DNA of 64,000 bases from Pyropia yezoensis (lineage: Eukaryota > Rhodophyta > Bangiophyceae > Bangiales > Bangiaceae): positions 1,294,425 to 1,358,424 of the forward strand of contig CM020618.1 of the NCBI GenBank assembly GCA_009829735.1, in the 5' to 3' direction. The position numbers and the translations under genes were made by a program. Each line of letters begins with the position of its first letter. Position 1 is the first letter of the stretch. Below the pieces are notes generated by a model. The model ran no database searches, was not told the DNA's origin, and saw nothing but the letters and a program-made list of their open reading frames with translations. Below, in pieces: positions 1 to 64,000 of the stretch.

Positions 1-114
1 GGCCCGGGGTCCCGACGAGGTCCCTCTTGTAAAATAACGTTGCTTTGGTTTTCTCCTTCCCCTTGGGCAAAAGCCTTTTACCTTTACCTCGGACCTTGAG
101 GTGGGCAAGCGCGC

Positions 115-300
115 GTGGGGTTCCCTGGCCCGTTCCTTCTAGTGGTTACCCGCGGTCCCTCTGGGGTGGATTGGGTTCCCTGTGGGCACGCGGTGGTCAT
201 AACGCTACAGGAACGGTCGGCCTCTTTCGACTTTGACATTGGGTATCGTCCCGGCCGGCAAAATGCCTTGGCCGACGGCCTCTCTCGGGTACCTGCGTAG
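115..300 (+). pseudogene. RNase H C-terminus of gypsy pol (fragment)
   Basis: The reading frame gives FDFDIGYRPGRQNALADGLSRVPA followed by a stop, which is the conserved end of gypsy RNase H (the xxADxLSR motif). Upstream sequence from 1 to 114 does not continue the domain in the same frame, so the piece is truncated or frame-shifted. The stop after VPA interrupts what should be a continuous polyprotein into the integrase at 340. It is a non-functional remnant. Confidence 0.7.
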
Positions 301-339
301 GGGCTGGACACCGCGCCTATTGATGATGACATCTCAATC

Positions 340-1401
340 GTGGGGGTATTCACGCGTTCGGGGCTGGTGTTGAACCCCGAGGTTCCAGGGAACAAGAAGT
401 TCTTGACCCTGACGGTGGACGACGTCGTGAAGTCCCAGGACGAAGGTTCCTTCTGCAAGTCACAGAGGGAGACGCTTGACGAGGTGGCGGAGACGCAGTC
501 CTTCATCGCAGACGATGGAATCCTCTTGAAGAGAGGAGCGATCCAGGGGACTGAACAATTTGTTATCCCAGCATCCCTCAAGGACAGTATCCTCGACAGG
601 GGACACAGCGCTCCTACAGGTAGACACCAGGGGACTAGTCAGCTATACCAGACTCTGAGGACCCGGCATAACTGGCAGTCTATGGTGGTGGGCATCTACA
701 GTCGGGTGGCTGCATGCACAAGTTGTGCGCAGAATCGCCTAATGTTACGGCAGCCCACTACGGCTATGCTGCTGTTCCCGGCCAAAGAGCCCTTTGCCGC
801 GTTGGCAATGGACATCCTTGGGCCCCCGCCTGTGACCGAGGATTTGAGCCAGTACCTCCTGGTCATCTGCGATCGCTTTACGAAACTGACGCGAGCGATC
901 TCTCTAGCAGAGATCCTGGCCATGTCGGTTTTGTCAGCATTCCCAGATCACTGGGTTGTCACGTATGGCATGCCGGACAGTGCATTGTCGGACGACGGCC
1001 CGAAATTTCCGTGCGCGCTGTTTCAGGGAAAGCTCGATATATTGGGGGATCGGGCAAGCTATGCCACCCCCTACCACCGAAAAACTAATGGGCAGGTGCA
1101 GCGCCTCAACAAAACTATTCGTCGGCAATTGCGCCACTATGTGAGTAAGCTCGTGAGAACGCGGGACCAATACATTTCTATTTTAACTACTGCGCACAAC
1201 TCGCAGATTCACTCTTCTACGGGGGAAGCATACCTCGCTCTTGTGACTCCACGCCGCGTGCGGTCTACTGCTGTACAGCAGCCGCTCCCAACTAGGGAGA
1301 CCGGTGTCGGGATACCTACTCCCACTAGGAGTAAGGTGGAGTTCGCTGCTGGGCTCGAGAAGCACATCCCTAAAGTCAGGGCTGAGATGAACAAAGCGTA
1401 G
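340..1401 (+). pseudogene. Gypsy integrase, degenerate (family B)
   Basis: About 353 codons cover the integrase. Residues 90-140 are a zinc-binding region with GHSAPTGRHQG and CTSCAQNR. The core then contains MDILGP (first Asp), LSDDGPKF (second Asp) and NGQVQRLNKT. In active elements the last motif reads NGQVERFN, so the catalytic Glu of the D,D-35-E triad is replaced by Gln here. The frame ends at a TAG at 1399-1401 inside the C-terminal domain, and further stops follow (for example at 1429-1431). The frame begins with GTG and has no natural ATG because it is an internal part of a polyprotein. A dead copy. Confidence 0.8.
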
Positions 1402-1716
1402 AAGCGCTACAAGCGTACTTTTGACAAGTAGATGCGTAACGCTAAGCACGTCCCCAATCAGGGTGACTGGGGGCTGGCACAATCGCATACCCCAACAGGA
1501 AATAAGCTGGTGTTCCAGAAGAAGGGTCCACGCCAGGTCCTGCATACTGATGAACGGCGGCTCGCCATCGAAAGTGACAATGGGGTCTGTACTGTAAACG
1601 GAAAGGACGTGGTGCAAGTCGCACAACCTCCTACAGGCGACCCCGCCTGGGCGCGTGCGCTGGACGCGTGATGCCTGCCATCACTTCCTGAGGCCAACCA
1701 GGGCCCGCAGGAGTAC

Positions 1717-1902
1717 ATGTTCGCCAAGTTCGTCGATCACGAGTGGGATGAGGATCCTGACAGCCTCATGTTCAGGGTGCGGTGGTTTGGCTACCGTGCT
1801 AAAGACCATCAATGCGAGTACGTAGAGGACCTAACCGCTAAAAAGGTCCGGGCTTACTGCGCCGGGAACGATATAGACCCTGACTGTCCCGCCTCTACGT
1901 GA
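1717..1902 (+). pseudogene. Chromodomain-like tail of gypsy integrase
   Basis: The frame reads MFAKFVDHEWDEDPDSLMFR and continues with VRWFGYRAKDHQCEY. This matches the beginning of a chromodomain (aromatic residue, then V-x-W-x-G-Y), as found at the C-terminus of chromoviral integrases, where it targets integration to marked chromatin. It lies just downstream of the integrase remnant and ends at a TGA at 1900-1902. It is separated from the integrase frame by stops, so it is part of the same decayed copy. Confidence 0.55.
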
Positions 1903-2281
1903 GGAACAGTCACACGGCCGTGCCTTGAGAGTGCTTAAAAGTCAGAGTGGTATGCTAAGTGGCTTTCAAGTACAGCCCTAACCTCTCACTCGCACAACAA
2001 AGGCAGTCGCCAACTAGGCGCGCATGCTAGACTCACCACCACCGCGACCCTTATCCTTACGTGGAGGCGAGCGACGAGACTCACGTCGGTGGCGCTCCCC
2101 GCTAGTCGAATGAGGCGGCGGCTCCAAGTCGGAGCCGTCATGACAGTCACTGTCGCGAGCATGCGGACGACCGCGGCTGCTAACTTGCTCGGTCTTGCGC
2201 GAAATTTGGCGACGCAGGACGACATGGCCTCCAGAAGCCAGAATTTCGCCAGCATGGCGATTACCAGGTGGTCGGGGTTGG
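1903..2281. other. No recognisable gene
   Basis: Between the family B fragment and the first family A LTR there are 379 bases with short open frames on both strands but nothing I can assign. A minus-strand frame across 1986-2342 reads NPDHLVIAMLAKFWLLEAMS, which could be a gag-like helix, but the support is too thin for a call. Confidence 0.5.
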
Positions 2282-2646
2282 TGTAGCAATATGGTTGACC
2301 GTATTGTGACCCTAATATATTAGGGGGGCTACTTCTAACCATTAACTTTCGATTTGGGAGTCCGTACTGGTCACGGTCTCCATAAGTTACGTATGACCAG
2401 AGGGACTTGCATCTTGGGGTGGAGGGTAGTTAGTAGTGTCTCCGAGGGTTTATAACGATGGGGCTGGCGGCGAATCCACCGCCGGCCAAGGTAGAACAAC
2501 AAACCCCTCCCATTTGGGCTCCCATCTTGGTCCCGTGGCTTGCGCTCCAAGGACAGCAACCTTGGCCTCCCGGTGACGTTGGTGCCGATCCCCCTTGGTG
2601 AGTGCTCCCTGAGAGTGGACGTGCAGCGGATACCTATTGTGCTACA
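2282..2646 (+). repeat. LTR of family A, truncated element
   Basis: A 365-bp LTR starts TGTAGCA and ends TGCTACA, so its ends are a perfect 7-bp inverted repeat with the usual TG...CA. It is near-identical to the LTRs at 3927, 22030, 51859 and 60662. A TATA-like TTTATAA lies at 2449-2455. It is followed by the primer-binding site, which fixes it as a 5' LTR in the + orientation. The five bases upstream are GTTGG; no matching target duplication can be found because the element has no 3' end here. Confidence 0.92.
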
Positions 2647-2647
2647 T

Positions 2648-2665
2648 TGGTGGAGCAGCAGGGGA
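2648..2665 (+). other. tRNA primer-binding site (PBS)
   Basis: TGGTGGAGCAGCAGGGGA starts one base after the LTR. It has the TGG expected opposite a tRNA 3' CCA end. The same 18 bases follow the LTR at 4291 and, in an unrelated family, at 61986, which supports the call. The complement would be a tRNA with A73 and C61; I cannot say which amino acid. Confidence 0.8.
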
Positions 2666-2869
2666 CGGGTTTCCGTCACCCTTGTGGTGACGCCGTCTTC
2701 GGCCCTGGCACACGGATAGGGATCCAGTCCTTTCTTGTACTCGTGGTGCTGCGATCTGTTGATTGTTTTGAGTGGTTGCGTTTGACTGCGATCTACGGTT
2801 ACTCTCCCCCGACTACCCGCTCGCTCTCTTATTCGTGGTGACTGTTCCGACGGTTGACTGATTGTGACT

Positions 2870-3931
2870 ATGTGTACCCAAGAGACGGGGAACATTCAAG
2901 ATTACGGATCGGCGTCGACGCCGACCCTGGAGCTGAACCCGGGAACCGGGATCGGTAACCCGATCGACAACATTGAGACGCCGATGCTCTCAGGTGCCGG
3001 ATCGACGTGTGGTACGGCACGGACGGCCGGGGGCGGCGGACCGCCGCAACTGCCCTCTGCCGACCTCACGCCGCCGCCACCTTCACCAGGGGATTCCCTG
3101 ATGGCATCATTGGCTCGCATCGAGGCCTGGTTCACCGGGCTCGACGCCCGTCAAGAGCGTACGGAGGACGCAATGGCTGTGCTGATGTCAGCACGCCATA
3201 CGACGGTACCCCGTCGGGTTCCTCCCACCCTGGTACGGTTCGAACCGGCTGGACTACTTTTGGAGTCCGCCAGGGTCAACCCCGGTTTCGCTACTCCTGG
3301 ACAACCCCCGGACACGGCGGGTTATGGATCCGACGCGTCGGCTGAGTTGGAACGTAGCCATACGGAGCGCTACGTTCGGAGCACCCAGAGCAGGCTCCGC
3401 GGACATGATCCGGCGGATACTTACGCCGGAACAGAGTCGGCGATGGGGGGAGACGGTACCGTCTCCCACTACCCCCTTGACGACGGAAGCCAGGCAACTC
3501 GGGTACCCGAGGCGCCGATGCCGGAAGTTCCGGCGTCACTGTTGCAAGCAATGACAGCGCAGGTTACTGCGAGCTTACTGAAGCGGATGGAGTCCGATGA
3601 GTGTACTCATCAACTGGCCAAGCGACTGGACATCCAGGACGCGGACACGGAGATTGTCAACGAAGTCTTCAGGTCGGTACTGACTCCTGAACGTTATTGT
3701 TTCGAGGACCGATCCACTACCGTATCGGAATCGATGCGTACGACCTCGCACCGAGCGATCCGCTCTATGCAGATCCTTATTAAGGGAGTCCCTATGTTCG
3801 GGGGCCCTAACGGACGCCCGTTGGCAGTCATTGGCTTCTTGACTAGCTTCAAGGCAGCCGCGGACAAGGCACTCGTCAACGAGGGGCTGGCACTGGAGAT
3901 CCTCCCGTTCTTTGTGGATGAACGGGTGTAG
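2870..3931 (+). pseudogene. Truncated gag (family A)
   Basis: The frame opens at ATG 2870 (MCTQETGN). It matches the first ~353 residues of the complete gag at 4515: an acidic, Pro/Gly-rich N-terminus (PPPPSPGDSLMASLARIEA) and then a helical segment ending FFVDERV. At 3927 the coding sequence runs directly into the next LTR, whose first bases supply the stop codon. The retrotransposon-gag domain core and the CCHC knuckle are missing. The most direct reading is that the next element inserted into, or recombined with, this gag gene. Confidence 0.85.
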
Positions 3932-4289
3932 CAATATGGTTGTCCGTATTGTGACCCTAATATTAGGGGGGCTACTTCTAATCCTTAACTTTCAATTTGA
4001 GAGTCCGTACTGGTCACGGTATCTATAAGTTACGTATGACCAGAGGGACTTGCATCTTGGGGTGGAGGGTAGTTAGTAGTGTCTCCGAGGGTTTATAACG
4101 AGGGGGCCGGTGGCGAATCCACCGCCGGCCAAGGTAGAACAACAAACCCCTCCCATTTGGGCTCCCATCTTGGTCCCGTGGCTTGCGCTCCAAGGACAGC
4201 AACCTTGGCCTCCCGGTGACGTTGGTGCCGATCCCCCTTGGTGAGTGTTCCCTGAGAGTGGACGTGCGACGGATTCCTATTGTGCTACA
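3927..4289 (+). repeat. 5' LTR of family A element 1
   Basis: A 363-bp LTR from TGTAGCA to TGCTACA, preceded directly by the gag gene of the upstream copy (...GAACGGG). If it is a nested insertion, ACGGG would be the 5-bp target duplication; the right-hand partner lies beyond the gap. The interior contains a GGCCGGTGG...CCACCGCCGGCC hairpin just after the TATA-like box. Confidence 0.93.
4092..4098 (+). promoter_or_regulatory. TATA-like box in LTR
   Basis: TTTATAA sits about 165 bases into the LTR and is kept at the same place in all five family A LTRs (2449, 4092, 22195, 52023, 60827). It is the best candidate for the core promoter of the genomic transcript. The call rests on position and conservation only. 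Confidence 0.5.
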
Positions 4290-4290
4290 T

Positions 4291-4334
4291 TGGTGGAGCA
4301 GCAGGGGACGGGTTTCCGTCACCCTTGTGGTGAC
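4291..4334 (+). promoter_or_regulatory. PBS followed by two leader hairpins
   Basis: The 18-base PBS (4291-4308) is followed at once by GACGG-GTTT-CCGTC (4307-4320) and then GTCACC-CTTGT-GGTGAC (about 4317-4333). Both are perfect short stems. Family C has different sequences in the same position (62006-62035) that also fold as two stems, which suggests a leader structure used in priming or packaging. Confidence 0.5.
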
Positions 4335-4514
4335 GCCGTCTTCGGCCCTGGCACACGGATAGGGATCCGGTCCTTTTCTTGTACTCGTGGTGTTGCGACC
4401 TGATCGATTGTGTTGAGCTTTTACCTGTGACTGTGACCTAGTGTTACTCTCCCCAATCTACCCCCTCGCTCTCGTATTCGTGGTGATCGTTGCGTCGGTT
4501 GACTGATTGTGACT

Positions 4515-6698
4515 ATGTCTACCCAAGAGACGGGGAACGTTCAAGATGACGGATCGGCGTCGACGCCGACTCCGGAGGTGACTACGGGAACCGGGATCGT
4601 GAACCCGATCGATAACATTGAGACGCCAATGCTTTCCGGTGCCGGATCGACGTTTGGCACGGCTCGGACGGCAGGAGGCGGGGGCCCGCCTCAACTGTCG
4701 TCGACCGACCTCACTCCGCCGCCTCCTTCACCAGGGGATTCCCTGATGGCATCATTGGCCCGCATCGAGGCCCGGTTTTCCGGGCTCGACGCCCGTCAAG
4801 ATCGGACGGAGGACGCAATGGCAGTGTTGATGTCAACACGGCACACGACGGGACCCCGTCGTGTTCCTCCCACACCGGTACGGTTCGAACCGGCCGGACT
4901 ACTTTCGGAGTCCACCAGGGTCAATCCCGGGGTTGCTACTCCTGGACAACCCCCGGACACAATGGGGTATGGGTCCGACTCGTCGGCAGAGTTGGAACGG
5001 AGTCACACGGAGCGATACGCTCGGAGCACCCGAAGCGGACTCCGCGGACACGACCCGGCAGATACGTACGCCGGGGGAGAGTCGGTTATTGGGGGAGGGG
5101 GTACCCTCTCGCAGTACCCCCACGACGAAGGAGGCCCGGCAACTCGGGTTCCCGAGGTGCCGACGCCTGAAGTACCATCTTCAGTGGTGGAAGCTATGAC
5201 CGCGCAGGTAACTGCGAGCCTACTGAAGCGGATGGAGTCCGATGAGTTCGCTCATCAACTGGCTAAGCGACTGGATATCCAGGACGCTGACACGGAGATC
5301 GTCAACGAGGTCTTCCGGTCGGTTCTTACTCCGGAACGTTATCGTTTGGAGGACCGCTCTACCACCGTATCGGAATCGATGCGTAATACGTCGCATCGGG
5401 CGATCCGCTCTATGCAGACCCTTATGAAGGGAGTCCCTATGTTCGGGGGGCCGAACGGACGCCCGTTGGCAGTCATCGGCTTCTTGACTAGCTTCAAGGC
5501 AGCCGCAGACAAGGCGCTCGTTAACGAGGGGCCGGCCCTGGAGATCCTCCCGTTCTTTGTTGATGAACGGGTGCGAGGCATTCTTCGCCAGGCATCCCCG
5601 ATGCCGGGAATGAGGGTCGCGGCCACCCCCATGGATTACCGTGGGATATTGAAGGAGCTGCTCAGCAGCTACCTCAGTGAGGACAAGTGCGAGGACCACT
5701 ATCGGGCCCTTCGCACTGCCACCGCCCAGTCCTGGGAGGATGAGGAGATGTTTGGACGCCGGATCCAAGAGCTCGACTACGAGCTGGGGAAGCTCCTCGG
5801 AGAAGGGGAGCTACGGGCCATCCTGTTCGCAGGAGTACCCAACTACGTGCGGATATCCGCACGGGGCGCCAACACGGCACGGACGAACTTCAGTCGACTG
5901 ATGCATATGTGCAAGTCCCTAGGGGACGCCTACCGGGTTCTACACCCGGAGTGTGCCTTGGCCCCGAAGCCCAAGGGTGAGGGGAGCAAGCCCAGTCTTA
6001 CCCCGGTACCGAGGCAAGAGAAGGTGGAACGCAAGGCCGCACCAGTACTGGTGGCGACCGAACATACCCCTATTGGTGAGGATGACCCTCTAGTCGACCA
6101 ACAGGGCCACCTGTTGCTACCGGCGACGCCGGTGATTGATGAACACGGTACGGTAGCGTACATCGCCCCGGCTGGAACCCAGTTCCAGGTCAACGAAGGA
6201 ACGGGACGGCGCGTCCCGTATGTGCAGACTACGGGGTACTCCCCGGTGACGGGTAACCCTCACCAACCCTTGCCAACATGGGCGGTGCGCACGGAGGCAC
6301 CCCCGCAGATTGCGGGCCGACCCAACCGGTTGGGGGAGTCCATGTTCCGGTTGACCCAAGGACCCAAGGCCTACCAGGGAGCAGGCACTCGGGCGCCCGA
6401 GGGAGGCAACCGTAGCTACGGGGCTACCCCGATGCGACCTCAAGGGGGGACCGGCACGTCCGGATGTATGTTGTGTGGGGATCCCCAACACTGGGTGTCC
6501 TCCTGCCCACTCATCCCCGAGGAGTCTCGGCGGGCAGCGGCGCAACGCAAGGCATCCACCGGGGGGTATCCCGCCCGAGCACCCGGACCCGCACCGGGTA
6601 GGCAGCCAGCTCCAGGTGGAGTACAGGCCGTCGAGGGGGCACCTCCTCAGCCGGATGTCCCGGCGGACAGCACCCTACCAAGGGCGGGAAACGAGTAA
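4515..6698 (+). CDS. gag: Gag polyprotein, family A
   Basis: A complete 727-residue gag from ATG 4515; a GTG two codons upstream also leaves the frame open, but the ATG is the natural start. The N-terminal ~250 residues are acidic and Pro/Gly/Thr-rich. The middle (about residues 250-475) is a helical capsid-like domain (LKELLSSYLSEDKCEDHYRA region). A Pro/Gly-rich linker follows, then a single CCHC zinc knuckle, CMLCGDPQHWVSSC (CX2CX4HX4C, residues ~651-664), that should bind genomic RNA. Gag would form the cytoplasmic particle. Translation stops at 6696-6698 just after a -1 slippery heptamer, so Pol is made as a minority Gag-Pol fusion. This copy is intact. Confidence 0.9.
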   Translation: MSTQETGNVQDDGSASTPTPEVTTGTGIVNPIDNIETPMLSGAGSTFGTARTAGGGGPPQLSSTDLTPPPPSPGDSLMASLARIEARFSGLDARQDRTEDAMAVLMSTRHTTGPRRVPPTPVRFEPAGLLSESTRVNPGVATPGQPPDTMGYGSDSSAELERSHTERYARSTRSGLRGHDPADTYAGGESVIGGGGTLSQYPHDEGGPATRVPEVPTPEVPSSVVEAMTAQVTASLLKRMESDEFAHQLAKRLDIQDADTEIVNEVFRSVLTPERYRLEDRSTTVSESMRNTSHRAIRSMQTLMKGVPMFGGPNGRPLAVIGFLTSFKAAADKALVNEGPALEILPFFVDERVRGILRQASPMPGMRVAATPMDYRGILKELLSSYLSEDKCEDHYRALRTATAQSWEDEEMFGRRIQELDYELGKLLGEGELRAILFAGVPNYVRISARGANTARTNFSRLMHMCKSLGDAYRVLHPECALAPKPKGEGSKPSLTPVPRQEKVERKAAPVLVATEHTPIGEDDPLVDQQGHLLLPATPVIDEHGTVAYIAPAGTQFQVNEGTGRRVPYVQTTGYSPVTGNPHQPLPTWAVRTEAPPQIAGRPNRLGESMFRLTQGPKAYQGAGTRAPEGGNRSYGATPMRPQGGTGTSGCMLCGDPQHWVSSCPLIPEESRRAAAQRKASTGGYPARAPGPAPGRQPAPGGVQAVEGAPPQPDVPADSTLPRAGNE
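6686..6692 (+). promoter_or_regulatory. -1 programmed ribosomal frameshift site GGGAAAC
   Basis: In the gag frame the codons are GCG GGA AAC GAG TAA, so the heptamer reads G GGA AAC, the canonical X XXY YYZ pattern. Slippage by -1 enters the pol frame at CGA (6692-6694), which is open through PR and RT. GGGAAAC is a known lentiviral (visna, FIV) gag-pol slippery sequence. The same heptamer is at 52962-52968 in element 2. A possible downstream stem pairs CCGGGG (6711-6716) with CCCCGG (6743-6748); its 18-base spacing is longer than usual. Confidence 0.7.
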
Positions 6699-9600
6699 GA
6701 GGAAGGATGACCGGGGGGCGCTGGGGTTACCCAAGCAAGCCACCCCGGAGTACCGCGGGGAAAGCCCCACGGAGAGCGCGGTTGAGCCGACGCCGCATCA
6801 ACCCCCGGGTACACCTTCCGGCCCCGACGACACGGCGTCAGGGGATTGATGACCAACCTCCAAGGTTGGGAGGAGAGGACGGGAAGCCCCGTCACGTTGA
6901 ACCAGACAAGGGCCCTGTTCAGGATGCCCGAGCTACACCGGATATCGGTGTAGGACATGTGTTGTTTACCTTGGAGAACTTCAAGGTATCAGCCACACTG
7001 GGGGTTGACCCCCAGTCGACACGATCGTACTACCCTGTACTGGACACAGGGGCTGGACCCAACCTTATCCGGAAGGATACCCTCCCGGACAAGTGGCTTC
7101 CACGAGTCAGAGTGACTCGGGGACCCACCATCAAGGACGCGAATGGTCGACTCATTCGTACGACCGCAGCGATGTCGCTGCAGGTTACCATCGGGGATCT
7201 CACCACGGAAGTTGACTTCCTGGTATGTGAAACGCTATCGGTGCCCTGCATACTGGGGTGCACCTTCATCAACGTTCACGTTGATGCAATCCGGCCAGGC
7301 CGGAGGACCGTCGAGCTTCAAGAAGCCGACGGGACGAAGCGAGGACACACGGCTATCGTCAGGGACCTGACGCTACAAGGAAGCCACGTTAACGTGGCTG
7401 AGGTGTACGCAAGCGTCGAGCCGAAGACACTTCGGTTGGCCGAGCGAACTCGCTTTGAGCCGTTGTCAGAGACAGTCCTCCCGGTTAACTGCGACCTCGC
7501 AGGCATCTGCAGAGTCCAGTCCAACCTACGGACGTACAAGCGCCATGGGTTGACCATGGCCAACGGTCTCATAGACCTCCCAGCAGGAGGGTCGTCCCTC
7601 CTAGTGATGGCGAACTACCGCCGTAAGGCAGTCACCCTCCCGAAGGGAACTATCCTCGGGATTGCCGAACTCTACGAAGGAGATATCCTTACCCCTGATA
7701 AGGAAGGTCAAGTGGAACCACTTGAAGTACTGGCGGTCGCCGAGACCACCGAGCGACAGCAACCCGATGACGGGAAGCCTAACCCATCGGCGGCTCCGGC
7801 GGACCTGCCGCCAAAGGACCAAGAGGCCTTGAAGGCACTGGCCGAGGCTGACCTCGACCACCTTCCCCCTTCGGTAGCCGAAGGGGTACGACGGATGCTA
7901 AGAAAGCATGACGTTATGTGGACAGGCGGGGCCTTGGGGACCATTGGGGCAACCCAACATCGTATAGACCTGGTACCAGGCGCACGACCCGCCCGCTCAC
8001 AACCGCACCGAGCGGGACCTATGCAACGAGAGATCGTTGATGGAGAAGTGAAGAGGATGAGTGAAGCTAAGGTGATCCGACCTTCGATGTCGGAATGGGG
8101 TGCCCCAGTCGTTATTGTGCCGAAGAAGGATCAAACCCCTCGGTTTTGCATCGATTATCGACGCCTCAACTTGGTTACCAAGAAGGACTCATACCCTTTA
8201 CCAAGGATGGATGAATGCATCGACTCCCTGGGGGAGGCTACGGTGTTTACCACCATCGACTGCAATGCCGGATACTGGCAGATCCCGGTGGCGGACGAGG
8301 ATATCCCCAAGACGGCATTCGTCTGTCACAGTGGAGTGTACGAGTTCCTAAGGATGCCCTTCGGATTGTCCAACGCCCCCGCTACATTCCAGCGGGCTAT
8401 CGACATCATACTGTCTGGGGTGAAGTGGCGTAACTGCCTAGTGTACCTCGATGACGTCATCGTCTTCTCGCGTAACATGGATGACCATGTACAACATGTT
8501 GACGAGGTACTCACCCTCTTGAGGAACGCCGGGGTAACCCTGCGTCTGAAGAAGTGCGCCTTCTTCCAACAGACGGTCTAATATCTGGGCCACCAGATAA
8601 CCCCTGGTAAACTAGGGGTACTCGAAGCCAATACCCGGGCACTCCGGGATGCCCGGTTCCCTAACACCCAGACGCAGCTCAAGAGCTTCCTGGGAATGTG
8701 CAACGTATACCGACGGTTCGTCAAGGACTTCGCTCGGATAGCTAAATTGTTAACGGTTCTTACGAGCAGTACCTTACCCAAGGTACTCCAACCCCCTTCG
8801 CCTAGCGAAGAGGAGGCATTCGAGTCGCTGAAGCGAGCCCTACTAGCCCCACCCGTCCTTGCGTTACCGCATAGACGGGGTACCTTCGTCATCGATGTCG
8901 ATGCGTGTGATACACAAGTGGGATGCACCCTGTTACAGGGAGAGACGTTGATCGGTACCGATAACGTTATCCCGGACCTACGTCCGGTAGGGTACTTCAG
9001 CCGGACACTCAACCCGGCTGAGCGGAACTATAGTGCCACCGAGCGTGAATGCCTCAGAGTTATATGGGCAGTGCAACTGCTCCGTCCATACCTGGAGGGC
9101 TCCAGGTTCATCGTGAGGTCCGACCACGAACCCCTACGATGGCTCCTCAACCTTGGTGACAAGGATTCCGATAGCCATGGGAGGCTAGCCCGATGGAGGC
9201 TGAAGATGGCGAGCACGACTACCGCACGGTGTATAAGGCTGGGTCAACCCACCACCTCGGAGACGCGTTGTCTCGACTCGACACCCCGAGCGGGGATACC
9301 CGCCCGGTGGACGAGGACATCCCGGTAGTACCGGTGTGCATGGTGGGTAATGCTACCCAGGGTATGGCTGACCATACCATGGCACCTTGCGTGCCCATTG
9401 ACCCTCGCGGACTTCCGCGAGGCACAGGCCAACGACGATGACTGTAGACGTCATCGTGCTAACCTCCTGGCCGGTACGGCCGGCATCTTCTCCGAGAACG
9501 AAGACGGACTCATATACCGGCGGGCACCCGCCGATGGACGACATCAAGTCGTGGTTCCCGTGTCCTTACGGCAAGCCGTCATGAAACGAGAACATGAGAA

Positions 9601-10114
9601 CCCTACAGCCGGACACCCGGGGGGTTCACGTATGTTCGCAGCAATGCGAAGGTTCTTCTACTGGCCAGCAATGGCCGTCGACGTGGTCGACCACGTACGG
9701 GGATGCCACCCCTGTGCACGTAACCGCATGAGTCTACATAGGCGGGCGTCTGCCATGAAGCTATTCCCACCTGATGGGCCCAACGAGCAAGTCGCTATCG
9801 ACATACTCGGGCCACTTCCGATAACGGAAGAAGGGAACAGGTACATCCTGGTCATGTCTGACCGCTTCACTAAGCTGTCAAGAGCGGCAGCCATCCGAAT
9901 GATACGGCATACACGATCATGAACGCAGTGGGTTGACCACTGGATCAGTGCATACGGAGTCCATGAAGCAACTCCTCTCCGATAACGGAGCAAACCTTAC
10001 GTCGGCATTCTGCACTAAGGTCCTGGGCATGTTCGGTATCGAACCACGTCGGGCATCCGACTACCACCCGCAGTCCAACGGGCAGGTGGAGCGGTTCAAC
10101 CGCACCATCGTCAA
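6693..10114 (+). pseudogene. pol: Pol of family A element 1 (PR-RT-RNase H-IN, interrupted)
   Basis: The -1 frame opens into protease (YYPVLDTGAGPNLI, ILGCTFI) and then a spacer. The RT follows, with CIDYRRLN, the DCNAGYWQIP motif, MPFGLSNAPATFQRA and the active site YLDD. A TAA at 8579-8581 replaces the GAA codon of element 2 (FFQQTV*YLGHQ), so the long frame stops inside RT. RNase H and integrase follow (HHCC region, IDILGP, SDNGAN, NGQVERFN), broken by small indels near 9207, 9385, 9896, 9930 and 9961. The integrase is cut by the gap at 10115. Active-site residues are present; only the frame is damaged, and the indel cluster close to the contig end may be consensus error. Confidence 0.88.
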
Positions 10115-10614
10115 NNNNNNNNNNNNNNNNNNNNNNNNNNNNNNNNNNNNNNNNNNNNNNNNNNNNNNNNNNNNNNNNNNNNNNNNNNNNNNNNNNNNNN
10201 NNNNNNNNNNNNNNNNNNNNNNNNNNNNNNNNNNNNNNNNNNNNNNNNNNNNNNNNNNNNNNNNNNNNNNNNNNNNNNNNNNNNNNNNNNNNNNNNNNNN
10301 NNNNNNNNNNNNNNNNNNNNNNNNNNNNNNNNNNNNNNNNNNNNNNNNNNNNNNNNNNNNNNNNNNNNNNNNNNNNNNNNNNNNNNNNNNNNNNNNNNNN
10401 NNNNNNNNNNNNNNNNNNNNNNNNNNNNNNNNNNNNNNNNNNNNNNNNNNNNNNNNNNNNNNNNNNNNNNNNNNNNNNNNNNNNNNNNNNNNNNNNNNNN
10501 NNNNNNNNNNNNNNNNNNNNNNNNNNNNNNNNNNNNNNNNNNNNNNNNNNNNNNNNNNNNNNNNNNNNNNNNNNNNNNNNNNNNNNNNNNNNNNNNNNNN
10601 NNNNNNNNNNNNNN
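10115..10614. other. Assembly gap, 500 N
   Basis: Exactly 500 N, the same length as the other three gaps, so it is a scaffolding placeholder of unknown true size. It interrupts a family A integrase on the left. On the right it begins with a sequence that is found again at 28418. Confidence 0.99.
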
Positions 10615-12684
10615 CGCCGGTCCCAAGCGCTGACTACCGTAGCTGCGTACTTAGCTGCGGCTACCTCCGCCCAGACTCCCAAAGAGGCGCACATGGAAGG
10701 GCCCCGATCCCCCCCTGCGTCACTTTTTCTTGGAGTGCACGACTTCAAGACAGCTGCCGGGCTGTGCAAACGCTGCGCTTGCCTCACGGGCGCGGCGTAC
10801 TGTTTTGAACTCTGCTCAGGTACGGCGACGTGTTCCAGTGGGAAAAGGAGAACCCGGCGGCCAACCCCGGGAAAAAAAAAAGTCATTGGGCAGGTGCCAC
10901 ACCACAACACTGCACTACGCTACACTATGAGCGCAAGAGAGAGAAACAACAAAGATTAATCACCAACGTGCGCGTACCTCGCCTCGTCAGTCGAGCATCA
11001 TCAGCGGTACACTGCAGGCCGAAAAGAAGGCAGTTCATGCAGCAACAAATAAAAGCAGGCACAAACAGTGCGGCAGTACGGCACCCAACAGCATCAGCCG
11101 GCAGGCCGACACTACTCTTCGTCTTAGTCTTCTTCCTCGTCTGCATCGTCATCTGCGTCGTCACCCAAATCGAAAGCAGACGGGACCTCCTCATCTTCGA
11201 AAGGTGCAGGTTAATCTTCCTCGGCTGGAAAAGGTCCTCAAACGCCGCACCTTTTACTGTAGCAAATCCGCCGTTCATACCGAATTCCGTTATTTAAGGG
11301 CTTGTAGCGCCCCTGACTGGTAGCCCCAACCTTGTTGGTTTGGGATCACTTGTGGCTCGCCCTTTGGGAGACTACCTTTGTTTTGTATTGTTTATCTGTC
11401 CTTGCTTTGGTCGGTCCCGTTTCCTCTTCATTGATCAACACGTGTTCCACATTCACCGTCAACCCCATCTTTATCCAGCGCACCACCCGCCGTCGCCCCC
11501 CTCGGCGCGCGCGCCACACGCTGGTACTACCTGCGGAACACCAGCTAGATGTACAATCGGAGGATCACCGTAAAATTACTTGCCAAAACGGTGAGATCCC
11601 ACGACTGTCCGACAGGATCTGGTCAGTCGGGATACTGTCAAAGGCCGTCGAGTGCGACCGTCGGAATACTTGCCAAAAACTCTCTAATCGTGGATACATA
11701 TCATAGCCACTGTCACGTGTCAGCTCGTCTTGGCCCAGGAGTACCGCAAGCATCAGCGTCATCCATGCAGCGGTACCTCAAGAGGAGGGCGTCTCACAAG
11801 GCCTGTCTGAGGGGGTCACGGCGCAGAGCGCCCTCCCCCTCCCCGTCTCTTTCCCTTGACAAAATTGTGTGTGACTCACTCACCCACCTATCGCACCTGT
11901 CCTGCAACGTTGTCGCGTCAGCGCGTTGCGCACCCCCTTGGCTGTGCTCGTCGCGGGGTCTCCGTGCGGAGCACGTGCACAGCAGTGCACAGGCCGACGA
12001 TGCCGAGAGGGATGGAGACAAGGACAGCGATCTGGGCACCGGTTGGCAAATCCGAGCCAAGCACGTCCTTCACTACGGCATACGCCCCATAGAGGACCAC
12101 GACCGTTGCCACGAACAGAAACGCCCAATCACGGAAGCCTTGAATGTCGTCAGAATGCTCTCGCTGGCACTGTGCGCCGTCGACGGGCGGCTCCCGTGGC
12201 ACAGAACACAGGGAAAGGACGATAAAGATGGAAACAGGGATGGCGACCCTCGCACCGGTTGGCAATTCCGAATCAGCCACGTCCTTCACTATGGCATACG
12301 CCCCATAGCAGAACAAGACGAGATAAACGACCGCGAACACAGTTGAGGGACCATTCATATCCACCTCAGAATGCTGCCGCTGGCACGGTGCGGCAACGAG
12401 CGGCCGCGGCGTCACGGCGTCCAGCTCATCAAAGCAGATCCAAGGAAAGGTTGTGCCGCATATCGTGCAGGTCACTGTGTTACAGCCGCCCCGGCGCTCA
12501 ATGTGCACGTTGCAAGTGGGGCAGCTGCCAGCGTGACGCGCCGCCCAGGCGGTGTACAGGGCGTCGTCCTCGGGTGTCGTCGCAGGCTGGCCGTCGAAGG
12601 GCACGGCGCCTCGCCCTGCTGCTGCCGCCGCTTCCGCCGCCGTCTCCACCTCCGCTGCGGTCGCTGCTGATTCCAAAGGCCGTG
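10615..12684. repeat. Terminal direct repeat of contig 2, left copy
   Basis: From the first base after the gap, about 2070 bases match 28418-30479, which is the last 2062 bases of the same contig. Every difference I found is a small indel, mostly in homopolymers (for example AAATAAAAGC against AAATAAAGC); I saw no substitution. The match begins at one contig end and stops at the other, which is what an assembler produces from a circular or tandemly repeated template of about 17.8 kb. It includes the C-terminal part of the RBR gene. Confidence 0.9.
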
Positions 12685-14089
12685 CGGTTACCGCCGGCAA
12701 GGGCACCCGCCGCCCCCTTATCCCCCACCAGCTGCCGTGTCCGTCAGCGCCGCCGCCAGCGGGAGCGTACTGGAAAGGCCGCCGACAGGCGGTGCACTTG
12801 ATGGGGAGGCAGCCGCGCACCATCTTCATGCGCACTCCACAGTGCGCACAGTCAAGCGCGGGGCTCTCCTGCCATGACACGTGCCTGCGGCTGGGAGTGG
12901 CACCGCGCTGGTTGGCGCCAACCACCGCACACGGGCCCGCCGCGTGGCTGCCGCCACAAGCGTGGCACGTGAGCGTCCCACAGATGCGGCACGCCACCAT
13001 AGCCCCACCGCCGCCGCCGCTGCCGGTGATGCCGCCGCCACCGGCGCCGCCGCCCCCGCCACTACCACCACCGCCGCGACAGCCAACTGTAGGCGGAGGC
13101 GGCGGCGGTAGGCGCTCTCGACAGGCTTCTGACGCACACCAGCGGGCGGTGGGATCGCCAGCCGCCGGCGCCAGCGACCGCAGGTATCGTAGCCGCCGGA
13201 CAGTAGCGGCCGCGCCGGGACCTCCCGCTGCCAAGATGTGCTCATTGGACGTGACAGACTCGCACCCGGGGTGCGGACACCTCGGCCGTCTTGAGCACCG
13301 CTCGCGTACCTGGATGACCCAGTGGGTGGCCAGGCAGCCGCGGCAGTAACGATGGCCGCAAGTGGCGGCGGGAGTCATTGCAGCAGCGGGCGTCGGCTGG
13401 AAGCAGATACCGCAGGAGGAGGAGCCGCGCACCGCCGCCGGCGAGGGGAGGAAAGCGGGGGGAGAAGGGCACCTCGTCACAGGCTGCGCCGCCGGACCCC
13501 ATCCGGGTAGAGGACGCTCTGTCCAAGAGGAAGCAGGAGAGGACGGGTGGGGGGGGATGGCCGGTCCGCCGCTGCCGATGCTGCTACCGTTGTTGCCACC
13601 GTTGCCACCGCGGCCGCTGCCACTTTGCTTGACCGGATCGTCTCGGTCAGCGGCGACGGCGTCGGTAGCGCAGCCGCACCAGCCGCCACCACCGGCGGCC
13701 GGGCGCCCACCGGCGGCAGCGTCCGCACCTCCAACCCAGCAGGACCTTCTGATATCGTCACCTCTGTGAGGTCTGCCGTTCCACCAGCCGCGGCGGGGGG
13801 CGCCACCGGCGGCAGTGACGGCGGCGCGGGGCCCCACCACAAGGCCACCCCTGCTGTTGCCGCCGCCGTCACTGCGGTGGCCGCCGCAGCCGAAGACGCC
13901 GTGACCATTCGCACCAACGATAGAGGCGAAGCCCATGCCGTCACGCCGGCTGCCAAGGCCCGCGGTGGCACGTCCACTGCCGCTGGCGCCGCCGTCGCCG
14001 CCGCTGCCGTCGCGGCTGCCGCCGCTGACGCTGTGGACGGCGCGTCCGTCGCCTCTGCCCGCTCTGTAGTCGTGGCCGCGGTCGCCCAT
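11918..14089 (-). CDS. RBR (RING-IBR-RING) E3 ubiquitin ligase with C-terminal membrane segments
   Basis: A 723-codon frame. Residues 1-220 are Gly/Ala-rich. RING1 spans 226-276 (CGIC, then CGHRYCRGC, then CPHPGC). The IBR spans 318-387 (C-x4-C, CRICGTLTCHAC, H382, C387), with a Gly/Pro-rich insertion between its halves. A RING2-like module lies at 414-441 (CAHC...GCLPIKCTAC) and a full RING2 at 523-552 (CPTC...GGCNTVTCTICGTTFPWIC). By alignment to parkin and ARI proteins, C541 would be the catalytic cysteine that accepts ubiquitin from E2. Four hydrophobic helices follow at about 582-603, 613-630, 654-673 and 686-704, so it should be a membrane-anchored ligase with its RINGs probably cytosolic. 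The start is uncertain: the N-terminal region is open in more than one frame, and an intron or another frame (ATG 14208) could supply the true N-terminus. Confidence 0.8.
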   Translation of the reverse strand: MGDRGHDYRAGRGDGRAVHSVSGGSRDGSGGDGGASGSGRATAGLGSRRDGMGFASIVGANGHGVFGCGGHRSDGGGNSRGGLVVGPRAAVTAAGGAPRRGWWNGRPHRGDDIRRSCWVGGADAAAGGRPAAGGGGWCGCATDAVAADRDDPVKQSGSGRGGNGGNNGSSIGSGGPAIPPHPSSPASSWTERPLPGWGPAAQPVTRCPSPPAFLPSPAAVRGSSSCGICFQPTPAAAMTPAATCGHRYCRGCLATHWVIQVRERCSRRPRCPHPGCESVTSNEHILAAGGPGAAATVRRLRYLRSLAPAAGDPTARWCASEACRERLPPPPPPTVGCRGGGGSGGGGGAGGGGITGSGGGGGAMVACRICGTLTCHACGGSHAAGPCAVVGANQRGATPSRRHVSWQESPALDCAHCGVRMKMVRGCLPIKCTACRRPFQYAPAGGGADGHGSWWGIRGRRVPLPAVTARPLESAATAAEVETAAEAAAAAGRGAVPFDGQPATTPEDDALYTAWAARHAGSCPTCNVHIERRGGCNTVTCTICGTTFPWICFDELDAVTPRPLVAAPCQRQHSEVDMNGPSTVFAVVYLVLFCYGAYAIVKDVADSELPTGARVAIPVSIFIVLSLCSVPREPPVDGAQCQREHSDDIQGFRDWAFLFVATVVVLYGAYAVVKDVLGSDLPTGAQIAVLVSIPLGIVGLCTAVHVLRTETPRRAQPRGCATR
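12040..12315 (-). repeat. Internal duplication of the two-helix membrane module in the RBR gene
   Basis: Two stretches about 200 bases apart encode GAYA(I/V)VKDV..S(E/D)LPTGA, each preceded by CQR(Q/E)HS and a hydrophobic helix and followed by another helix. The DNA is also alike: ACGTCCTTCACTACGGCATA near 12063 and ACGTCCTTCACTATGGCATA near 12280. A tandem duplication of about 75 codons doubled the membrane anchor. Confidence 0.75.
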
Positions 14090-14659
14090 GGGGCCGTGTC
14101 GCCCGCCGACGCCGAGGGCTGCGGCGAGTCGGCGTCGACACCATCCCTGAGGCAGCTGCCAGCAGCCCCCTCATCCGCTATTGACGCGTCCATGCTTCCC
14201 TCCGGCACCCGCCCGTCGTCGCCTTCGAGTCTCGGGGCTGCTGGACCTGCGACAGCACTTGAGTCGAGGAAAGTGGAAGAGGGTGCTCTTTGTCACCGTG
14301 GCGGGAGTGTGCGCGAAGTCACCACAGGGCGGATGTCAAGCCGAAGCGGGCAGACAGTCCGCTTCTTCGTTGGAAGCATGACAAGGTTTTAGCTAAACGC
14401 CACCTCTGGATCATGCAACCAGGGAGACCACAGCCTTCGAGCTTCGACCACAGCCTTCAATCTTCGACCAAGCAAAGATCCATAGCAGGGTGTCAAAGAT
14501 CGAAGGCAAATCAGCCAATGGCGTGCGTTCTCTCGGGCCACCTAGCGCTCCTTCGCCGGGCACCCCCACCGGCACCCCCCTAGCCCAGGTCATCCTCCTT
14601 CCCACCCACCCCCACGGCGACCCCCTTCCGTCCCCACGATGACCTCTTCGATGCACCCG
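14090..14659. other. Upstream flank of the RBR gene
   Basis: No separate gene is recognised. A minus-strand frame from ATG 14208 (MPEGSMDASIADEGAAG) runs Ala/Pro-rich to 13477 and may hold the real N-terminus of the RBR protein in another frame. At about 14430-14470 the motif CCACAGCCTTC(G/A)A is directly repeated. Confidence 0.4.
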
Positions 14660-16470
14660 CCGCGCCGCCGCTCGCCACGCTCTGACGGGGTGGCATGGCA
14701 CACACGGCCATCGCCATCACCGCGCCCGGCTGGCCGCCGCCCCCCATCGACGCCACCTGGCCGCCCGCCGTCCGCGGCCGCCACCGTAGCCGCCGGCAGG
14801 CCGCCGCCGTCCCCTCCACCGCCGCCGGCTGGGTGCCGCCGCTGCCACAGCCGGCTGGCAGTGGTGCCCGCTCGGCTGCCGCGGCCGCCGCCGCCGGCTC
14901 GCCGCCGTTGCGGCGGCCGCCGCCGCCGGCTGCCCCCGCCGCCGTCGCGGCGGCCGCCGCCGCCGGCTGCCCCCGCCGCCGCCGCTGCCGCTGTTCGGCA
15001 GCATCCCCGCCGCCGCAGCCGGGCAGTGGCCACCCCCGCCGCCGCGGCTGGTCGCCCCCCCCCCCCCGCTGCCGCCGCTCTCCCGGCCGCCGCTGGGGTT
15101 GGCTGCCTGTCACCGCCGCCACCACCAGCTGGCCGCTGCCCTCCCCACCGCGGTAGCCGCCGCCGCCGGCTGGTCGCCTCCGCCGCCGCTGCCACCGGCC
15201 GGCCGTTTGTCCTCCGCCGCCGCCGGCCGGCAGCCACCTTTGCCGCCGCCAGGTTGCCGTTGCCGCCGCCGCCGCCAGGTTGCCCTTGCCGCCGCCGCCG
15301 CCGCCTGCCCATTGCCTCCCTGCCGGGGCCACCGGCGCCGCCTGCTGGCCGCCCCCGCCACCGCTGCCGCCATCCGGCCTCTGCCCTCCTGCCGCCGCGG
15401 GCTGGCCGCAGCCCCCGCGGCCGCCCGCTGGCTGGTCCCCCTCCCGCCGCGGCCACCGCCGCCGCGTGCTGGTCGCCGGTCGCTGATTCCCCCCCGCCGC
15501 TGCCGGCCGGCCACTGGCCCCCCTGCCACCGCCGGCTGGCAGCCACCACCGCCGCCGCCGGCTGGCCGCTCCCCCACCGTATCTGCCGTCGCTGGCGCCA
15601 GCTGGCCTTGGCCGCCGCGACCGTCGGCTGACCGCGGCGGCCGCCACCGCCGGTCGGCACCCGCCCCCTCCGCCACCGGCTGGTCGCCCCCCCCTTCCGG
15701 CCCCGCCGCCGCCGCTGCCGCTGGCGCCTGGCCATCGGCCCACGGCCGCGGCCACCGCCGCTGCCACCTGGCCGCCTGACCGCCGCTCGCTGGCCGCTGC
15801 CCTGCCGCTGCTGCCGCCGACGCTACCGGCTGGCTGTCACGACGGCCGCCGCTGCCGGCTGTCCGCGGCCGCCGCCACCGCCGGCTAGCCGGCACCCCCC
15901 CCGTTGCCGGCTGCTCATCGCCCCGCCCCGACCGGTGCCGCGGCCGCCGCTGCCGCCGCCACTGAATGTCTGCCACCCCCGTCCCCGCCGCTGGTCGCCG
16001 CCCCCGCCACCACTGGCTGGTCGCCGCACCCGCCCTGCCGCGGCAGCCGCTGTCGCTCCTGCCTCCCGCTGGCGGCCACCCCCGCGGCCGCTCGCTGGCT
16101 GCTGCCCCTACGCCGCTGCGGCGGCGGCCGCCGGCCGGCTTCTACCACTGCCGCTGCTGCCGGCTTGCCAGGGCTGCTGCCACCACCGGCTGGCCGCTGC
16201 CCTCCGGCTAGCCGCTAATTCTCCCGCCGCCAGCGGCCACCGCCCTGCCAGCGCCGCTGCGGCGGTCTCTGCCCCTAGTTGGCCTGCACGTCTCTTCGGC
16301 CGCCGCCGCCGCTGCCGCTATCTGGCCGCGCCCCCCCGCGGCCGGCGCTGCCGGCACGGCCGTCGCGTTCAGGTTGCCGTCCCCCGGCGCCACCGCAAGC
16401 TTCTGTGACTGCTGGCTGCCTGCTGCCCCTCCCCCACCGCCGCTGTGCACCTTCGCTGCTGCCTGGGCAC
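14660..16470. repeat. GC-rich degenerate repeat block (CCGCCGCCGGCTGGCCGC-type)
   Basis: About 1.8 kb built of irregular copies of GCCGCCGCCGGCTGGCCGCTG-like units. Stop codons are so rare that frames of 200-395 codons are open on both strands at once, giving Pro/Arg/Ala-rich or Gly/Arg/Ala-rich strings without any domain. I read this as a degenerate mini/microsatellite expansion, not coding sequence. Confidence 0.75.
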
Positions 16471-16847
16471 CCGTCCCCGCCTCATTGTTCGTTCATATTA
16501 TTGGGTTTGAGGTCCTCGCATGTGTTTCTGGGCGCTTGCACGTGCGCGCCCGATGGGTTCATTTGTGGCACTTCGCGACTGACGGTGCTTCAGTACATCT
16601 TATAGATGTGTCTTACGTTGTTCATGACCACCAGGGGGGCCCAGCCTCTTCAGACAGTGCGTTCAAACAGACGTCCAAAAGTTGCGTGTTCGAGGGCCTT
16701 TACAAGGCACTTCTAGTCACCTCCTCGCACTTATGACTTCACCAGTGTTCTCAGCGACCCTGTTTTAGTCTGCCTGGACCGCTCCCTCATTCGTCGGTCA
16801 TACTTGGTTGTGGTGTGTTTGGTCCTGACTGAGGTTCTGCACTACTG
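16471..16847. other. No recognisable gene
   Basis: Ordinary-composition sequence between the GC repeat block and the duplicated segment that carries the MITE. No frame longer than about 120 codons and no family resemblance was seen. Confidence 0.5.
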
Positions 16848-17215
16848 CCACAAGCCATCGCCATGCACACCCCCAAAGAACAAAGATACGGACCAGGGGT
16901 GGTCAGGAGTATATCCGGATAATACTTTTCAATGTAAAGGCGGCCACAAACCGTAGAAAAACGCTCTTCTCCGTAGGGTGTGTGGGACAATAGCGTCACA
17001 ACCAGCCTAACATGCGAGAACAGCGCTCACATTCTCTTTCAGCAATGAATTTCGTCAGTATTCTTTGAATATATATTTCGGATAACACGAATATATCGGG
17101 TATTCTGCTGAAAAACCAGTATTCTGACCACCCCTAATACGGACCGCTCTTAGAAGAGTGTCTCAGCAGAACAAAAAAATGGTCGCTGAGAATGCTCGTG
17201 GCGACAGAACCATGA
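16848..17215. repeat. Segmental duplicate, copy carrying the MITE
   Basis: The flanks of the MITE (CAAGCCATCGCC...AAAGAACAAAG and GGTCGCTGAGAATGCTCGTG) are repeated at 17392-17515 as CAAGCCATCACT...GAAGAACAATG and GGTCACTGAGAATGCTCATG. With the MITE and one target copy removed, the two align with about the same length. Confidence 0.75.
16894..17136. mobile_element. hAT-type MITE with 8-bp target-site duplication
   Basis: A 243-bp AT-rich element. The left end is CAGGGGTGGTCAG and the reverse complement of the right end is TAGGGGTGGTCAG. It is flanked on both sides by the identical 8-mer ATACGGAC (16886-16893 and 17137-17144). An 8-bp duplication and CAGGG-type ends are hallmarks of hAT elements. 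There is no coding capacity, so it depends on a transposase elsewhere. The related sequence at 17392-17515 lacks it and serves as an empty site. Confidence 0.85.
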
Positions 17216-17239
17216 GCAGACGAACAGAAGCACGTCGCT

Positions 17240-17320
17240 GACGAACACCTGCTGTGTGTCTGCGCGTCAGTCGATGACGCGACGAACACCTGCTGTGTGT
17301 CTGCGCGTCAGTCGATGACG
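17240..17320. repeat. 41-bp tandem duplication
   Basis: The unit beginning GACGAACACCTGCTGTGTGT and ending CAGTCGATGACG occurs twice head to tail (17240-17280 and 17281-17320) without visible substitutions. Confidence 0.9.
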
Positions 17321-17391
17321 AGACCGCGGAATGCAACCGACTACGAATTTTGCGACTTTGGATGTTCCTGTTGCAGACGCCTTGCAGAATT

Positions 17392-17515
17392 GCACCAAGC
17401 CATCACTACGCACACCCCGAAGAACAATGGTAGAGACCACCTTTTAAACAGTGCCTCAACATACCAAAACAAGGTCACTGAGAATGCTCATGGCGACAGA
17501 ACCATGAGCAGGCGA
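17392..17515. repeat. Segmental duplicate, empty-site copy
   Basis: The diverged counterpart of 16848-17215 without the MITE. The alignment passes straight through the position of the insertion. Confidence 0.7.
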
Positions 17516-17879
17516 GGGGCCCCGCTGGCGCACGCCGGACTGACCGCCCGGTGGGGCGGCCAAGGGGGCAGGCTCGTGGCGGCTGCGCGCCGCCAGAGGC
17601 CCGCCAGATGTGCCGACAGCGCCCCGCGGTGGCGAGAAGGTTGCCAGCGGGGACACGGCGGGCGGGGCAGCCGCCCCCCCCCCCCCCCCCTGCGCCCCCC
17701 CCCAAGTCACCGCGGCGCCTGGCAGCGCCGCGGCCGGGGGTCGCGTCTCCGAGCCTCGCCGCCGCCGTGCGGCGTCAGCATACCGCGCCTGCAGGGGCGC
17801 GTCCCGCGGGAGTCCCTGGGGTGGGGGGCGGAAGATGCATCCCCTCCCCCCCGACCAGTTTCCCTCCCTGGTTGTCTTA
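17516..17879. other. GC-rich sequence without a recognised gene
   Basis: Very GC-rich with a C-run (17681-17702). Several frames are open because stops are rare, but none shows a domain. It abuts the truncated 3' end of the minus-strand family B element at about 17880. Confidence 0.45.
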
Positions 17880-17883
17880 GGTG

Positions 17884-18670
17884 TTCACGTTGACCCAATC
17901 TCCAACTCGGAGGCGGTCTCGACGGTTTCTAACTCGAACGTCGAAGTGCCTCTTGTATCGGGCTTGAGCTTTGTCCATCGTAGCCCGGACAAGGGGTATC
18001 ATATCCTCCAGTCTCAGGAGTAGATATTCTTTTGCCTGGCTCGGTGTTTGAGTCTGGCCTCAGTGTGGGTAAGACGTTCCACTGCCACCGGCGGAAGTCG
18101 TCGAGGGCATACAAAGGCAACCGGTGCCTCTCCCGTACTACTGTGTACCTGGGAGTTGTATGCTGTCACGAGTAGTGACGCATAACGAGCCCATGTGACT
18201 ACATGCTTGTGGACATAGTTACGCAAGTGGCGCACTAAGGTCTGCTTGAATCTCTCCACCTGCCCATTAGTCTGGGGGTGGTAGGGGGTGGCGTAGTTCG
18301 TCTGCACCCCCAACATCTTCATGAATGCCTGATAAAGGACGGCCGCGAACTGCGGTCCGTTATCCGAAAGGATAGAGCCGGGTATGCCATAACTGGCGAC
18401 CCAGACGTCGAGCAACTTTCTCAGGACGTCCACTGCCGTGATATCCTTGAGTGGGGATACCCGTGTGAACTTAGTGAAGCGATCACACATCACCAGAAGG
18501 TACTCATATCCATCAGCTGTTCGCGGTAGTGGGCCGAGTAGGTCCACTGCTATTGCTGCGAACGGCTCCGACGCAGGGAAGAGTCTCATGGCAGAACTTT
18601 GCCGGGACTCCATGAGACTATTCTTGGCGCACGTCGCACAGGCGGCGAAGCACCCATGCACGTCGGCCAC
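17884..18670 (-). pseudogene. Integrase core and C-terminus, family B
   Basis: The core keeps the full triad context: VDLLGP, LSDNGPQF and NGQVERFKQT, with HPQTNGQ as in active gypsy elements. CATCAKN gives the second half of the zinc finger. At about 18035 a shift in an A-run takes the frame from TEARLKHRARQ into a stop at 18014. The continuing domain (KEYLLLRLEDMIPLVRATMD) is in another frame. The integrase itself looks less damaged than the RT of the same copy. Confidence 0.8.
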
Positions 18671-19353
18671 GAGTGATGGCCTGTAGTAATTACGTCGTAG
18701 GGTCTGCTACATATTTGTAGACCCTGGGTGCCCGCCCAACGGGGAGGACTGTAACCGTTGGAAGATACCCTCGCGTAGCACTCTGGGACAACGACTTGTT
18801 CTTCCCCCAGGGTATAACCCTTGCGGCAGAGTATGCCGTCATCGTTCAGGAAAAGCCGAGTTGGTTGAGCTTCGTCCAGCTCCTTCCTGAGCTGCCGACA
18901 AAGTTTGTCGCGCCCTTGTGCTTGGACAACCTCGTCCAGAGACACAGGAAGTAGCTTGGCCATTTCGGGCCGCCTCGGGTCGAGGAAGGTGCCGGAACGG
19001 GTAGTCACTGCCATATAGGGAAGTTCCTCAGGGATGGGAGAAGGGTCTTTCAAATCCGTCGGTATGCGAGACAACGCGTCCGCAACCGCGTGCTTCTGGC
19101 CCGGCCTGTACTCGACGTCATAGTCGAACTCAGCAAGGCAGAGTCGCCATCAGTCTATTCGGTTATTCGTGCAGGCCGTAGTGGTTAGTATCTCGTCCAG
19201 AGCCTTGTGGTCACATCGAATGAGGAACTTACCTCCTTCGATGTAGGGCCGTAGCATGGAGACTGCCCATACTACGCCGAGGCCTCCCAACTCTGTCACA
19301 GTGTAGTTCTTCTGCGCAGGTGAGAGTCTCTTGCTAAAGTAGCCAACGGGTAG
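18671..19353 (-). pseudogene. RNase H and linker, family B
   Basis: The minus frames read VGYFSKRLSPAQKNYTVTEL, RPYIEGGKFLIRCDHKALDE and FDYDVEYRPGQKHAVADALS, the standard RNase H sequence of gypsy pol with its Glu and Asp positions. In-frame stops interrupt it at about 19355 (SGD*LPVG) and 19153 (NRID*WRL). The linker reads MAVTTRSGTFLDPRRPEMAK before the integrase zinc finger, whose first half is frame-shifted. Confidence 0.75.
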
Positions 19354-20393
19354 CTAGTCTCCCGAAGGCTGTTGTTGGAGTAAGTAACAACCAAGTTGGT
19401 CGTAATTCGCGTCCACGTCAACGATGTAGTGAGCCCCGGGTCTGGGGATCGCTAGCACCGGTGGGTTGCAGAGGAGTTCTCGCAACCTGTCAAACGCTTC
19501 TTGCTCCGGGGGTGACGGGGCATCCAATCTTTTAGGCACCTCAGAACTTACTAAGCGGCTCAACGGTGCAGACACTTTGGCATAGTTCGCCACACAGCGT
19601 CTGTACACGTTACACATAGCCAGGAAGCTCCTGAGCTGTGTCTGCGTCAGGAGGATATTCGCCCGACGGATGGCCATGAGGCTCCTCTCATTGACCCCAA
19701 TGCGACCTGGCCTTACTATATGGCCCAGGAACTCCACCTCGTTACTGAAGAGGTGACACTTCGTAGGTTTGAGTGTCACTCCTGCTTCATTCAGCAGGGT
19801 GAACCCTCTGTCGAAGGGGGGCAGATGTCCTTCGGCACTCCCGGAGAACACAATGATATCGTTCAGGTATACAAGTGCGAACTGCCACTTGGCACCGGCG
19901 AGTATCAGGTCAATAGCTCGCTGTAAAGTCGCAGGTGCGTTGCAAAGCCCAAAGAGGAGTCGTGTGCACTGGTAAACTCCACAGTGGCACTTGAAGGCGG
20001 TCAAATGCCTGTCCTCCTCCCTTATGGGGATCTGCCAGTACCCCACATGCATTCCGTCGTGGAAACGTTCTGTGCCTCACCGAGTGAGTCGAGGCAATCG
20101 TCTATACGGGTTAAGGGGTCACTGTCCCTTACCGTCCGCTCGTTTAACTTTCGGTAGTCGATGCAGAACCGCATCGTGCCATCTGACTTGGGCACCAAGA
20201 CTATGGGACTCGGCCATTCGCCCGAGCTAGGCTCAATGACGCCCATGTCCGCCATGCGCTGGACCTGCTCCTGGGTGAGTTCCCGTGAGCTCGCCTCCAT
20301 GCGGTAGGGGTTCAAGCGCACTGGATTGGCCCCTGGCTTCAACACGAGTATGTGTTCGGTAGCCTTGATGAGTCCAAGGGCACCACTCCACAA
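19354..20393 (-). pseudogene. Reverse transcriptase, family B, active site lost
   Basis: The N-terminal half (20393-20022) gives GEWPSPIVLVPKSDGTMRFC and IDYRKLNERTVRDSDPL. The C-terminal half (20052-19354) gives GYWQIPI, LLFGLCNAPATLQRAIDLIL and VYLNDIIVFS. In the catalytic YxDD box the first Asp is Asn (YLND). The upstream Asp of the GYWQIP motif region appears as Glu (STTEC), with a frame shift beside it. Either change would be expected to abolish polymerase activity. Confidence 0.85.
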
Positions 20394-20813
20394 CTTGTGG
20401 TCTTCTGGATCAACTCATCCATTCGTCCATGTAGACACTCCGGGACATTCTCCCGATGTACCGTCGGCGACTCAGCCGGCGATATCGTCGCTTGACCGGC
20501 AGATTCTGCCGCTCCAATCTCTTCCCATTGCTGTTGAGTCACAGCAATGACGTTGCCCTCGTAGGTGAAAAATGGACGCTATCTTCATACCTCCGGGAAG
20601 ACGTCGAGGCTTCTTCGACGTGTTCAGGACCTCGACCCACCAAGGTAGGTCATCCCCACAAGTCATGGGGCCCCGTGCAACTTGCATTTGGTGAGTCTGG
20701 CACGCCCGGTCGGTGGGGGAAGCTTGTCCGTTCCCCCAGAAGGTAGTGCGCACACGCACATACTTTCTTAACCGAGGCGGGATAACCGTGCCCCTGTACA
20801 CTCGTACATGGGG

Positions 20814-21542
20814 AAGCCCCACCGGCAGATGGGCCGGTACCGTAGGCGCACGGGGCCGAGGAGGAAAAAGACGACCGGGCGCCCGCCCGGAGTAGCTCCC
20901 AGAGTCCACCGCCATCGGGGAAGACACGTCTTGACCACCTGTCGCCTGCGGCACCGCGGGCAGAGCATCGCCGCCACCCGGGCCCGACGTGGGCACCACG
21001 GGGACGGAGGGGGTAGTCCCGTTACCTGCCTCCACCGACACACCACCAACCGGGCGGGCACCCGCACCTTCTTGACCCACCGTCCCGGCCGGGGTGCCGC
21101 CACGACCGTCCGAAACACCGCCTGCGCCGTCTTGAGGTAGAGCCGGACCAGCACCGGCGACAGGAGCCATCCGGGTCGCCGGAGGAGTAGGAGTAGGGGC
21201 AGCCACTACACGCGGTTGACCGCCACCCGACGGAGCCGTCGTGCCGCTGCACACGGATGAAAACCCGCCCGGCGCGCCTTCCGGGACCACACGGACGGTT
21301 ACCCGGTCGTTTTCGCCCGACGAGCTCGCCAGGAAGCACTCGGCAGCGATGGCGGAGACGGGAACGTCGTCCTGCATCACCTCCTCCTCCTCCTCAAGTA
21401 GGAGGTCGTCCTCACCCCCGGGTACCTGGGGGTCCAACATGGTGGAGCCGGGGTAGCAGGGGCGCCCCGAGCCAAAACGCCGCAGCCGGCTCGACCCGGT
21501 ACAACGAACGCTCGCGCGGACGAGCCAGGGAAGCGCGGGCAC
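20814..21542 (-). pseudogene. Antisense ORF of family A, N-terminal part (diverged third copy)
   Basis: The frame (MLDPQVPGGEDDLL, then an acidic run) matches the N-terminal ~230 residues of the antisense ORF at 57629-60076. Shared blocks include SSVCSGTT.PS.GGQP, GQD..SPMAVD and GSYSGRAP. The two differ by many substitutions and by length changes that keep the frame. At about 20814 the similarity stops and the frame continues, still open, into the protease-RT spacer of the family B element. The rest of the ORF (the conserved C-terminal 550 residues) is missing. Confidence 0.65.
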
Positions 21543-22029
21543 CCGCGCTTATAACCACACAGCTCACCACGAGCAATACGGCAGCGCGGGACGACCCGCG
21601 CCAGCCGAGATACGAGGACGCTCCACACAGGCACCTGGATCGGGGCCACGCCCTCTTCACACGGGGTAATCAAGGGGGGTCACCCCCAACCGCCCCCACG
21701 CAACGCGGGCAGCCCCCGCCCCCCACTCAATCGTCCACACGAGAGGGGCCCCCCTACCACCAGACGCCTGGTGGCGGATCCGCTTGCACCACCCCTCGGA
21801 AAGGGGAATCGTAAACAAAAACCCGCATCGAAAATTCAACGGTCCAGAAAACGGATCGTGTGTGTACCACACAAAGGGGGGCACCCCCCTCAGACAACCT
21901 CGAAAAGGGGTGTCTGTCGCGACAGGGCGCAAAGCCCCACCGGACTGGTAAACGGTCACGCGACCCATTTACATTCGTAAGCCCGAATGCAACTCGACCC
22001 GAGGACGGGCCGAATCTAATGGGGGGATA
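21543..22029 (+). other. 3' noncoding region of a family A element
   Basis: It matches 60077-60661 and 51275-51858: CCCCTCGGAAAGGGG, ACGGATCGTGTGTGTACC, then CTCGACCCGAGGACGGGCCG and a purine tract (ATGGGGGGATA) directly before the LTR. This is the 5' flank of the antisense ORF and the 3' end of the sense genome. Confidence 0.8.
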
Positions 22030-22392
22030 TGTAGCGATATGGTTGGCCGTATTGTGACCCTAATATTAGGGGGGCTACTTCTAACCCTTAACTTTCAATT
22101 TGGGAGTCCGTACTGGTCACGGTATCTATAAGTTACGTATGATCAGAGGGACTTGCATCATAAGGTGGAGGGTAGTTAGTAGTGTCTCCGAGGGTTTATA
22201 ATGAGGGGGCCGGCAGCGAATCCACCTCCGGCCAAGGTAGAACAACAAACCCCTCCCATTTGGGCTCCCATCTTGGTCCCGTGGCTTACGCTCCAAGGAC
22301 AGCAACCTTGGCCTCCCGGTGACGTTGGTGCCGATCCCCCTTGGTGAGTGTTCCCTGAGAGTGGACGTGTAGCGGATACCTATTGTGCTGCA
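22030..22392 (+). repeat. 3' LTR of family A (third locus)
   Basis: A 363-bp LTR starting TGTAGCG and ending TGCTGCA, a diverged copy of the family A LTR. It is preceded by the family A 3' noncoding region and a polypurine tract, so it is a 3' LTR in + orientation. A TATA-like TTTATAA lies at 22195. Confidence 0.9.
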
Positions 22393-22660
22393 CCTTGGAG
22401 CGCAGGCCACGGGACCAAGTTGAGAGCCCAATTGGGGGGGGTTTGTTGTTCTACCATGGCCGGCGGTGGATTCGCCGCCGGCCTTCTCGTCATAAACCTT
22501 CGGAGACACTACTAAATACCCTCCATCCCAAGATGCAAGTCCCTCTGGTCATACGTCACTTAGAGATACCGTGACCAATACGGGCTCCCGAATTGAAAGT
22601 TAAGGGTTAGAAGCAGTCCCCCTACATAAGGGTCACAATACGGTCATCCATATTGCTACA
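22393..22660 (-). repeat. Inverted partial LTR, family A
   Basis: The reverse complement of the first ~268 bases of the same LTR, ending CATATTGCTACA at 22660 (complement of TGTAGCAATATG). It meets the preceding LTR head-on at CTGCA/CCTTGG. The last ~95 bases of the LTR are absent, so it is a truncated fragment, not a complete solo LTR. Confidence 0.88.
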
Positions 22661-23266
22661 GACGGCCAACTGGGAGGACGGCCACTGCCGCCCACAGCAG
22701 TGCCGGGAGGGCAAGGGGGCGGGGACGACGGGCTGCGGCGAGAGCGTGCGCAGGTTGTCCGGCAGAGGCAAAGTGGGCGAAGCGTGAGCGTGCAACCCTG
22801 CACTGGACACTTGTGCATTCGTGTGGGCAGGTCGTGGCCACTCTCGTGAGCGCAAGTCTCGTGCGGGCCCAAAGACTCAACACCCGCTCGTTCGACTCAC
22901 AAAAGATGTTGCGTACCTGGCAAACGACGCGGCAGGGCACGGGACAGTGAGTAGATCCAAGCGTGATTGGACCTCACAAGGTGGTCCCTTGCTGGAGCGC
23001 AGGGACGTGTCAGCTTGACTTGTGACTCGGCCTTCTCTTGAGTGGACGTACTGCACGGATAAAGCGGGTTGGGATGGGAGATTCTCGGGGGCGCTTCGAA
23101 GTGTGACCGTCGAGTGGTGGCGAGTGCAGGCGACGTCGTGCGCCGCTGTAGGGCTGTCAAGTACCCAACCAGCGCTGCACTTGTAGCCTACGTCGACATC
23201 TCCGGCCAGCCTCGAATTCACCCATTTGACCTGATCATCAGGACGATCTCATGCCAACCCGTGGGT
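22661..23266. other. No recognisable gene
   Basis: 606 bases between the inverted LTR and the hAT target duplication. Short frames only, no motif recognised. Confidence 0.5.
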
Positions 23267-23274
23267 CTGGGGGC
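23267..23274. repeat. hAT target-site duplication, left
   Basis: CTGGGGGC, identical to 27192-27199. Confidence 0.85.
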
Positions 23275-23499
23275 CAGGGTTGTCATACGATAATTATGCA
23301 TGTTATAAACAACCATTAAATTGTCAATAATTATAGAGGTCTGGAAAAAGCCGGTTGATAAATATGGCCACGTGTTTACACGTGTCTGTAGTACACATGT
23401 AAAGTGACGCCCCAGGAAAGCGACCGGGCTCCGCTGGATGAGGACGGAGCGTGCCGGGACAGGGGGGCAGGCAGCCTTCCACACCCCAGCCAGACGCAA

Positions 23500-23680
23500 T
23501 CGACGCATCCTGCGCGCGCGGTGCATGTCCGTCGCGCCGGTGGTGTGGCGCTCCCGGTCTGCCGCAACGGGCGGCGCCACACCCCCCTTTCCGAGCGCCT
23601 TTGCGCCCATCCTGTGCGTAGAGCCCCATCCTGTGCACCCCCTTGCTGTCGGTGGCGCGTCTGGCGCGGGGCTCTTTGTC
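23500..23680. repeat. Subterminal inverted repeat of the hAT element, left arm
   Basis: The complement of this segment resembles 26170-26330. Translated, the left arm on the minus strand gives KGGVAPPVAADRERHTTGAT and the right arm on the plus strand gives KGVLLPPAAADRERRTSGAT. The likeness is patchy and includes a short motif (GTG(C/T)ACAGGATGG) that is itself repeated. Confidence 0.5.
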
Positions 23681-24107
23681 GGCCCCCCGTTCCTGGAGGC
23701 CCATGAACTCCTCAAGCGCCAACAACACTCTCCTGTGCGCGTCCTCCGTGTCGGCGTCGGCGGTGGTGCGGCGCTGTCGGTGGGTGGCGGGGTGGAGGAG
23801 GACGAAGAAGCAACTGGACTGCACCGCTGCCGTCCTGTGTGGGCCGTCCTTTTCACCGTAGCTGGCGGTGTGTCGATGTCGGTCGGAAAGTGCGTGGGTA
23901 GGCGCAATCAGCTGGCCTTGGCGGGGCTGGACCCAGAGAGGCTTCTTTACAGATCCACATCGAACAATACGAAAGCCGTGGTCTCTCACATAGAAGAGGA
24001 CTCCTGTGTCAAACGTGGTGTGACATCATTGGAGGGCTGCTCTGGCGAGCCACCATCGGCGTCGTCCAGCCCATCGCTCATACCAACGTCAAAGATATCT
24101 GCCGCGC

Positions 24108-26146
24108 TCATGTCGTCGTCGTCTTCAACGTCATCTTGGCCAGCAACGCCGTCAAGTTGGACACCCCCAGGCCCGAACAGAGGCGCCGTCTCGGGGCCCA
24201 GCCCGATGCCGCTAGGAACCGCAGGCAGGGAGCGGAGTTGAAGTAGACGAAGAGACGCTTGTGCAGCCTGGAGTATGACAGCCTAGTGCGCAGCTTGCTC
24301 TGGATGTTTGCCGCGTTTGAGAACGAACGCTCTCCCGCCGCGAAGCCGACGGGCAGCTTCATGATCTTCACTGCAACCGTCTGCAAGTTGGGCATGCAGG
24401 AGCCCCACTGCTTCCACCACGCCAGCGGGTCCTTCACTGTTCCCTGCGCCCAGACTGCTGGCAAAACGAGCGCGCCCTGCGACTTGGCCTTGTAGGCGGT
24501 GAACTCCGCCATGATGTTGTCCGCCGTCGTGGATGCACAGCCGGGCGGCAGGTCCTTCTCATCCTTGACCTTGTGGTGGGTGAGCGCTAACTTGACGTCG
24601 TGCGCGGCGGCCAAGCTGCAGAGGAGATTCAAGGCCTCGGACAGCTCCGTGGTGTCGGGCTGAGACGGGTGGTCCGCGTAGCGCGGGTCGAGCAAATACG
24701 CCAGTGAGTGAACCGCGCGCAGGGTGAAGCGCTCCCTCTCGTGGAAGGACTTCATCACGTCCTGATTCAAGGACGTCCCGAGAGTAGAAGGGGGGTAGGA
24801 GAAGGAGGAAAAGTGCGTGCTCAGCCGAAACATGGCGGAGCGCACCTTGCCCAGCCCACGGCCGTTGCTCCGTGCGTTGTCGAGCGCCAGCTTCACCGGC
24901 TCCAACAGCCCGACCACCGTGGATAGCTGCTCCCAGTTGGTGTCGTCCTTGACCGCGCTGGCAGCTTTGATGGCGGCCTTGCGATGCTCGGGAGTGCCAG
25001 AGGCCAGGCACTCAGACTTGAAGGCAGAGTCGAAAACCGCCTTCTCCATGGCGCCCTGCGTCTTCAGCAACACGCTTGCCGCGGTCACCTGAGAGCTCCA
25101 CTTGGTGCTGCCCGGCCGCTGCAGCTCAATCGTCTTCTCGTACTCGGCCATCTAGCACCGCTCCAGTACCTTCTTGGGAAAGGCGTGCATCTTCCAGTAC
25201 TGCGTCATGGAGTTACAGAACGCCAGAGCGCGGGCGACGTACACGTGCTTGGAGATGTCGCCGTGCAGCAGGTCCATGCAGTGCCCCCCGCAGGGGATAA
25301 TTAGCAGCCAGGGGTAGCGCTCCTTGAGCAAGTCCCACACCGCCTTCATCTTGTTCTCCGTGTCCGATACATACGCGCACACGTTGCGTGGCCCAAGCTT
25401 CTCAATGTGCTCGGTGAAGAAGTCCGCCGTGTTGACCGCCGAGTGCCTGCTCTCGCCCCAGACTTTGGTCTCTGCGTAGACAGGCTCGGGCGTGAAGAAT
25501 AGCAGGTTGTAGATGCAGTTGTCCAGGCGGTCCGTCCAACCGTCTCCGCCGATCACGAGGTCGCCATGCGCGACGCTCCTGCGCACAAACATGTCGACGA
25601 TACGCGTCAGCTCCAGGTACTCTTTCGACAATAGGGGGCCTGAGAGCGACTAGCGCGACGGGGGGAGTAAGCGGGGTTGAGTGCCCGCACCACGTCAAGG
25701 GACTCGGGACTCGACGTGGTTGACAAGGGCATGGCCCGGCGGTAGATCCACTTGGCAACCTTTCTGTCGAGGGCCTCCGACTCCTTTGACGACATAACTC
25801 GCACGAAGCCTTCGAGGGTCTTGGGGCTGCCCGCCGAGCCCGCACTGGCGGCGGACGCAGCGCCGCTGCTTGGGCGGGTCCGCTTGGCCGAGGGGTTGTC
25901 GTCCGCCTGCATGGACGCCAGCTCTGCCGCGTATATGTCGTCCGCGCCCTTCTTCCCGCTCCCGACGAGGCGCTGCAGCAGGGTAATCTTGAAGTTCCGC
26001 GGCGGCGTGCACGTGTCCCCGACAATGTGCCTCTTGAGCCACGTGGGGTTGCTGAACATCTCCTTCCCACAGAAGTTGCACTTGACGTGCTTGTGCTTGC
26101 TACCCGGCACCACATGCAGCCACACGGGGTCACGTGGCGCGCCCAT
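24108..26146 (-). pseudogene. hAT transposase (BED finger, DUF659, hAT dimerisation), inactivated
   Basis: From ATG 26146 the frame gives a BED-type zinc finger (VKCNFCGKEMFSNPTWLKRH, then C at residue ~45), followed by a Ser/Ala-rich linker. A DUF659 core comes next (GDGWTDRLDNCIYNLLFFTP, VSDTENKMKAVWDLLKERYP, IPCGGHCMDLL). The C-terminal hATC dimerisation region follows (WWKQWGSCMPNLQTVAVKIM, then GERSFSNAANIQSKLRTRLS). Breaks seen: a frame shift in a C-run near 25670, a TAG nearby at 25653 (LPPSR*SLSGPLLS), and an in-frame TAG at 25152-25154 (VLERC*MAEYEKT). The fold-defining residues remain, so the copy decayed recently. It should have cut and pasted this element and perhaps related MITEs. 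Confidence 0.88.
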
Positions 26147-26169
26147 GACGCGCTCGCGCAGATCGCGCG

Positions 26170-26330
26170 ATGCAGCGTGGCGTCAGAAGCGCCACCAACA
26201 GCGAGGGCCGGCGCGGGGTGGGCGTTGAGACGCTTCTCAAGGGGGTCCTCCTGCCGCCCGCCGCGGCTGACCGAGAGCGCCGCACCAGTGGCGCCACGAA
26301 CACCCAGGGCGTGTACAGGATGGACGTCGG
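26170..26330. repeat. Subterminal inverted repeat of the hAT element, right arm
   Basis: The counterpart of 23500-23680 in inverse orientation, just upstream of the transposase start. The clearest shared DNA is CCGCGGCTGACCGAGAGCGC here against CCGTTGCGGCAGACCGGGAG (complement) on the left. Confidence 0.5.
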
Positions 26331-27191
26331 GGCGCTGGAGGGGGGGGACGTCGCGTCGGCTGACGAGGAAAGTATTCGGATGCTCCCCAGCGCTGCCCCA
26401 CCGACAATACCGACCGAGAGTGCGCACAAAGGCTGGCTGTGCGGGTGGTGCATGGACGAACTGTGTACCAATCAGCTGTTCTTCACTGAAGGCCTGTGCG
26501 CCGCGGCTGGCACGCACGGTCGCTCACGTGGGAAGAGATTCGTTTTTTTCCAGTCGCATGGTGCACACGTCGACTAGCGGGCAGTTCTGTCGTGGTTGAC
26601 AGATGGGGCGTTTCCAGCGACAATGCGGAGGCGGGGTGCCCACGCAGAGTGGCGGTGGTGGTTTGTGTGCTCCTCCGCGCTGCTGTCGCCGCGTGTCGAA
26701 TGGCGCCCAGCACAGCGGCTGCCGCCTGGTGCGCATTGGTGCCGTGGGACTCGCGGGAGATGACCAGGACGCTCACAGGCGCACGGCGGAGTAAGGTGGG
26801 ACACTGGCCGCTTCTTGATGCTCAGACTGAGCGGCCCAGCACAGCTGGCCCTCACATGGCTGATATCATGAGTGATGACGCAACAGGGCCGTGCGCTGCT
26901 TGTGAACCGAGGTCCGTGCACGCTCGCAGTCGCCCGACGAAGATGAGCTGTCCGGGAGCGGGCTGTCGTGCGCCTAGTCGCCCAGTGCTGGTGCGTTGAA
27001 CAGTCAACGCCTGGCACGTGCCGGGCCAGTGACCGGGAAGTCACATCAACAACACTGGCAATACGGGGTACGTGGCAATCCACGTGGCATGAAACATGAC
27101 AACCATGCTTGGTATGGTTATTGATAATTATCACGATAAATATTCAATAATTTACAGCATCAGAGTATATTGTTAAAATATTGCAACCTTG

Positions 27192-27199
27192 CTGGGGGC
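27192..27199. repeat. hAT target-site duplication, right
   Basis: CTGGGGGC, identical to 23267-23274. Confidence 0.85.
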
Positions 27200-27339
27200 A
27201 GCCCACAACTTGTAGCCCGCGTTCCTCTCGACACAGTACGAAGAGTCTCCCGAATTGAGCCTGGGGCCTACTGACTATATCCCAGTACCCCTCAGTACTG
27301 CCTTGAATGTCATTCTTCCCGTAACTGGCTCCCCTGGTA

Positions 27340-27640
27340 ATCCCACACCGCCAGCCGCCAACACCGCCACCACCTTCCCCCGCCCCACCCAGCAAGCCAC
27401 CAATGAGACCACCACAACCCCCCCCCGCCCAGCACCGCCAGCCGCCGACACCGCCATCACCTTCCCCCCGCCCAGCACCGCGCGCCGCCAACACCGCCAC
27501 CACCTTCCCCCCGCCCCGCACCGCCAGCGGCCAACACCGCCACAACCTTGTGCCCCCCCCCCGCACCGCCACCTGCCAGCACCACAACCACCTGCCCCTC
27601 GCCCCGCAACGCCAGCCTCAAACACGGCCACCACCAGGCC
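27340..27640. repeat. 43-bp C-rich minisatellite
   Basis: The motif CACCGCCA(C/T)CACCTTCCCC recurs at about 43-base spacing with GCCCAGCACCGCC-type filler. Strong C/A bias on the + strand. Open frames here are a result of composition. Confidence 0.6.
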
Positions 27641-28126
27641 AGGGCCGCCCAAGACAATCTCCCACGCCGCCCCACGTGCGGAGCCCAGCCAAGCGCGGCC
27701 CAGCGGAGCACCGCCGCCACCAGCAGAGCACCGGGCAGGCAAATGCCGCCGCCCCCGCCGCCTGCCCACAACGCAAGCGCCGCCGCCCCCCGCCCCGTTC
27801 CGCCAAGACAAGCGCCTGCCAGCTCAGCGCCGCGCAGCCCGGCGCCGCCGCTCCCGGCATTGCGCCGCCAAGCGCTGCCGCTGCTGGCGGAGCACCGCCC
27901 GGACCAGCCCCACCGCAGCGTGCGATGCGTCGCCCAGCCCCACGCCGACTGCCGTCACAAATTTCCCAGAAGACGCGCAAAGTGAAGAAGTTTTGTTCCC
28001 CTGGCAATCTCTCTGACCAATGAGGCACGACGAACTGGGCTTAAGGGCCCCATCGTTTGGCCAAACCTGCTCATTTCAGACTGACTTCTATACGTAGTGC
28101 AAATTTCGTAGTTCCTCGTTCGCTCC
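27641..28126. other. No recognisable gene
   Basis: C-rich sequence grading into normal composition; no frame with a known domain. Confidence 0.45.
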
Positions 28127-28734
28127 TTGCGCAAGAGCAAAGGACACCCCTTCGTGCCCGACAAGCAGGCGGGCCGCCCACTTGCCAAGCCTCCGCCGCA
28201 TGCAGACAGGAACGCCGATTCAGGCGGGCAGCTATTGATCCAGGTGCCCCCCGCAGACGGCGCGCCCCCTAGGGTCACTACTGTTGAAACCGCGCTGCCT
28301 CTGCACGCGAGGCACGTGGGACCCTTCGCCCCCACCCCCCGCCAGAGGATAACCGGCCTGTGCCACCTCTGCATCTCTCCAAACGAGACTGGACAGGGCG
28401 ATCCCTCGCGGGGCATACGCCGGTCCCAAGCGCTGACTACCGTAGCTGCGTACTTAGCTGCGGCTACCTCCGCCCAGACTCCCAAAGAGGCGCACATGGA
28501 AGGGCCCCGATCCCCCCCCTGCGTCACTTTTTCTTGGAGTGCACGACTTCAAGACAGCTGCCGGGCTGTGCAAACGCTGCGCTTGCCTCACGGGCGCGGC
28601 GTACTGTTTTGAACTCTGCTCAGGTACGGCGACGTGTTCCAGTGGGAAAAGGAGAACCCGGCGGCCAACCCCGGGAAAAAAAAAAGTCATTGGGCAGGTG
28701 CCACACCACAACACTGCACTACGCTACACTATGA
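28127..28734 (+). pseudogene. Possible C-terminal zinc-finger remnant of a non-LTR retrotransposon
   Basis: One frame carries GLCHLCISPNETG. A neighbouring frame, after a C-run, carries LRHFFLECTTSRQLPG, then a basic tail. A CxxC followed by H-x4-C in an HFFLEC context resembles the zinc finger at the end of LINE reverse transcriptases. The spacing between the halves (~50 residues) is too long for a typical one and no RT is present, so this is a weak call. The second half is repeated at 10615-10930. Confidence 0.22.
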
Positions 28735-30479
28735 GCGCAAGAGAGAGAAACAACAAGATTAATCACCAACGTGCGCGTACCTCGCCTCGTCAGTCGAGCA
28801 TCATCAGCGGTACACTGCAGGCCGAAAAGAAGGCAGTTCATGCAGCAACAAATAAAGCAGGCACAAACAGTGCGGCAGTACGGCACCCAACAGCATCAGC
28901 CGGCAGGGCCGACACTACTCTTCGTCTTAGTCTTCTTCCTCGTCTGCATCGTCATCTGCGTCGTCACCCAAATCGAAAGCAGACGGGACCTCCTCATCTT
29001 CGAAAGGTGCAGGTTAATCTTCCTCGGCTGGAAAGTCCTCAAACGCGCACCTTTACTGTAGCAAATCCGCCGTTCATACCGAATTCCGTTATTTAAGGCT
29101 TGTAGCGCCCTGACTGGTAGCCCCAACCTTGTTGGTTTGGGATCACTTGTGGCTCGCCCTTTGGGAGACTACCTTTGTTTTGTATTGTTTATCTGTCCTT
29201 GCTTTGGTCGGTCCCGTTTCCTCTTCATTGATCAACACGTGTTCCACATTCACCGTCAACCCCATCTTTATCCAGCGCACCACCCGCCGTCGCCCCCTCG
29301 GCGCGCGCGCCACACGCTGGTACTACCTGCGGAACACCAGCTAGATGTACAATCGGAGGATCACCGTAAAATTACTTGCCAAAACGGTGAGATCCCACGA
29401 CTGTCCGACAGGATCTGGTCAGTCGGGATACTGTCAAAGGCCGTCGAGTGCGACCGTCGGAATACTTGCCAAAACTCTCTAATCGTGGATACATATCATA
29501 GCCACTGTCACGTGTCAGCTCGTCTTGGCCCAGGAGTACCGCAAGCATCAGCGTCATCCATGCAGCGGTACCTCAAGAGGAGGGCGTCTCACAAGGCCTG
29601 TCTGAGGGGGTCACGGCGCAGAGCGCCCTCCCCCCTCCCCGTCTCTTTCCCTTGACAAAATTGTGTGTGACTCACTCACCCACCTATCGCACCTGTCCTG
29701 CAACGTTGTCGCGTCAGCGCGTTGCGCACCCCCTTGGCTGTGCTCGTCGCGGGGTCTCCGTGCGGAGCACGTGCACAGCAGTGCACAGGCCGACGATGCC
29801 GAGAGGGATGGAGACAAGGACAGCGATCTGGGCACCGGTTGGCAAATCCGAGCCAAGCACGTCCTTCACTACGGCATACGCCCCATAGAGGACCACGACC
29901 GTTGCCACGAACAGAAACGCCCAATCACGGAAGCCTTGAATGTCGTCAGAATGCTCTCGCTGGCACTGTGCGCCGTCGACGGGCGGCTCCCGTGGCACAG
30001 AACACAGGGAAAGGACGATAAAGATGGAAACAGGGATGGCGACCCTCGCACCGGTTGGCAATTTCCGAATCAGCCACGTCCTTCACTATGGCATACGCCC
30101 CATAGCAGAACAAGACGAGATAAACGACCGCGAACACAGTTGAGGGACCATTCATATCCACCTCAGAATGCTGCCTGGCACGGTGCGGCAACGAGCGGCC
30201 GCGGCGTCACGGCGTCCAGCTCATCAAAGCAGATCCAAGGAAAGGTTGTGCCGCATATCGTGCAGGTCACTGTGTTACAGCCGCCCCGGCGCTCAATGTG
30301 CACGTTGCAAGTGGGGCAGCTGCCAGCGTGACGCGCCGCCCAGGCGGTGTACAGGGCGTCGTCCTCGGGTGTCGTCGCAGGCTGGCCGTCGAAGGGCACG
30401 GCGCCTCGCCCTGCTGCTGCCGCCGCTTCCGCCGCCGTCTCCACCTCCGCTGCGGTCGCTGCTGATTCCAAAGGCCGTG
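28418..30479. repeat. Terminal direct repeat of contig 2, right copy
   Basis: About 2062 bases matching 10615-12684 and ending at the gap. It differs from the left copy by 1-2 base indels only, as far as I could see. Confidence 0.9.
29714..30471 (-). pseudogene. C-terminal part of the RBR gene, second copy, cut by the gap
   Basis: The frame at 30471-30163 covers the RING2 (CPTCNVHIERRGGCNTVTCT) and the start of the membrane part. The frame at 30061-29714 covers the second two-helix module. They are separated by a 2-base loss (CTGCCTGGCAC against CTGCCGCTGGCAC at 12371) and a 1-base gain (GGCAATTTCCG). If the contig closes on itself, this is the same gene as 11918-14089 and the frame breaks are sequence errors. 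Confidence 0.7.
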
Positions 30480-30979
30480 NNNNNNNNNNNNNNNNNNNNN
30501 NNNNNNNNNNNNNNNNNNNNNNNNNNNNNNNNNNNNNNNNNNNNNNNNNNNNNNNNNNNNNNNNNNNNNNNNNNNNNNNNNNNNNNNNNNNNNNNNNNNN
30601 NNNNNNNNNNNNNNNNNNNNNNNNNNNNNNNNNNNNNNNNNNNNNNNNNNNNNNNNNNNNNNNNNNNNNNNNNNNNNNNNNNNNNNNNNNNNNNNNNNNN
30701 NNNNNNNNNNNNNNNNNNNNNNNNNNNNNNNNNNNNNNNNNNNNNNNNNNNNNNNNNNNNNNNNNNNNNNNNNNNNNNNNNNNNNNNNNNNNNNNNNNNN
30801 NNNNNNNNNNNNNNNNNNNNNNNNNNNNNNNNNNNNNNNNNNNNNNNNNNNNNNNNNNNNNNNNNNNNNNNNNNNNNNNNNNNNNNNNNNNNNNNNNNNN
30901 NNNNNNNNNNNNNNNNNNNNNNNNNNNNNNNNNNNNNNNNNNNNNNNNNNNNNNNNNNNNNNNNNNNNNNNNNNNNNNN
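30480..30979. other. Assembly gap, 500 N
   Basis: A placeholder gap between the self-overlapping contig and the satellite contig. Confidence 0.99.
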
Positions 30980-33900
30980 ACTCAGACTTGAGACCTGGAG
31001 TGGGCCCTCCGGCGAGCCTTAAACAGTGTCAAACGCATTTTCGCACCGGAAGTCCCCGTTCTGGTACGTATGTTGGTGGCATGGATTCCATGGGCGTCAA
31101 TTATCAAGTTCACTTCAATTTACGTGGAAGTCAGGTTTCCTCAAATACTCGGTTTAATCTCGCATGCCTTCACAGCCTGGGATCGAGCGACGAATTTGCT
31201 GCTAGGGCGTCACTCTGCGCTGCTCGTCGACCTGTTCTTGCTCTCGACACGAAGATGATGCCACCCGCTGGCTCCACCAGGATCTGCTGCGCGCACGGAT
31301 GTGGTGCAGAAGATTCGTCTGCAGCGAGGAAGCTCTAGTCTGGACGCGATTGTGTCTCCTGGGGGGAGAAACTGGCACCACAACAATTGCGCACTGTGAG
31401 TGAGTACGCCCCGATTCAGGCAGGGTTGCGTCCCTTTGCTTCAACCAAGGCCACTTCAATGTCATGTTACGTTGGATGTAACGATCTGTGAAAGCGACAT
31501 GTTGAATTCAAACCTCATTCCATGTGTTTATCACTCAGACTTGAGACCTGGAGTGGGCCCTCCGGCGAGCCTTAAAGTGTCAAACGCATTTTCGCACCGG
31601 AAGTCCCCGTTCTGGTACGTATGTTGGTGGCATGGATTCCATGGGCGTCAATTATCAAGTTCACTTCAATTTACGTGGAAGTCAGGTTTCCTCAAATACT
31701 CGGTTTAATCTCGCATGCCTTCACAGCCTGGGATCGAGCGACGAATTTGCTGCTAGGGCGTCACTCTGCGCTGCTCGTCGACCTGTTCTTGCTCTCGACA
31801 CGAAGATGATGTCACCGCTGGCTCCACCAGGATCTGCTGCGCGCACGGATGTGGTGCAGAAGATTCGTCTGCAGCGAGGAAGCTCTAGTCTGGACGCGAT
31901 TGTGTCTCCTGGAGGAGAAACTGGCACCACAACAATTGCGCACTGTGAGTGAGTACGCCCCGATTCAGGCAGGGTTGCGTCCCTTTGCTTCAACCAAGGC
32001 CACTTCAATGTCATGTTTACGTTGGATGTAACGATCTGTGAAAGCGACATGTTGAATTCAACCTCATTCCATGTGTTTATCACTCAGACTTGAGACCTGG
32101 AGTGGGCCCTCCGGCGAGCCTTAAACAGTGTCAAACGCATTTTCGCACCGGAAGTCCCCGTTCTGGTACGTATGTTGGTGGCATGGATTCCATGGGCGTC
32201 AATTATCAAGTTCACTTCAATTTACGTGGAAGTCAGGTTTCCTCAAATACTCGGTTTAATCTCGCATGCCTTCACAGCCTGGGATCGAGCGACGAATTTG
32301 CTGCTAGGGCGTCACTCTGCGCTGCTCGTCGACCTGTTCTTGCTCTCGACACGAAGATGATGTCACCGCTGGCTCCACCAGGATCTGCTGCGCGCACGGA
32401 TGTGGTGCAGAAGATTCGTCTGCAGCGAGGAAGCTCTAGTCTGGACGCGATTGTGTCTCCTGGAGGAGAAACTGGCACCACAACAATTGCGCACTGTGAG
32501 TGAGTACGCCCCGATTCAGGCAGGGTTGCGTCCCTTTGCTTCAACCAAGGCCACTTCAATGTCATGTTTACGTTGGATGTAACGATCTGTGAAAGCGACA
32601 TGTTGAATTCAACCTCATTCCATGTGTTTATCACTCAGACTTGAGACCTGGAGTGGGCCCTCCGGCGAGCCTTAAACAGTGTCAAACGCATTTTCGCACC
32701 GGAAGTCCCCGTTCTGGTACGTATGTTGGTGGCATGGATTCCATGGGCGTCAATTATCAAGTTCACTTCAATTTACGTGGAAGTCAGGTTTCCTCAAATA
32801 CTCGGTTTAATCTCGCATGCCTTCACAGCCTGGGATCGAGCGACGAATTTGCTGCTAGGGCGTCACTCTGCGCTGCTCGTCGACCTGTTCTTGCTCTCGA
32901 CACGAGATGATGTCACCGCTGGCTCCACCAGGATCTGCTGCGCGCACGGATGTGGTGCAGAAGATTCGTCTGCAGCGAGGAAGCTCTAGTCTGGACGCGA
33001 TTGTGTCTCCTGGGGGAGAAACTGGCACCACAACAATTGCGCACTGTGAGTGAGTACGCCCCGATTCAGGCAGGGTTGCGTCCCTTTGCTTCAACCAAGG
33101 CCACTTCAATGTCATGTTTACGTTGGATGTAACGATCTGTGAAAGCGACATGTTGAATTCAACCTCATTCCATGTGTTTATCACTCAGACTTGAGACCTG
33201 GAGTGGGCCCTCCGGCGAGCCTTAAACAGTGTCAAACGCATTTTCGCACCGGAAGTCCCCGTTCTGGTACGTATGTGGTGGCATGGATTCCATGGCGTCA
33301 ATTATCAAGTTCACTTCAATTTACGTGGAAGTCAGGTTTCCTCAAATACTCGGTTTAATCTCGCATGCCTTCACAGCCTGGGATCGAGCGACGAATTTGC
33401 TGCTAGGGCGTCACTCTGCGCTGCTCGTCGACCTGTTCTTGCTCTCGACACGAGATGATGCCACCGCTGGCTCCACCAGGATCTGCTGCGCGCACGGATG
33501 TGGTGCAGAAGATTCGTCTGCAGCGAGGAAGCTCTAGTCTGGACGCGATTGTGTCTCCTGGAGGAGAAAACTGGCACCACAACAATTGCGCACTGTGAGT
33601 GAGTACGCCCCGATTCAGGCAGGGTTGCGTCCCTTTGCTTCAACCAAGGCCACTTCAATGTCATGTTTACGTTGGATGTAACGATCTGTGAAAGCGACAT
33701 GTTGAATTCAACTCATTCCATGTGTTTATCACTCAGACTTGAGACCTGGAGTGGGCCCTCCGGCGAGCCTTAAACAGTGGTCAAACGCAATTTTCGCACC
33801 GGAAGTCCCCGTTCTGGTACGTATGTCGGTGGCATGGATTCCATGGGCGTCAATTATCAAGTTCACTTCAATTTACGTGGAAGTCAGGTTTCCTCAAATA

Positions 33901-36900
33901 CTCGGTTTAATCTCGCATGCCTTCACAGCCTGGGATCGAGCGACGAATTTGCTGCTAGGGCGTCACTCTGCGCTGCTCGTCGACCTGTTCTTGCTCTCGA
34001 CACGAAGATGATGCCACCGCTGGCTCCACCAGGATCTGCTGCGCGCACGGATGTGGTGCAGAAGATTCGTCTGCAGCGAGGAAGCTCTAGTCTGGACGCG
34101 ATTGTGTCTCCTGGAGGAGAAACTGGCACCACAACAATTGCGCACTGTGAGTGAGTACGCCCCGATTCAGGCAGGGTTGCGTCCCTTTGCTTCAACCAAG
34201 GCCACTTCAATGTCATGTTTACGTTGGATGTAACGATCTGTGAAAGCGACATGTTGAATTCAACCTCATTCCATGTGTTTATCACTCAGACTTGAGACCT
34301 GGAGTGGGCCCTCCGGCGAGCCTTAAACAGTGTCAAACGCATTTTCGCACCGGAAGTCCCCGTTCTGGTACGTATGTTGGTGGCATGGATTCCATGGGCG
34401 TCAATTATCAAGTTCACTTCAATTTACGTGGAAGTCAGGTTTCCTCAAATACTCGGTTTAATCTCGCATGCCTTCACAGCCTGGGATCGAGCGACGAATT
34501 TGCTGCTAGGGCGTCACTCTGCGCTGCTCGTCGACCTGTTCTTGCTCTCGACACGAGGATGATGTCACCGCTGGCTCCACCAGGATCTGCTGCGCGCACG
34601 GATGTGGTGCAGAAGATTCGTCTGCAGCGAGGAAGCTCTAGTCTGGACGCGATTGTGTCTCCTGGAGGAGAAACTGGCACCACAACAATTGCGCACTGTG
34701 AGTGAGTACGCCCCGATTCAGGCAGGGTTGCGTCCCTTTGCTTCAACCAAGGCCACTTCAATGTCATGTTTACGTTGGATGTAACGATCTGTGAAAGCGA
34801 CATGTTGAATTCAACCTCATTCCATGTGTTTATCACTCAGACTTGAGACCTGGAGTGGGGCCCTCCGGCGAGCCTTAAACAGTGTCAAACGCATTTTCGC
34901 ACCGGAAGTCCCCGTTCTGGTACGTATGTCGGTGGCATGGATTCCATGGGCGTCAATTATCAAGTTCACTTCAATTTACGTGGAAGTCAGGTTTCCTCAA
35001 ATACTCGGTTTAATCTCGCATGCCTTCACAGCCTGGGATCGAGCGACGAATTTGCTGCTAGGGCGTCACTCTGCGCTGCTCGTCGACCTGTTCTTGCTCT
35101 CGACACGAGATGATGCACCGCTGGCTCCACCAGGATCTGCTGCGCGCACGGATGTGGTGCAGAAGATTCGTCTGCAGCGAGGAAGCTCTAGTCTGGACGC
35201 GATTGTGTCTCCTGGAGGAGAAACTGGCACCACAACAATTGCGCACTGTGAGTGAGTACGCCCCGATTCAGGCAGGGTTGCGTCCCTTTGCTTCAACCAA
35301 GGCCACTTCAATGTCATGTTTACGTTGGATGTAACGATCTGTGAAAGCGACATGTTGAATTCAACCTCATTCCATGTGTTTATCACTCAGACTTGAGACC
35401 TGGAGTGGGCCCTCCGGCGAGCCTTAAACAGTGTCAAACGCATTTTCGCACCGGAAGTCCCCGTTCTGGTACGTATGTGGTGGCATGGATTCCATGGGCG
35501 TCAATTATCAAGTTCACTTCAATTTACGTGGAAGTCAGGTTTCCTCAAATACTCGGTTTAATCTCGCATGCCTTCACAGCCTGGGATCGAGCGACGAATT
35601 TGCTGCTAGGGCGTCACTCTGCGCTGCTCGTCGACCTGTTCTTGCTCTCGACACGAGGATGATGTCACCGCTGGCTCCACCAGGATCTGCTGCGCGCACG
35701 GATGTGGTGCAGAAGATTCGTCTGCAGCGAGGAAGCTCTAGTCTGGACGCGATTGTGTCTCCTGGAGGAGAAACTGGCACCACAACAATTGCGCACTGTG
35801 AGTGAGTACGCCCCGATTCAGGCAGGGTTGCGTCCCTTTGCTTCAACCAAGGCCACTTCAATGTCATGTTTACGTTGGATGTAACGATCTGTGAAAGCGA
35901 CATGTTGAATTCAACCTCATTCCATGTGTTTATCACTCAGACTTGAGACCTGGAGTGGGCCCTCCGGCGAGCCTTAAACAGTGTCAAACGCATTTTCGCA
36001 CCGGAAGTCCCCGTTCTGGTACGTATGTTGGTGGCATGGATTCCATGGGCGTCAATTATCAAGTTCACTTCAATTTACGTGGAAGTCAGGTTTCCTCAAA
36101 TACTCGGTTTAATCTCGCATGCCTTCACAGCCTGGGATCGAGCGACGAATTTGCTGCTAGGGCGTCACTCTGCGCTGCTCGTCGACCTGTTCTTGCTCTC
36201 GACACGAGGATGATGTCACCGCTGGCTCCACCAGGATCTGCTGCGCGCACGGATGTGGTGCAGAAGATTCGTCTGCAGCGAGGAAGCTCTAGTCTGGACG
36301 CGATTGTGTCTCCTGGGGAGAAACTGGCACCACAACAATTGCGCACTGTGAGTGAGTACGCCCCGATTCAGGCAGGGTTGCGTCCCTTTGCTTCAACCAA
36401 GGCCACTTCAATGTCATGTTTACGTTGGATGTAACGATCTGTGAAAGCGACATGTTGAATTCAACCTCATTCCATGTGTTTATCACTCAGACTTGAGACC
36501 TGGAGTGGGCCCTCCGGCGAGCCTTAAACAGTGTCAAACGCATTTTCGCACCGGAAGTCCCCGTTCTGGTACGTATGTTGGTGGCATGGATTCCATGGGC
36601 GTCAATTATCAAGTTCACTTCAATTTACGTGGAAGTCAGGTTTCCTCAAATACTCGGTTTAATCTCGCATGCCTTCACAGCCTGGGATCGAGCGACGAAT
36701 TTGCTGCTAGGGCGTCACTCTGCGCTGCTCGTCGACCTGTTCTTGCTCTCGACACGAAGATGATGCCACCGCTGGCTCCACCAGGATCTGCTGCGCGCAC
36801 GGATGTGGTGCAGAAGATTCGTCTGCAGCGAGGAAGCTCTAGTCTGGACGCGATTGTGTCTCCTGGAGGAGAAACTGGCACCACAACAATTGCGCACTGT

Positions 36901-39900
36901 GAGTGAGTACGCCCCGATTCAGGCAGGGTTGCGTCCCTTTGCTTCAACCAAGGCCACTTCAATGTCATGTTTACGTTGGATGTAACGATCTGTGAAAGCG
37001 ACATGTTGAATTCAACCTCATTCCATGTGTTTATCACTCAGACTTGAGACCTGGAGTGGGCCCTCCGGCGAGCCTTAAACAGTGTCAAACGCATTTTCGC
37101 ACCGGAAGTCCCCGTTCTGGTACGTATGTTGGTGGCATGGATTCCATGGGCGTCAATTATCAAGTTCACTTCAATTTACGTGGAAGTCAGGTTTCCTCAA
37201 ATACTCGGTTTAATCTCGCATGCCTTCACAGCCTGGGATCGAGCGACGAATTTGCTGCTAGGGCGTCACTCTGCGCTGCTCGTCGACCTGTTCTTGCTCT
37301 CGACACGAAGATGATGCCACCGCTGGCTCCACCAGGATCTGCTGCGCGCACGGATGTGGTGCAGAAGATTCGTCTGCAGCGAGGAAGCTCTAGTCTGGAC
37401 GCGATTGTGTCTCCTGGAGGAGAAACTGGCACCACAACAATTGCGCACTGTGAGTGAGTACGCCCCGATTCAGGCAGGGTTGCGTCCCTTTGCTTCAACC
37501 AAGGCCACTTCAATGTCATGTTTACGTTGGATGTAACGATCTGTGAAAGCGACATGTTGAATTCAACCTCATTCCATGTGTTTATCACTCAGACTTGAGA
37601 CCTGGAGTGGGCCCTCCGGCGAGCCTTAAACAGTGTCAAACGCATTTTCGCACCGGAAGTCCCCGTTCTGGTACGTATGTTGGTGGCATGGATTCCATGG
37701 GCGTCAATTATCAAGTTCACTTCAATTTACGTGGAAGTCAGGTTTCCTCAAATACTCGGTTTAATCTCGCATGCCTTCACAGCCTGGGATCGAGCGACGA
37801 ATTTGCTGCTAGGGCGTCACTCTGCGCTGCTCGTCGACCTGTTCTTGCTCTCGACACGAGGATGATGTCACCGCTGGCTCCACCAGGATCTGCTGCGCGC
37901 ACGGATGTGGTGCAGAAGATTCGTCTGCAGCGAGGAAGCTCTAGTCTGGACGCGATTGTGTCTCCTGGGGGAGAAACTGGCACCACAACAATTGCGCACT
38001 GTGAGTGAGTACGCCCCGATTCAGGCAGGGTTGCGTCCCTTTGCTTCAACCAAGGCCACTTCAATGTCATGTTTACGTTGGATGTAACGATCTGTGAAAG
38101 CGACATGTTGAATTCAACCTCATTCCATGTGTTTATCACTCAGACTTGAGACCTGGAGTGGGCCCTCCGGCGAGCCTTAAACAGTGTCAAACGCATTTTC
38201 GCACCGGAAGTCCCCGTTCTGGTACGTATGTTGGTGGCATGGATTCCATGGGCGTCAATTATCAAGTTCACTTCAATTTACGTGGAAGTCAGGTTTCCTC
38301 AAATACTCGGTTTAATCTCGCATGCCTTCACAGCCTGGGATCGAGCGACGAATTTGCTGCTAGGGCGTCACTCTGCGCTGCTCGTCGACCTGTTCTTGCT
38401 CTCGACACGAAGATGATGTCACCGCTGGCTCCACCAGGATCTGCTGCGCGCACGGATGTGGTGCAGAAGATTCGTCTGCAGCGAGGAAGCTCTAGTCTGG
38501 ACGCGATTGTGTCTCCTGGAGGGAGAAAACTGGCACCACAACAATTGCGCACTGTGAGTGAGTACGCCCCGATTCAGGCAGGGTTGCGTCCCTTTGCTTC
38601 AACCAAGGCCACTTCAATGTCATGTTTACGTTGGATGTAACGATCTGTGAAAGCGACATGTTGAATTCAACCTCATTCCATGTGTTTATCACTCAGACTT
38701 GAGACCTGGAGTGGGCCCTCCGGCGAGCCTTAAACAGTGTCAAACGCATTTTCGCACCGGAAGTCCCCGTTCTGGTACGTATGTTGGTGGCATGGATTCC
38801 ATGGGCGTCAATTATCAAGTTCACTTCAATTTACGTGGAAGTCAGGTTTCCTCAAATACTCGGTTTAATCTCGCATGCCTTCACAGCCTGGGATCGAGCG
38901 ACGAATTTGCTGCTAGGGCGTCACTCTGCGCTGCTCGTCGACCTGTTCTTGCTCTCGACACGAGGATGATGTCACCGCTGGCTCCACCAGGATCTGCTGC
39001 GCGCACGGATGTGGTGCAGAAGATTCGTCTGCAGCGAGGAAGCTCTAGTCTGGACGCGATTGTGTCTCCTGGGGAGAAACTGGCACCACAACAATTGCGC
39101 ACTGTGAGTGAGTACGCCCCGATTCAGGCAGGGTTGCGTCCCTTTGCTTCAACCAAGGCCACTTCAATGTCATGTTTACGTTGGATGTAACGATCTGTGA
39201 AAGCGACATGTTGAATTCAACCTCATTCCATGTGTTTATCACTCAGACTTGAGACCTGGAGTGGGCCCTCCGGCGAGCCTTAAACAGTGTCAAACGCATT
39301 TTCGCACCGGAAGTCCCCGTTCTGGTACGTATGTTGGTGGCATGGATTCCATGGGCGTCAATTATCAAGTTCACTTCAATTTACGTGGAAGTCAGGTTTC
39401 CTCAAATACTCGGTTTAATCTCGCATGCCTTCACAGCCTGGGATCGAGCGACGAATTTGCTGCTAGGGCGTCACTCTGCGCTGCTCGTCGACCTGTTCTT
39501 GCTCTCGACACGAAGATGATGCCACCGCTGGCTCCACCAGGATCTGCTGCGCGCACGGATGTGGTGCAGAAGATTCGTCTGCAGCGAGGAAGCTCTAGTC
39601 TGGACGCGATTGTGTCTCCTGGAGGAGAAACTGGCACCACAACAATTGCGCACTGTGAGTGAGTACGCCCCGATTCAGGCAGGGTTGCGTCCCTTTGCTT
39701 CAACCAAGGCCACTTCAATGTCATGTTTACGTTGGATGTAACGATCTGTGAAAGCGACATGTTGAATTCAACCTCATTCCATGTGTTTATCACTCAGACT
39801 TGAGACCTGGAGTGGGCCCTCCGGCGAGCCTTAAACAGTGTCAAACGCATTTTCGCACCGGAAGTCCCCGTTCTGGTACGTATGTTGGTGGCATGGATTC

Positions 39901-42900
39901 CATGGGCGTCAATTATCAAGTTCACTTCAATTTACGTGGAAGTCAGGTTTCCTCAAATACTCGGTTTAATCTCGCATGCCTTCACAGCCTGGGATCGAGC
40001 GACGAATTTGCTGCTAGGGCGTCACTCTGCGCTGCTCGTCGACCTGTTCTTGCTCTCGACACGAGGATGATGTCACCGCTGGCTCCACCAGGATCTGCTG
40101 CGCGCACGGATGTGGTGCAGAAGATTCGTCTGCAGCGAGGAAGCTCTAGTCTGGACGCGATTGTGTCTCCTGGGGGAGAAACTGGCACCACAACAATTGC
40201 GCACTGTGAGTGAGTACGCCCCGATTCAGGCAGGGTTGCGTCCCTTTGCTTCAACCAAGGCCACTTCAATGTCATGTTTACGTTGGATGTAACGATCTGT
40301 GAAAGCGACATGTTGAATTCAACCTCATTCCATGTGTTTATCACCCAGACTTGAGACCTGGAGTGGGCCCTCCGGCGAGCCTTAAACAGTGTCAAACGCA
40401 TTTTCGCACCGGAAGTCCCCGTTCTGGTACGTATGTTGGTGGCATGGATTCCATGGGCGTCAATTATCAAGTTCATTTCAACTTACGTGGAAGTCAGGTT
40501 TCCTCAAATACTCGGTTTAATCTCGCATGCCTTCACAGCCTGGGATCGAGCGACGAATTTGCTGCTAGGGCGTCACTCTGCGCTGCTCGTCGACCTGTTC
40601 TTGCTCTCGACACGAGGATGATGTCACCGCTGGCTCCACCAGGATCTGCTGCGCGCACGGATGTGGTGCAGAAGATTCGTCTGCAGCGAGGAAGCTCTAG
40701 TCTGGACGCGATTGTGTCTCCTGGGGAGAAACTGGCACCACAACAATTGCGCACTGTGAGTGAGTACGCCCCGATTCAGGCAGGGTTGCGTCCCTTTGCT
40801 TCAACCAAGGCCACTTCAATGTCATGTTTACGTTGGATGTAACGATCTGTGAAAGCGACATGTTGAATTCAACCTCATTCCATGTGTTTTATCACTCAGA
40901 CTTGAGACCTGGAGTGGGCCCTCCGGCGAGCCTTAAACAGTGTCAAACGCATTTTCGCACCGGAAGTCCCCGTTCTGGTACGTATGTCGGTGGCATGGAT
41001 TCCATGGGCGTCAATTATCAAGTTCACTTCAATTTACGTGGAAGTCAGGTTTCCTCAAATACTCGGTTTAATCTCGCATGCCTTCACAGCCTGGGATCGA
41101 GCGACGAATTTGCTGCTAGGGCGTCACTCTGCGCTGCTCGTCGACCTGTTCTTGCTCTCGACACGAAGATGATGCCACCGCTGGCTCCACCAGGATCTGC
41201 TGCGCGCACGGATGTGGTGCAGAAGATTCGTCTGCAGCGAGGAAGCTCTAGTCTGGACGCGATTGTGTCTCCTGGAGGAGAAACTGGCACCACAACAATT
41301 GCGCACTGTGAGTGAGTACGCCCCGATTCAGGCAGGGTTGCGTCCCTTTGCTTCAACCAAGGCCACTTCAATGTCATGTTTACGTTGGATGTAACGATCT
41401 GTGAAGCGACATGTTGAATTCAACCTCATTCCATGTGTTTATCACTCAGACTTGAGACCTGGAGTGGGCCCTCCGGCGAGCCTTAAACAGTGTCAAACGC
41501 ATTTTCGCACCGGAAGTCCCCGTTCTGGTACGTATGTTGGTGGCATGGATTCCATGGGCGTCAATTATCAAGTTCACTTCAATTTACGTGGAAGTCAGGT
41601 TTCCTCAAATACTCGGTTTAATCTCGCATGCCTTCACAGCCTGGGATCGAGCGACGAATTTGCTGCTAGGGCGTCACTCTGCGCTGCTCGTCGACCTGTT
41701 CTTGCTCTCGACACGAGGATGATGTCACCGCTGGCTCCACCAGGATCTGCTGCGGCGCACGGATGTGGTGCAGAAGATTCGTCTGCAGCGAGGAAGCTCT
41801 AGTCTGGACGCGATTGTGTCTCCTGGGGAGGAAACTGGCACCACAACAATTGCGCACTGTGAGTGAGTACGCCCCGATTCAGGCAGGGTTGCGTCCCTTT
41901 GCTTCAACCAAGGCCACTTCAATGTCATGTTTACGTTGGATGTAACGATCTGTGAAAGCGACATGTTGAATTCAACCTCATTCCATGTGTTTATCACTCA
42001 GACTTGAGACCTGGAGTGGGCCCTCCGGCGAGCCTTAAACAGTGTCAAACGCATTTTCGCACCGGAAGTCCCCGTTCTGGTACGTATGTTGGTGGCATGG
42101 ATTCCATGGGCGTCAAATATCAAGTTCACTTCAATTTACGTGGAAGTCAGGTTTCCTCAAATACTCGGTTTAATCTCGCATGCCTTCACAGCCTGGGATC
42201 GAGCGACGAATTTGCTGCTAGGGCGTCACTCTGCGCTGCTCGTCGACCTGTTCTTGCTCTCGACACGAAGATGATGCCACCGCTGGCTCCACCAGGATCT
42301 GCTGCGCGCACGGATGTGGTGCAGAAGATTCGTCTGCAGCGAGGAAGCTCTAGTCTGGACGCGATTGTGTCTCCTGGAGGAGAAACTGGCACCACAACAA
42401 TTGCGCACTGTGAGTGAGTACGCCCCGATTCAGGCAGGGTTGCGTCCCTTTGCTTCAACCAAGGCCACTTCAATGTCATGTTTACGTTGGATGTAACGAT
42501 CTGTGAAAGCGACATGTTGAATTCAACCTCATTCCATGTGTTTATCACTCAGACTTGAGACCTGGAGTGGGCCCTCCGGCGAGCCTTAAACAGTGTCAAA
42601 CGCATTTTCGCACCGGAAGTCCCCGTTCTGGTACGTATGTTGGTGGCATGGATTCCATGGCGTCAATATCAAGTTATTTCAACTTACGTGGAAGTTCAGG
42701 TTTCCTCAAATACTCGGTTTAATCTCGCATGCCTTCACAGCCTGGGATCGAGCGACGAATTTGCTGCTAGGGCGTCACTCTGCGCTGCTCGTCGACCTGT
42801 TCTTGCTCTCGACACGAGATGATGTCACCGCTGGCTCCACCAGGATCTGCTGCGCGCACGGATGTGGTGCAGAAGATTCGTCTGCAGCGAGGAAGCTCTA

Positions 42901-45771
42901 GTCTGGACGCGATTGTGTCTCCTGGGGGAGAAACTGGCACCACAACAATTGCGCACTGTGAGTGAGTACGCCCCGATTCAGGCAGGGTTGCGTCCCTTTG
43001 CTTCAACCAAGGCCACTTCAATGTCATGTTTACGTTGGATGTAACGATCTGTGAAAGCGACATGTTGAATTCAACCTCATTCCATGTGTTTATCACTCAG
43101 ACTTGAGACCTGAGTGGGCCCTCCGGCGAGCCTTAAACAGTGTCAAACGCATTTTCGCACCGGAAGTCCCCGTTCTGGTACGTATGTGGTGGCATGGATT
43201 CCATGGGCGTCAATTATCAAGTTCACTTCAATTTACGTGGAAGTCAGGTTTCCTCAAATACTCGGTTTAATCTCGCATGCCTTCACAGCCTGGGATCGAG
43301 CGACGAATTTGCTGCTAGGGGCGTCACTCTGCGCTGCTCGTCGACCTGTTCTTGCTCTCGACACGAAGATGATGCACCGCTGGCTCCACCAGGATCTGCT
43401 GCGCGCACGGATGTGGTGCAGAAGATTCGTCTGCAGCGAGGAAGCTCTAGTCTGGACGCGATTGTGTCTCCTGGGGGAGAAACTGGCACCACAACAATTG
43501 CGCACTGTGAGTGAGTACGCCCCGATTCAGGCAGGGTTGCGTCCCTTTGCTTCAACCAAGGCCACTTCAATGTCATGTTTACGTTGGATGTAACGATCTG
43601 TGAAAGCGACATGTTGAATTCAACCTCATTCCATGTGTTTATCACTCAGACTTGAGACCTGGAGTGGGCCCTCCGGCGAGCCTTAAACAGTGTCAAACGC
43701 ATTTTCGCACCGGAAGTCCCCGTTCTGGTACGTATGTTGGTGGCATGGATTCCATGGGCGTCAATTATCAAGTTCACTTCAATTTACGTGGAAGTCAGGT
43801 TTCCTCAAATACTCGGTTTAATCTCGCATGCCTTCACAGCCTGGGATCGAGCGACGAATTTGCTGCTAGGGCGTCACTCTGCGCTGCTCGTCGACCTGTT
43901 CTTGCTCTCGACACGAGGATGATGTCACCGCTGGCTCCACCAGGATCTGCTGCGCGCACGGATGTGGTGCAGAAGATTCGTCTGCAGCGAGGAAGCTCTA
44001 GTCTGGACGCGATTTGTGTCTCCTGGAGGAGAAACTGGCACCACAACAATTGCGCACTGTGAGTGAGTACGCCCCGATTCAGGCAGGGTTGCGTCCCTTT
44101 GCTTCAACCAAGGCCACTTCAATGTCATGTTTACGTTGGATGTAACGATCTGTGAAAGCGACATGTTGAATTCAACCTCATTCCATGTGTTTATCACTCA
44201 GACTTGAGACCTGGAGTGGGCCCTCCGGCGAGCCTTAAACAGTGTCAAACGCATTTTCGCACCGGAAGTCCCCGTTCTGGTACGTATGTGGTGGCATGGA
44301 TTCCATGGGCGTCAATTATCAAGTTCACTTCAATTTACGTGGAAGTCAGGTTTCCTCAAATACTCGGTTTAATCTCGCATGCCTTCACAGCCTGGGATCG
44401 AGCGACGAATTTGCTGCTAGGGCGTCACTCTGCGCTGCTCGTCGACCTGTTCTTGCTCTCGACACGAAGATGATGCCACCGCTGGCTCCACCAGGATCTG
44501 CTGCGCGCACGGATGTGGTGCAGAAGATTCGTCTGCAGCGAGGAAGCTCTAGTCTGGACGCGATTGTGTCTCCTGGAGGAGAAACTGGCACCACAACAAT
44601 TGCGCACTGTGAGTGAGTACGCCCCGATTCAGGCAGGGTTGCGTCCCTTTGCTTCAACCAAGGCCACTTCAATGTCATGTTTACGTTGGATGTAACGATC
44701 TGTGAAAGCGACATGTTGAATTCAACCTCATTCCATGTGTTTATCACTCAGACTTGAGACCTGGAGTGGGCCCTCCGGCGAGCCTTAAACAGTGTCAAAC
44801 GCATTTTCGCACCGGAAGTCCCCGTTCTGGTACGTATGTTGGTGGCATGGATTCCATAGGCGTCAATTATCAAGTTCATTTCAACTTACGTGGAAGTCAG
44901 GTTTCCTCAAATACTCGGTTTAATCTCGCATGCCTTCACAGCCTGGGATCGAGCGACGAATTTGCTGCTAGGGCGTCACTCTGCGCTGCTCGTCGACCTG
45001 TTTCTTGCTCTCGACACGAGGATGATGTCACCGCTGGCTCCACCAGGATCTGCTGCGCGCACGGATGTGGTGCAGAAGATTCGTCTGCAGCGAGGAAGCT
45101 CTAGTCTGGACGCGATTGTGTCTCCTGGGGAGAAACTGCACCACAACAATTGCGCACTGTGAGTGAGTACGCCCCGATTCAGGCAGGGTTGCGTCCCTTT
45201 GCTTCAACCAAGGCCATTTCAATGTCATGTTTACGTTGGATGTAACGATCTGTGAAAGCGACATGTTGAATTCAACCTCATTCCATGTGTTTATCACTCA
45301 GACTTGAGACCTGGAGTGGGCCCTCGGCGAGCCTTAACAGTGTCAAACGCATTTTCGCACCGGAAGTCCCCGTTCTGGTACGTATGTCGGTGGCATGGAT
45401 TCCATGGGCGTCAATTATCAAGTTCACTTCAATTTACGTGGAAGTCAGGTTTCCTCAAATACTCGGTTTAATCTCGCATGCCTTCACAGCCTGGGATCGA
45501 GCGACGAATTTGCTGCTAGGGCGTCACTCTGCGCTGCTCGTCGACCTGTTCTTGCTCTCGACACGAGGATGATGTCACCGCTGGCTCCACCAGGATCTGC
45601 TGCGCGCACGGATGTGGTTGCAGAAGATTCGTCTGCAGCGAGGAAGCTCTAGTCTGGACGCGATGTGTCTCCTGAGGAGAAAACTGGCACCACAACAATT
45701 GCGCACTGTGAGTGAGTACGCCCCGATTCAGGCAGGGTTGCGTCCCTTTGCTTCAACCAAGGCCACTTCAA
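30980..45771. repeat. 551-bp tandem satellite array, about 27 copies
   Basis: The whole contig is one array. The marker GACTTGAGACCTGGAGTGGG recurs at about 30986, 31538, 32088, 32639, 33188, 33737, 34290 and so on to about 45302, a period of 549-553 bases. Copies are almost identical and differ by single-base changes and homopolymer indels. Frames of 60-164 codons appear in every copy on both strands, but they break at the indels and show no domain. I see no tRNA, rRNA or other RNA gene in the unit. Both ends of the array lie in gaps, so its true length and neighbours are unknown. Centromeric, subtelomeric or heterochromatic satellite would all fit. Confidence 0.97.
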
Positions 45772-46271
45772 NNNNNNNNNNNNNNNNNNNNNNNNNNNNN
45801 NNNNNNNNNNNNNNNNNNNNNNNNNNNNNNNNNNNNNNNNNNNNNNNNNNNNNNNNNNNNNNNNNNNNNNNNNNNNNNNNNNNNNNNNNNNNNNNNNNNN
45901 NNNNNNNNNNNNNNNNNNNNNNNNNNNNNNNNNNNNNNNNNNNNNNNNNNNNNNNNNNNNNNNNNNNNNNNNNNNNNNNNNNNNNNNNNNNNNNNNNNNN
46001 NNNNNNNNNNNNNNNNNNNNNNNNNNNNNNNNNNNNNNNNNNNNNNNNNNNNNNNNNNNNNNNNNNNNNNNNNNNNNNNNNNNNNNNNNNNNNNNNNNNN
46101 NNNNNNNNNNNNNNNNNNNNNNNNNNNNNNNNNNNNNNNNNNNNNNNNNNNNNNNNNNNNNNNNNNNNNNNNNNNNNNNNNNNNNNNNNNNNNNNNNNNN
46201 NNNNNNNNNNNNNNNNNNNNNNNNNNNNNNNNNNNNNNNNNNNNNNNNNNNNNNNNNNNNNNNNNNNNNNN
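45772..46271. other. Assembly gap, 500 N
   Basis: A placeholder between the satellite and a family A pol. Confidence 0.99.
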
Positions 46272-48351
46272 CCCCCTTCGCCTAGCGAAGAGGAGGCATT
46301 CGAGTCGCTGAAGCGAGCCCTACTAGCCCCACCCGTCCTTGCGTTACCGCATAGACGGGTACCTTCGTCATCGATGTCGATGCGTGTGATACACAAGTGG
46401 GATGCACCCTGTTACAGGGAGAGACGTTGATCGGTACCGATAACGTTATCCCGGACCTACGTCCGGTAGGGTACTTCAGCCGGACACTCAACCCGGCTGA
46501 GCGGAACTATAGTGCCACGAGCGTGAATGCCTCGGAGTTATATGGGCAGTGCAACTGCTCCGTCCATACCTGGAGGGCTCCAGGTTCATCGTGAGGTCCG
46601 ACCACGAACCCCTACGATGGCTCCTCAACCTTGGTGACAAGGATTCCGATAGCCATGGGAGGCTAGCCCGATGGAGGCTGAAGATGGCCGAGCACGACTA
46701 CCGCACGGTGTATAAGGCTGGGTCAACCCACCACCTCGGAGACGCGTTGTCTCGACTCGACACCCGAGCGGGGATACCCGCCCGGTGGACGAGGACATCC
46801 CGGTAGTACCGGTGTGCATGGTGGGTAATGCTACCCAGGGTATGGCTGACCATACCATGGCACACCTTGCGTGCCCATTTGACCCTCGCGGACTTCCGCG
46901 AGGCACAGGCCAACGACGATGACTGTAGACGTCATCGTGCTAACCTCCTGGCCGGTACGGCCGGCATCTTCTCCGAGAACGAAGACGGACTCATATACCG
47001 GCGGGCGCCCGCCGATGGACGACATCAAGTCGTGGTTCCCGTGTCCTTACGGCAAGCCGTCATGGAACGAGAACATGAGAACCCTACAGCCGGACACCCG
47101 GGGGGTTCACGTATGTTCGCAGCAATGCGAAGGTTCTTCTACTGGCCAGCAATGGCCGTCGACGTGGTCGACCACGTAAGGGGATGCCACCCCTGTGCAC
47201 GTAACCGCATGAGTCTACATAGGCAGGCGTCTGCCATGAAGCTATTCCCACCTGATGGGCCCAACGAGCAAGTCGCTATCGACATACTCGGGCCACTTCC
47301 GATAACGGAAGAAGGGAACAGGTACATCCTGGTCATGTCTGACCGCTTCACTAAGCTGTCAAGAGCGGCAGCCATCCCGAATGATACGGCATACACGATC
47401 ATGAACGCAGTGGTTGACCACTGGATCAGTGCATACGGAGTCATGAAAGCAACTCCTCTCCGATAACGGAGCAAACCTTACGTCGGCATTCTGCACTAAG
47501 GTCCTGGGCATGTTCGGTATCGAACCACGTCGGGCATCCGACTACCACCCGCAGTCCAACGGGCAGGTGGAGCGGTTCAACCGCACCATCGTAAAGATGC
47601 TACAGTGCTACGTGGCCGAGCACACGAACACTTGGGACAGGCTTCTGTCCGTACTCACCCTGGCATACAATGCCAGGCCACATCGGAGCACAAACATTGC
47701 TCCGCTGGAGTGGGTCATGCCACTAGGCGTCGGTAACCTGACGCTGCCACCCGGCAGGTGCACTCGGTATGATACACCGAAGGGCCGACCCGCCGAACGC
47801 ATCCACCTAGCTTGGTTGGCCAAGCTATCGTGGATGATTCCTAAGCTCAAGGGTGCCCTTGACAGAACACAACTTCGGTATAAGAAGAACTTCGACGCCC
47901 GACTACGGGTGCGCAACGCAACCCTGGTAACAGGTGACTGGGTCTATATCAGACACCAGAAGTTCCGAGGGAACAAGCTTATGCAACCGGTCAAGGGACC
48001 GTACCAGATCCTCCACAGAGATGACCACTCTGTTATCTTACACTCCGATACGGAGATCCAACGCATCAGTATGAATGATGTCACACCTGCTCCGAAGCCG
48101 GAACAGCCTCAGCCGGTACCGGCTGGGTTGCTACATGAAGCTCTTACAACCCACCGGTCGGATGACCCGGTGGGACCGGATGGACTCCATACCAAGTAGA
48201 GAGCGTGGTCGGACACACCGACCCGGACATACCAGGACCCTGGTACGTCAAGGTTATGTGGGTCGGATACGACTCACCCACCTGGGAACAGGCGGCGAAT
48301 ATACCCCGCCAACTCCTCATGCCGTACATGAGGCGACGACGCCTACTGTAA
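46272..48351 (+). pseudogene. pol: Pol 3' part of element 3 (RNase H, integrase, chromodomain)
   Basis: It covers RNase H (RFIVRSDHEPLRWLL), the integrase zinc finger (HENPTAGHPGG...CHPCARNR), the core triad (IDILGP, SDNGAN, NGQVERFN), the GPY motif (VKGPYQIL) and the chromodomain (WYVKVMWVGYDSPTWEQA), ending at TAA 48349. Single-base indels relative to element 2 occur near 46358, 46519, 46764, 46879, 47447 and 48180. Most lie in the first 1.2 kb next to the gap. The catalytic residues are all present. Confidence 0.88.
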
Positions 48352-48850
48352 CAACCCAACCGACACCGACTTCGGCTGTTGGGGGGTGAGGCTTATACCT
48401 ACTAAGTAGGGTGTGACATGGTTACGGCAGACTTAGGTTTCTAAGTCAAATCAGACTTAGGTTTCTAAGTCGAACCAAGCTTAGGTAACTAAGTAGAGCT
48501 AAGCTTAGGTAACTAAGTAAAACCTGAACCTTAATAAGTTAACTTAAAGGTAAAGGCTAACTCCGATAATATCGAAGTAACTAGGGAGCTTACACGGGAG
48601 GATGACCTCCCCAAGCCAAGACACCAAGTGAGGGAGGATGACCTCCCCAAGCATGAACCTACCGGAAGAAGTTGGACGGGAGGCAAGGCACCACTGAGCC
48701 AGAAGGGGTACTCCCCAGGGCAGCAAACAGAGGCAAGCAATGCCCCCAGCGGGGGATGAGTTTATACTCACTACTACCCGGCTACCATAAGGGTTGCCGG
48801 GGCCCTCTCCCGCACAAACAATAGCACTCCTCAGTGGGTAGACCCACTGC
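48352..48850. promoter_or_regulatory. Hairpin-rich spacer between convergent pol and antisense ORF (element 3)
   Basis: It holds the same series of short inverted repeats as 57150-57650: CCTACT-A-AGTAGG, two copies of GACTTAG-GTTT-CTAAGTC, two of CTTAG-GTAA-CTAAG, CGATA-A-TATCG, two of GGGAGG-ATGA-CCTCCC, CCCCC-AGC-GGGGG, CCCGGC...GCCGGG and CAGTGGGT-AG-ACCCACTG. Confidence 0.75.
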
Positions 48851-51274
48851 CCGAGGGAGGCCACTCACGCGTAAGCGCGTAGACCTCCGTGCTCCACCGG
48901 TCGGCAACGTCACGACGGTCGACCACCCGAGTTACCTCGGTGCATAGCTGGACGAGGGTGCTGCGGCCAGCCTCCACGTCCTCCAGAGCTTTCTGGAGGC
49001 GGTCCAGCACGCCACCGAAGCAACGCGCTGACCCAACCAGCGCAGCACCTGGGGGGATATCCCCCCAGCTAACAGAGAGACCCCCACGCATTGCGCGGGT
49101 AACAAGGGCGTCAACGCCTTCATACCAGAGACGGGGACCCCCGTCATGTAGGACAGGGGCGGGAGGTGACACTGGCGCAGCCAGAGGAGCCACAGGAGCC
49201 GACACGGCTACCACCGGAGCCGGTGGCACCTGATACGAGGCCCGGTAGGACCCTACCGAAGGGGCTCCACCGTAACCACGGCGGTACTCCGCCCGACGAC
49301 GGGACACCTCACGCTCCCCACCCACAGAGCCCCACTCTCGGGGACGACGGCCAACCGCCGCCGGCATCGGGTTACCGAACCACGGAGCAAGGACCTGAAG
49401 AGGGTCATGGATAACCATGGGAATACCCAGGTCAGGAACGGCCTCGGTGGACGCCCACCCATGGCAACTAGGCTCACCCGGCTGAGTACGCCGGACACGC
49501 AACGAGTGACGAGGCAAGGGGGAAGCCCCAGCCTGCGGGTCCCGGTACGGGGGAAGGGCCAACACCCCAGCCCAGTTCACGGCATCGTGAACAGCCAGCA
49601 GGGCTTCGAACTCCCGGGCCAACCCGGTCTTGGCAGCTATCAGATCCACGCCCAACTGCGCGATGTGCCGACGGACACCCGTCGGAAGATGAAACAGACG
49701 ACCCTGCCGGCGGACGGACAGCAAGAAGGATGAAGCCTGCCCGAGGGTAACCTCAAGGGTGAAGGTACCCTGCAACGGGTGGACCGGCCGGGAGGCCAAC
49801 ACACTCCCGAAGTATCGGAGGCAGGAGCCGGTGTCAAACCGGAAAGCAGGGGCGGGTTCCCACCCCTCCTGCCATAGCGGCGGGCGCACGGGAGTGTATA
49901 CCGGAGCACGACCGTTGCCGGTCTGCAACGCACACGTTATATCCGTGCGGAACGCATCCGCCATGACACCATGGTTACGTCGCCAACTCGACGCCGACTT
50001 CAACCCCGCCATGGGCGGGTAGGGAGCCGTCAACGACAGATACGGGGGTACCCCCGGGTAGTAGTCAAAGTCGGGATACCGACCGGTACGGCTCACCGTC
50101 TCCCCAAACGCAACCGGCTCCGCCGCCGCCGCAATCCCCGAGCACTAGCCGGGTAGTCAATCTCCCGCGGCAAACGCGGGGGCAATCAAGTCGCAGACCC
50201 GAAGTTGGGGTCGAGGTAGACCTCACCCCGTCCCACCCGGGTGCGCCAGAGCTGCGCATGCCGGTCGTCCGGCTGACTCAGGATCCAATGGTGTTCCACC
50301 CGGACCGCGTTCGGCTGGTTGACCAGCCGCACCAACTCCCGCTCCCAGCACGGGTCCACCTTGACGCGCCGGGAGGATTCTCCACGGGATGCACCAGGTG
50401 GAAGTCCACCCGCATACGCCATCGGACTCCATCGACTCTTGCACCGTGAGGCCTCGAACCCGAGCCACCAAGTCGGACACCGACATGGCGGGTTGACCCG
50501 CCGCCACGGCGTCGCCGCCACCCAACGGGGCAACCCGGGCAGGACCAGGAAGAATCGGGGGCGCCGGGGGACGCACCACCGGCAGAGGGGCCGACGTCGG
50601 AGATGGACGAGGCCGAGGAGGAAGAAGAAGGGCGGGCGCCCGCCCGGAGTAACTCCCGGTGTCAACCGCCATGGGAGAAGGAGCGTCTTGACCGCTCGAC
50701 GCCCGCGGCACCGCAGGTACGGCACCGGCGCCGGCACCACCCGTCGGCGTAGCCCCCGCCTCGGAAGGGGAAGGCACTTGGACAGCCTCCGGAGCCGGAG
50801 CCCCGGCCGTGCGGACACCCGCACCGTCTTGACCCGCCGCACCGGGTGTCGCACCGCCACCACCACCCGCGTCAACGTCGGGACCGCCTCGAGGAGTCAC
50901 CGCCCGGACACCCGGACCACCTTGACCAGCCGGAGTCGGCTGCGGGTCGCGACCTCCGCCGCAGGGCGGACCATCTTGAGGTAGCTGCGGTGAGCCGGCA
51001 CCGGCACCAGGCTCCATCCGGGCAGCCGGCAGAGAGGGGGTAGAAGCCGCCACGCGCGGTTGACCGCCGGGTTGACCGCCGGCCGACGGCACCGTCGTGC
51101 CGCTGCACACGGACGACAGTCCTCCGGCCGACAGACGGACGGACACCGCAGGCCCGTCGTCGTCAGACGAGCTCACCCCGTAACGCGCGGCGTCGGGACC
51201 GACAGGCGCGTCGTCCTCCATCTCCTCCCCGATCAGGAGGTCTTCCTCCTCTTCAAGCACCTGGGGTAGGACAT
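48831..51274 (-). pseudogene. Antisense ORF of family A, copy in element 3 (frame-shifted)
   Basis: The same gene as 57629-60076, with high identity. Relative to that copy it has single-base losses just after the start (GGGGTAGG against GGGGATAGG, near 51266), near 50410 (TACGCCATCG against TACGCCCATCG) and in a C-run near 50137, plus small changes near 50175-50200. All but the first lie in runs. The C-terminal 420 codons (50096-48831) are open. Most breaks look like homopolymer errors or very recent decay. Confidence 0.7.
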
Positions 51275-51846
51275 GATAACGGGTGCGGAGTCCCCCGCGC
51301 CCACAAGCCGTCGACGGCTACAACCCGGTACGGTGGGATAACCGGGACGAGCCAGGGAAGCGGGGACACCCGCGCTTATGACCACAAACGGCCACGAGAA
51401 GCGCCGCAGGCACGCGGGTCGACCCGCGCCCCACGGGGCTACGACCGCGCTCCACCCAGGCACCTGGGCGGGACGGGGCCACCCCCACACACGGGGTAAG
51501 CAAAGGGGGTCACCCCCAACCGCCCCCACGCAACGCGGGCAGCCCCCGGCCCCCACTCAATCGTCCACACGAGAGGGGCCCCCCTACCACCAGGCACCTG
51601 GTGGCGGATCCGCTTGCACCACCCCTCGGAAAGGGGGGTCGTGAACAAAAACCCGCATCGGGAAATTAACGGTCCGGAAAACGGATCGTGTGTGTACCAC
51701 ACAAAGGGGGGCACCCCCCTCGGACAACCTCGAAAAGGGGTGTCTGTCGCGACGGGGCGCAAAGCCCACCCGACGGGTAAACAGTCACGCGACCCACTTA
51801 CATTCGGTAACCCGAATGCAACTCGACCCGAGGACGGGCCGAATCT

Positions 51847-51858
51847 AAGGGGGGGATA
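51847..51858 (+). other. Polypurine tract before LTR
   Basis: AAGGGGGGGATA lies immediately 5' of the LTR. The same tract is at 60650-60661, and a variant is at 22018-22029. It would prime plus-strand DNA synthesis. Confidence 0.75.
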
Positions 51859-52210
51859 TGTAGCAATATGGTTGTCCGTATTGTGACCCTAATATTAGGG
51901 GGGCTACTTCTAATCCTTAACTTTCATTTGAGAGTCCGTACTGGTCACGGTATCTATAAGTTACGTATGACCAGAGGGACTTGCATCTTGGGGTGGAGGG
52001 TAGTTAGTAGTGTCTCCGAGGGTTTATAACGAGGGGGCCGGTGGCGAATCCACCGCCGGCCAAGGTAGAACAACAAACCCCTCCCATTTGGGCTCCCATC
52101 TTGGTCCGTGGCTTGCGCTCCAAGGACAGCAACCTTGGCCTCCCGGTGACGTTGGTGCCGATCCCCCTTGGTGAGTGTTCCCTGAGAGTGGACGCGCGAC
52201 GGATCCCTAT
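51859..52210 (+). repeat. LTR shared by elements 3 and 2, 3' end deleted
   Basis: It begins TGTAGCA after the purine tract and follows the consensus to CCTAT at 52210. The last nine bases (TGTGCTACA), the PBS, the leader and the first ~474 codons of gag are missing, and the LTR joins gag directly at GGTTCTACAC. TTTATAA is at 52023-52029. Confidence 0.9.
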
Positions 52211-55200
52211 GGTTCTACACCCGGAGTGTGCCTTGGCCCCGAAGCCCAAGGGTGAGGGAGGCAAGCCCAGTCTTACCCCGGTACCGAGGCAAGAGAAGGT
52301 GGAACGTAAGGCCGCACCAGTACTGGTGGCGACCGAACATACCCCTATTGGTGAGGGTGACCCTCTAGTCGACCAACAGGGCCACCTGTTGCTACCGGCG
52401 ACGCCGGTGATTGATGAACATGGTACGGTAGCGTACATCGCCCCGGCTGGAACCCAGTTCCAGGTCAACGAAGGAACGGGACGGCGCGTCCCGTATGTGC
52501 GGACTACGGGGTACTCCCCGGTGACGGGTAACCCTCACCAACCCTTGCCAACATGGGCGGTGCGCACGGAGGCACCCCCGCAGATTGCGGGCCGACCCAA
52601 CCGGTTGGGGGAGTCCATGTTCCGGTTGACCCAAGGACCCAAGGCCTACCAGGGAGCAGGCACTCGGGCGCCCGAGGGAGGCAACCGTAGCTACGGGGCT
52701 ACCCCGATGCGAACTCAAGGGGGGACCGGCACGTCCGGGTGTATGTTGTGTGGGGATCCCCAGCACTGGGTGTCTTCCTGCCCACTCATCCCCGAGGAGT
52801 CTCGGCGGGCAGCGGCGCAACGCAAGGCATCCACCGGGGGGTATCCCGCCCGAGCACCCGGACCCGCACCGGGTAGGCAGCCAGCTCCAGGTTGGAGTAC
52901 TGGCCGTCGAGGGGGCACCTCCTCAGCCGGATGTCCCGGCGGACAGCACCCTACCAAGGGCGGGAAACGAGTAAGAGGAAGGATGACCGGGGGGCGCTGG
53001 GGTTACCCAAGCAAGCCACCCCGGAGTACCGCGGGGAAAGCCCCACGGAGAGCGCGGTTGAGCCGACGCCGCATCAACCCCCGGGTACACCTTCCGGCCC
53101 CGACGACACGGCGTCAGGGGATTGATGACCAACCTCCAAGGTTGGGAGGAGAGGACGGGAAGCCCCTTCACGTTGAACCAGACAAGGGCCCTGTTCAGGA
53201 TGCCCGAGCTACACCGGATATCGGTGTAGGACATGTGTTGTTTACCTTGGAGAACTTCAAGGTATCAGCCACACTGGGGGTTGACCCCCAGTCGACACGA
53301 TCGTACTACCCTGTACTGGATACAGGGGCTGGACCCAACCTTATCCGGAAGGATACCCTCCCGGACAAGTGGCTTCCACGAGTCAGAGTGACTCGGGGAC
53401 CCACCATCAAGGACGCGAATGGTCGACTCATTCGTACGACCGCAGCGATGTCGCTGCAGGTTACCATCGGGGATCTCACCACGGAAGTTGACTTCCTGGT
53501 ATGTGAAACGCTATCGGTGCCCTGCATACTGGGGTGCACCTTCATCAACGTTCACGTTGATGCAATCCGGCCAGGCCGGAGGACCGTCGAGCTTCAAGAA
53601 GCCGACGGGACGAAGCGAGGACACACGGCTATCGTCAGGGACCTGACGCTACAAGGAAGCCACGTTAACGTGGCTGAGGTGTACGCAAGCGTCGAGCCGA
53701 AGACACTTCGGTTGGCCAAGCGAACTCGCTTTGAGCCGTTGTCAGAGACAGTCCTCCCGGTTAACTGCGACCTCGCAGGCATCTGCAGAGTCCAGTCCAA
53801 CCTACGGACGTACAAGCGCCATGGGTTGACCATGGCCAACGGTCTCATAGACCTCCCAGCAGGAGGGTCGTCCCTCCTAGTGATGGCGAACTACCGCCGT
53901 AAGGCAGTCACCCTCCCGAAGGGAACTATCCTCGGGATTGCCGAACTCTACGAAGGAGATATCCTTACCCCTGATAAGGAAGGTCAAGTGGAACCACTTG
54001 AAGTACTGGCGGTCGCCGAGACCACCGAGCGACAGCAACCCGATGACGGGAAGCCTAACCCATCGGCGGCTCCGGCGGACCTGCCGCCAAAGGACCAAGA
54101 GGCCTTGAAGGCACTGGCCGAGGCTGACCTCGACCACCTTCCCCCTTCGGTAGCCGAAGGGGTACGACGGATGCTAAGAAAGCATGACGTTATGTGGACA
54201 GGCGGGGCCTTGGGGACCATTGGGGCAACCCAACATCGTATAGACCTGGTACCAGGCGCACGACCCGCCCGCTCACAACCGCACCGAGCGGGACCTATGC
54301 AACGAGAGATCGTTGATGGAGAAGTGAAGAGGATGAGTGAAGCTAAGGTGATCCGACCTTCGATGTCGGAATGGGGTGCCCCAGTCGTTATTGTGCCGAA
54401 GAAGGATCAAACCCCTCGGTTTTGCATCGATTATCGACGCCTCAACTTGGTTACCAAGAAGGACTCATACCCTTTACCAAGGATGGATGAATGCATCGAC
54501 TCCCTGGGGGAGGCTACGGTGTTTACCACCATCGACTGCAACGCCGGATACTGGCAGATCCCGGTGGCGGACGAGGATATCCCCAAGACGGCATTCGTCT
54601 GTCACAGTGGAGTGTACGAGTTCCTAAGGATGCCCTTCGGATTGTCCAACGCCCCCGCTACATTCCAGCGGGCTATCGACATCATACTGTCGGGGGTGAA
54701 GTGGCGTAACTGCCTAGTGTACCTCGATGACGTCATCGTCTTCTCGCGTAACATGGATGACCATGTACAACATGTTGACGAGGTACTCACCCTCTTGAGG
54801 AACGCCGGGGTAACCCTGCGTCTGAAGAAGTGCGCCTTCTTCCAACAGACGGTCGAATATCTGGGCCACCAGATAACCCCTGGTAAACTAGGGGTACTCG
54901 AAGCCAATACCCGGGCACTCCGGGATGCCCGGTTCCCTAACACCCAGACGCAGCTCAAGAGCTTCCTGGGAATGTGCAATGTATACCGACGGTTCGTCAA
55001 GGACTTCGCTCGGATAGCTAAACCGTTAACGGTTCTTACGAGCAGTACCTTACCCAAGGTACTCCAACCCCCTTCGCCTAGCGAAGAGGAGGCATTCGAG
55101 TCGCTGAAGCGAGCCCTACTGTCCCCACCCGTCCTTGCGTTACCGCATAGACGGGGTACCTTCGTCATCGATGTCGATGCGTGTGATACACAAGTGGGAT

Positions 55201-57149
55201 GCACCCTGTTACAGGGAGAGACGTTGATCGGTACCGATAACGTTATCCCGGACCTACGTCCGGTAGGGTACTTCAGCCGGACACTCAACCCGGCTGAGCG
55301 GAACTATAGTGCCACCGAGCGTGAATGCCTCGGAGTTATATGGGCAGTGCAACTGCTCCGTCCATACCTGGAGGGCTCCAGGTTCATCGTGAGGTCCGAC
55401 CACGAACCCCTACGATGGCTCCTCAACCTTGGTGACAAGGATTCCGATAGCCATGGGAGGCTAGCCCGATGGAGGCTGAAGATGGCCGAGCACGACTACC
55501 GCACGGTGTATAAGGCTGGGTCAACCTACCACCTCGGAGACGCGTTGTCTCGACTCGACACCCCGAGCGGGGATACCCGCCCGGTGGACGAGGACATCCC
55601 GGTGGTACCGGTGTGCATGGTGGGTAATGCTACCCAGGGTATGGCTGACCATACCATGGCACACCTTGCGTGCCCATTGACCCTCGCGGACTTCCGCGAG
55701 GCACAGGCCAACGACGATGACTGTAGACGTCATCGTGCTAACCTCCTGGCCGGTACGGCCGGCATCTTCTCCGAGAACGAAGACGGACTCATATGCCGGC
55801 GGGCACCCGCCGATGGACGACATCAAGTCGTGGTTCCCGTATCCTTACGGCAAGCCGTCATGGAACGAGAACATGAGAACCCTACAGCCGGACACCCGGG
55901 GGGTTCACGTATGTTCGCAGCAATGCGAAGGTTCTTCTACTGGCCAGCAATGGCCGTCGACGTGGTCGACCACGTAAGGGGATGCCACCCCTGTGCGCGT
56001 AACCGCATGAGTCTACATAGGCAGGCGTCTGCCATGAAGCTATTCCCACCCGATGGGCCCAACGAGCAAGTCGCTATCGACATACTCGGGCCACTTCCGG
56101 TAACGGAAGAAGGGAACAGGTACATCCTGGTCATGTCTGACCGATTCACCAAGCTGTCACGAGCGGCAGCCATCCCGAATGATACGGCATACACGATTAT
56201 GAACGCAGTGGTTGACCACTGGATCAGTGCATACGGAGTCATGAAGCAACTCCTCTCCGATAACGGAGCAAACCTTACGTCGGCATTCTGCACTAAGGTC
56301 CTGGGCATGTTCGGTATCGAACCACGTCGGGCATCCGACTACCACCCGCAGTCCAACGGGCAGGTGGAGCGGTTCAACCGCACCATCGTCAAGATGCTAC
56401 AGTGCTACGTGGCAGAGCACACGAACACTTGGGACAGGCTTCTGTCCGTACTCACCCTGGCATACAATGCCAGGCCACATCGGAGTACCAACATCGCCCC
56501 ACTGGAATGGGTCATGCCACTAGGCGTCGGTAACCTGACGCTGCCGCCAGGCAGGTGCACTCGGTATGATACACCGAAGGGCCGACCCGCCGAACGCATC
56601 CACCTAGCTTGGTTGGCCAAGCTATCGTGGATGATTCCTAAGCTCAAGGGTGCCCTTGACAGAACACAACTTCGGTATAAGAAGAACTTCGACGCCCGAC
56701 TACGGGTGCGCAACGCAACCCTGGTAACAGGTGACTGGGTCTATATCAGACACCAGAAGTTCCGAGGGAACAAGCTTATGCAACCGGTCAAGGGACCGTA
56801 CCAGATCCTCCACAGAGATGACCACTCTGTTATCTTACACTCCGATACGGAGATCCAACGCATCAGTATGAATGATGTCACACCTGCTCCGAAGCCGGAA
56901 CAGCCTCAGCCGGTACCGGCTGGGTTGCTACATGAAGCTCTTACAACCCACCGGTCGGATGACCCGGTGGGACCGGATGGGATTCCATACCAAGTAGAGA
57001 GCGTGGTCGGACACACCGACCCGGACATACCAGGACCCTGGTACGTCAAGGTTATGTGGGTCGGATACGACTCACCCACCTGGGAACAGGCGGCGAATAT
57101 ACCCCGCCAACTACTCATGCCTTACATGAGGCGACGACGCCTACTGTAA
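52209..57149 (+). CDS. pol: Gag tail fused to complete Pol, family A element 2
   Basis: ATG 52209 spans the LTR/gag deletion junction and opens 1646 codons. Approximate residues: 178-191 CCHC knuckle (CMLCGDPQHWVSSC); 371 protease Asp (VLDTGAG) and ILGCTFI; RT with RFCIDYRRLN, MPFGLSNAPATFQRA and YLDD at 838-841; RNase H with TERECLG and RSDHEPL; integrase zinc finger HENPTAGHPGG...CHPCARNR. The D,D-35-E triad is at 1291, 1351 and 1387; the GPYQIL motif follows, and the C-terminal chromodomain (WYVKVMWVGYDSPTWEQAAN) is at about 1590-1646. A one-base T insertion near 52890 moves gag into the pol frame upstream of the slippery site, so no frameshift is needed. The frame also stays open upstream through the LTR to 52041, but only from a GTG. 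All catalytic residues are present. Confidence 0.9.
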   Translation: MVLHPECALAPKPKGEGGKPSLTPVPRQEKVERKAAPVLVATEHTPIGEGDPLVDQQGHLLLPATPVIDEHGTVAYIAPAGTQFQVNEGTGRRVPYVRTTGYSPVTGNPHQPLPTWAVRTEAPPQIAGRPNRLGESMFRLTQGPKAYQGAGTRAPEGGNRSYGATPMRTQGGTGTSGCMLCGDPQHWVSSCPLIPEESRRAAAQRKASTGGYPARAPGPAPGRQPAPGWSTGRRGGTSSAGCPGGQHPTKGGKRVRGRMTGGRWGYPSKPPRSTAGKAPRRARLSRRRINPRVHLPAPTTRRQGIDDQPPRLGGEDGKPLHVEPDKGPVQDARATPDIGVGHVLFTLENFKVSATLGVDPQSTRSYYPVLDTGAGPNLIRKDTLPDKWLPRVRVTRGPTIKDANGRLIRTTAAMSLQVTIGDLTTEVDFLVCETLSVPCILGCTFINVHVDAIRPGRRTVELQEADGTKRGHTAIVRDLTLQGSHVNVAEVYASVEPKTLRLAKRTRFEPLSETVLPVNCDLAGICRVQSNLRTYKRHGLTMANGLIDLPAGGSSLLVMANYRRKAVTLPKGTILGIAELYEGDILTPDKEGQVEPLEVLAVAETTERQQPDDGKPNPSAAPADLPPKDQEALKALAEADLDHLPPSVAEGVRRMLRKHDVMWTGGALGTIGATQHRIDLVPGARPARSQPHRAGPMQREIVDGEVKRMSEAKVIRPSMSEWGAPVVIVPKKDQTPRFCIDYRRLNLVTKKDSYPLPRMDECIDSLGEATVFTTIDCNAGYWQIPVADEDIPKTAFVCHSGVYEFLRMPFGLSNAPATFQRAIDIILSGVKWRNCLVYLDDVIVFSRNMDDHVQHVDEVLTLLRNAGVTLRLKKCAFFQQTVEYLGHQITPGKLGVLEANTRALRDARFPNTQTQLKSFLGMCNVYRRFVKDFARIAKPLTVLTSSTLPKVLQPPSPSEEEAFESLKRALLSPPVLALPHRRGTFVIDVDACDTQVGCTLLQGETLIGTDNVIPDLRPVGYFSRTLNPAERNYSATERECLGVIWAVQLLRPYLEGSRFIVRSDHEPLRWLLNLGDKDSDSHGRLARWRLKMAEHDYRTVYKAGSTYHLGDALSRLDTPSGDTRPVDEDIPVVPVCMVGNATQGMADHTMAHLACPLTLADFREAQANDDDCRRHRANLLAGTAGIFSENEDGLICRRAPADGRHQVVVPVSLRQAVMEREHENPTAGHPGGSRMFAAMRRFFYWPAMAVDVVDHVRGCHPCARNRMSLHRQASAMKLFPPDGPNEQVAIDILGPLPVTEEGNRYILVMSDRFTKLSRAAAIPNDTAYTIMNAVVDHWISAYGVMKQLLSDNGANLTSAFCTKVLGMFGIEPRRASDYHPQSNGQVERFNRTIVKMLQCYVAEHTNTWDRLLSVLTLAYNARPHRSTNIAPLEWVMPLGVGNLTLPPGRCTRYDTPKGRPAERIHLAWLAKLSWMIPKLKGALDRTQLRYKKNFDARLRVRNATLVTGDWVYIRHQKFRGNKLMQPVKGPYQILHRDDHSVILHSDTEIQRISMNDVTPAPKPEQPQPVPAGLLHEALTTHRSDDPVGPDGIPYQVESVVGHTDPDIPGPWYVKVMWVGYDSPTWEQAANIPRQLLMPYMRRRRLL

Positions 57150-57650
57150 CAACCCAACCGACACCGACTTCGGCTGTTGGGGGGTGAGGCTTATACCTAC
57201 TAAGTAGGGTGTGACATGGTTATGGCAGACTTAGGTTTCTAAGTCAAATCAGACTTAGGTTTCTAAGTCGAACCAAGCTTAGGTAACTAAGTAGAGCTAA
57301 GCTTAGGTAACTAAGTAAAACCTGAACCTTAATAAGTTAACTTAAAGGTAAAGGCTAACTCCGATAATATCGAAGTAACTAGGGAGCTTACACGGGAGGA
57401 TGACCTCCCCAAGCCAAGACACAAAGTGAGGGAGGATAACCTCCCCAAGCATGAACCAACCGGAAGAAGTTGGGCGGGAGGCAAGGCACCACTGAGCCAG
57501 AAGGGGTACTCCCCAGGGCAGCAAACAGAGGCAAGCAATGCCCCCAGCGGGGGATGAGTTTATACTCACTACTACCCGGCTACCATAAGGGTTGCCGGGG
57601 CCCTCTCCCGCACAAACAATAGCACTCCTCAGTGGGTAGACCCACTGCCC
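57150..57650. promoter_or_regulatory. Hairpin-rich spacer between convergent pol and antisense ORF (element 2)
   Basis: About twelve perfect inverted repeats with 1-5 base loops in 500 bases. They include CCTACT-A-AGTAGG (57196-57208), GACTTAG-GTTT-CTAAGTC (57228-57245 and 57252-57269), CTTAG-GTAA-CTAAG (57278-57291 and 57302-57315), CGATA-A-TATCG (57362-57372) and GGGAGG-N4-CCTCCC (57394-57409 and 57430-57445). CCCCC-AGC-GGGGG (57541-57553), CCCGGC...GCCGGG (57575-57599) and CAGTGGGT-AG-ACCCACTG (57630-57647) follow; the last overlaps the end of the antisense ORF. Possible roles are bidirectional termination, processing or packaging. Confidence 0.75.
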
Positions 57651-60076
57651 GAGGGAGGCCACTCACGCGTAAGCGCGTAGACCTCCGTGCTCCACCGGTC
57701 GGCAACGTCACGACGGTCGACCACCCGAGTTACCTCGGTGCATAGCTGGACGAGGGTGCTGCGGCCAGCCTCCACGTCCTCCAGAGCTTTCTGGAGGCGG
57801 TCCAGCACGCCACCGAAGCAACGCGCTGATCCAACCAGCGCAGCACCTGGGGGGATATCCCCCCAGCTAACAGAGAGACCCCCACGCATTGCGCGGGTAA
57901 CAAGGGCGTCAACGCCTTCATACCAGAGACGGGGACCCCCGTCATGTAGGACAGGGGCGGGAGGTGACACTGGCGCAGCCAGAGGAGCCACAGGAGCCGA
58001 CACGGCTACCACCGGAGCCGGTGGCACCTGATACGAGGCCCGGTAGGACCCTACCGAAGGGGCTCCACCGTAACCACGGCGGTACTCCGCCCGACGACGG
58101 GACACCTCACGCTCCCCACCCACAGAGCCCCACTCTCGGGGACGACGGCCAACCGCCGCCGGCATCGGGTTACCGAACCACGGAGCAAGGACCTGAAGAG
58201 GGTCATGGATAACCATGGGAATACCCAGGTCAGGAACGGCCTCGGTGGACGCCCACCCATGGCAACTAGGCTCACCCGGCTGAGTACGCCGGACACGCAA
58301 CGAGTGACGAGGCAAGGGGGAAGCCCCAGCCTGCGGGTCCCGGTACGGGGGAAGGGCCAACACCCCAGCCCAGTTCACGGCATCGTGAACAGCCAGCAGG
58401 GCTTCGAACTCCCGGGCCAACCCGGTCTTGGCAGCTATCAGATCCACGCCCAACTGCGCGATGTGCCGACGGACACCCGTCGGAAGATGAAACAGACGAC
58501 CCTGCCGGCGGACGGACAGCAAGAAGGATGAAGCCTGCCCGAGGGTAACCTCAAGGGTGAAGGTACCCTGCAACGGGTGGACCGGTCGCGAGGCCAACAC
58601 ACTCCCGAAGTAGCGAAGACAGGAGCCGGTGTCAAACCGGAAAGCAGGGGCGGGTTCCCACCCCTCCTGCCATAGCGGCGGGCGCACGGGAGTGTATACC
58701 GGAGCACGACCGTTGCCGGTCTGCAACGCACACGTTATATCCGTGCGGAACGCATCCGCCATGACACCATGGTTACGTCGCCAACTCGACGCCGACTTCA
58801 ACCCCGCCATGGGCGGGTAGGGAGCCGTCAACGACAGATACGGGGGTACCCCCGGGTAGTAGTCAAAGTCGGGATACCGACCGGTACGGCTCACCGTCTC
58901 CCCAAACGCAACCGGCTCCGCCGCCGCCGCAATCCCCCGAGCACTAGCCGGGTAGTCAATCTCCCGCGGCAACGCGGGGGCAATCAAGTCGCAGACCCCG
59001 AAGTTGGGGTCGAGGTAGACCTCACCCCGTCCCACCCGGGTGCGCCAGAGCTGCGCATGCCGGTCGTCCGGCTGACTCAGGATCCAATGGTGTTCCACCC
59101 GGACCGCGTTCGGCTGGTTGACCAGCCGCACCAACTTCCGCTCCCAGCACGGGTCCACCTTGACGCGCCGGGAGGATTCTCCACGGGGATGCACCAGGTG
59201 GAAGTCCACCCGCATACGCCCATCGGACTCCATCGACTCTTGCACCGTGAGGCCTCGAACCCGAGCCACCAAGTCGGACACCGACATGGCGGGTTGACCC
59301 GCCGCCACGGCGACGCCGCCACCCAACGGGGCAACCCGGGCAGGACCAGGAAGAATCGGGGGCGCCGGGGGACGCACCACCGGCAGAGGGGCCGACGTCG
59401 GAGATGGACGAGGCCGAGGAGGAAGAAGAAGGGCGGGCGCCCGCCCGGAGTAACTCCCGGTGTCAACCGCCATGGGAGAAGGAGCGTCTTGACCGCTCGA
59501 CGCCCGCGGCACCGCAGGTACGGCACCGGCGCCGGTACCACCCGTCGGCGTAGCCCCCGCCTCGGAAGGGGAAGGCACTTGGACAGCCTCCGGAGCCGGA
59601 GCCCCGGCCGTGCGGACACCCGCACCGTCTTGACCCGCCGCACCGGGTGTCGCACCGCCACCACCACCCGCGTCAACGTCGGGACCGCCTCGAGGAGTCA
59701 CCGCCCGGACACCCGGACCACCTTGACCAGCCGGAGTCGGCTGCGGGTCGCGACCTCCGCCGCAGGGCGGACCATCTTGAGGTACCTGCGGTGAGCCGGC
59801 ACCGGCACCAGGCCCCATCCGGGCAGCCGGCAGAGAGGGGGTAGAAGCCGCCACGCCCGGTTGACCGCCGGGTTGACCTCCGGCCGACGGCACCGTCGTG
59901 CCGCTGCACACGGACGACAGTCCTCCGGCCGACAGACGGACGGACACCGCAGGCCCGTCGTCGTCAGACGAGCTCACCCCGTAACGCGCGGCGTCGGGAC
60001 CGACAGGCGCGTCGTCCTCCATCTCCTCCCCGATCAGGAGGTCTTCCTCCTCTTCAAGCACCTGGGGATAGGACAT
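57629..60076 (-). CDS. Antisense ORF of family A retrotransposon, unknown function
   Basis: 815 codons from ATG 60076 (MSYPQVLEEEEDLLIGEE), on the strand opposite gag-pol, between pol and the 3' LTR. Residues 1-40 are acidic. Residues 45-260 are Pro/Gly/Ala-rich with SSVCSGTT (54-61) and MAVDTGSYSGRAP (202-214). From about 264 the composition becomes that of a folded protein (MSVSDLVARVRGLTVQESME, RVEHHWILSQPDDRHAQLWR, FDYYPGVPPYLSLTAPYPPM, LQGTFTLEVTLGQASSFLLS). A Pro/Ala-rich patch follows, then a C-terminal helix (VGSARCFGGVLDRLQKALED). No signal peptide or membrane helix is evident and I recognise no family. The frame is open further upstream to 60358 from a GTG. The promoter is not evident; it would lie in 60077-60661 or the LTR. 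Copies at 48831-51274 and 20814-21542 support it as a real gene. Confidence 0.65.
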   Translation of the reverse strand: MSYPQVLEEEEDLLIGEEMEDDAPVGPDAARYGVSSSDDDGPAVSVRLSAGGLSSVCSGTTVPSAGGQPGGQPGVAASTPSLPAARMGPGAGAGSPQVPQDGPPCGGGRDPQPTPAGQGGPGVRAVTPRGGPDVDAGGGGGATPGAAGQDGAGVRTAGAPAPEAVQVPSPSEAGATPTGGTGAGAVPAVPRASSGQDAPSPMAVDTGSYSGRAPALLLPPRPRPSPTSAPLPVVRPPAPPILPGPARVAPLGGGVAVAAGQPAMSVSDLVARVRGLTVQESMESDGRMRVDFHLVHPRGESSRRVKVDPCWERKLVRLVNQPNAVRVEHHWILSQPDDRHAQLWRTRVGRGEVYLDPNFGVCDLIAPALPREIDYPASARGIAAAAEPVAFGETVSRTGRYPDFDYYPGVPPYLSLTAPYPPMAGLKSASSWRRNHGVMADAFRTDITCALQTGNGRAPVYTPVRPPLWQEGWEPAPAFRFDTGSCLRYFGSVLASRPVHPLQGTFTLEVTLGQASSFLLSVRRQGRLFHLPTGVRRHIAQLGVDLIAAKTGLAREFEALLAVHDAVNWAGVLALPPYRDPQAGASPLPRHSLRVRRTQPGEPSCHGWASTEAVPDLGIPMVIHDPLQVLAPWFGNPMPAAVGRRPREWGSVGGEREVSRRRAEYRRGYGGAPSVGSYRASYQVPPAPVVAVSAPVAPLAAPVSPPAPVLHDGGPRLWYEGVDALVTRAMRGGLSVSWGDIPPGAALVGSARCFGGVLDRLQKALEDVEAGRSTLVQLCTEVTRVVDRRDVADRWSTEVYALTREWPPSGSGSTH

Positions 60077-60661
60077 GATAACGGGGGCGGAATCCCCCGC
60101 GCCCACAAGCCGTCGACGGCTACAACCCGGTACGGTGGGATAACCGGGACGAGCCAGGGAAGCGCGGACACCCGCGCTTATGACCACAAACGGCCACGCG
60201 AAGCGCCGCAGGCACGCGGGTCGACCCGCGCCCCACGGGGCTACGACCGCGCTCCACCCAGGCACCTGGGCGGGACGGGGCCACACCCACACACGGGGTA
60301 AGTAAGGGGGGTCACCCCCAACCGCCCCCACGCAACGCGGGCAGCCCCCGCCCCCCACTCAATCGTCCACAAGAGAGGGGCCCCTCTACCACCAGGCACC
60401 TGGTGGCGGATCCGCTTGCACCACCCCTCGGAAAGGGGGGTCGTGAACAAAAACCCGCATCGGGAAATTAACGGTCCGGAAAACGGATCGTGTGTGTACC
60501 ACACAAAGGGGGGCACCCCCCTCGGACAACCTCGAAAAGGGGTGTCTGTCGCGACGGGGCGCAAAGCCCCACCCGACGGGTAAACAGTCACGCGACCCAC
60601 TTACATTCGGTAACCCGAATGCAACTCGACCCGAGGACGGGCCGAATCTAAGGGGGGGATA
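60077..60661. promoter_or_regulatory. 3' noncoding region of family A; 5' flank of the antisense ORF
   Basis: It contains further perfect inverted repeats: AGAGGGG-CCCCTCT (60374-60387), CCACCAGG-CA-CCTGGTGG (60389-60406), GTGTG-TAC-CACAC (60492-60504), GGGGGG-CA-CCCCCC (60508-60521), GGGGC-GCAAA-GCCCC (60556-60570) and CATTCGG-TAAC-CCGAATG (60604-60621). It ends in the polypurine tract AAGGGGGGGATA. Any promoter of the antisense gene should be here or in the LTR. Confidence 0.6.
60650..60661 (+). other. Polypurine tract before LTR
   Basis: AAGGGGGGGATA directly before the 3' LTR, identical to 51847-51858. Confidence 0.75.
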
Positions 60662-61024
60662 TGTAGCAATATGGTTGTCCGTATTGTGACCCTAATATTT
60701 GGGGGGCTACTTCTAATCCTTAACTTTCAATTTGAGAGTCCGTACTGGTCACGGTATCTATAAGTTACGTATGACCAGAGGGACTTGCATCTTGGGGTGG
60801 AGGGTAGTTAGTAGTGTCTCCGAGGGTTTATAACGAGGGGGCCGGTGGCGAATCCACCGCCGGCCAAGGTAGAACAACAAACCCCTCCCATTTGGGCTCC
60901 CATCTTGGTCCCGTGGCTTGCGCTCCAAGGACAGCAACCTTGGCCTCCCGGCGACGTTGGTGCCGATCCCCCTTGGTGAGTGTTCCCTGAGAGTGGACGT
61001 GCGACGGATTCCTATTGTGCTACA
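60662..61024 (+). repeat. 3' LTR of family A element 2
   Basis: A 363-bp LTR from TGTAGCA to TGCTACA. It is followed by CGGAC and 46 more bases of non-element sequence before the gap, with no PBS, so this is a true 3' LTR. The 5' flank of the composite is not in the window, so the target duplication cannot be checked. Confidence 0.93.
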
Positions 61025-61075
61025 CGGACACGTGCACCCGTCGGGTGTGACCCTCGGTCTGTGTAACCGGTGCTA

Positions 61076-61575
61076 NNNNNNNNNNNNNNNNNNNNNNNNN
61101 NNNNNNNNNNNNNNNNNNNNNNNNNNNNNNNNNNNNNNNNNNNNNNNNNNNNNNNNNNNNNNNNNNNNNNNNNNNNNNNNNNNNNNNNNNNNNNNNNNNN
61201 NNNNNNNNNNNNNNNNNNNNNNNNNNNNNNNNNNNNNNNNNNNNNNNNNNNNNNNNNNNNNNNNNNNNNNNNNNNNNNNNNNNNNNNNNNNNNNNNNNNN
61301 NNNNNNNNNNNNNNNNNNNNNNNNNNNNNNNNNNNNNNNNNNNNNNNNNNNNNNNNNNNNNNNNNNNNNNNNNNNNNNNNNNNNNNNNNNNNNNNNNNNN
61401 NNNNNNNNNNNNNNNNNNNNNNNNNNNNNNNNNNNNNNNNNNNNNNNNNNNNNNNNNNNNNNNNNNNNNNNNNNNNNNNNNNNNNNNNNNNNNNNNNNNN
61501 NNNNNNNNNNNNNNNNNNNNNNNNNNNNNNNNNNNNNNNNNNNNNNNNNNNNNNNNNNNNNNNNNNNNNNNNNNN
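61076..61575. other. Assembly gap, 500 N
   Basis: A placeholder gap between family A element 2 and a family C element. Confidence 0.99.
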
Positions 61576-61983
61576 CACTAGCCTGATCCGTTCCCCCCCT
61601 GCATTTGGGTCCATATTCCCTAAGTTCGGATAGTTAGCTTAGTAGTAAAATCCAACTTGGATTTGAGGGTTTTCTGCATTTATCGTCTTGAATTTTCGTG
61701 TGGCCCGGTGGGCAGGTGCTGGGGTGGGAGATTCTGAGTGGCGAGATTCTGAGTGGACCCTGGGGGGATAAGGGGAGGACAGCGGGGCTTGGCCCTGCGT
61801 CCCCGTCCCGACCAAGAAACTGTTGGACCACACACCATCTTCTTGTTTGTCCGTGGGGGGATTGCCCCACAACAGGGATAGAGTGTGTGCGACTTGCACT
61901 TCTTCCGGTTCCCCCGACACGGGAGGCAGCCCTCGCACACCGCCCCAACTTGGGTACTGTGTGTGCGAGTGGTTTTTGCCACA
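61576..61983 (+). repeat. 3' part of the family C 5' LTR
   Basis: The sequence ends TTTTTGCCACA just before the PBS, the position of an LTR end (...CA). Its left boundary is in the gap. It contains a short direct repeat, GAGATTCTGAGTGG, at about 61729 and 61744. Confidence 0.55.
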
Positions 61984-61985
61984 TT

Positions 61986-62035
61986 TGGTGGAGCAGCAGG
62001 GGACAGAGGTAAACTTTACCTCCGGGTGCACCCGG
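61986..62035 (+). promoter_or_regulatory. Family C PBS and leader hairpins
   Basis: The PBS TGGTGGAGCAGCAGGGGA (61986-62003) is followed by GAGGTAAA-C-TTTACCTC (62006-62022) and the self-complementary CCGGGTGCACCCGG (62022-62035). Position and shape mirror the family A leader at 4291-4334 although the stem sequences differ. Confidence 0.65.
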
Positions 62036-62473
62036 GTGTAGGGGGCCCTCTGTCTCAGAGGAACGGTGGACTTGGACCGTGTCATACGGATCGTTAGCCA
62101 ACATGGCTAGCTCGGACCCCCGTCGTCCGGGAGTACACGGGTGACGCACGTACTTCAGTGCCTTTGAATACTGGTGAGACACAGGTGGGTTTACCTGGGT
62201 CGCAGAGGGACTAGAGGTCCCTCAAGCCAGCAGGACTGGAAGTGCGGCGGGCAACAGGCCACCCCGACTCAGTCGGGAGTTCACTCGGGTGACACTTCTG
62301 ACGTGGGTGGGCCGAAGTCTGGCCACCGCGTGGTATACTCAACGGGAACGTCCCAAGGGGTGAGGACTGTCCCGCGAGTTCCACTCGGGTTGGAGCCAAC
62401 TTTGGCATGGAGCCATCGCCAACTAGGCTTCGGAGGACGGCGGACTCCGTTGGTCGGCGATGGGCTCGCGCCC

Positions 62474-62998
62474 ATGCCCCCGGTTGAGACCCCTGAGGAA
62501 CGTGGTTACCCTCCAGGTGGACTCCCGGAGGCGGACCGAGACTCAACTGGAGTCGTCAATCCACTCCTCGCGGAAACTGTCCGTCGGGAGGCGACCAATG
62601 TGTTGCGGCAGACTTTGCCGGACCTGGTGGTCACGATGACGAATACTATTCTGAATCAGATTGTAGCGAGTTTGCCAGATGGCCTGAATGTCCAGACCGG
62701 ATTGGGGCTTTCGAGCCCACAGGCGCAGGGGGAATCCCTCCCCACGCCTATCTCGGGTCGCCCCGAACTGGGGGCGACACCTGTGACTCCCAACGAGGGA
62801 GCCACACCATACGCGGTGGGGCGTACGCCCTTCACGGGGGAGTTCCCCTCGGAAACGCCGGCGGCTACACCAAGCTCGCCGTACCAGACTACAGGCACTG
62901 AGGGTGGACTTACCCCAGTGCCACAGCGGCTGTTCCCTCAACGTGAGGTGGCCGCCCAAGATTCAGGTAGCCAACCCGGTCTACCAGCGGATCTTTGA
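62474..62998 (+). pseudogene. gag: Gag N-terminal part, family C
   Basis: The frame from ATG 62474 (MPPVETPEERGYPPGG) contains a helix, ETVRREATNVLRQTLPDLVV, and a Pro/Thr/Gly-rich stretch. It ends at TGA 62996-62998. The frame is open upstream to 62174 but only from a GTG. The rest of gag is in another frame that overlaps this one, so an indel lies somewhere before 62998. Either this copy is broken or the consensus is wrong by one base. Confidence 0.6.
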
Positions 62999-64000
62999 CT
63001 GTGAGACCTACGCCCTCCACAACAAGTCGGTGGCGTATGGTCCTGACCAGGCCCGAGCCATGGGCCGTGCCAAGAAGAATGCACTTCATTCTTTTGGGCA
63101 CAGAGCGGAGTGGGATGGAACTCCCCCCCTCCGTGTCTTTGAGTTCCTACGTCGTTTCACAAAAGCCTGTGACGACAATGCCATAAGTGAAGGCATGGCT
63201 TTTTACATGCTACAGGAGTTTACGAAGGGAGACCTGCGGACAGAACTTATGTCCGTCATGCCCAGCTCCTCAAGTGGAGGCGCTGGGGAGGTGACGTCCT
63301 ATTTGGAGCTCGTCAACTGGTTGTTGAGGGCCATGGTTGATGAAGCGGCGTTGGCTTCTCAAGTCGAGGAGTTTACGCAAGCCCATCAGGAAGAGGCGGA
63401 GGACGAGTTGTCCTTTGCGGAGCGAGTCCGTAAGCTCAACAATCTTTGTGGGTTTCTTCATCCACAAGCTGTGGTGAAGAGTCGGTTTGTGGAAGGACTC
63501 CACTGGTCAGTCCGGATGGAGACCCGGGAGCATAACACTGCCCGGGCGACCCTGGCCGAGTTGGCTAGGTTCGCCTACCGCCGAGGCGAGGCCTACCGCA
63601 AGTTGCGGGAGGAACAACGCCAGGAGCGTCAGGCCGAGTTGGCCAAGGAACGGGAAGAGGCGCGCCAGGCCAGAGAGTTGCGAGAGGCACGCCGAATCCG
63701 CAAGGAGAGGGTGGTAGCCGCCGTGGGAACTTCCCAAGGTACCTCGTCGTCTTCCCCAGTTGGGAAGACCCCTCCGGGAACTGATCATCGGTGTTGGAAC
63801 TGCAACTCCGATGGTCACTGGGCATATGATTGCCCCAAGTTGAGTAAACGCATCCAACAGCTTGTTAGGAATGCGAGTAAGAAGTCGGCTACGAACGAAG
63901 TGCGTTCACGCCGCGAGGGTGGGTCTCGACCAGTGGTGGCGGTCGCCACACCCTCGACGGAGGGGGCGGACACGTCGTCCTCGGACTCGTCGTCGTCCCC
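62961..64000 (+). pseudogene. gag: Gag capsid and zinc knuckle, family C (continues beyond window)
   Basis: A frame open to the window end. It starts around VANPVYQRIFDCETYALHNK and continues with the retrotransposon-gag domain (VFEFLRRFTKACDDNAISEG, FTKGDLRTELMSVM, EELSFAERVRKLNNLCGFLH-type region). A strongly charged helix follows (EEQRQERQAELAKEREEARQ, 63610-63715), then a CCHC knuckle CWNCNSDGHWAYDC (CX2CX4HX4C) at 63792-63833. The tail is Ser/Thr-rich. It has no start codon of its own and must be read with the preceding frame. Confidence 0.75.

Follow-up and report, generated by a model that had tools for sequence, protein, structure and literature searches.

An antisense open reading frame under protein-level selection, probably an accessory gene, in Ty3/gypsy elements of the red alga Pyropia yezoensis

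In a stretch of 64,000 nucleotides of Pyropia yezoensis DNA (the window), the 815-codon open reading frame (ORF) at 57629-60076 of the minus strand is probably a protein-coding antisense accessory gene of a bangialean Ty3/gypsy lineage, a reading that includes a regulatory role of its product. Repeats make up 48.0% of the P. yezoensis genome and are mostly LTR retrotransposons, as given in the accessible part of PMC7423979. The host element (51859-61024) is of the Ty3/gypsy type, and the ORF was read in the sequence where the preliminary description had placed it, antisense to gag-pol, past the end of pol (stop at 57149) and before the 3′ LTR. The features used below are the following, in window coordinates.

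3927..10114, plus strand: further copy of the family, cut by an assembly gap, with an LTR at 3927-4289 and a gag-like stretch at 4752-6686
20811..21542, minus strand: third copy of the antisense gene, a diverged N-terminal fragment of another N-terminal type; its LTR at 22030-22393 (plus strand)
48831..51274, minus strand: second copy of the antisense gene, frame-broken
51859..52219, plus strand: 5′ LTR (TGTAG...CTACA), 97.8% identical to 60662-61024
52041..57149, plus strand: sense ORF with the end of gag, protease, RT, RNase H, integrase and a weak chromodomain (Pfam)
57150..57628, no strand: region with short repeats, between pol and the antisense gene, whose stops face each other (read in the sequence)
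57629..60076, minus strand: antisense gene, 815 codons (ORF, homologues, selection, shuffles)
57632..58156, minus strand: antisense residues 641-815, Arg-rich linker and C-terminal part (composition, model)
58157..59299, minus strand: antisense residues 260-640, conserved core (low dN/dS between A and B; collinear with family C)
59402..60076, minus strand: antisense residues 1-225, acidic start and then Pro/Gly-rich tail, under weak or no constraint
60077..60661, minus strand: leader from the 3′ LTR to the antisense ATG (read in the sequence)
60662..61024, plus strand: 3′ LTR (TGTAG...CTACA; read in the sequence)

The layout of the LTRs, the sense ORF and a likely primer binding site defines the plus strand as the sense strand, and the ORF at 57629-60076 is therefore antisense to the genomic RNA. 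The candidate site was found in the copy at 3927-10114, where TGGTGGAGCAGCAGGGGA stands one base past the LTR (4291-4308); read as its reverse complement it has a terminal CCA like that of tRNAs, and it is likely to serve this function. Similarly, a purine-rich stretch of the plus strand at about 60650-60661, before the 3′ LTR, is likely the polypurine tract. Within the sense ORF, RT, RNase H and integrase lie above the Pfam cut-offs and the protease just under its cut-off (E 4e-5), a C-X2-C-X4-H-X4-C knuckle in the gag end has a Pfam E value of 0.13, and the Chromo matches are sub-threshold (E 0.039 in the family of the window element, family A, and E 0.0013 in family C, introduced below). 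The 5′ LTR is apparently common to the element and to a truncated copy on its left.

Three copies of the antisense gene had been reported, all in the window; the gene is far more numerous, and a DNA search of the genome (107.5 Mb) gave at least 40 full-length matches, the best 40 of 1,119 candidates, all of them 99 or 100% identical as printed. The copy at 48831-51274 is near-identical, as described (99.2%), but its ORF is not intact because of six one-base insertions or deletions. The third copy is diverged as claimed (46.6% over residues 19-236, a 3′-end fragment of the element); however, it and the shared blocks named there fall in the N-terminal part, the least constrained of the protein, and it is thus the weakest of the evidence for selection. 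Beyond this fragment, pol lies on the same (minus) strand and is 81-88% identical to family C. The reading of the copy near 20 kb as one with gag and pol colinear was rejected, its ORF being a 3′-end fragment joined to a family-C-like pol.

When the genome was searched with a P. vietnamensis protein (P0003), 45 of the best 67 matches among 2,176 candidates had no stop inside the match. Due to the C-terminal extension of P0003, the stops listed for open copies such as L013 lie past the true end. Among the matches listed, L009-L013, L017, L018, L023, L029 and L032 form a subfamily, B, which is about 77% identical to A at the DNA level and, over the longest protein match, 68-72%; three of these ten (L013, L017 and L018) are open throughout, and the other seven are broken or shortened. 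Because the copies were taken from lists of best matches, intact and protein-like copies are favoured.

The preliminary description took the antisense frame for a selected protein and named a dN/dS near 1 as the contrary outcome. In our comparison of A (the window gene) with B (L013), dN/dS was 0.31 for the whole ORF and 0.24 for the core (dN 0.185, dS 0.758), which bears the proposal out; the A-versus-B selection count covers 12 of the 38 loci, all open. Substitutions in the core fell 84/52/146 at codon positions 1/2/3, and dN/dS for residues 1-259 was 0.43. As a control, all six frames were compared between the same two sequences: the antisense frame alone was stop-free in both and had the lowest dN/dS, whereas the other five contained stops in both sequences, four of them with ratios of 0.91-1.97 (1.10-1.76 over the whole ORF). 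The remaining one, an opposite-strand frame which shares the third codon positions with the antisense frame, had a ratio of 0.44-0.47 (0.47 across the full ORF, where it contained 26 and 20 stops).

Pooled and uncorrected dN/dS across 24 A loci was 0.06 for the pol end, 1.90 for residues 1-225, 0.24 for the core and 0.27 for residues 641-812; for nine of the ten B loci against A, the corresponding values were 0.11, 0.55, 0.33 and 0.45, so that in both comparisons the core is under weaker constraint than pol. Since pooling counts shared changes many times, distinct variants within A were counted too (26 sequences for the antisense gene and 25 for pol), with about 2.2 replacement changes per silent change expected without selection. 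Replacement/silent variants were 9/19 (shared) and 42/63 (single) in the core, 21/10 and 31/19 in residues 1-225, 8/6 and 16/8 in residues 641-740, 1/3 and 7/5 plus one stop in residues 741-815, and 5/30 and 38/35 plus one stop in the pol end. These near-neutral counts give no ground for positive selection on residues 1-225, which the pooled value might suggest. Judged by the variants, the core is constrained, while the N-terminal tail and the linker are little or not constrained within A, residues 1-225 and 641-740 looking close to neutral. The silent excess among single core variants may be due to copies having been picked by protein score, and this bias towards best-scoring copies weighs less on the A-versus-B and family C comparisons than on the within-family counts.

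The antisense protein had four protein matches at E ≤ 0.01 among 7,985 candidates scored. They are P0001, P0002 and, from P. vietnamensis, the hypothetical proteins MMPV_009242 (48% across 75% of the query) and MMPV_001347 (49% across 31% of it). In L040, a longer cut of L017, there is beside the B copy another Ty3/gypsy pol (family C), with a truncated antisense ORF on the strand opposite to it. The pol end of family C is 36% identical to that of A over the last 350 columns, and its longer antisense ORFs have 638 codons (L047, L049, L050 and L051). For the family C antisense gene, the search listed 141 matches among 1,493 candidates, and with P0012 as the query 60 of the 69 matches listed had no stop inside. 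dN/dS of L047 was 0.24 against L049, 0.38 against L051 and 0.35 against L050, and that of L049 against L051 was 0.31. In the six-frame control of L047 against L049, the antisense frame alone was open, four others had ratios of 0.97-3.46, and the opposite frame sharing third positions had a ratio of 0.32 with 15 and 16 stops. The family C antisense protein had eight protein matches, four of which came from P. vietnamensis at 44-53%.

The antisense proteins of A and C align in blastp with E 4e-6 (36 bits, 24.9% over 253 columns) and those of B and C with E 3e-7 (40 bits), whereas the best of 200 composition shuffles reached 26.9 bits; the A-C alignment is collinear through the core. A profile comparison of A with the truncated C protein gave no significant similarity. 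On the strength of the alignments, we regard the A and C antisense proteins as homologous. Moreover, the antisense gene and pol lie on opposite strands at 35 of 38 distinct A/B loci, a count that leaves out L039 and L040 as longer cuts of L013 and L017 and treats L014-L016 as having no pol, because their sole pol match (33%) falls within the antisense gene. Together with L030, these three make up a tandem array with a period of 3,489 bases, in which only L030 has an adjacent pol. In family C, where the gene directly follows pol, the two lie on opposite strands at 19 of 19 loci (with part of pol at L049), the place of the gene being defined relative to pol; L060 is an upstream flank that carries neither pol nor the antisense gene. 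A position between pol and the 3′ LTR (the aORF-3R position) was found in the window element and in the B copy L039. On the simplest reading, the elements from which A and C descend already carried the antisense gene, and these comparisons mark it as an accessory gene, antisense and of long standing, in a red-algal lineage.

The ORF runs from the ATG at 60076 to the stop at 57629. Its start, MSxPQV, is common to A, B and P0002 and reads MLDPQV in the third window copy. The acidic start, EEEEDLLIGEEMEDD, gives residues 1-40 a net charge of -13, the Pro/Gly-rich tail contains LLLPPRPR, and the Arg-rich linker has a pI of 10.4 in residues 641-730. The C-terminal part is predicted to be helical, with low confidence: pLDDT is 54-78 in five blocks of this part in the A-protein model and low there in the C-protein model, and the means of the two models are 32.5 and 39.1. 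The protein was not recognised in the preliminary description, and our searches agree, there being no Pfam family above cut-off and no significant PDB relative; DUF6214 matched the antisense proteins below cut-off (E 0.04-0.1), and fold searches with the low-confidence models gave no reliable fold match. No bZIP family was matched in Pfam searches of the window proteins and nine members, no hydrophobic or transmembrane segment was seen (maximal 19-residue hydropathy 1.37 in A and 1.38 in C), and membership in Transposase_28 (PF04195) was rejected, since the window proteins gave none at E ≤ 10 and the nine members none at E ≤ 1. As far as these searches reach, the antisense ORF of the red-algal elements codes for a distinct protein family, with no relative in Pfam or the PDB.

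We suppose that antisense transcription would begin within the 3′ LTR or just inside it, pass through the gene and stop short of pol, and that the protein translated from the transcript would be a regulatory, perhaps nuclear, factor acting in the element's own transcription, in escape from silencing or in integration. Going by composition and analogy, the protein would most likely be a regulator, perhaps a nuclear one. A TATAAA on the minus strand at 60827-60832, within the 3′ LTR, is a possible antisense promoter element; the motif is present in six of six LTR copies checked and reads CATAAA in a seventh, truncated LTR (22386-22660), a recurrence that is only a hint of an antisense promoter.

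Instead of a regulator, the protein could be a structural or particle-associated one or an enzyme with an unknown fold, which is unlikely but the most serious of the alternatives. The core, which spans about 380 residues and has W, H, R and C at conserved positions, would suit such a protein, as would the lack of a recognised family; however, nothing speaks positively for it, and the absence of a transmembrane segment stands against it. We consider it rather improbable that the antisense transcript acts as RNA, in a dsRNA-based self-limitation, with the protein secondary. The antisense gene is wholly complementary to the genomic RNA, so that dsRNA could form, and dual roles have been proposed for plant antisense ORFs in the accessible part of PMC7264820, but the bias among codon positions and the conserved amino acids reveal selection at the protein level, and a role as RNA alone needs no open frame.

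The antisense gene is extra to the usual gene set of the element, because a sense gag-like region precedes the protease in other copies. The sense ORF had been called gag-pol, and pol and the end of gag are indeed present; however, about 395 upstream gag-like residues are absent from 51859-61024, although present in the copy at 3927-10114. The first codons of the sense ORF fall inside the LTR, and its homology to the sense ORF of L039 begins at 52212, which corresponds to L039 residue 396. No capsid is recognisable in the sense ORF of 51859-61024, and the gag-like region of other copies matches none of the Pfam families, as might be expected if the antisense ORF were the displaced Gag of an ambisense element with its capsid on the other strand. 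In L039, however, the region precedes the knuckle and protease in the same frame, where gag usually lies, it is 94% conserved at 4752-6686, and the knuckle itself lies in the sense ORF. We read the upstream region, by place and eye, as gag/capsid, and because it exists the antisense ORF is probably not displaced gag, an alternative that we hold to be very improbable.

The least credible alternative is an open frame due to chance in GC-rich DNA (65% GC over 57150-60661), against which the preliminary description had cautioned, or a by-product of constraint, coding or regulatory, that acts on the sense strand, where a 341-codon ORF overlaps the antisense ORF: 1,000 dinucleotide shuffles of 57150-60661 did give long open runs in the six frames (median 228, 99th percentile 385 and maximum 558 codons), but the observed run of 909 codons, stop to stop from an upstream GTG, exceeds them all, the three opposite-strand frames contain 7-26 stops in A and 10-20 in B, and the protein shares conserved sequence with annotated proteins of P. 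vietnamensis (48-49%) and, detectably, with that of family C.

The preferred reading, an antisense accessory gene with a regulatory product, has parallels in other elements. HTLV-1 HBZ and HIV-1 ASP are antisense retroviral genes towards the 3′ LTR, and HBZ has a known regulatory role. The gene described here is like them in being antisense towards the 3′ LTR and in having an acidic N-terminal stretch, and unlike them in coding for a much longer, red-algal protein without a bZIP match or membrane segment. VANC of VANDAL elements is an element-coded anti-silencing protein; the likeness is in possible function alone, that of an element-coded and fast-evolving regulator, and VANDAL, unlike the present element, is a DNA transposon. 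A regulatory role has been proposed for plant antisense ORFs as well. HBZ is also treated as an antisense retroviral gene in the accessible part of PMC11963269. Antisense ORFs at the aORF-3R position are described, in the accessible parts of PMC7264820 and PMC11963269, from Grande (gene23), RIRE2, Retand (ORF4), PvRetro13 and the fungal Boty, and according to the latter source a Transposase_28 protein is coded at this place in 97% of the Retand clusters that were recently active. As far as these sources describe them, the ORFs of flowering plants and Boty agree with the present gene in position, orientation, presence in many copies and conservation across species as protein, but here we find another protein family (no Transposase_28), a red-algal host and an apparent exchange of the core. 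Retand is a non-chromovirus by its description in the accessible text, whereas the present element has a sub-threshold chromodomain match, and its lineage probably differs from that of Retand. A literature search, with most subscription journals outside its reach, found no such antisense gene described from red algae. The presence in red algae of an unrelated family, under selection as protein, points to more than one origin of such antisense accessory genes and suggests that they do something for which LTR elements have a recurrent need.

Comparison of the window element with L039 (B) in 250-base bins gave identities of 0.92-0.98 at 52.4-57.4 kb, except for the first bin, which lies at the deleted junction and gave 0.75. 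Identity was 0.85 at 57.4 kb, 0.68-0.80 at 57.65-59.4 kb (the core and C-terminus of the antisense gene) and again 0.87-0.96 in the N-terminal part, the leader and the LTR. In the same sense, dS was highest in the core (0.73-0.78), against 0.23-0.28 in the pol end and 0.12-0.17 in residues 1-225. We read this mosaic pattern as module exchange by recombination. It is a tentative and rather doubtful extension that a protein family of its own, antisense since before the split of A and C, would be an exchangeable specificity module, whose cores are swapped to change the interaction with host silencing or rival elements. The P. yezoensis copies provide many natural replicates, a yardstick in the pol of the same copies and natural module swaps, and the question is therefore testable. 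In P0002, the N-terminus is nearest to the third window copy and the core is nearest to A.

Outside the window, four copies of the antisense gene (loci L030 and L014-L016) lie in a tandem array with a period of 3,489 bases at G000:C2:9880067-9892399, where pol adjoins the antisense gene only in the L030 unit, and two units that were compared showed 99.7% identity over 1,300 bases. In the second antisense copy of the window (region 46272-51274), which has an assembly gap nearby, 13 mismatches and 6 one-base indels were found; the indels may mark a pseudogene or may be sequencing errors.

In the window, a tandem duplication of ∼1,645 bases (2280-5573, 89% identity) comprises the LTR and the gag-like 5′ part. 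Two family LTR copies are arranged head-to-head at 22030-22660, and the diverged antisense fragment borders this pair on one side. Further features are as follows.

187-1860, pol of another family
11918-14089 (-), ORF (723 codons) in which cysteine/histidine motifs occur in pairs
17853-20393 (-), family-C-like pol near the head-to-head LTR pair
24108-25151 (-), ORF of 347 codons
61076-61575, assembly gap, after which a further element family starts

Over 820-1860, the first of these has 51% identity to the integrase end of family C, and the family starting after the gap includes a distant gag-like stretch at 62964-63614 (25% identical). We presume that the motif pairs of the 723-codon ORF resemble a RING-IBR ubiquitin ligase, and we take the end of the 347-codon ORF to look like the dimerisation region of a hAT transposase. 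A satellite array flanked by 500-N gaps occupies 31025-45687 with units of ∼551 bases, many of them 99-100% identical (26 copies among the matches listed).
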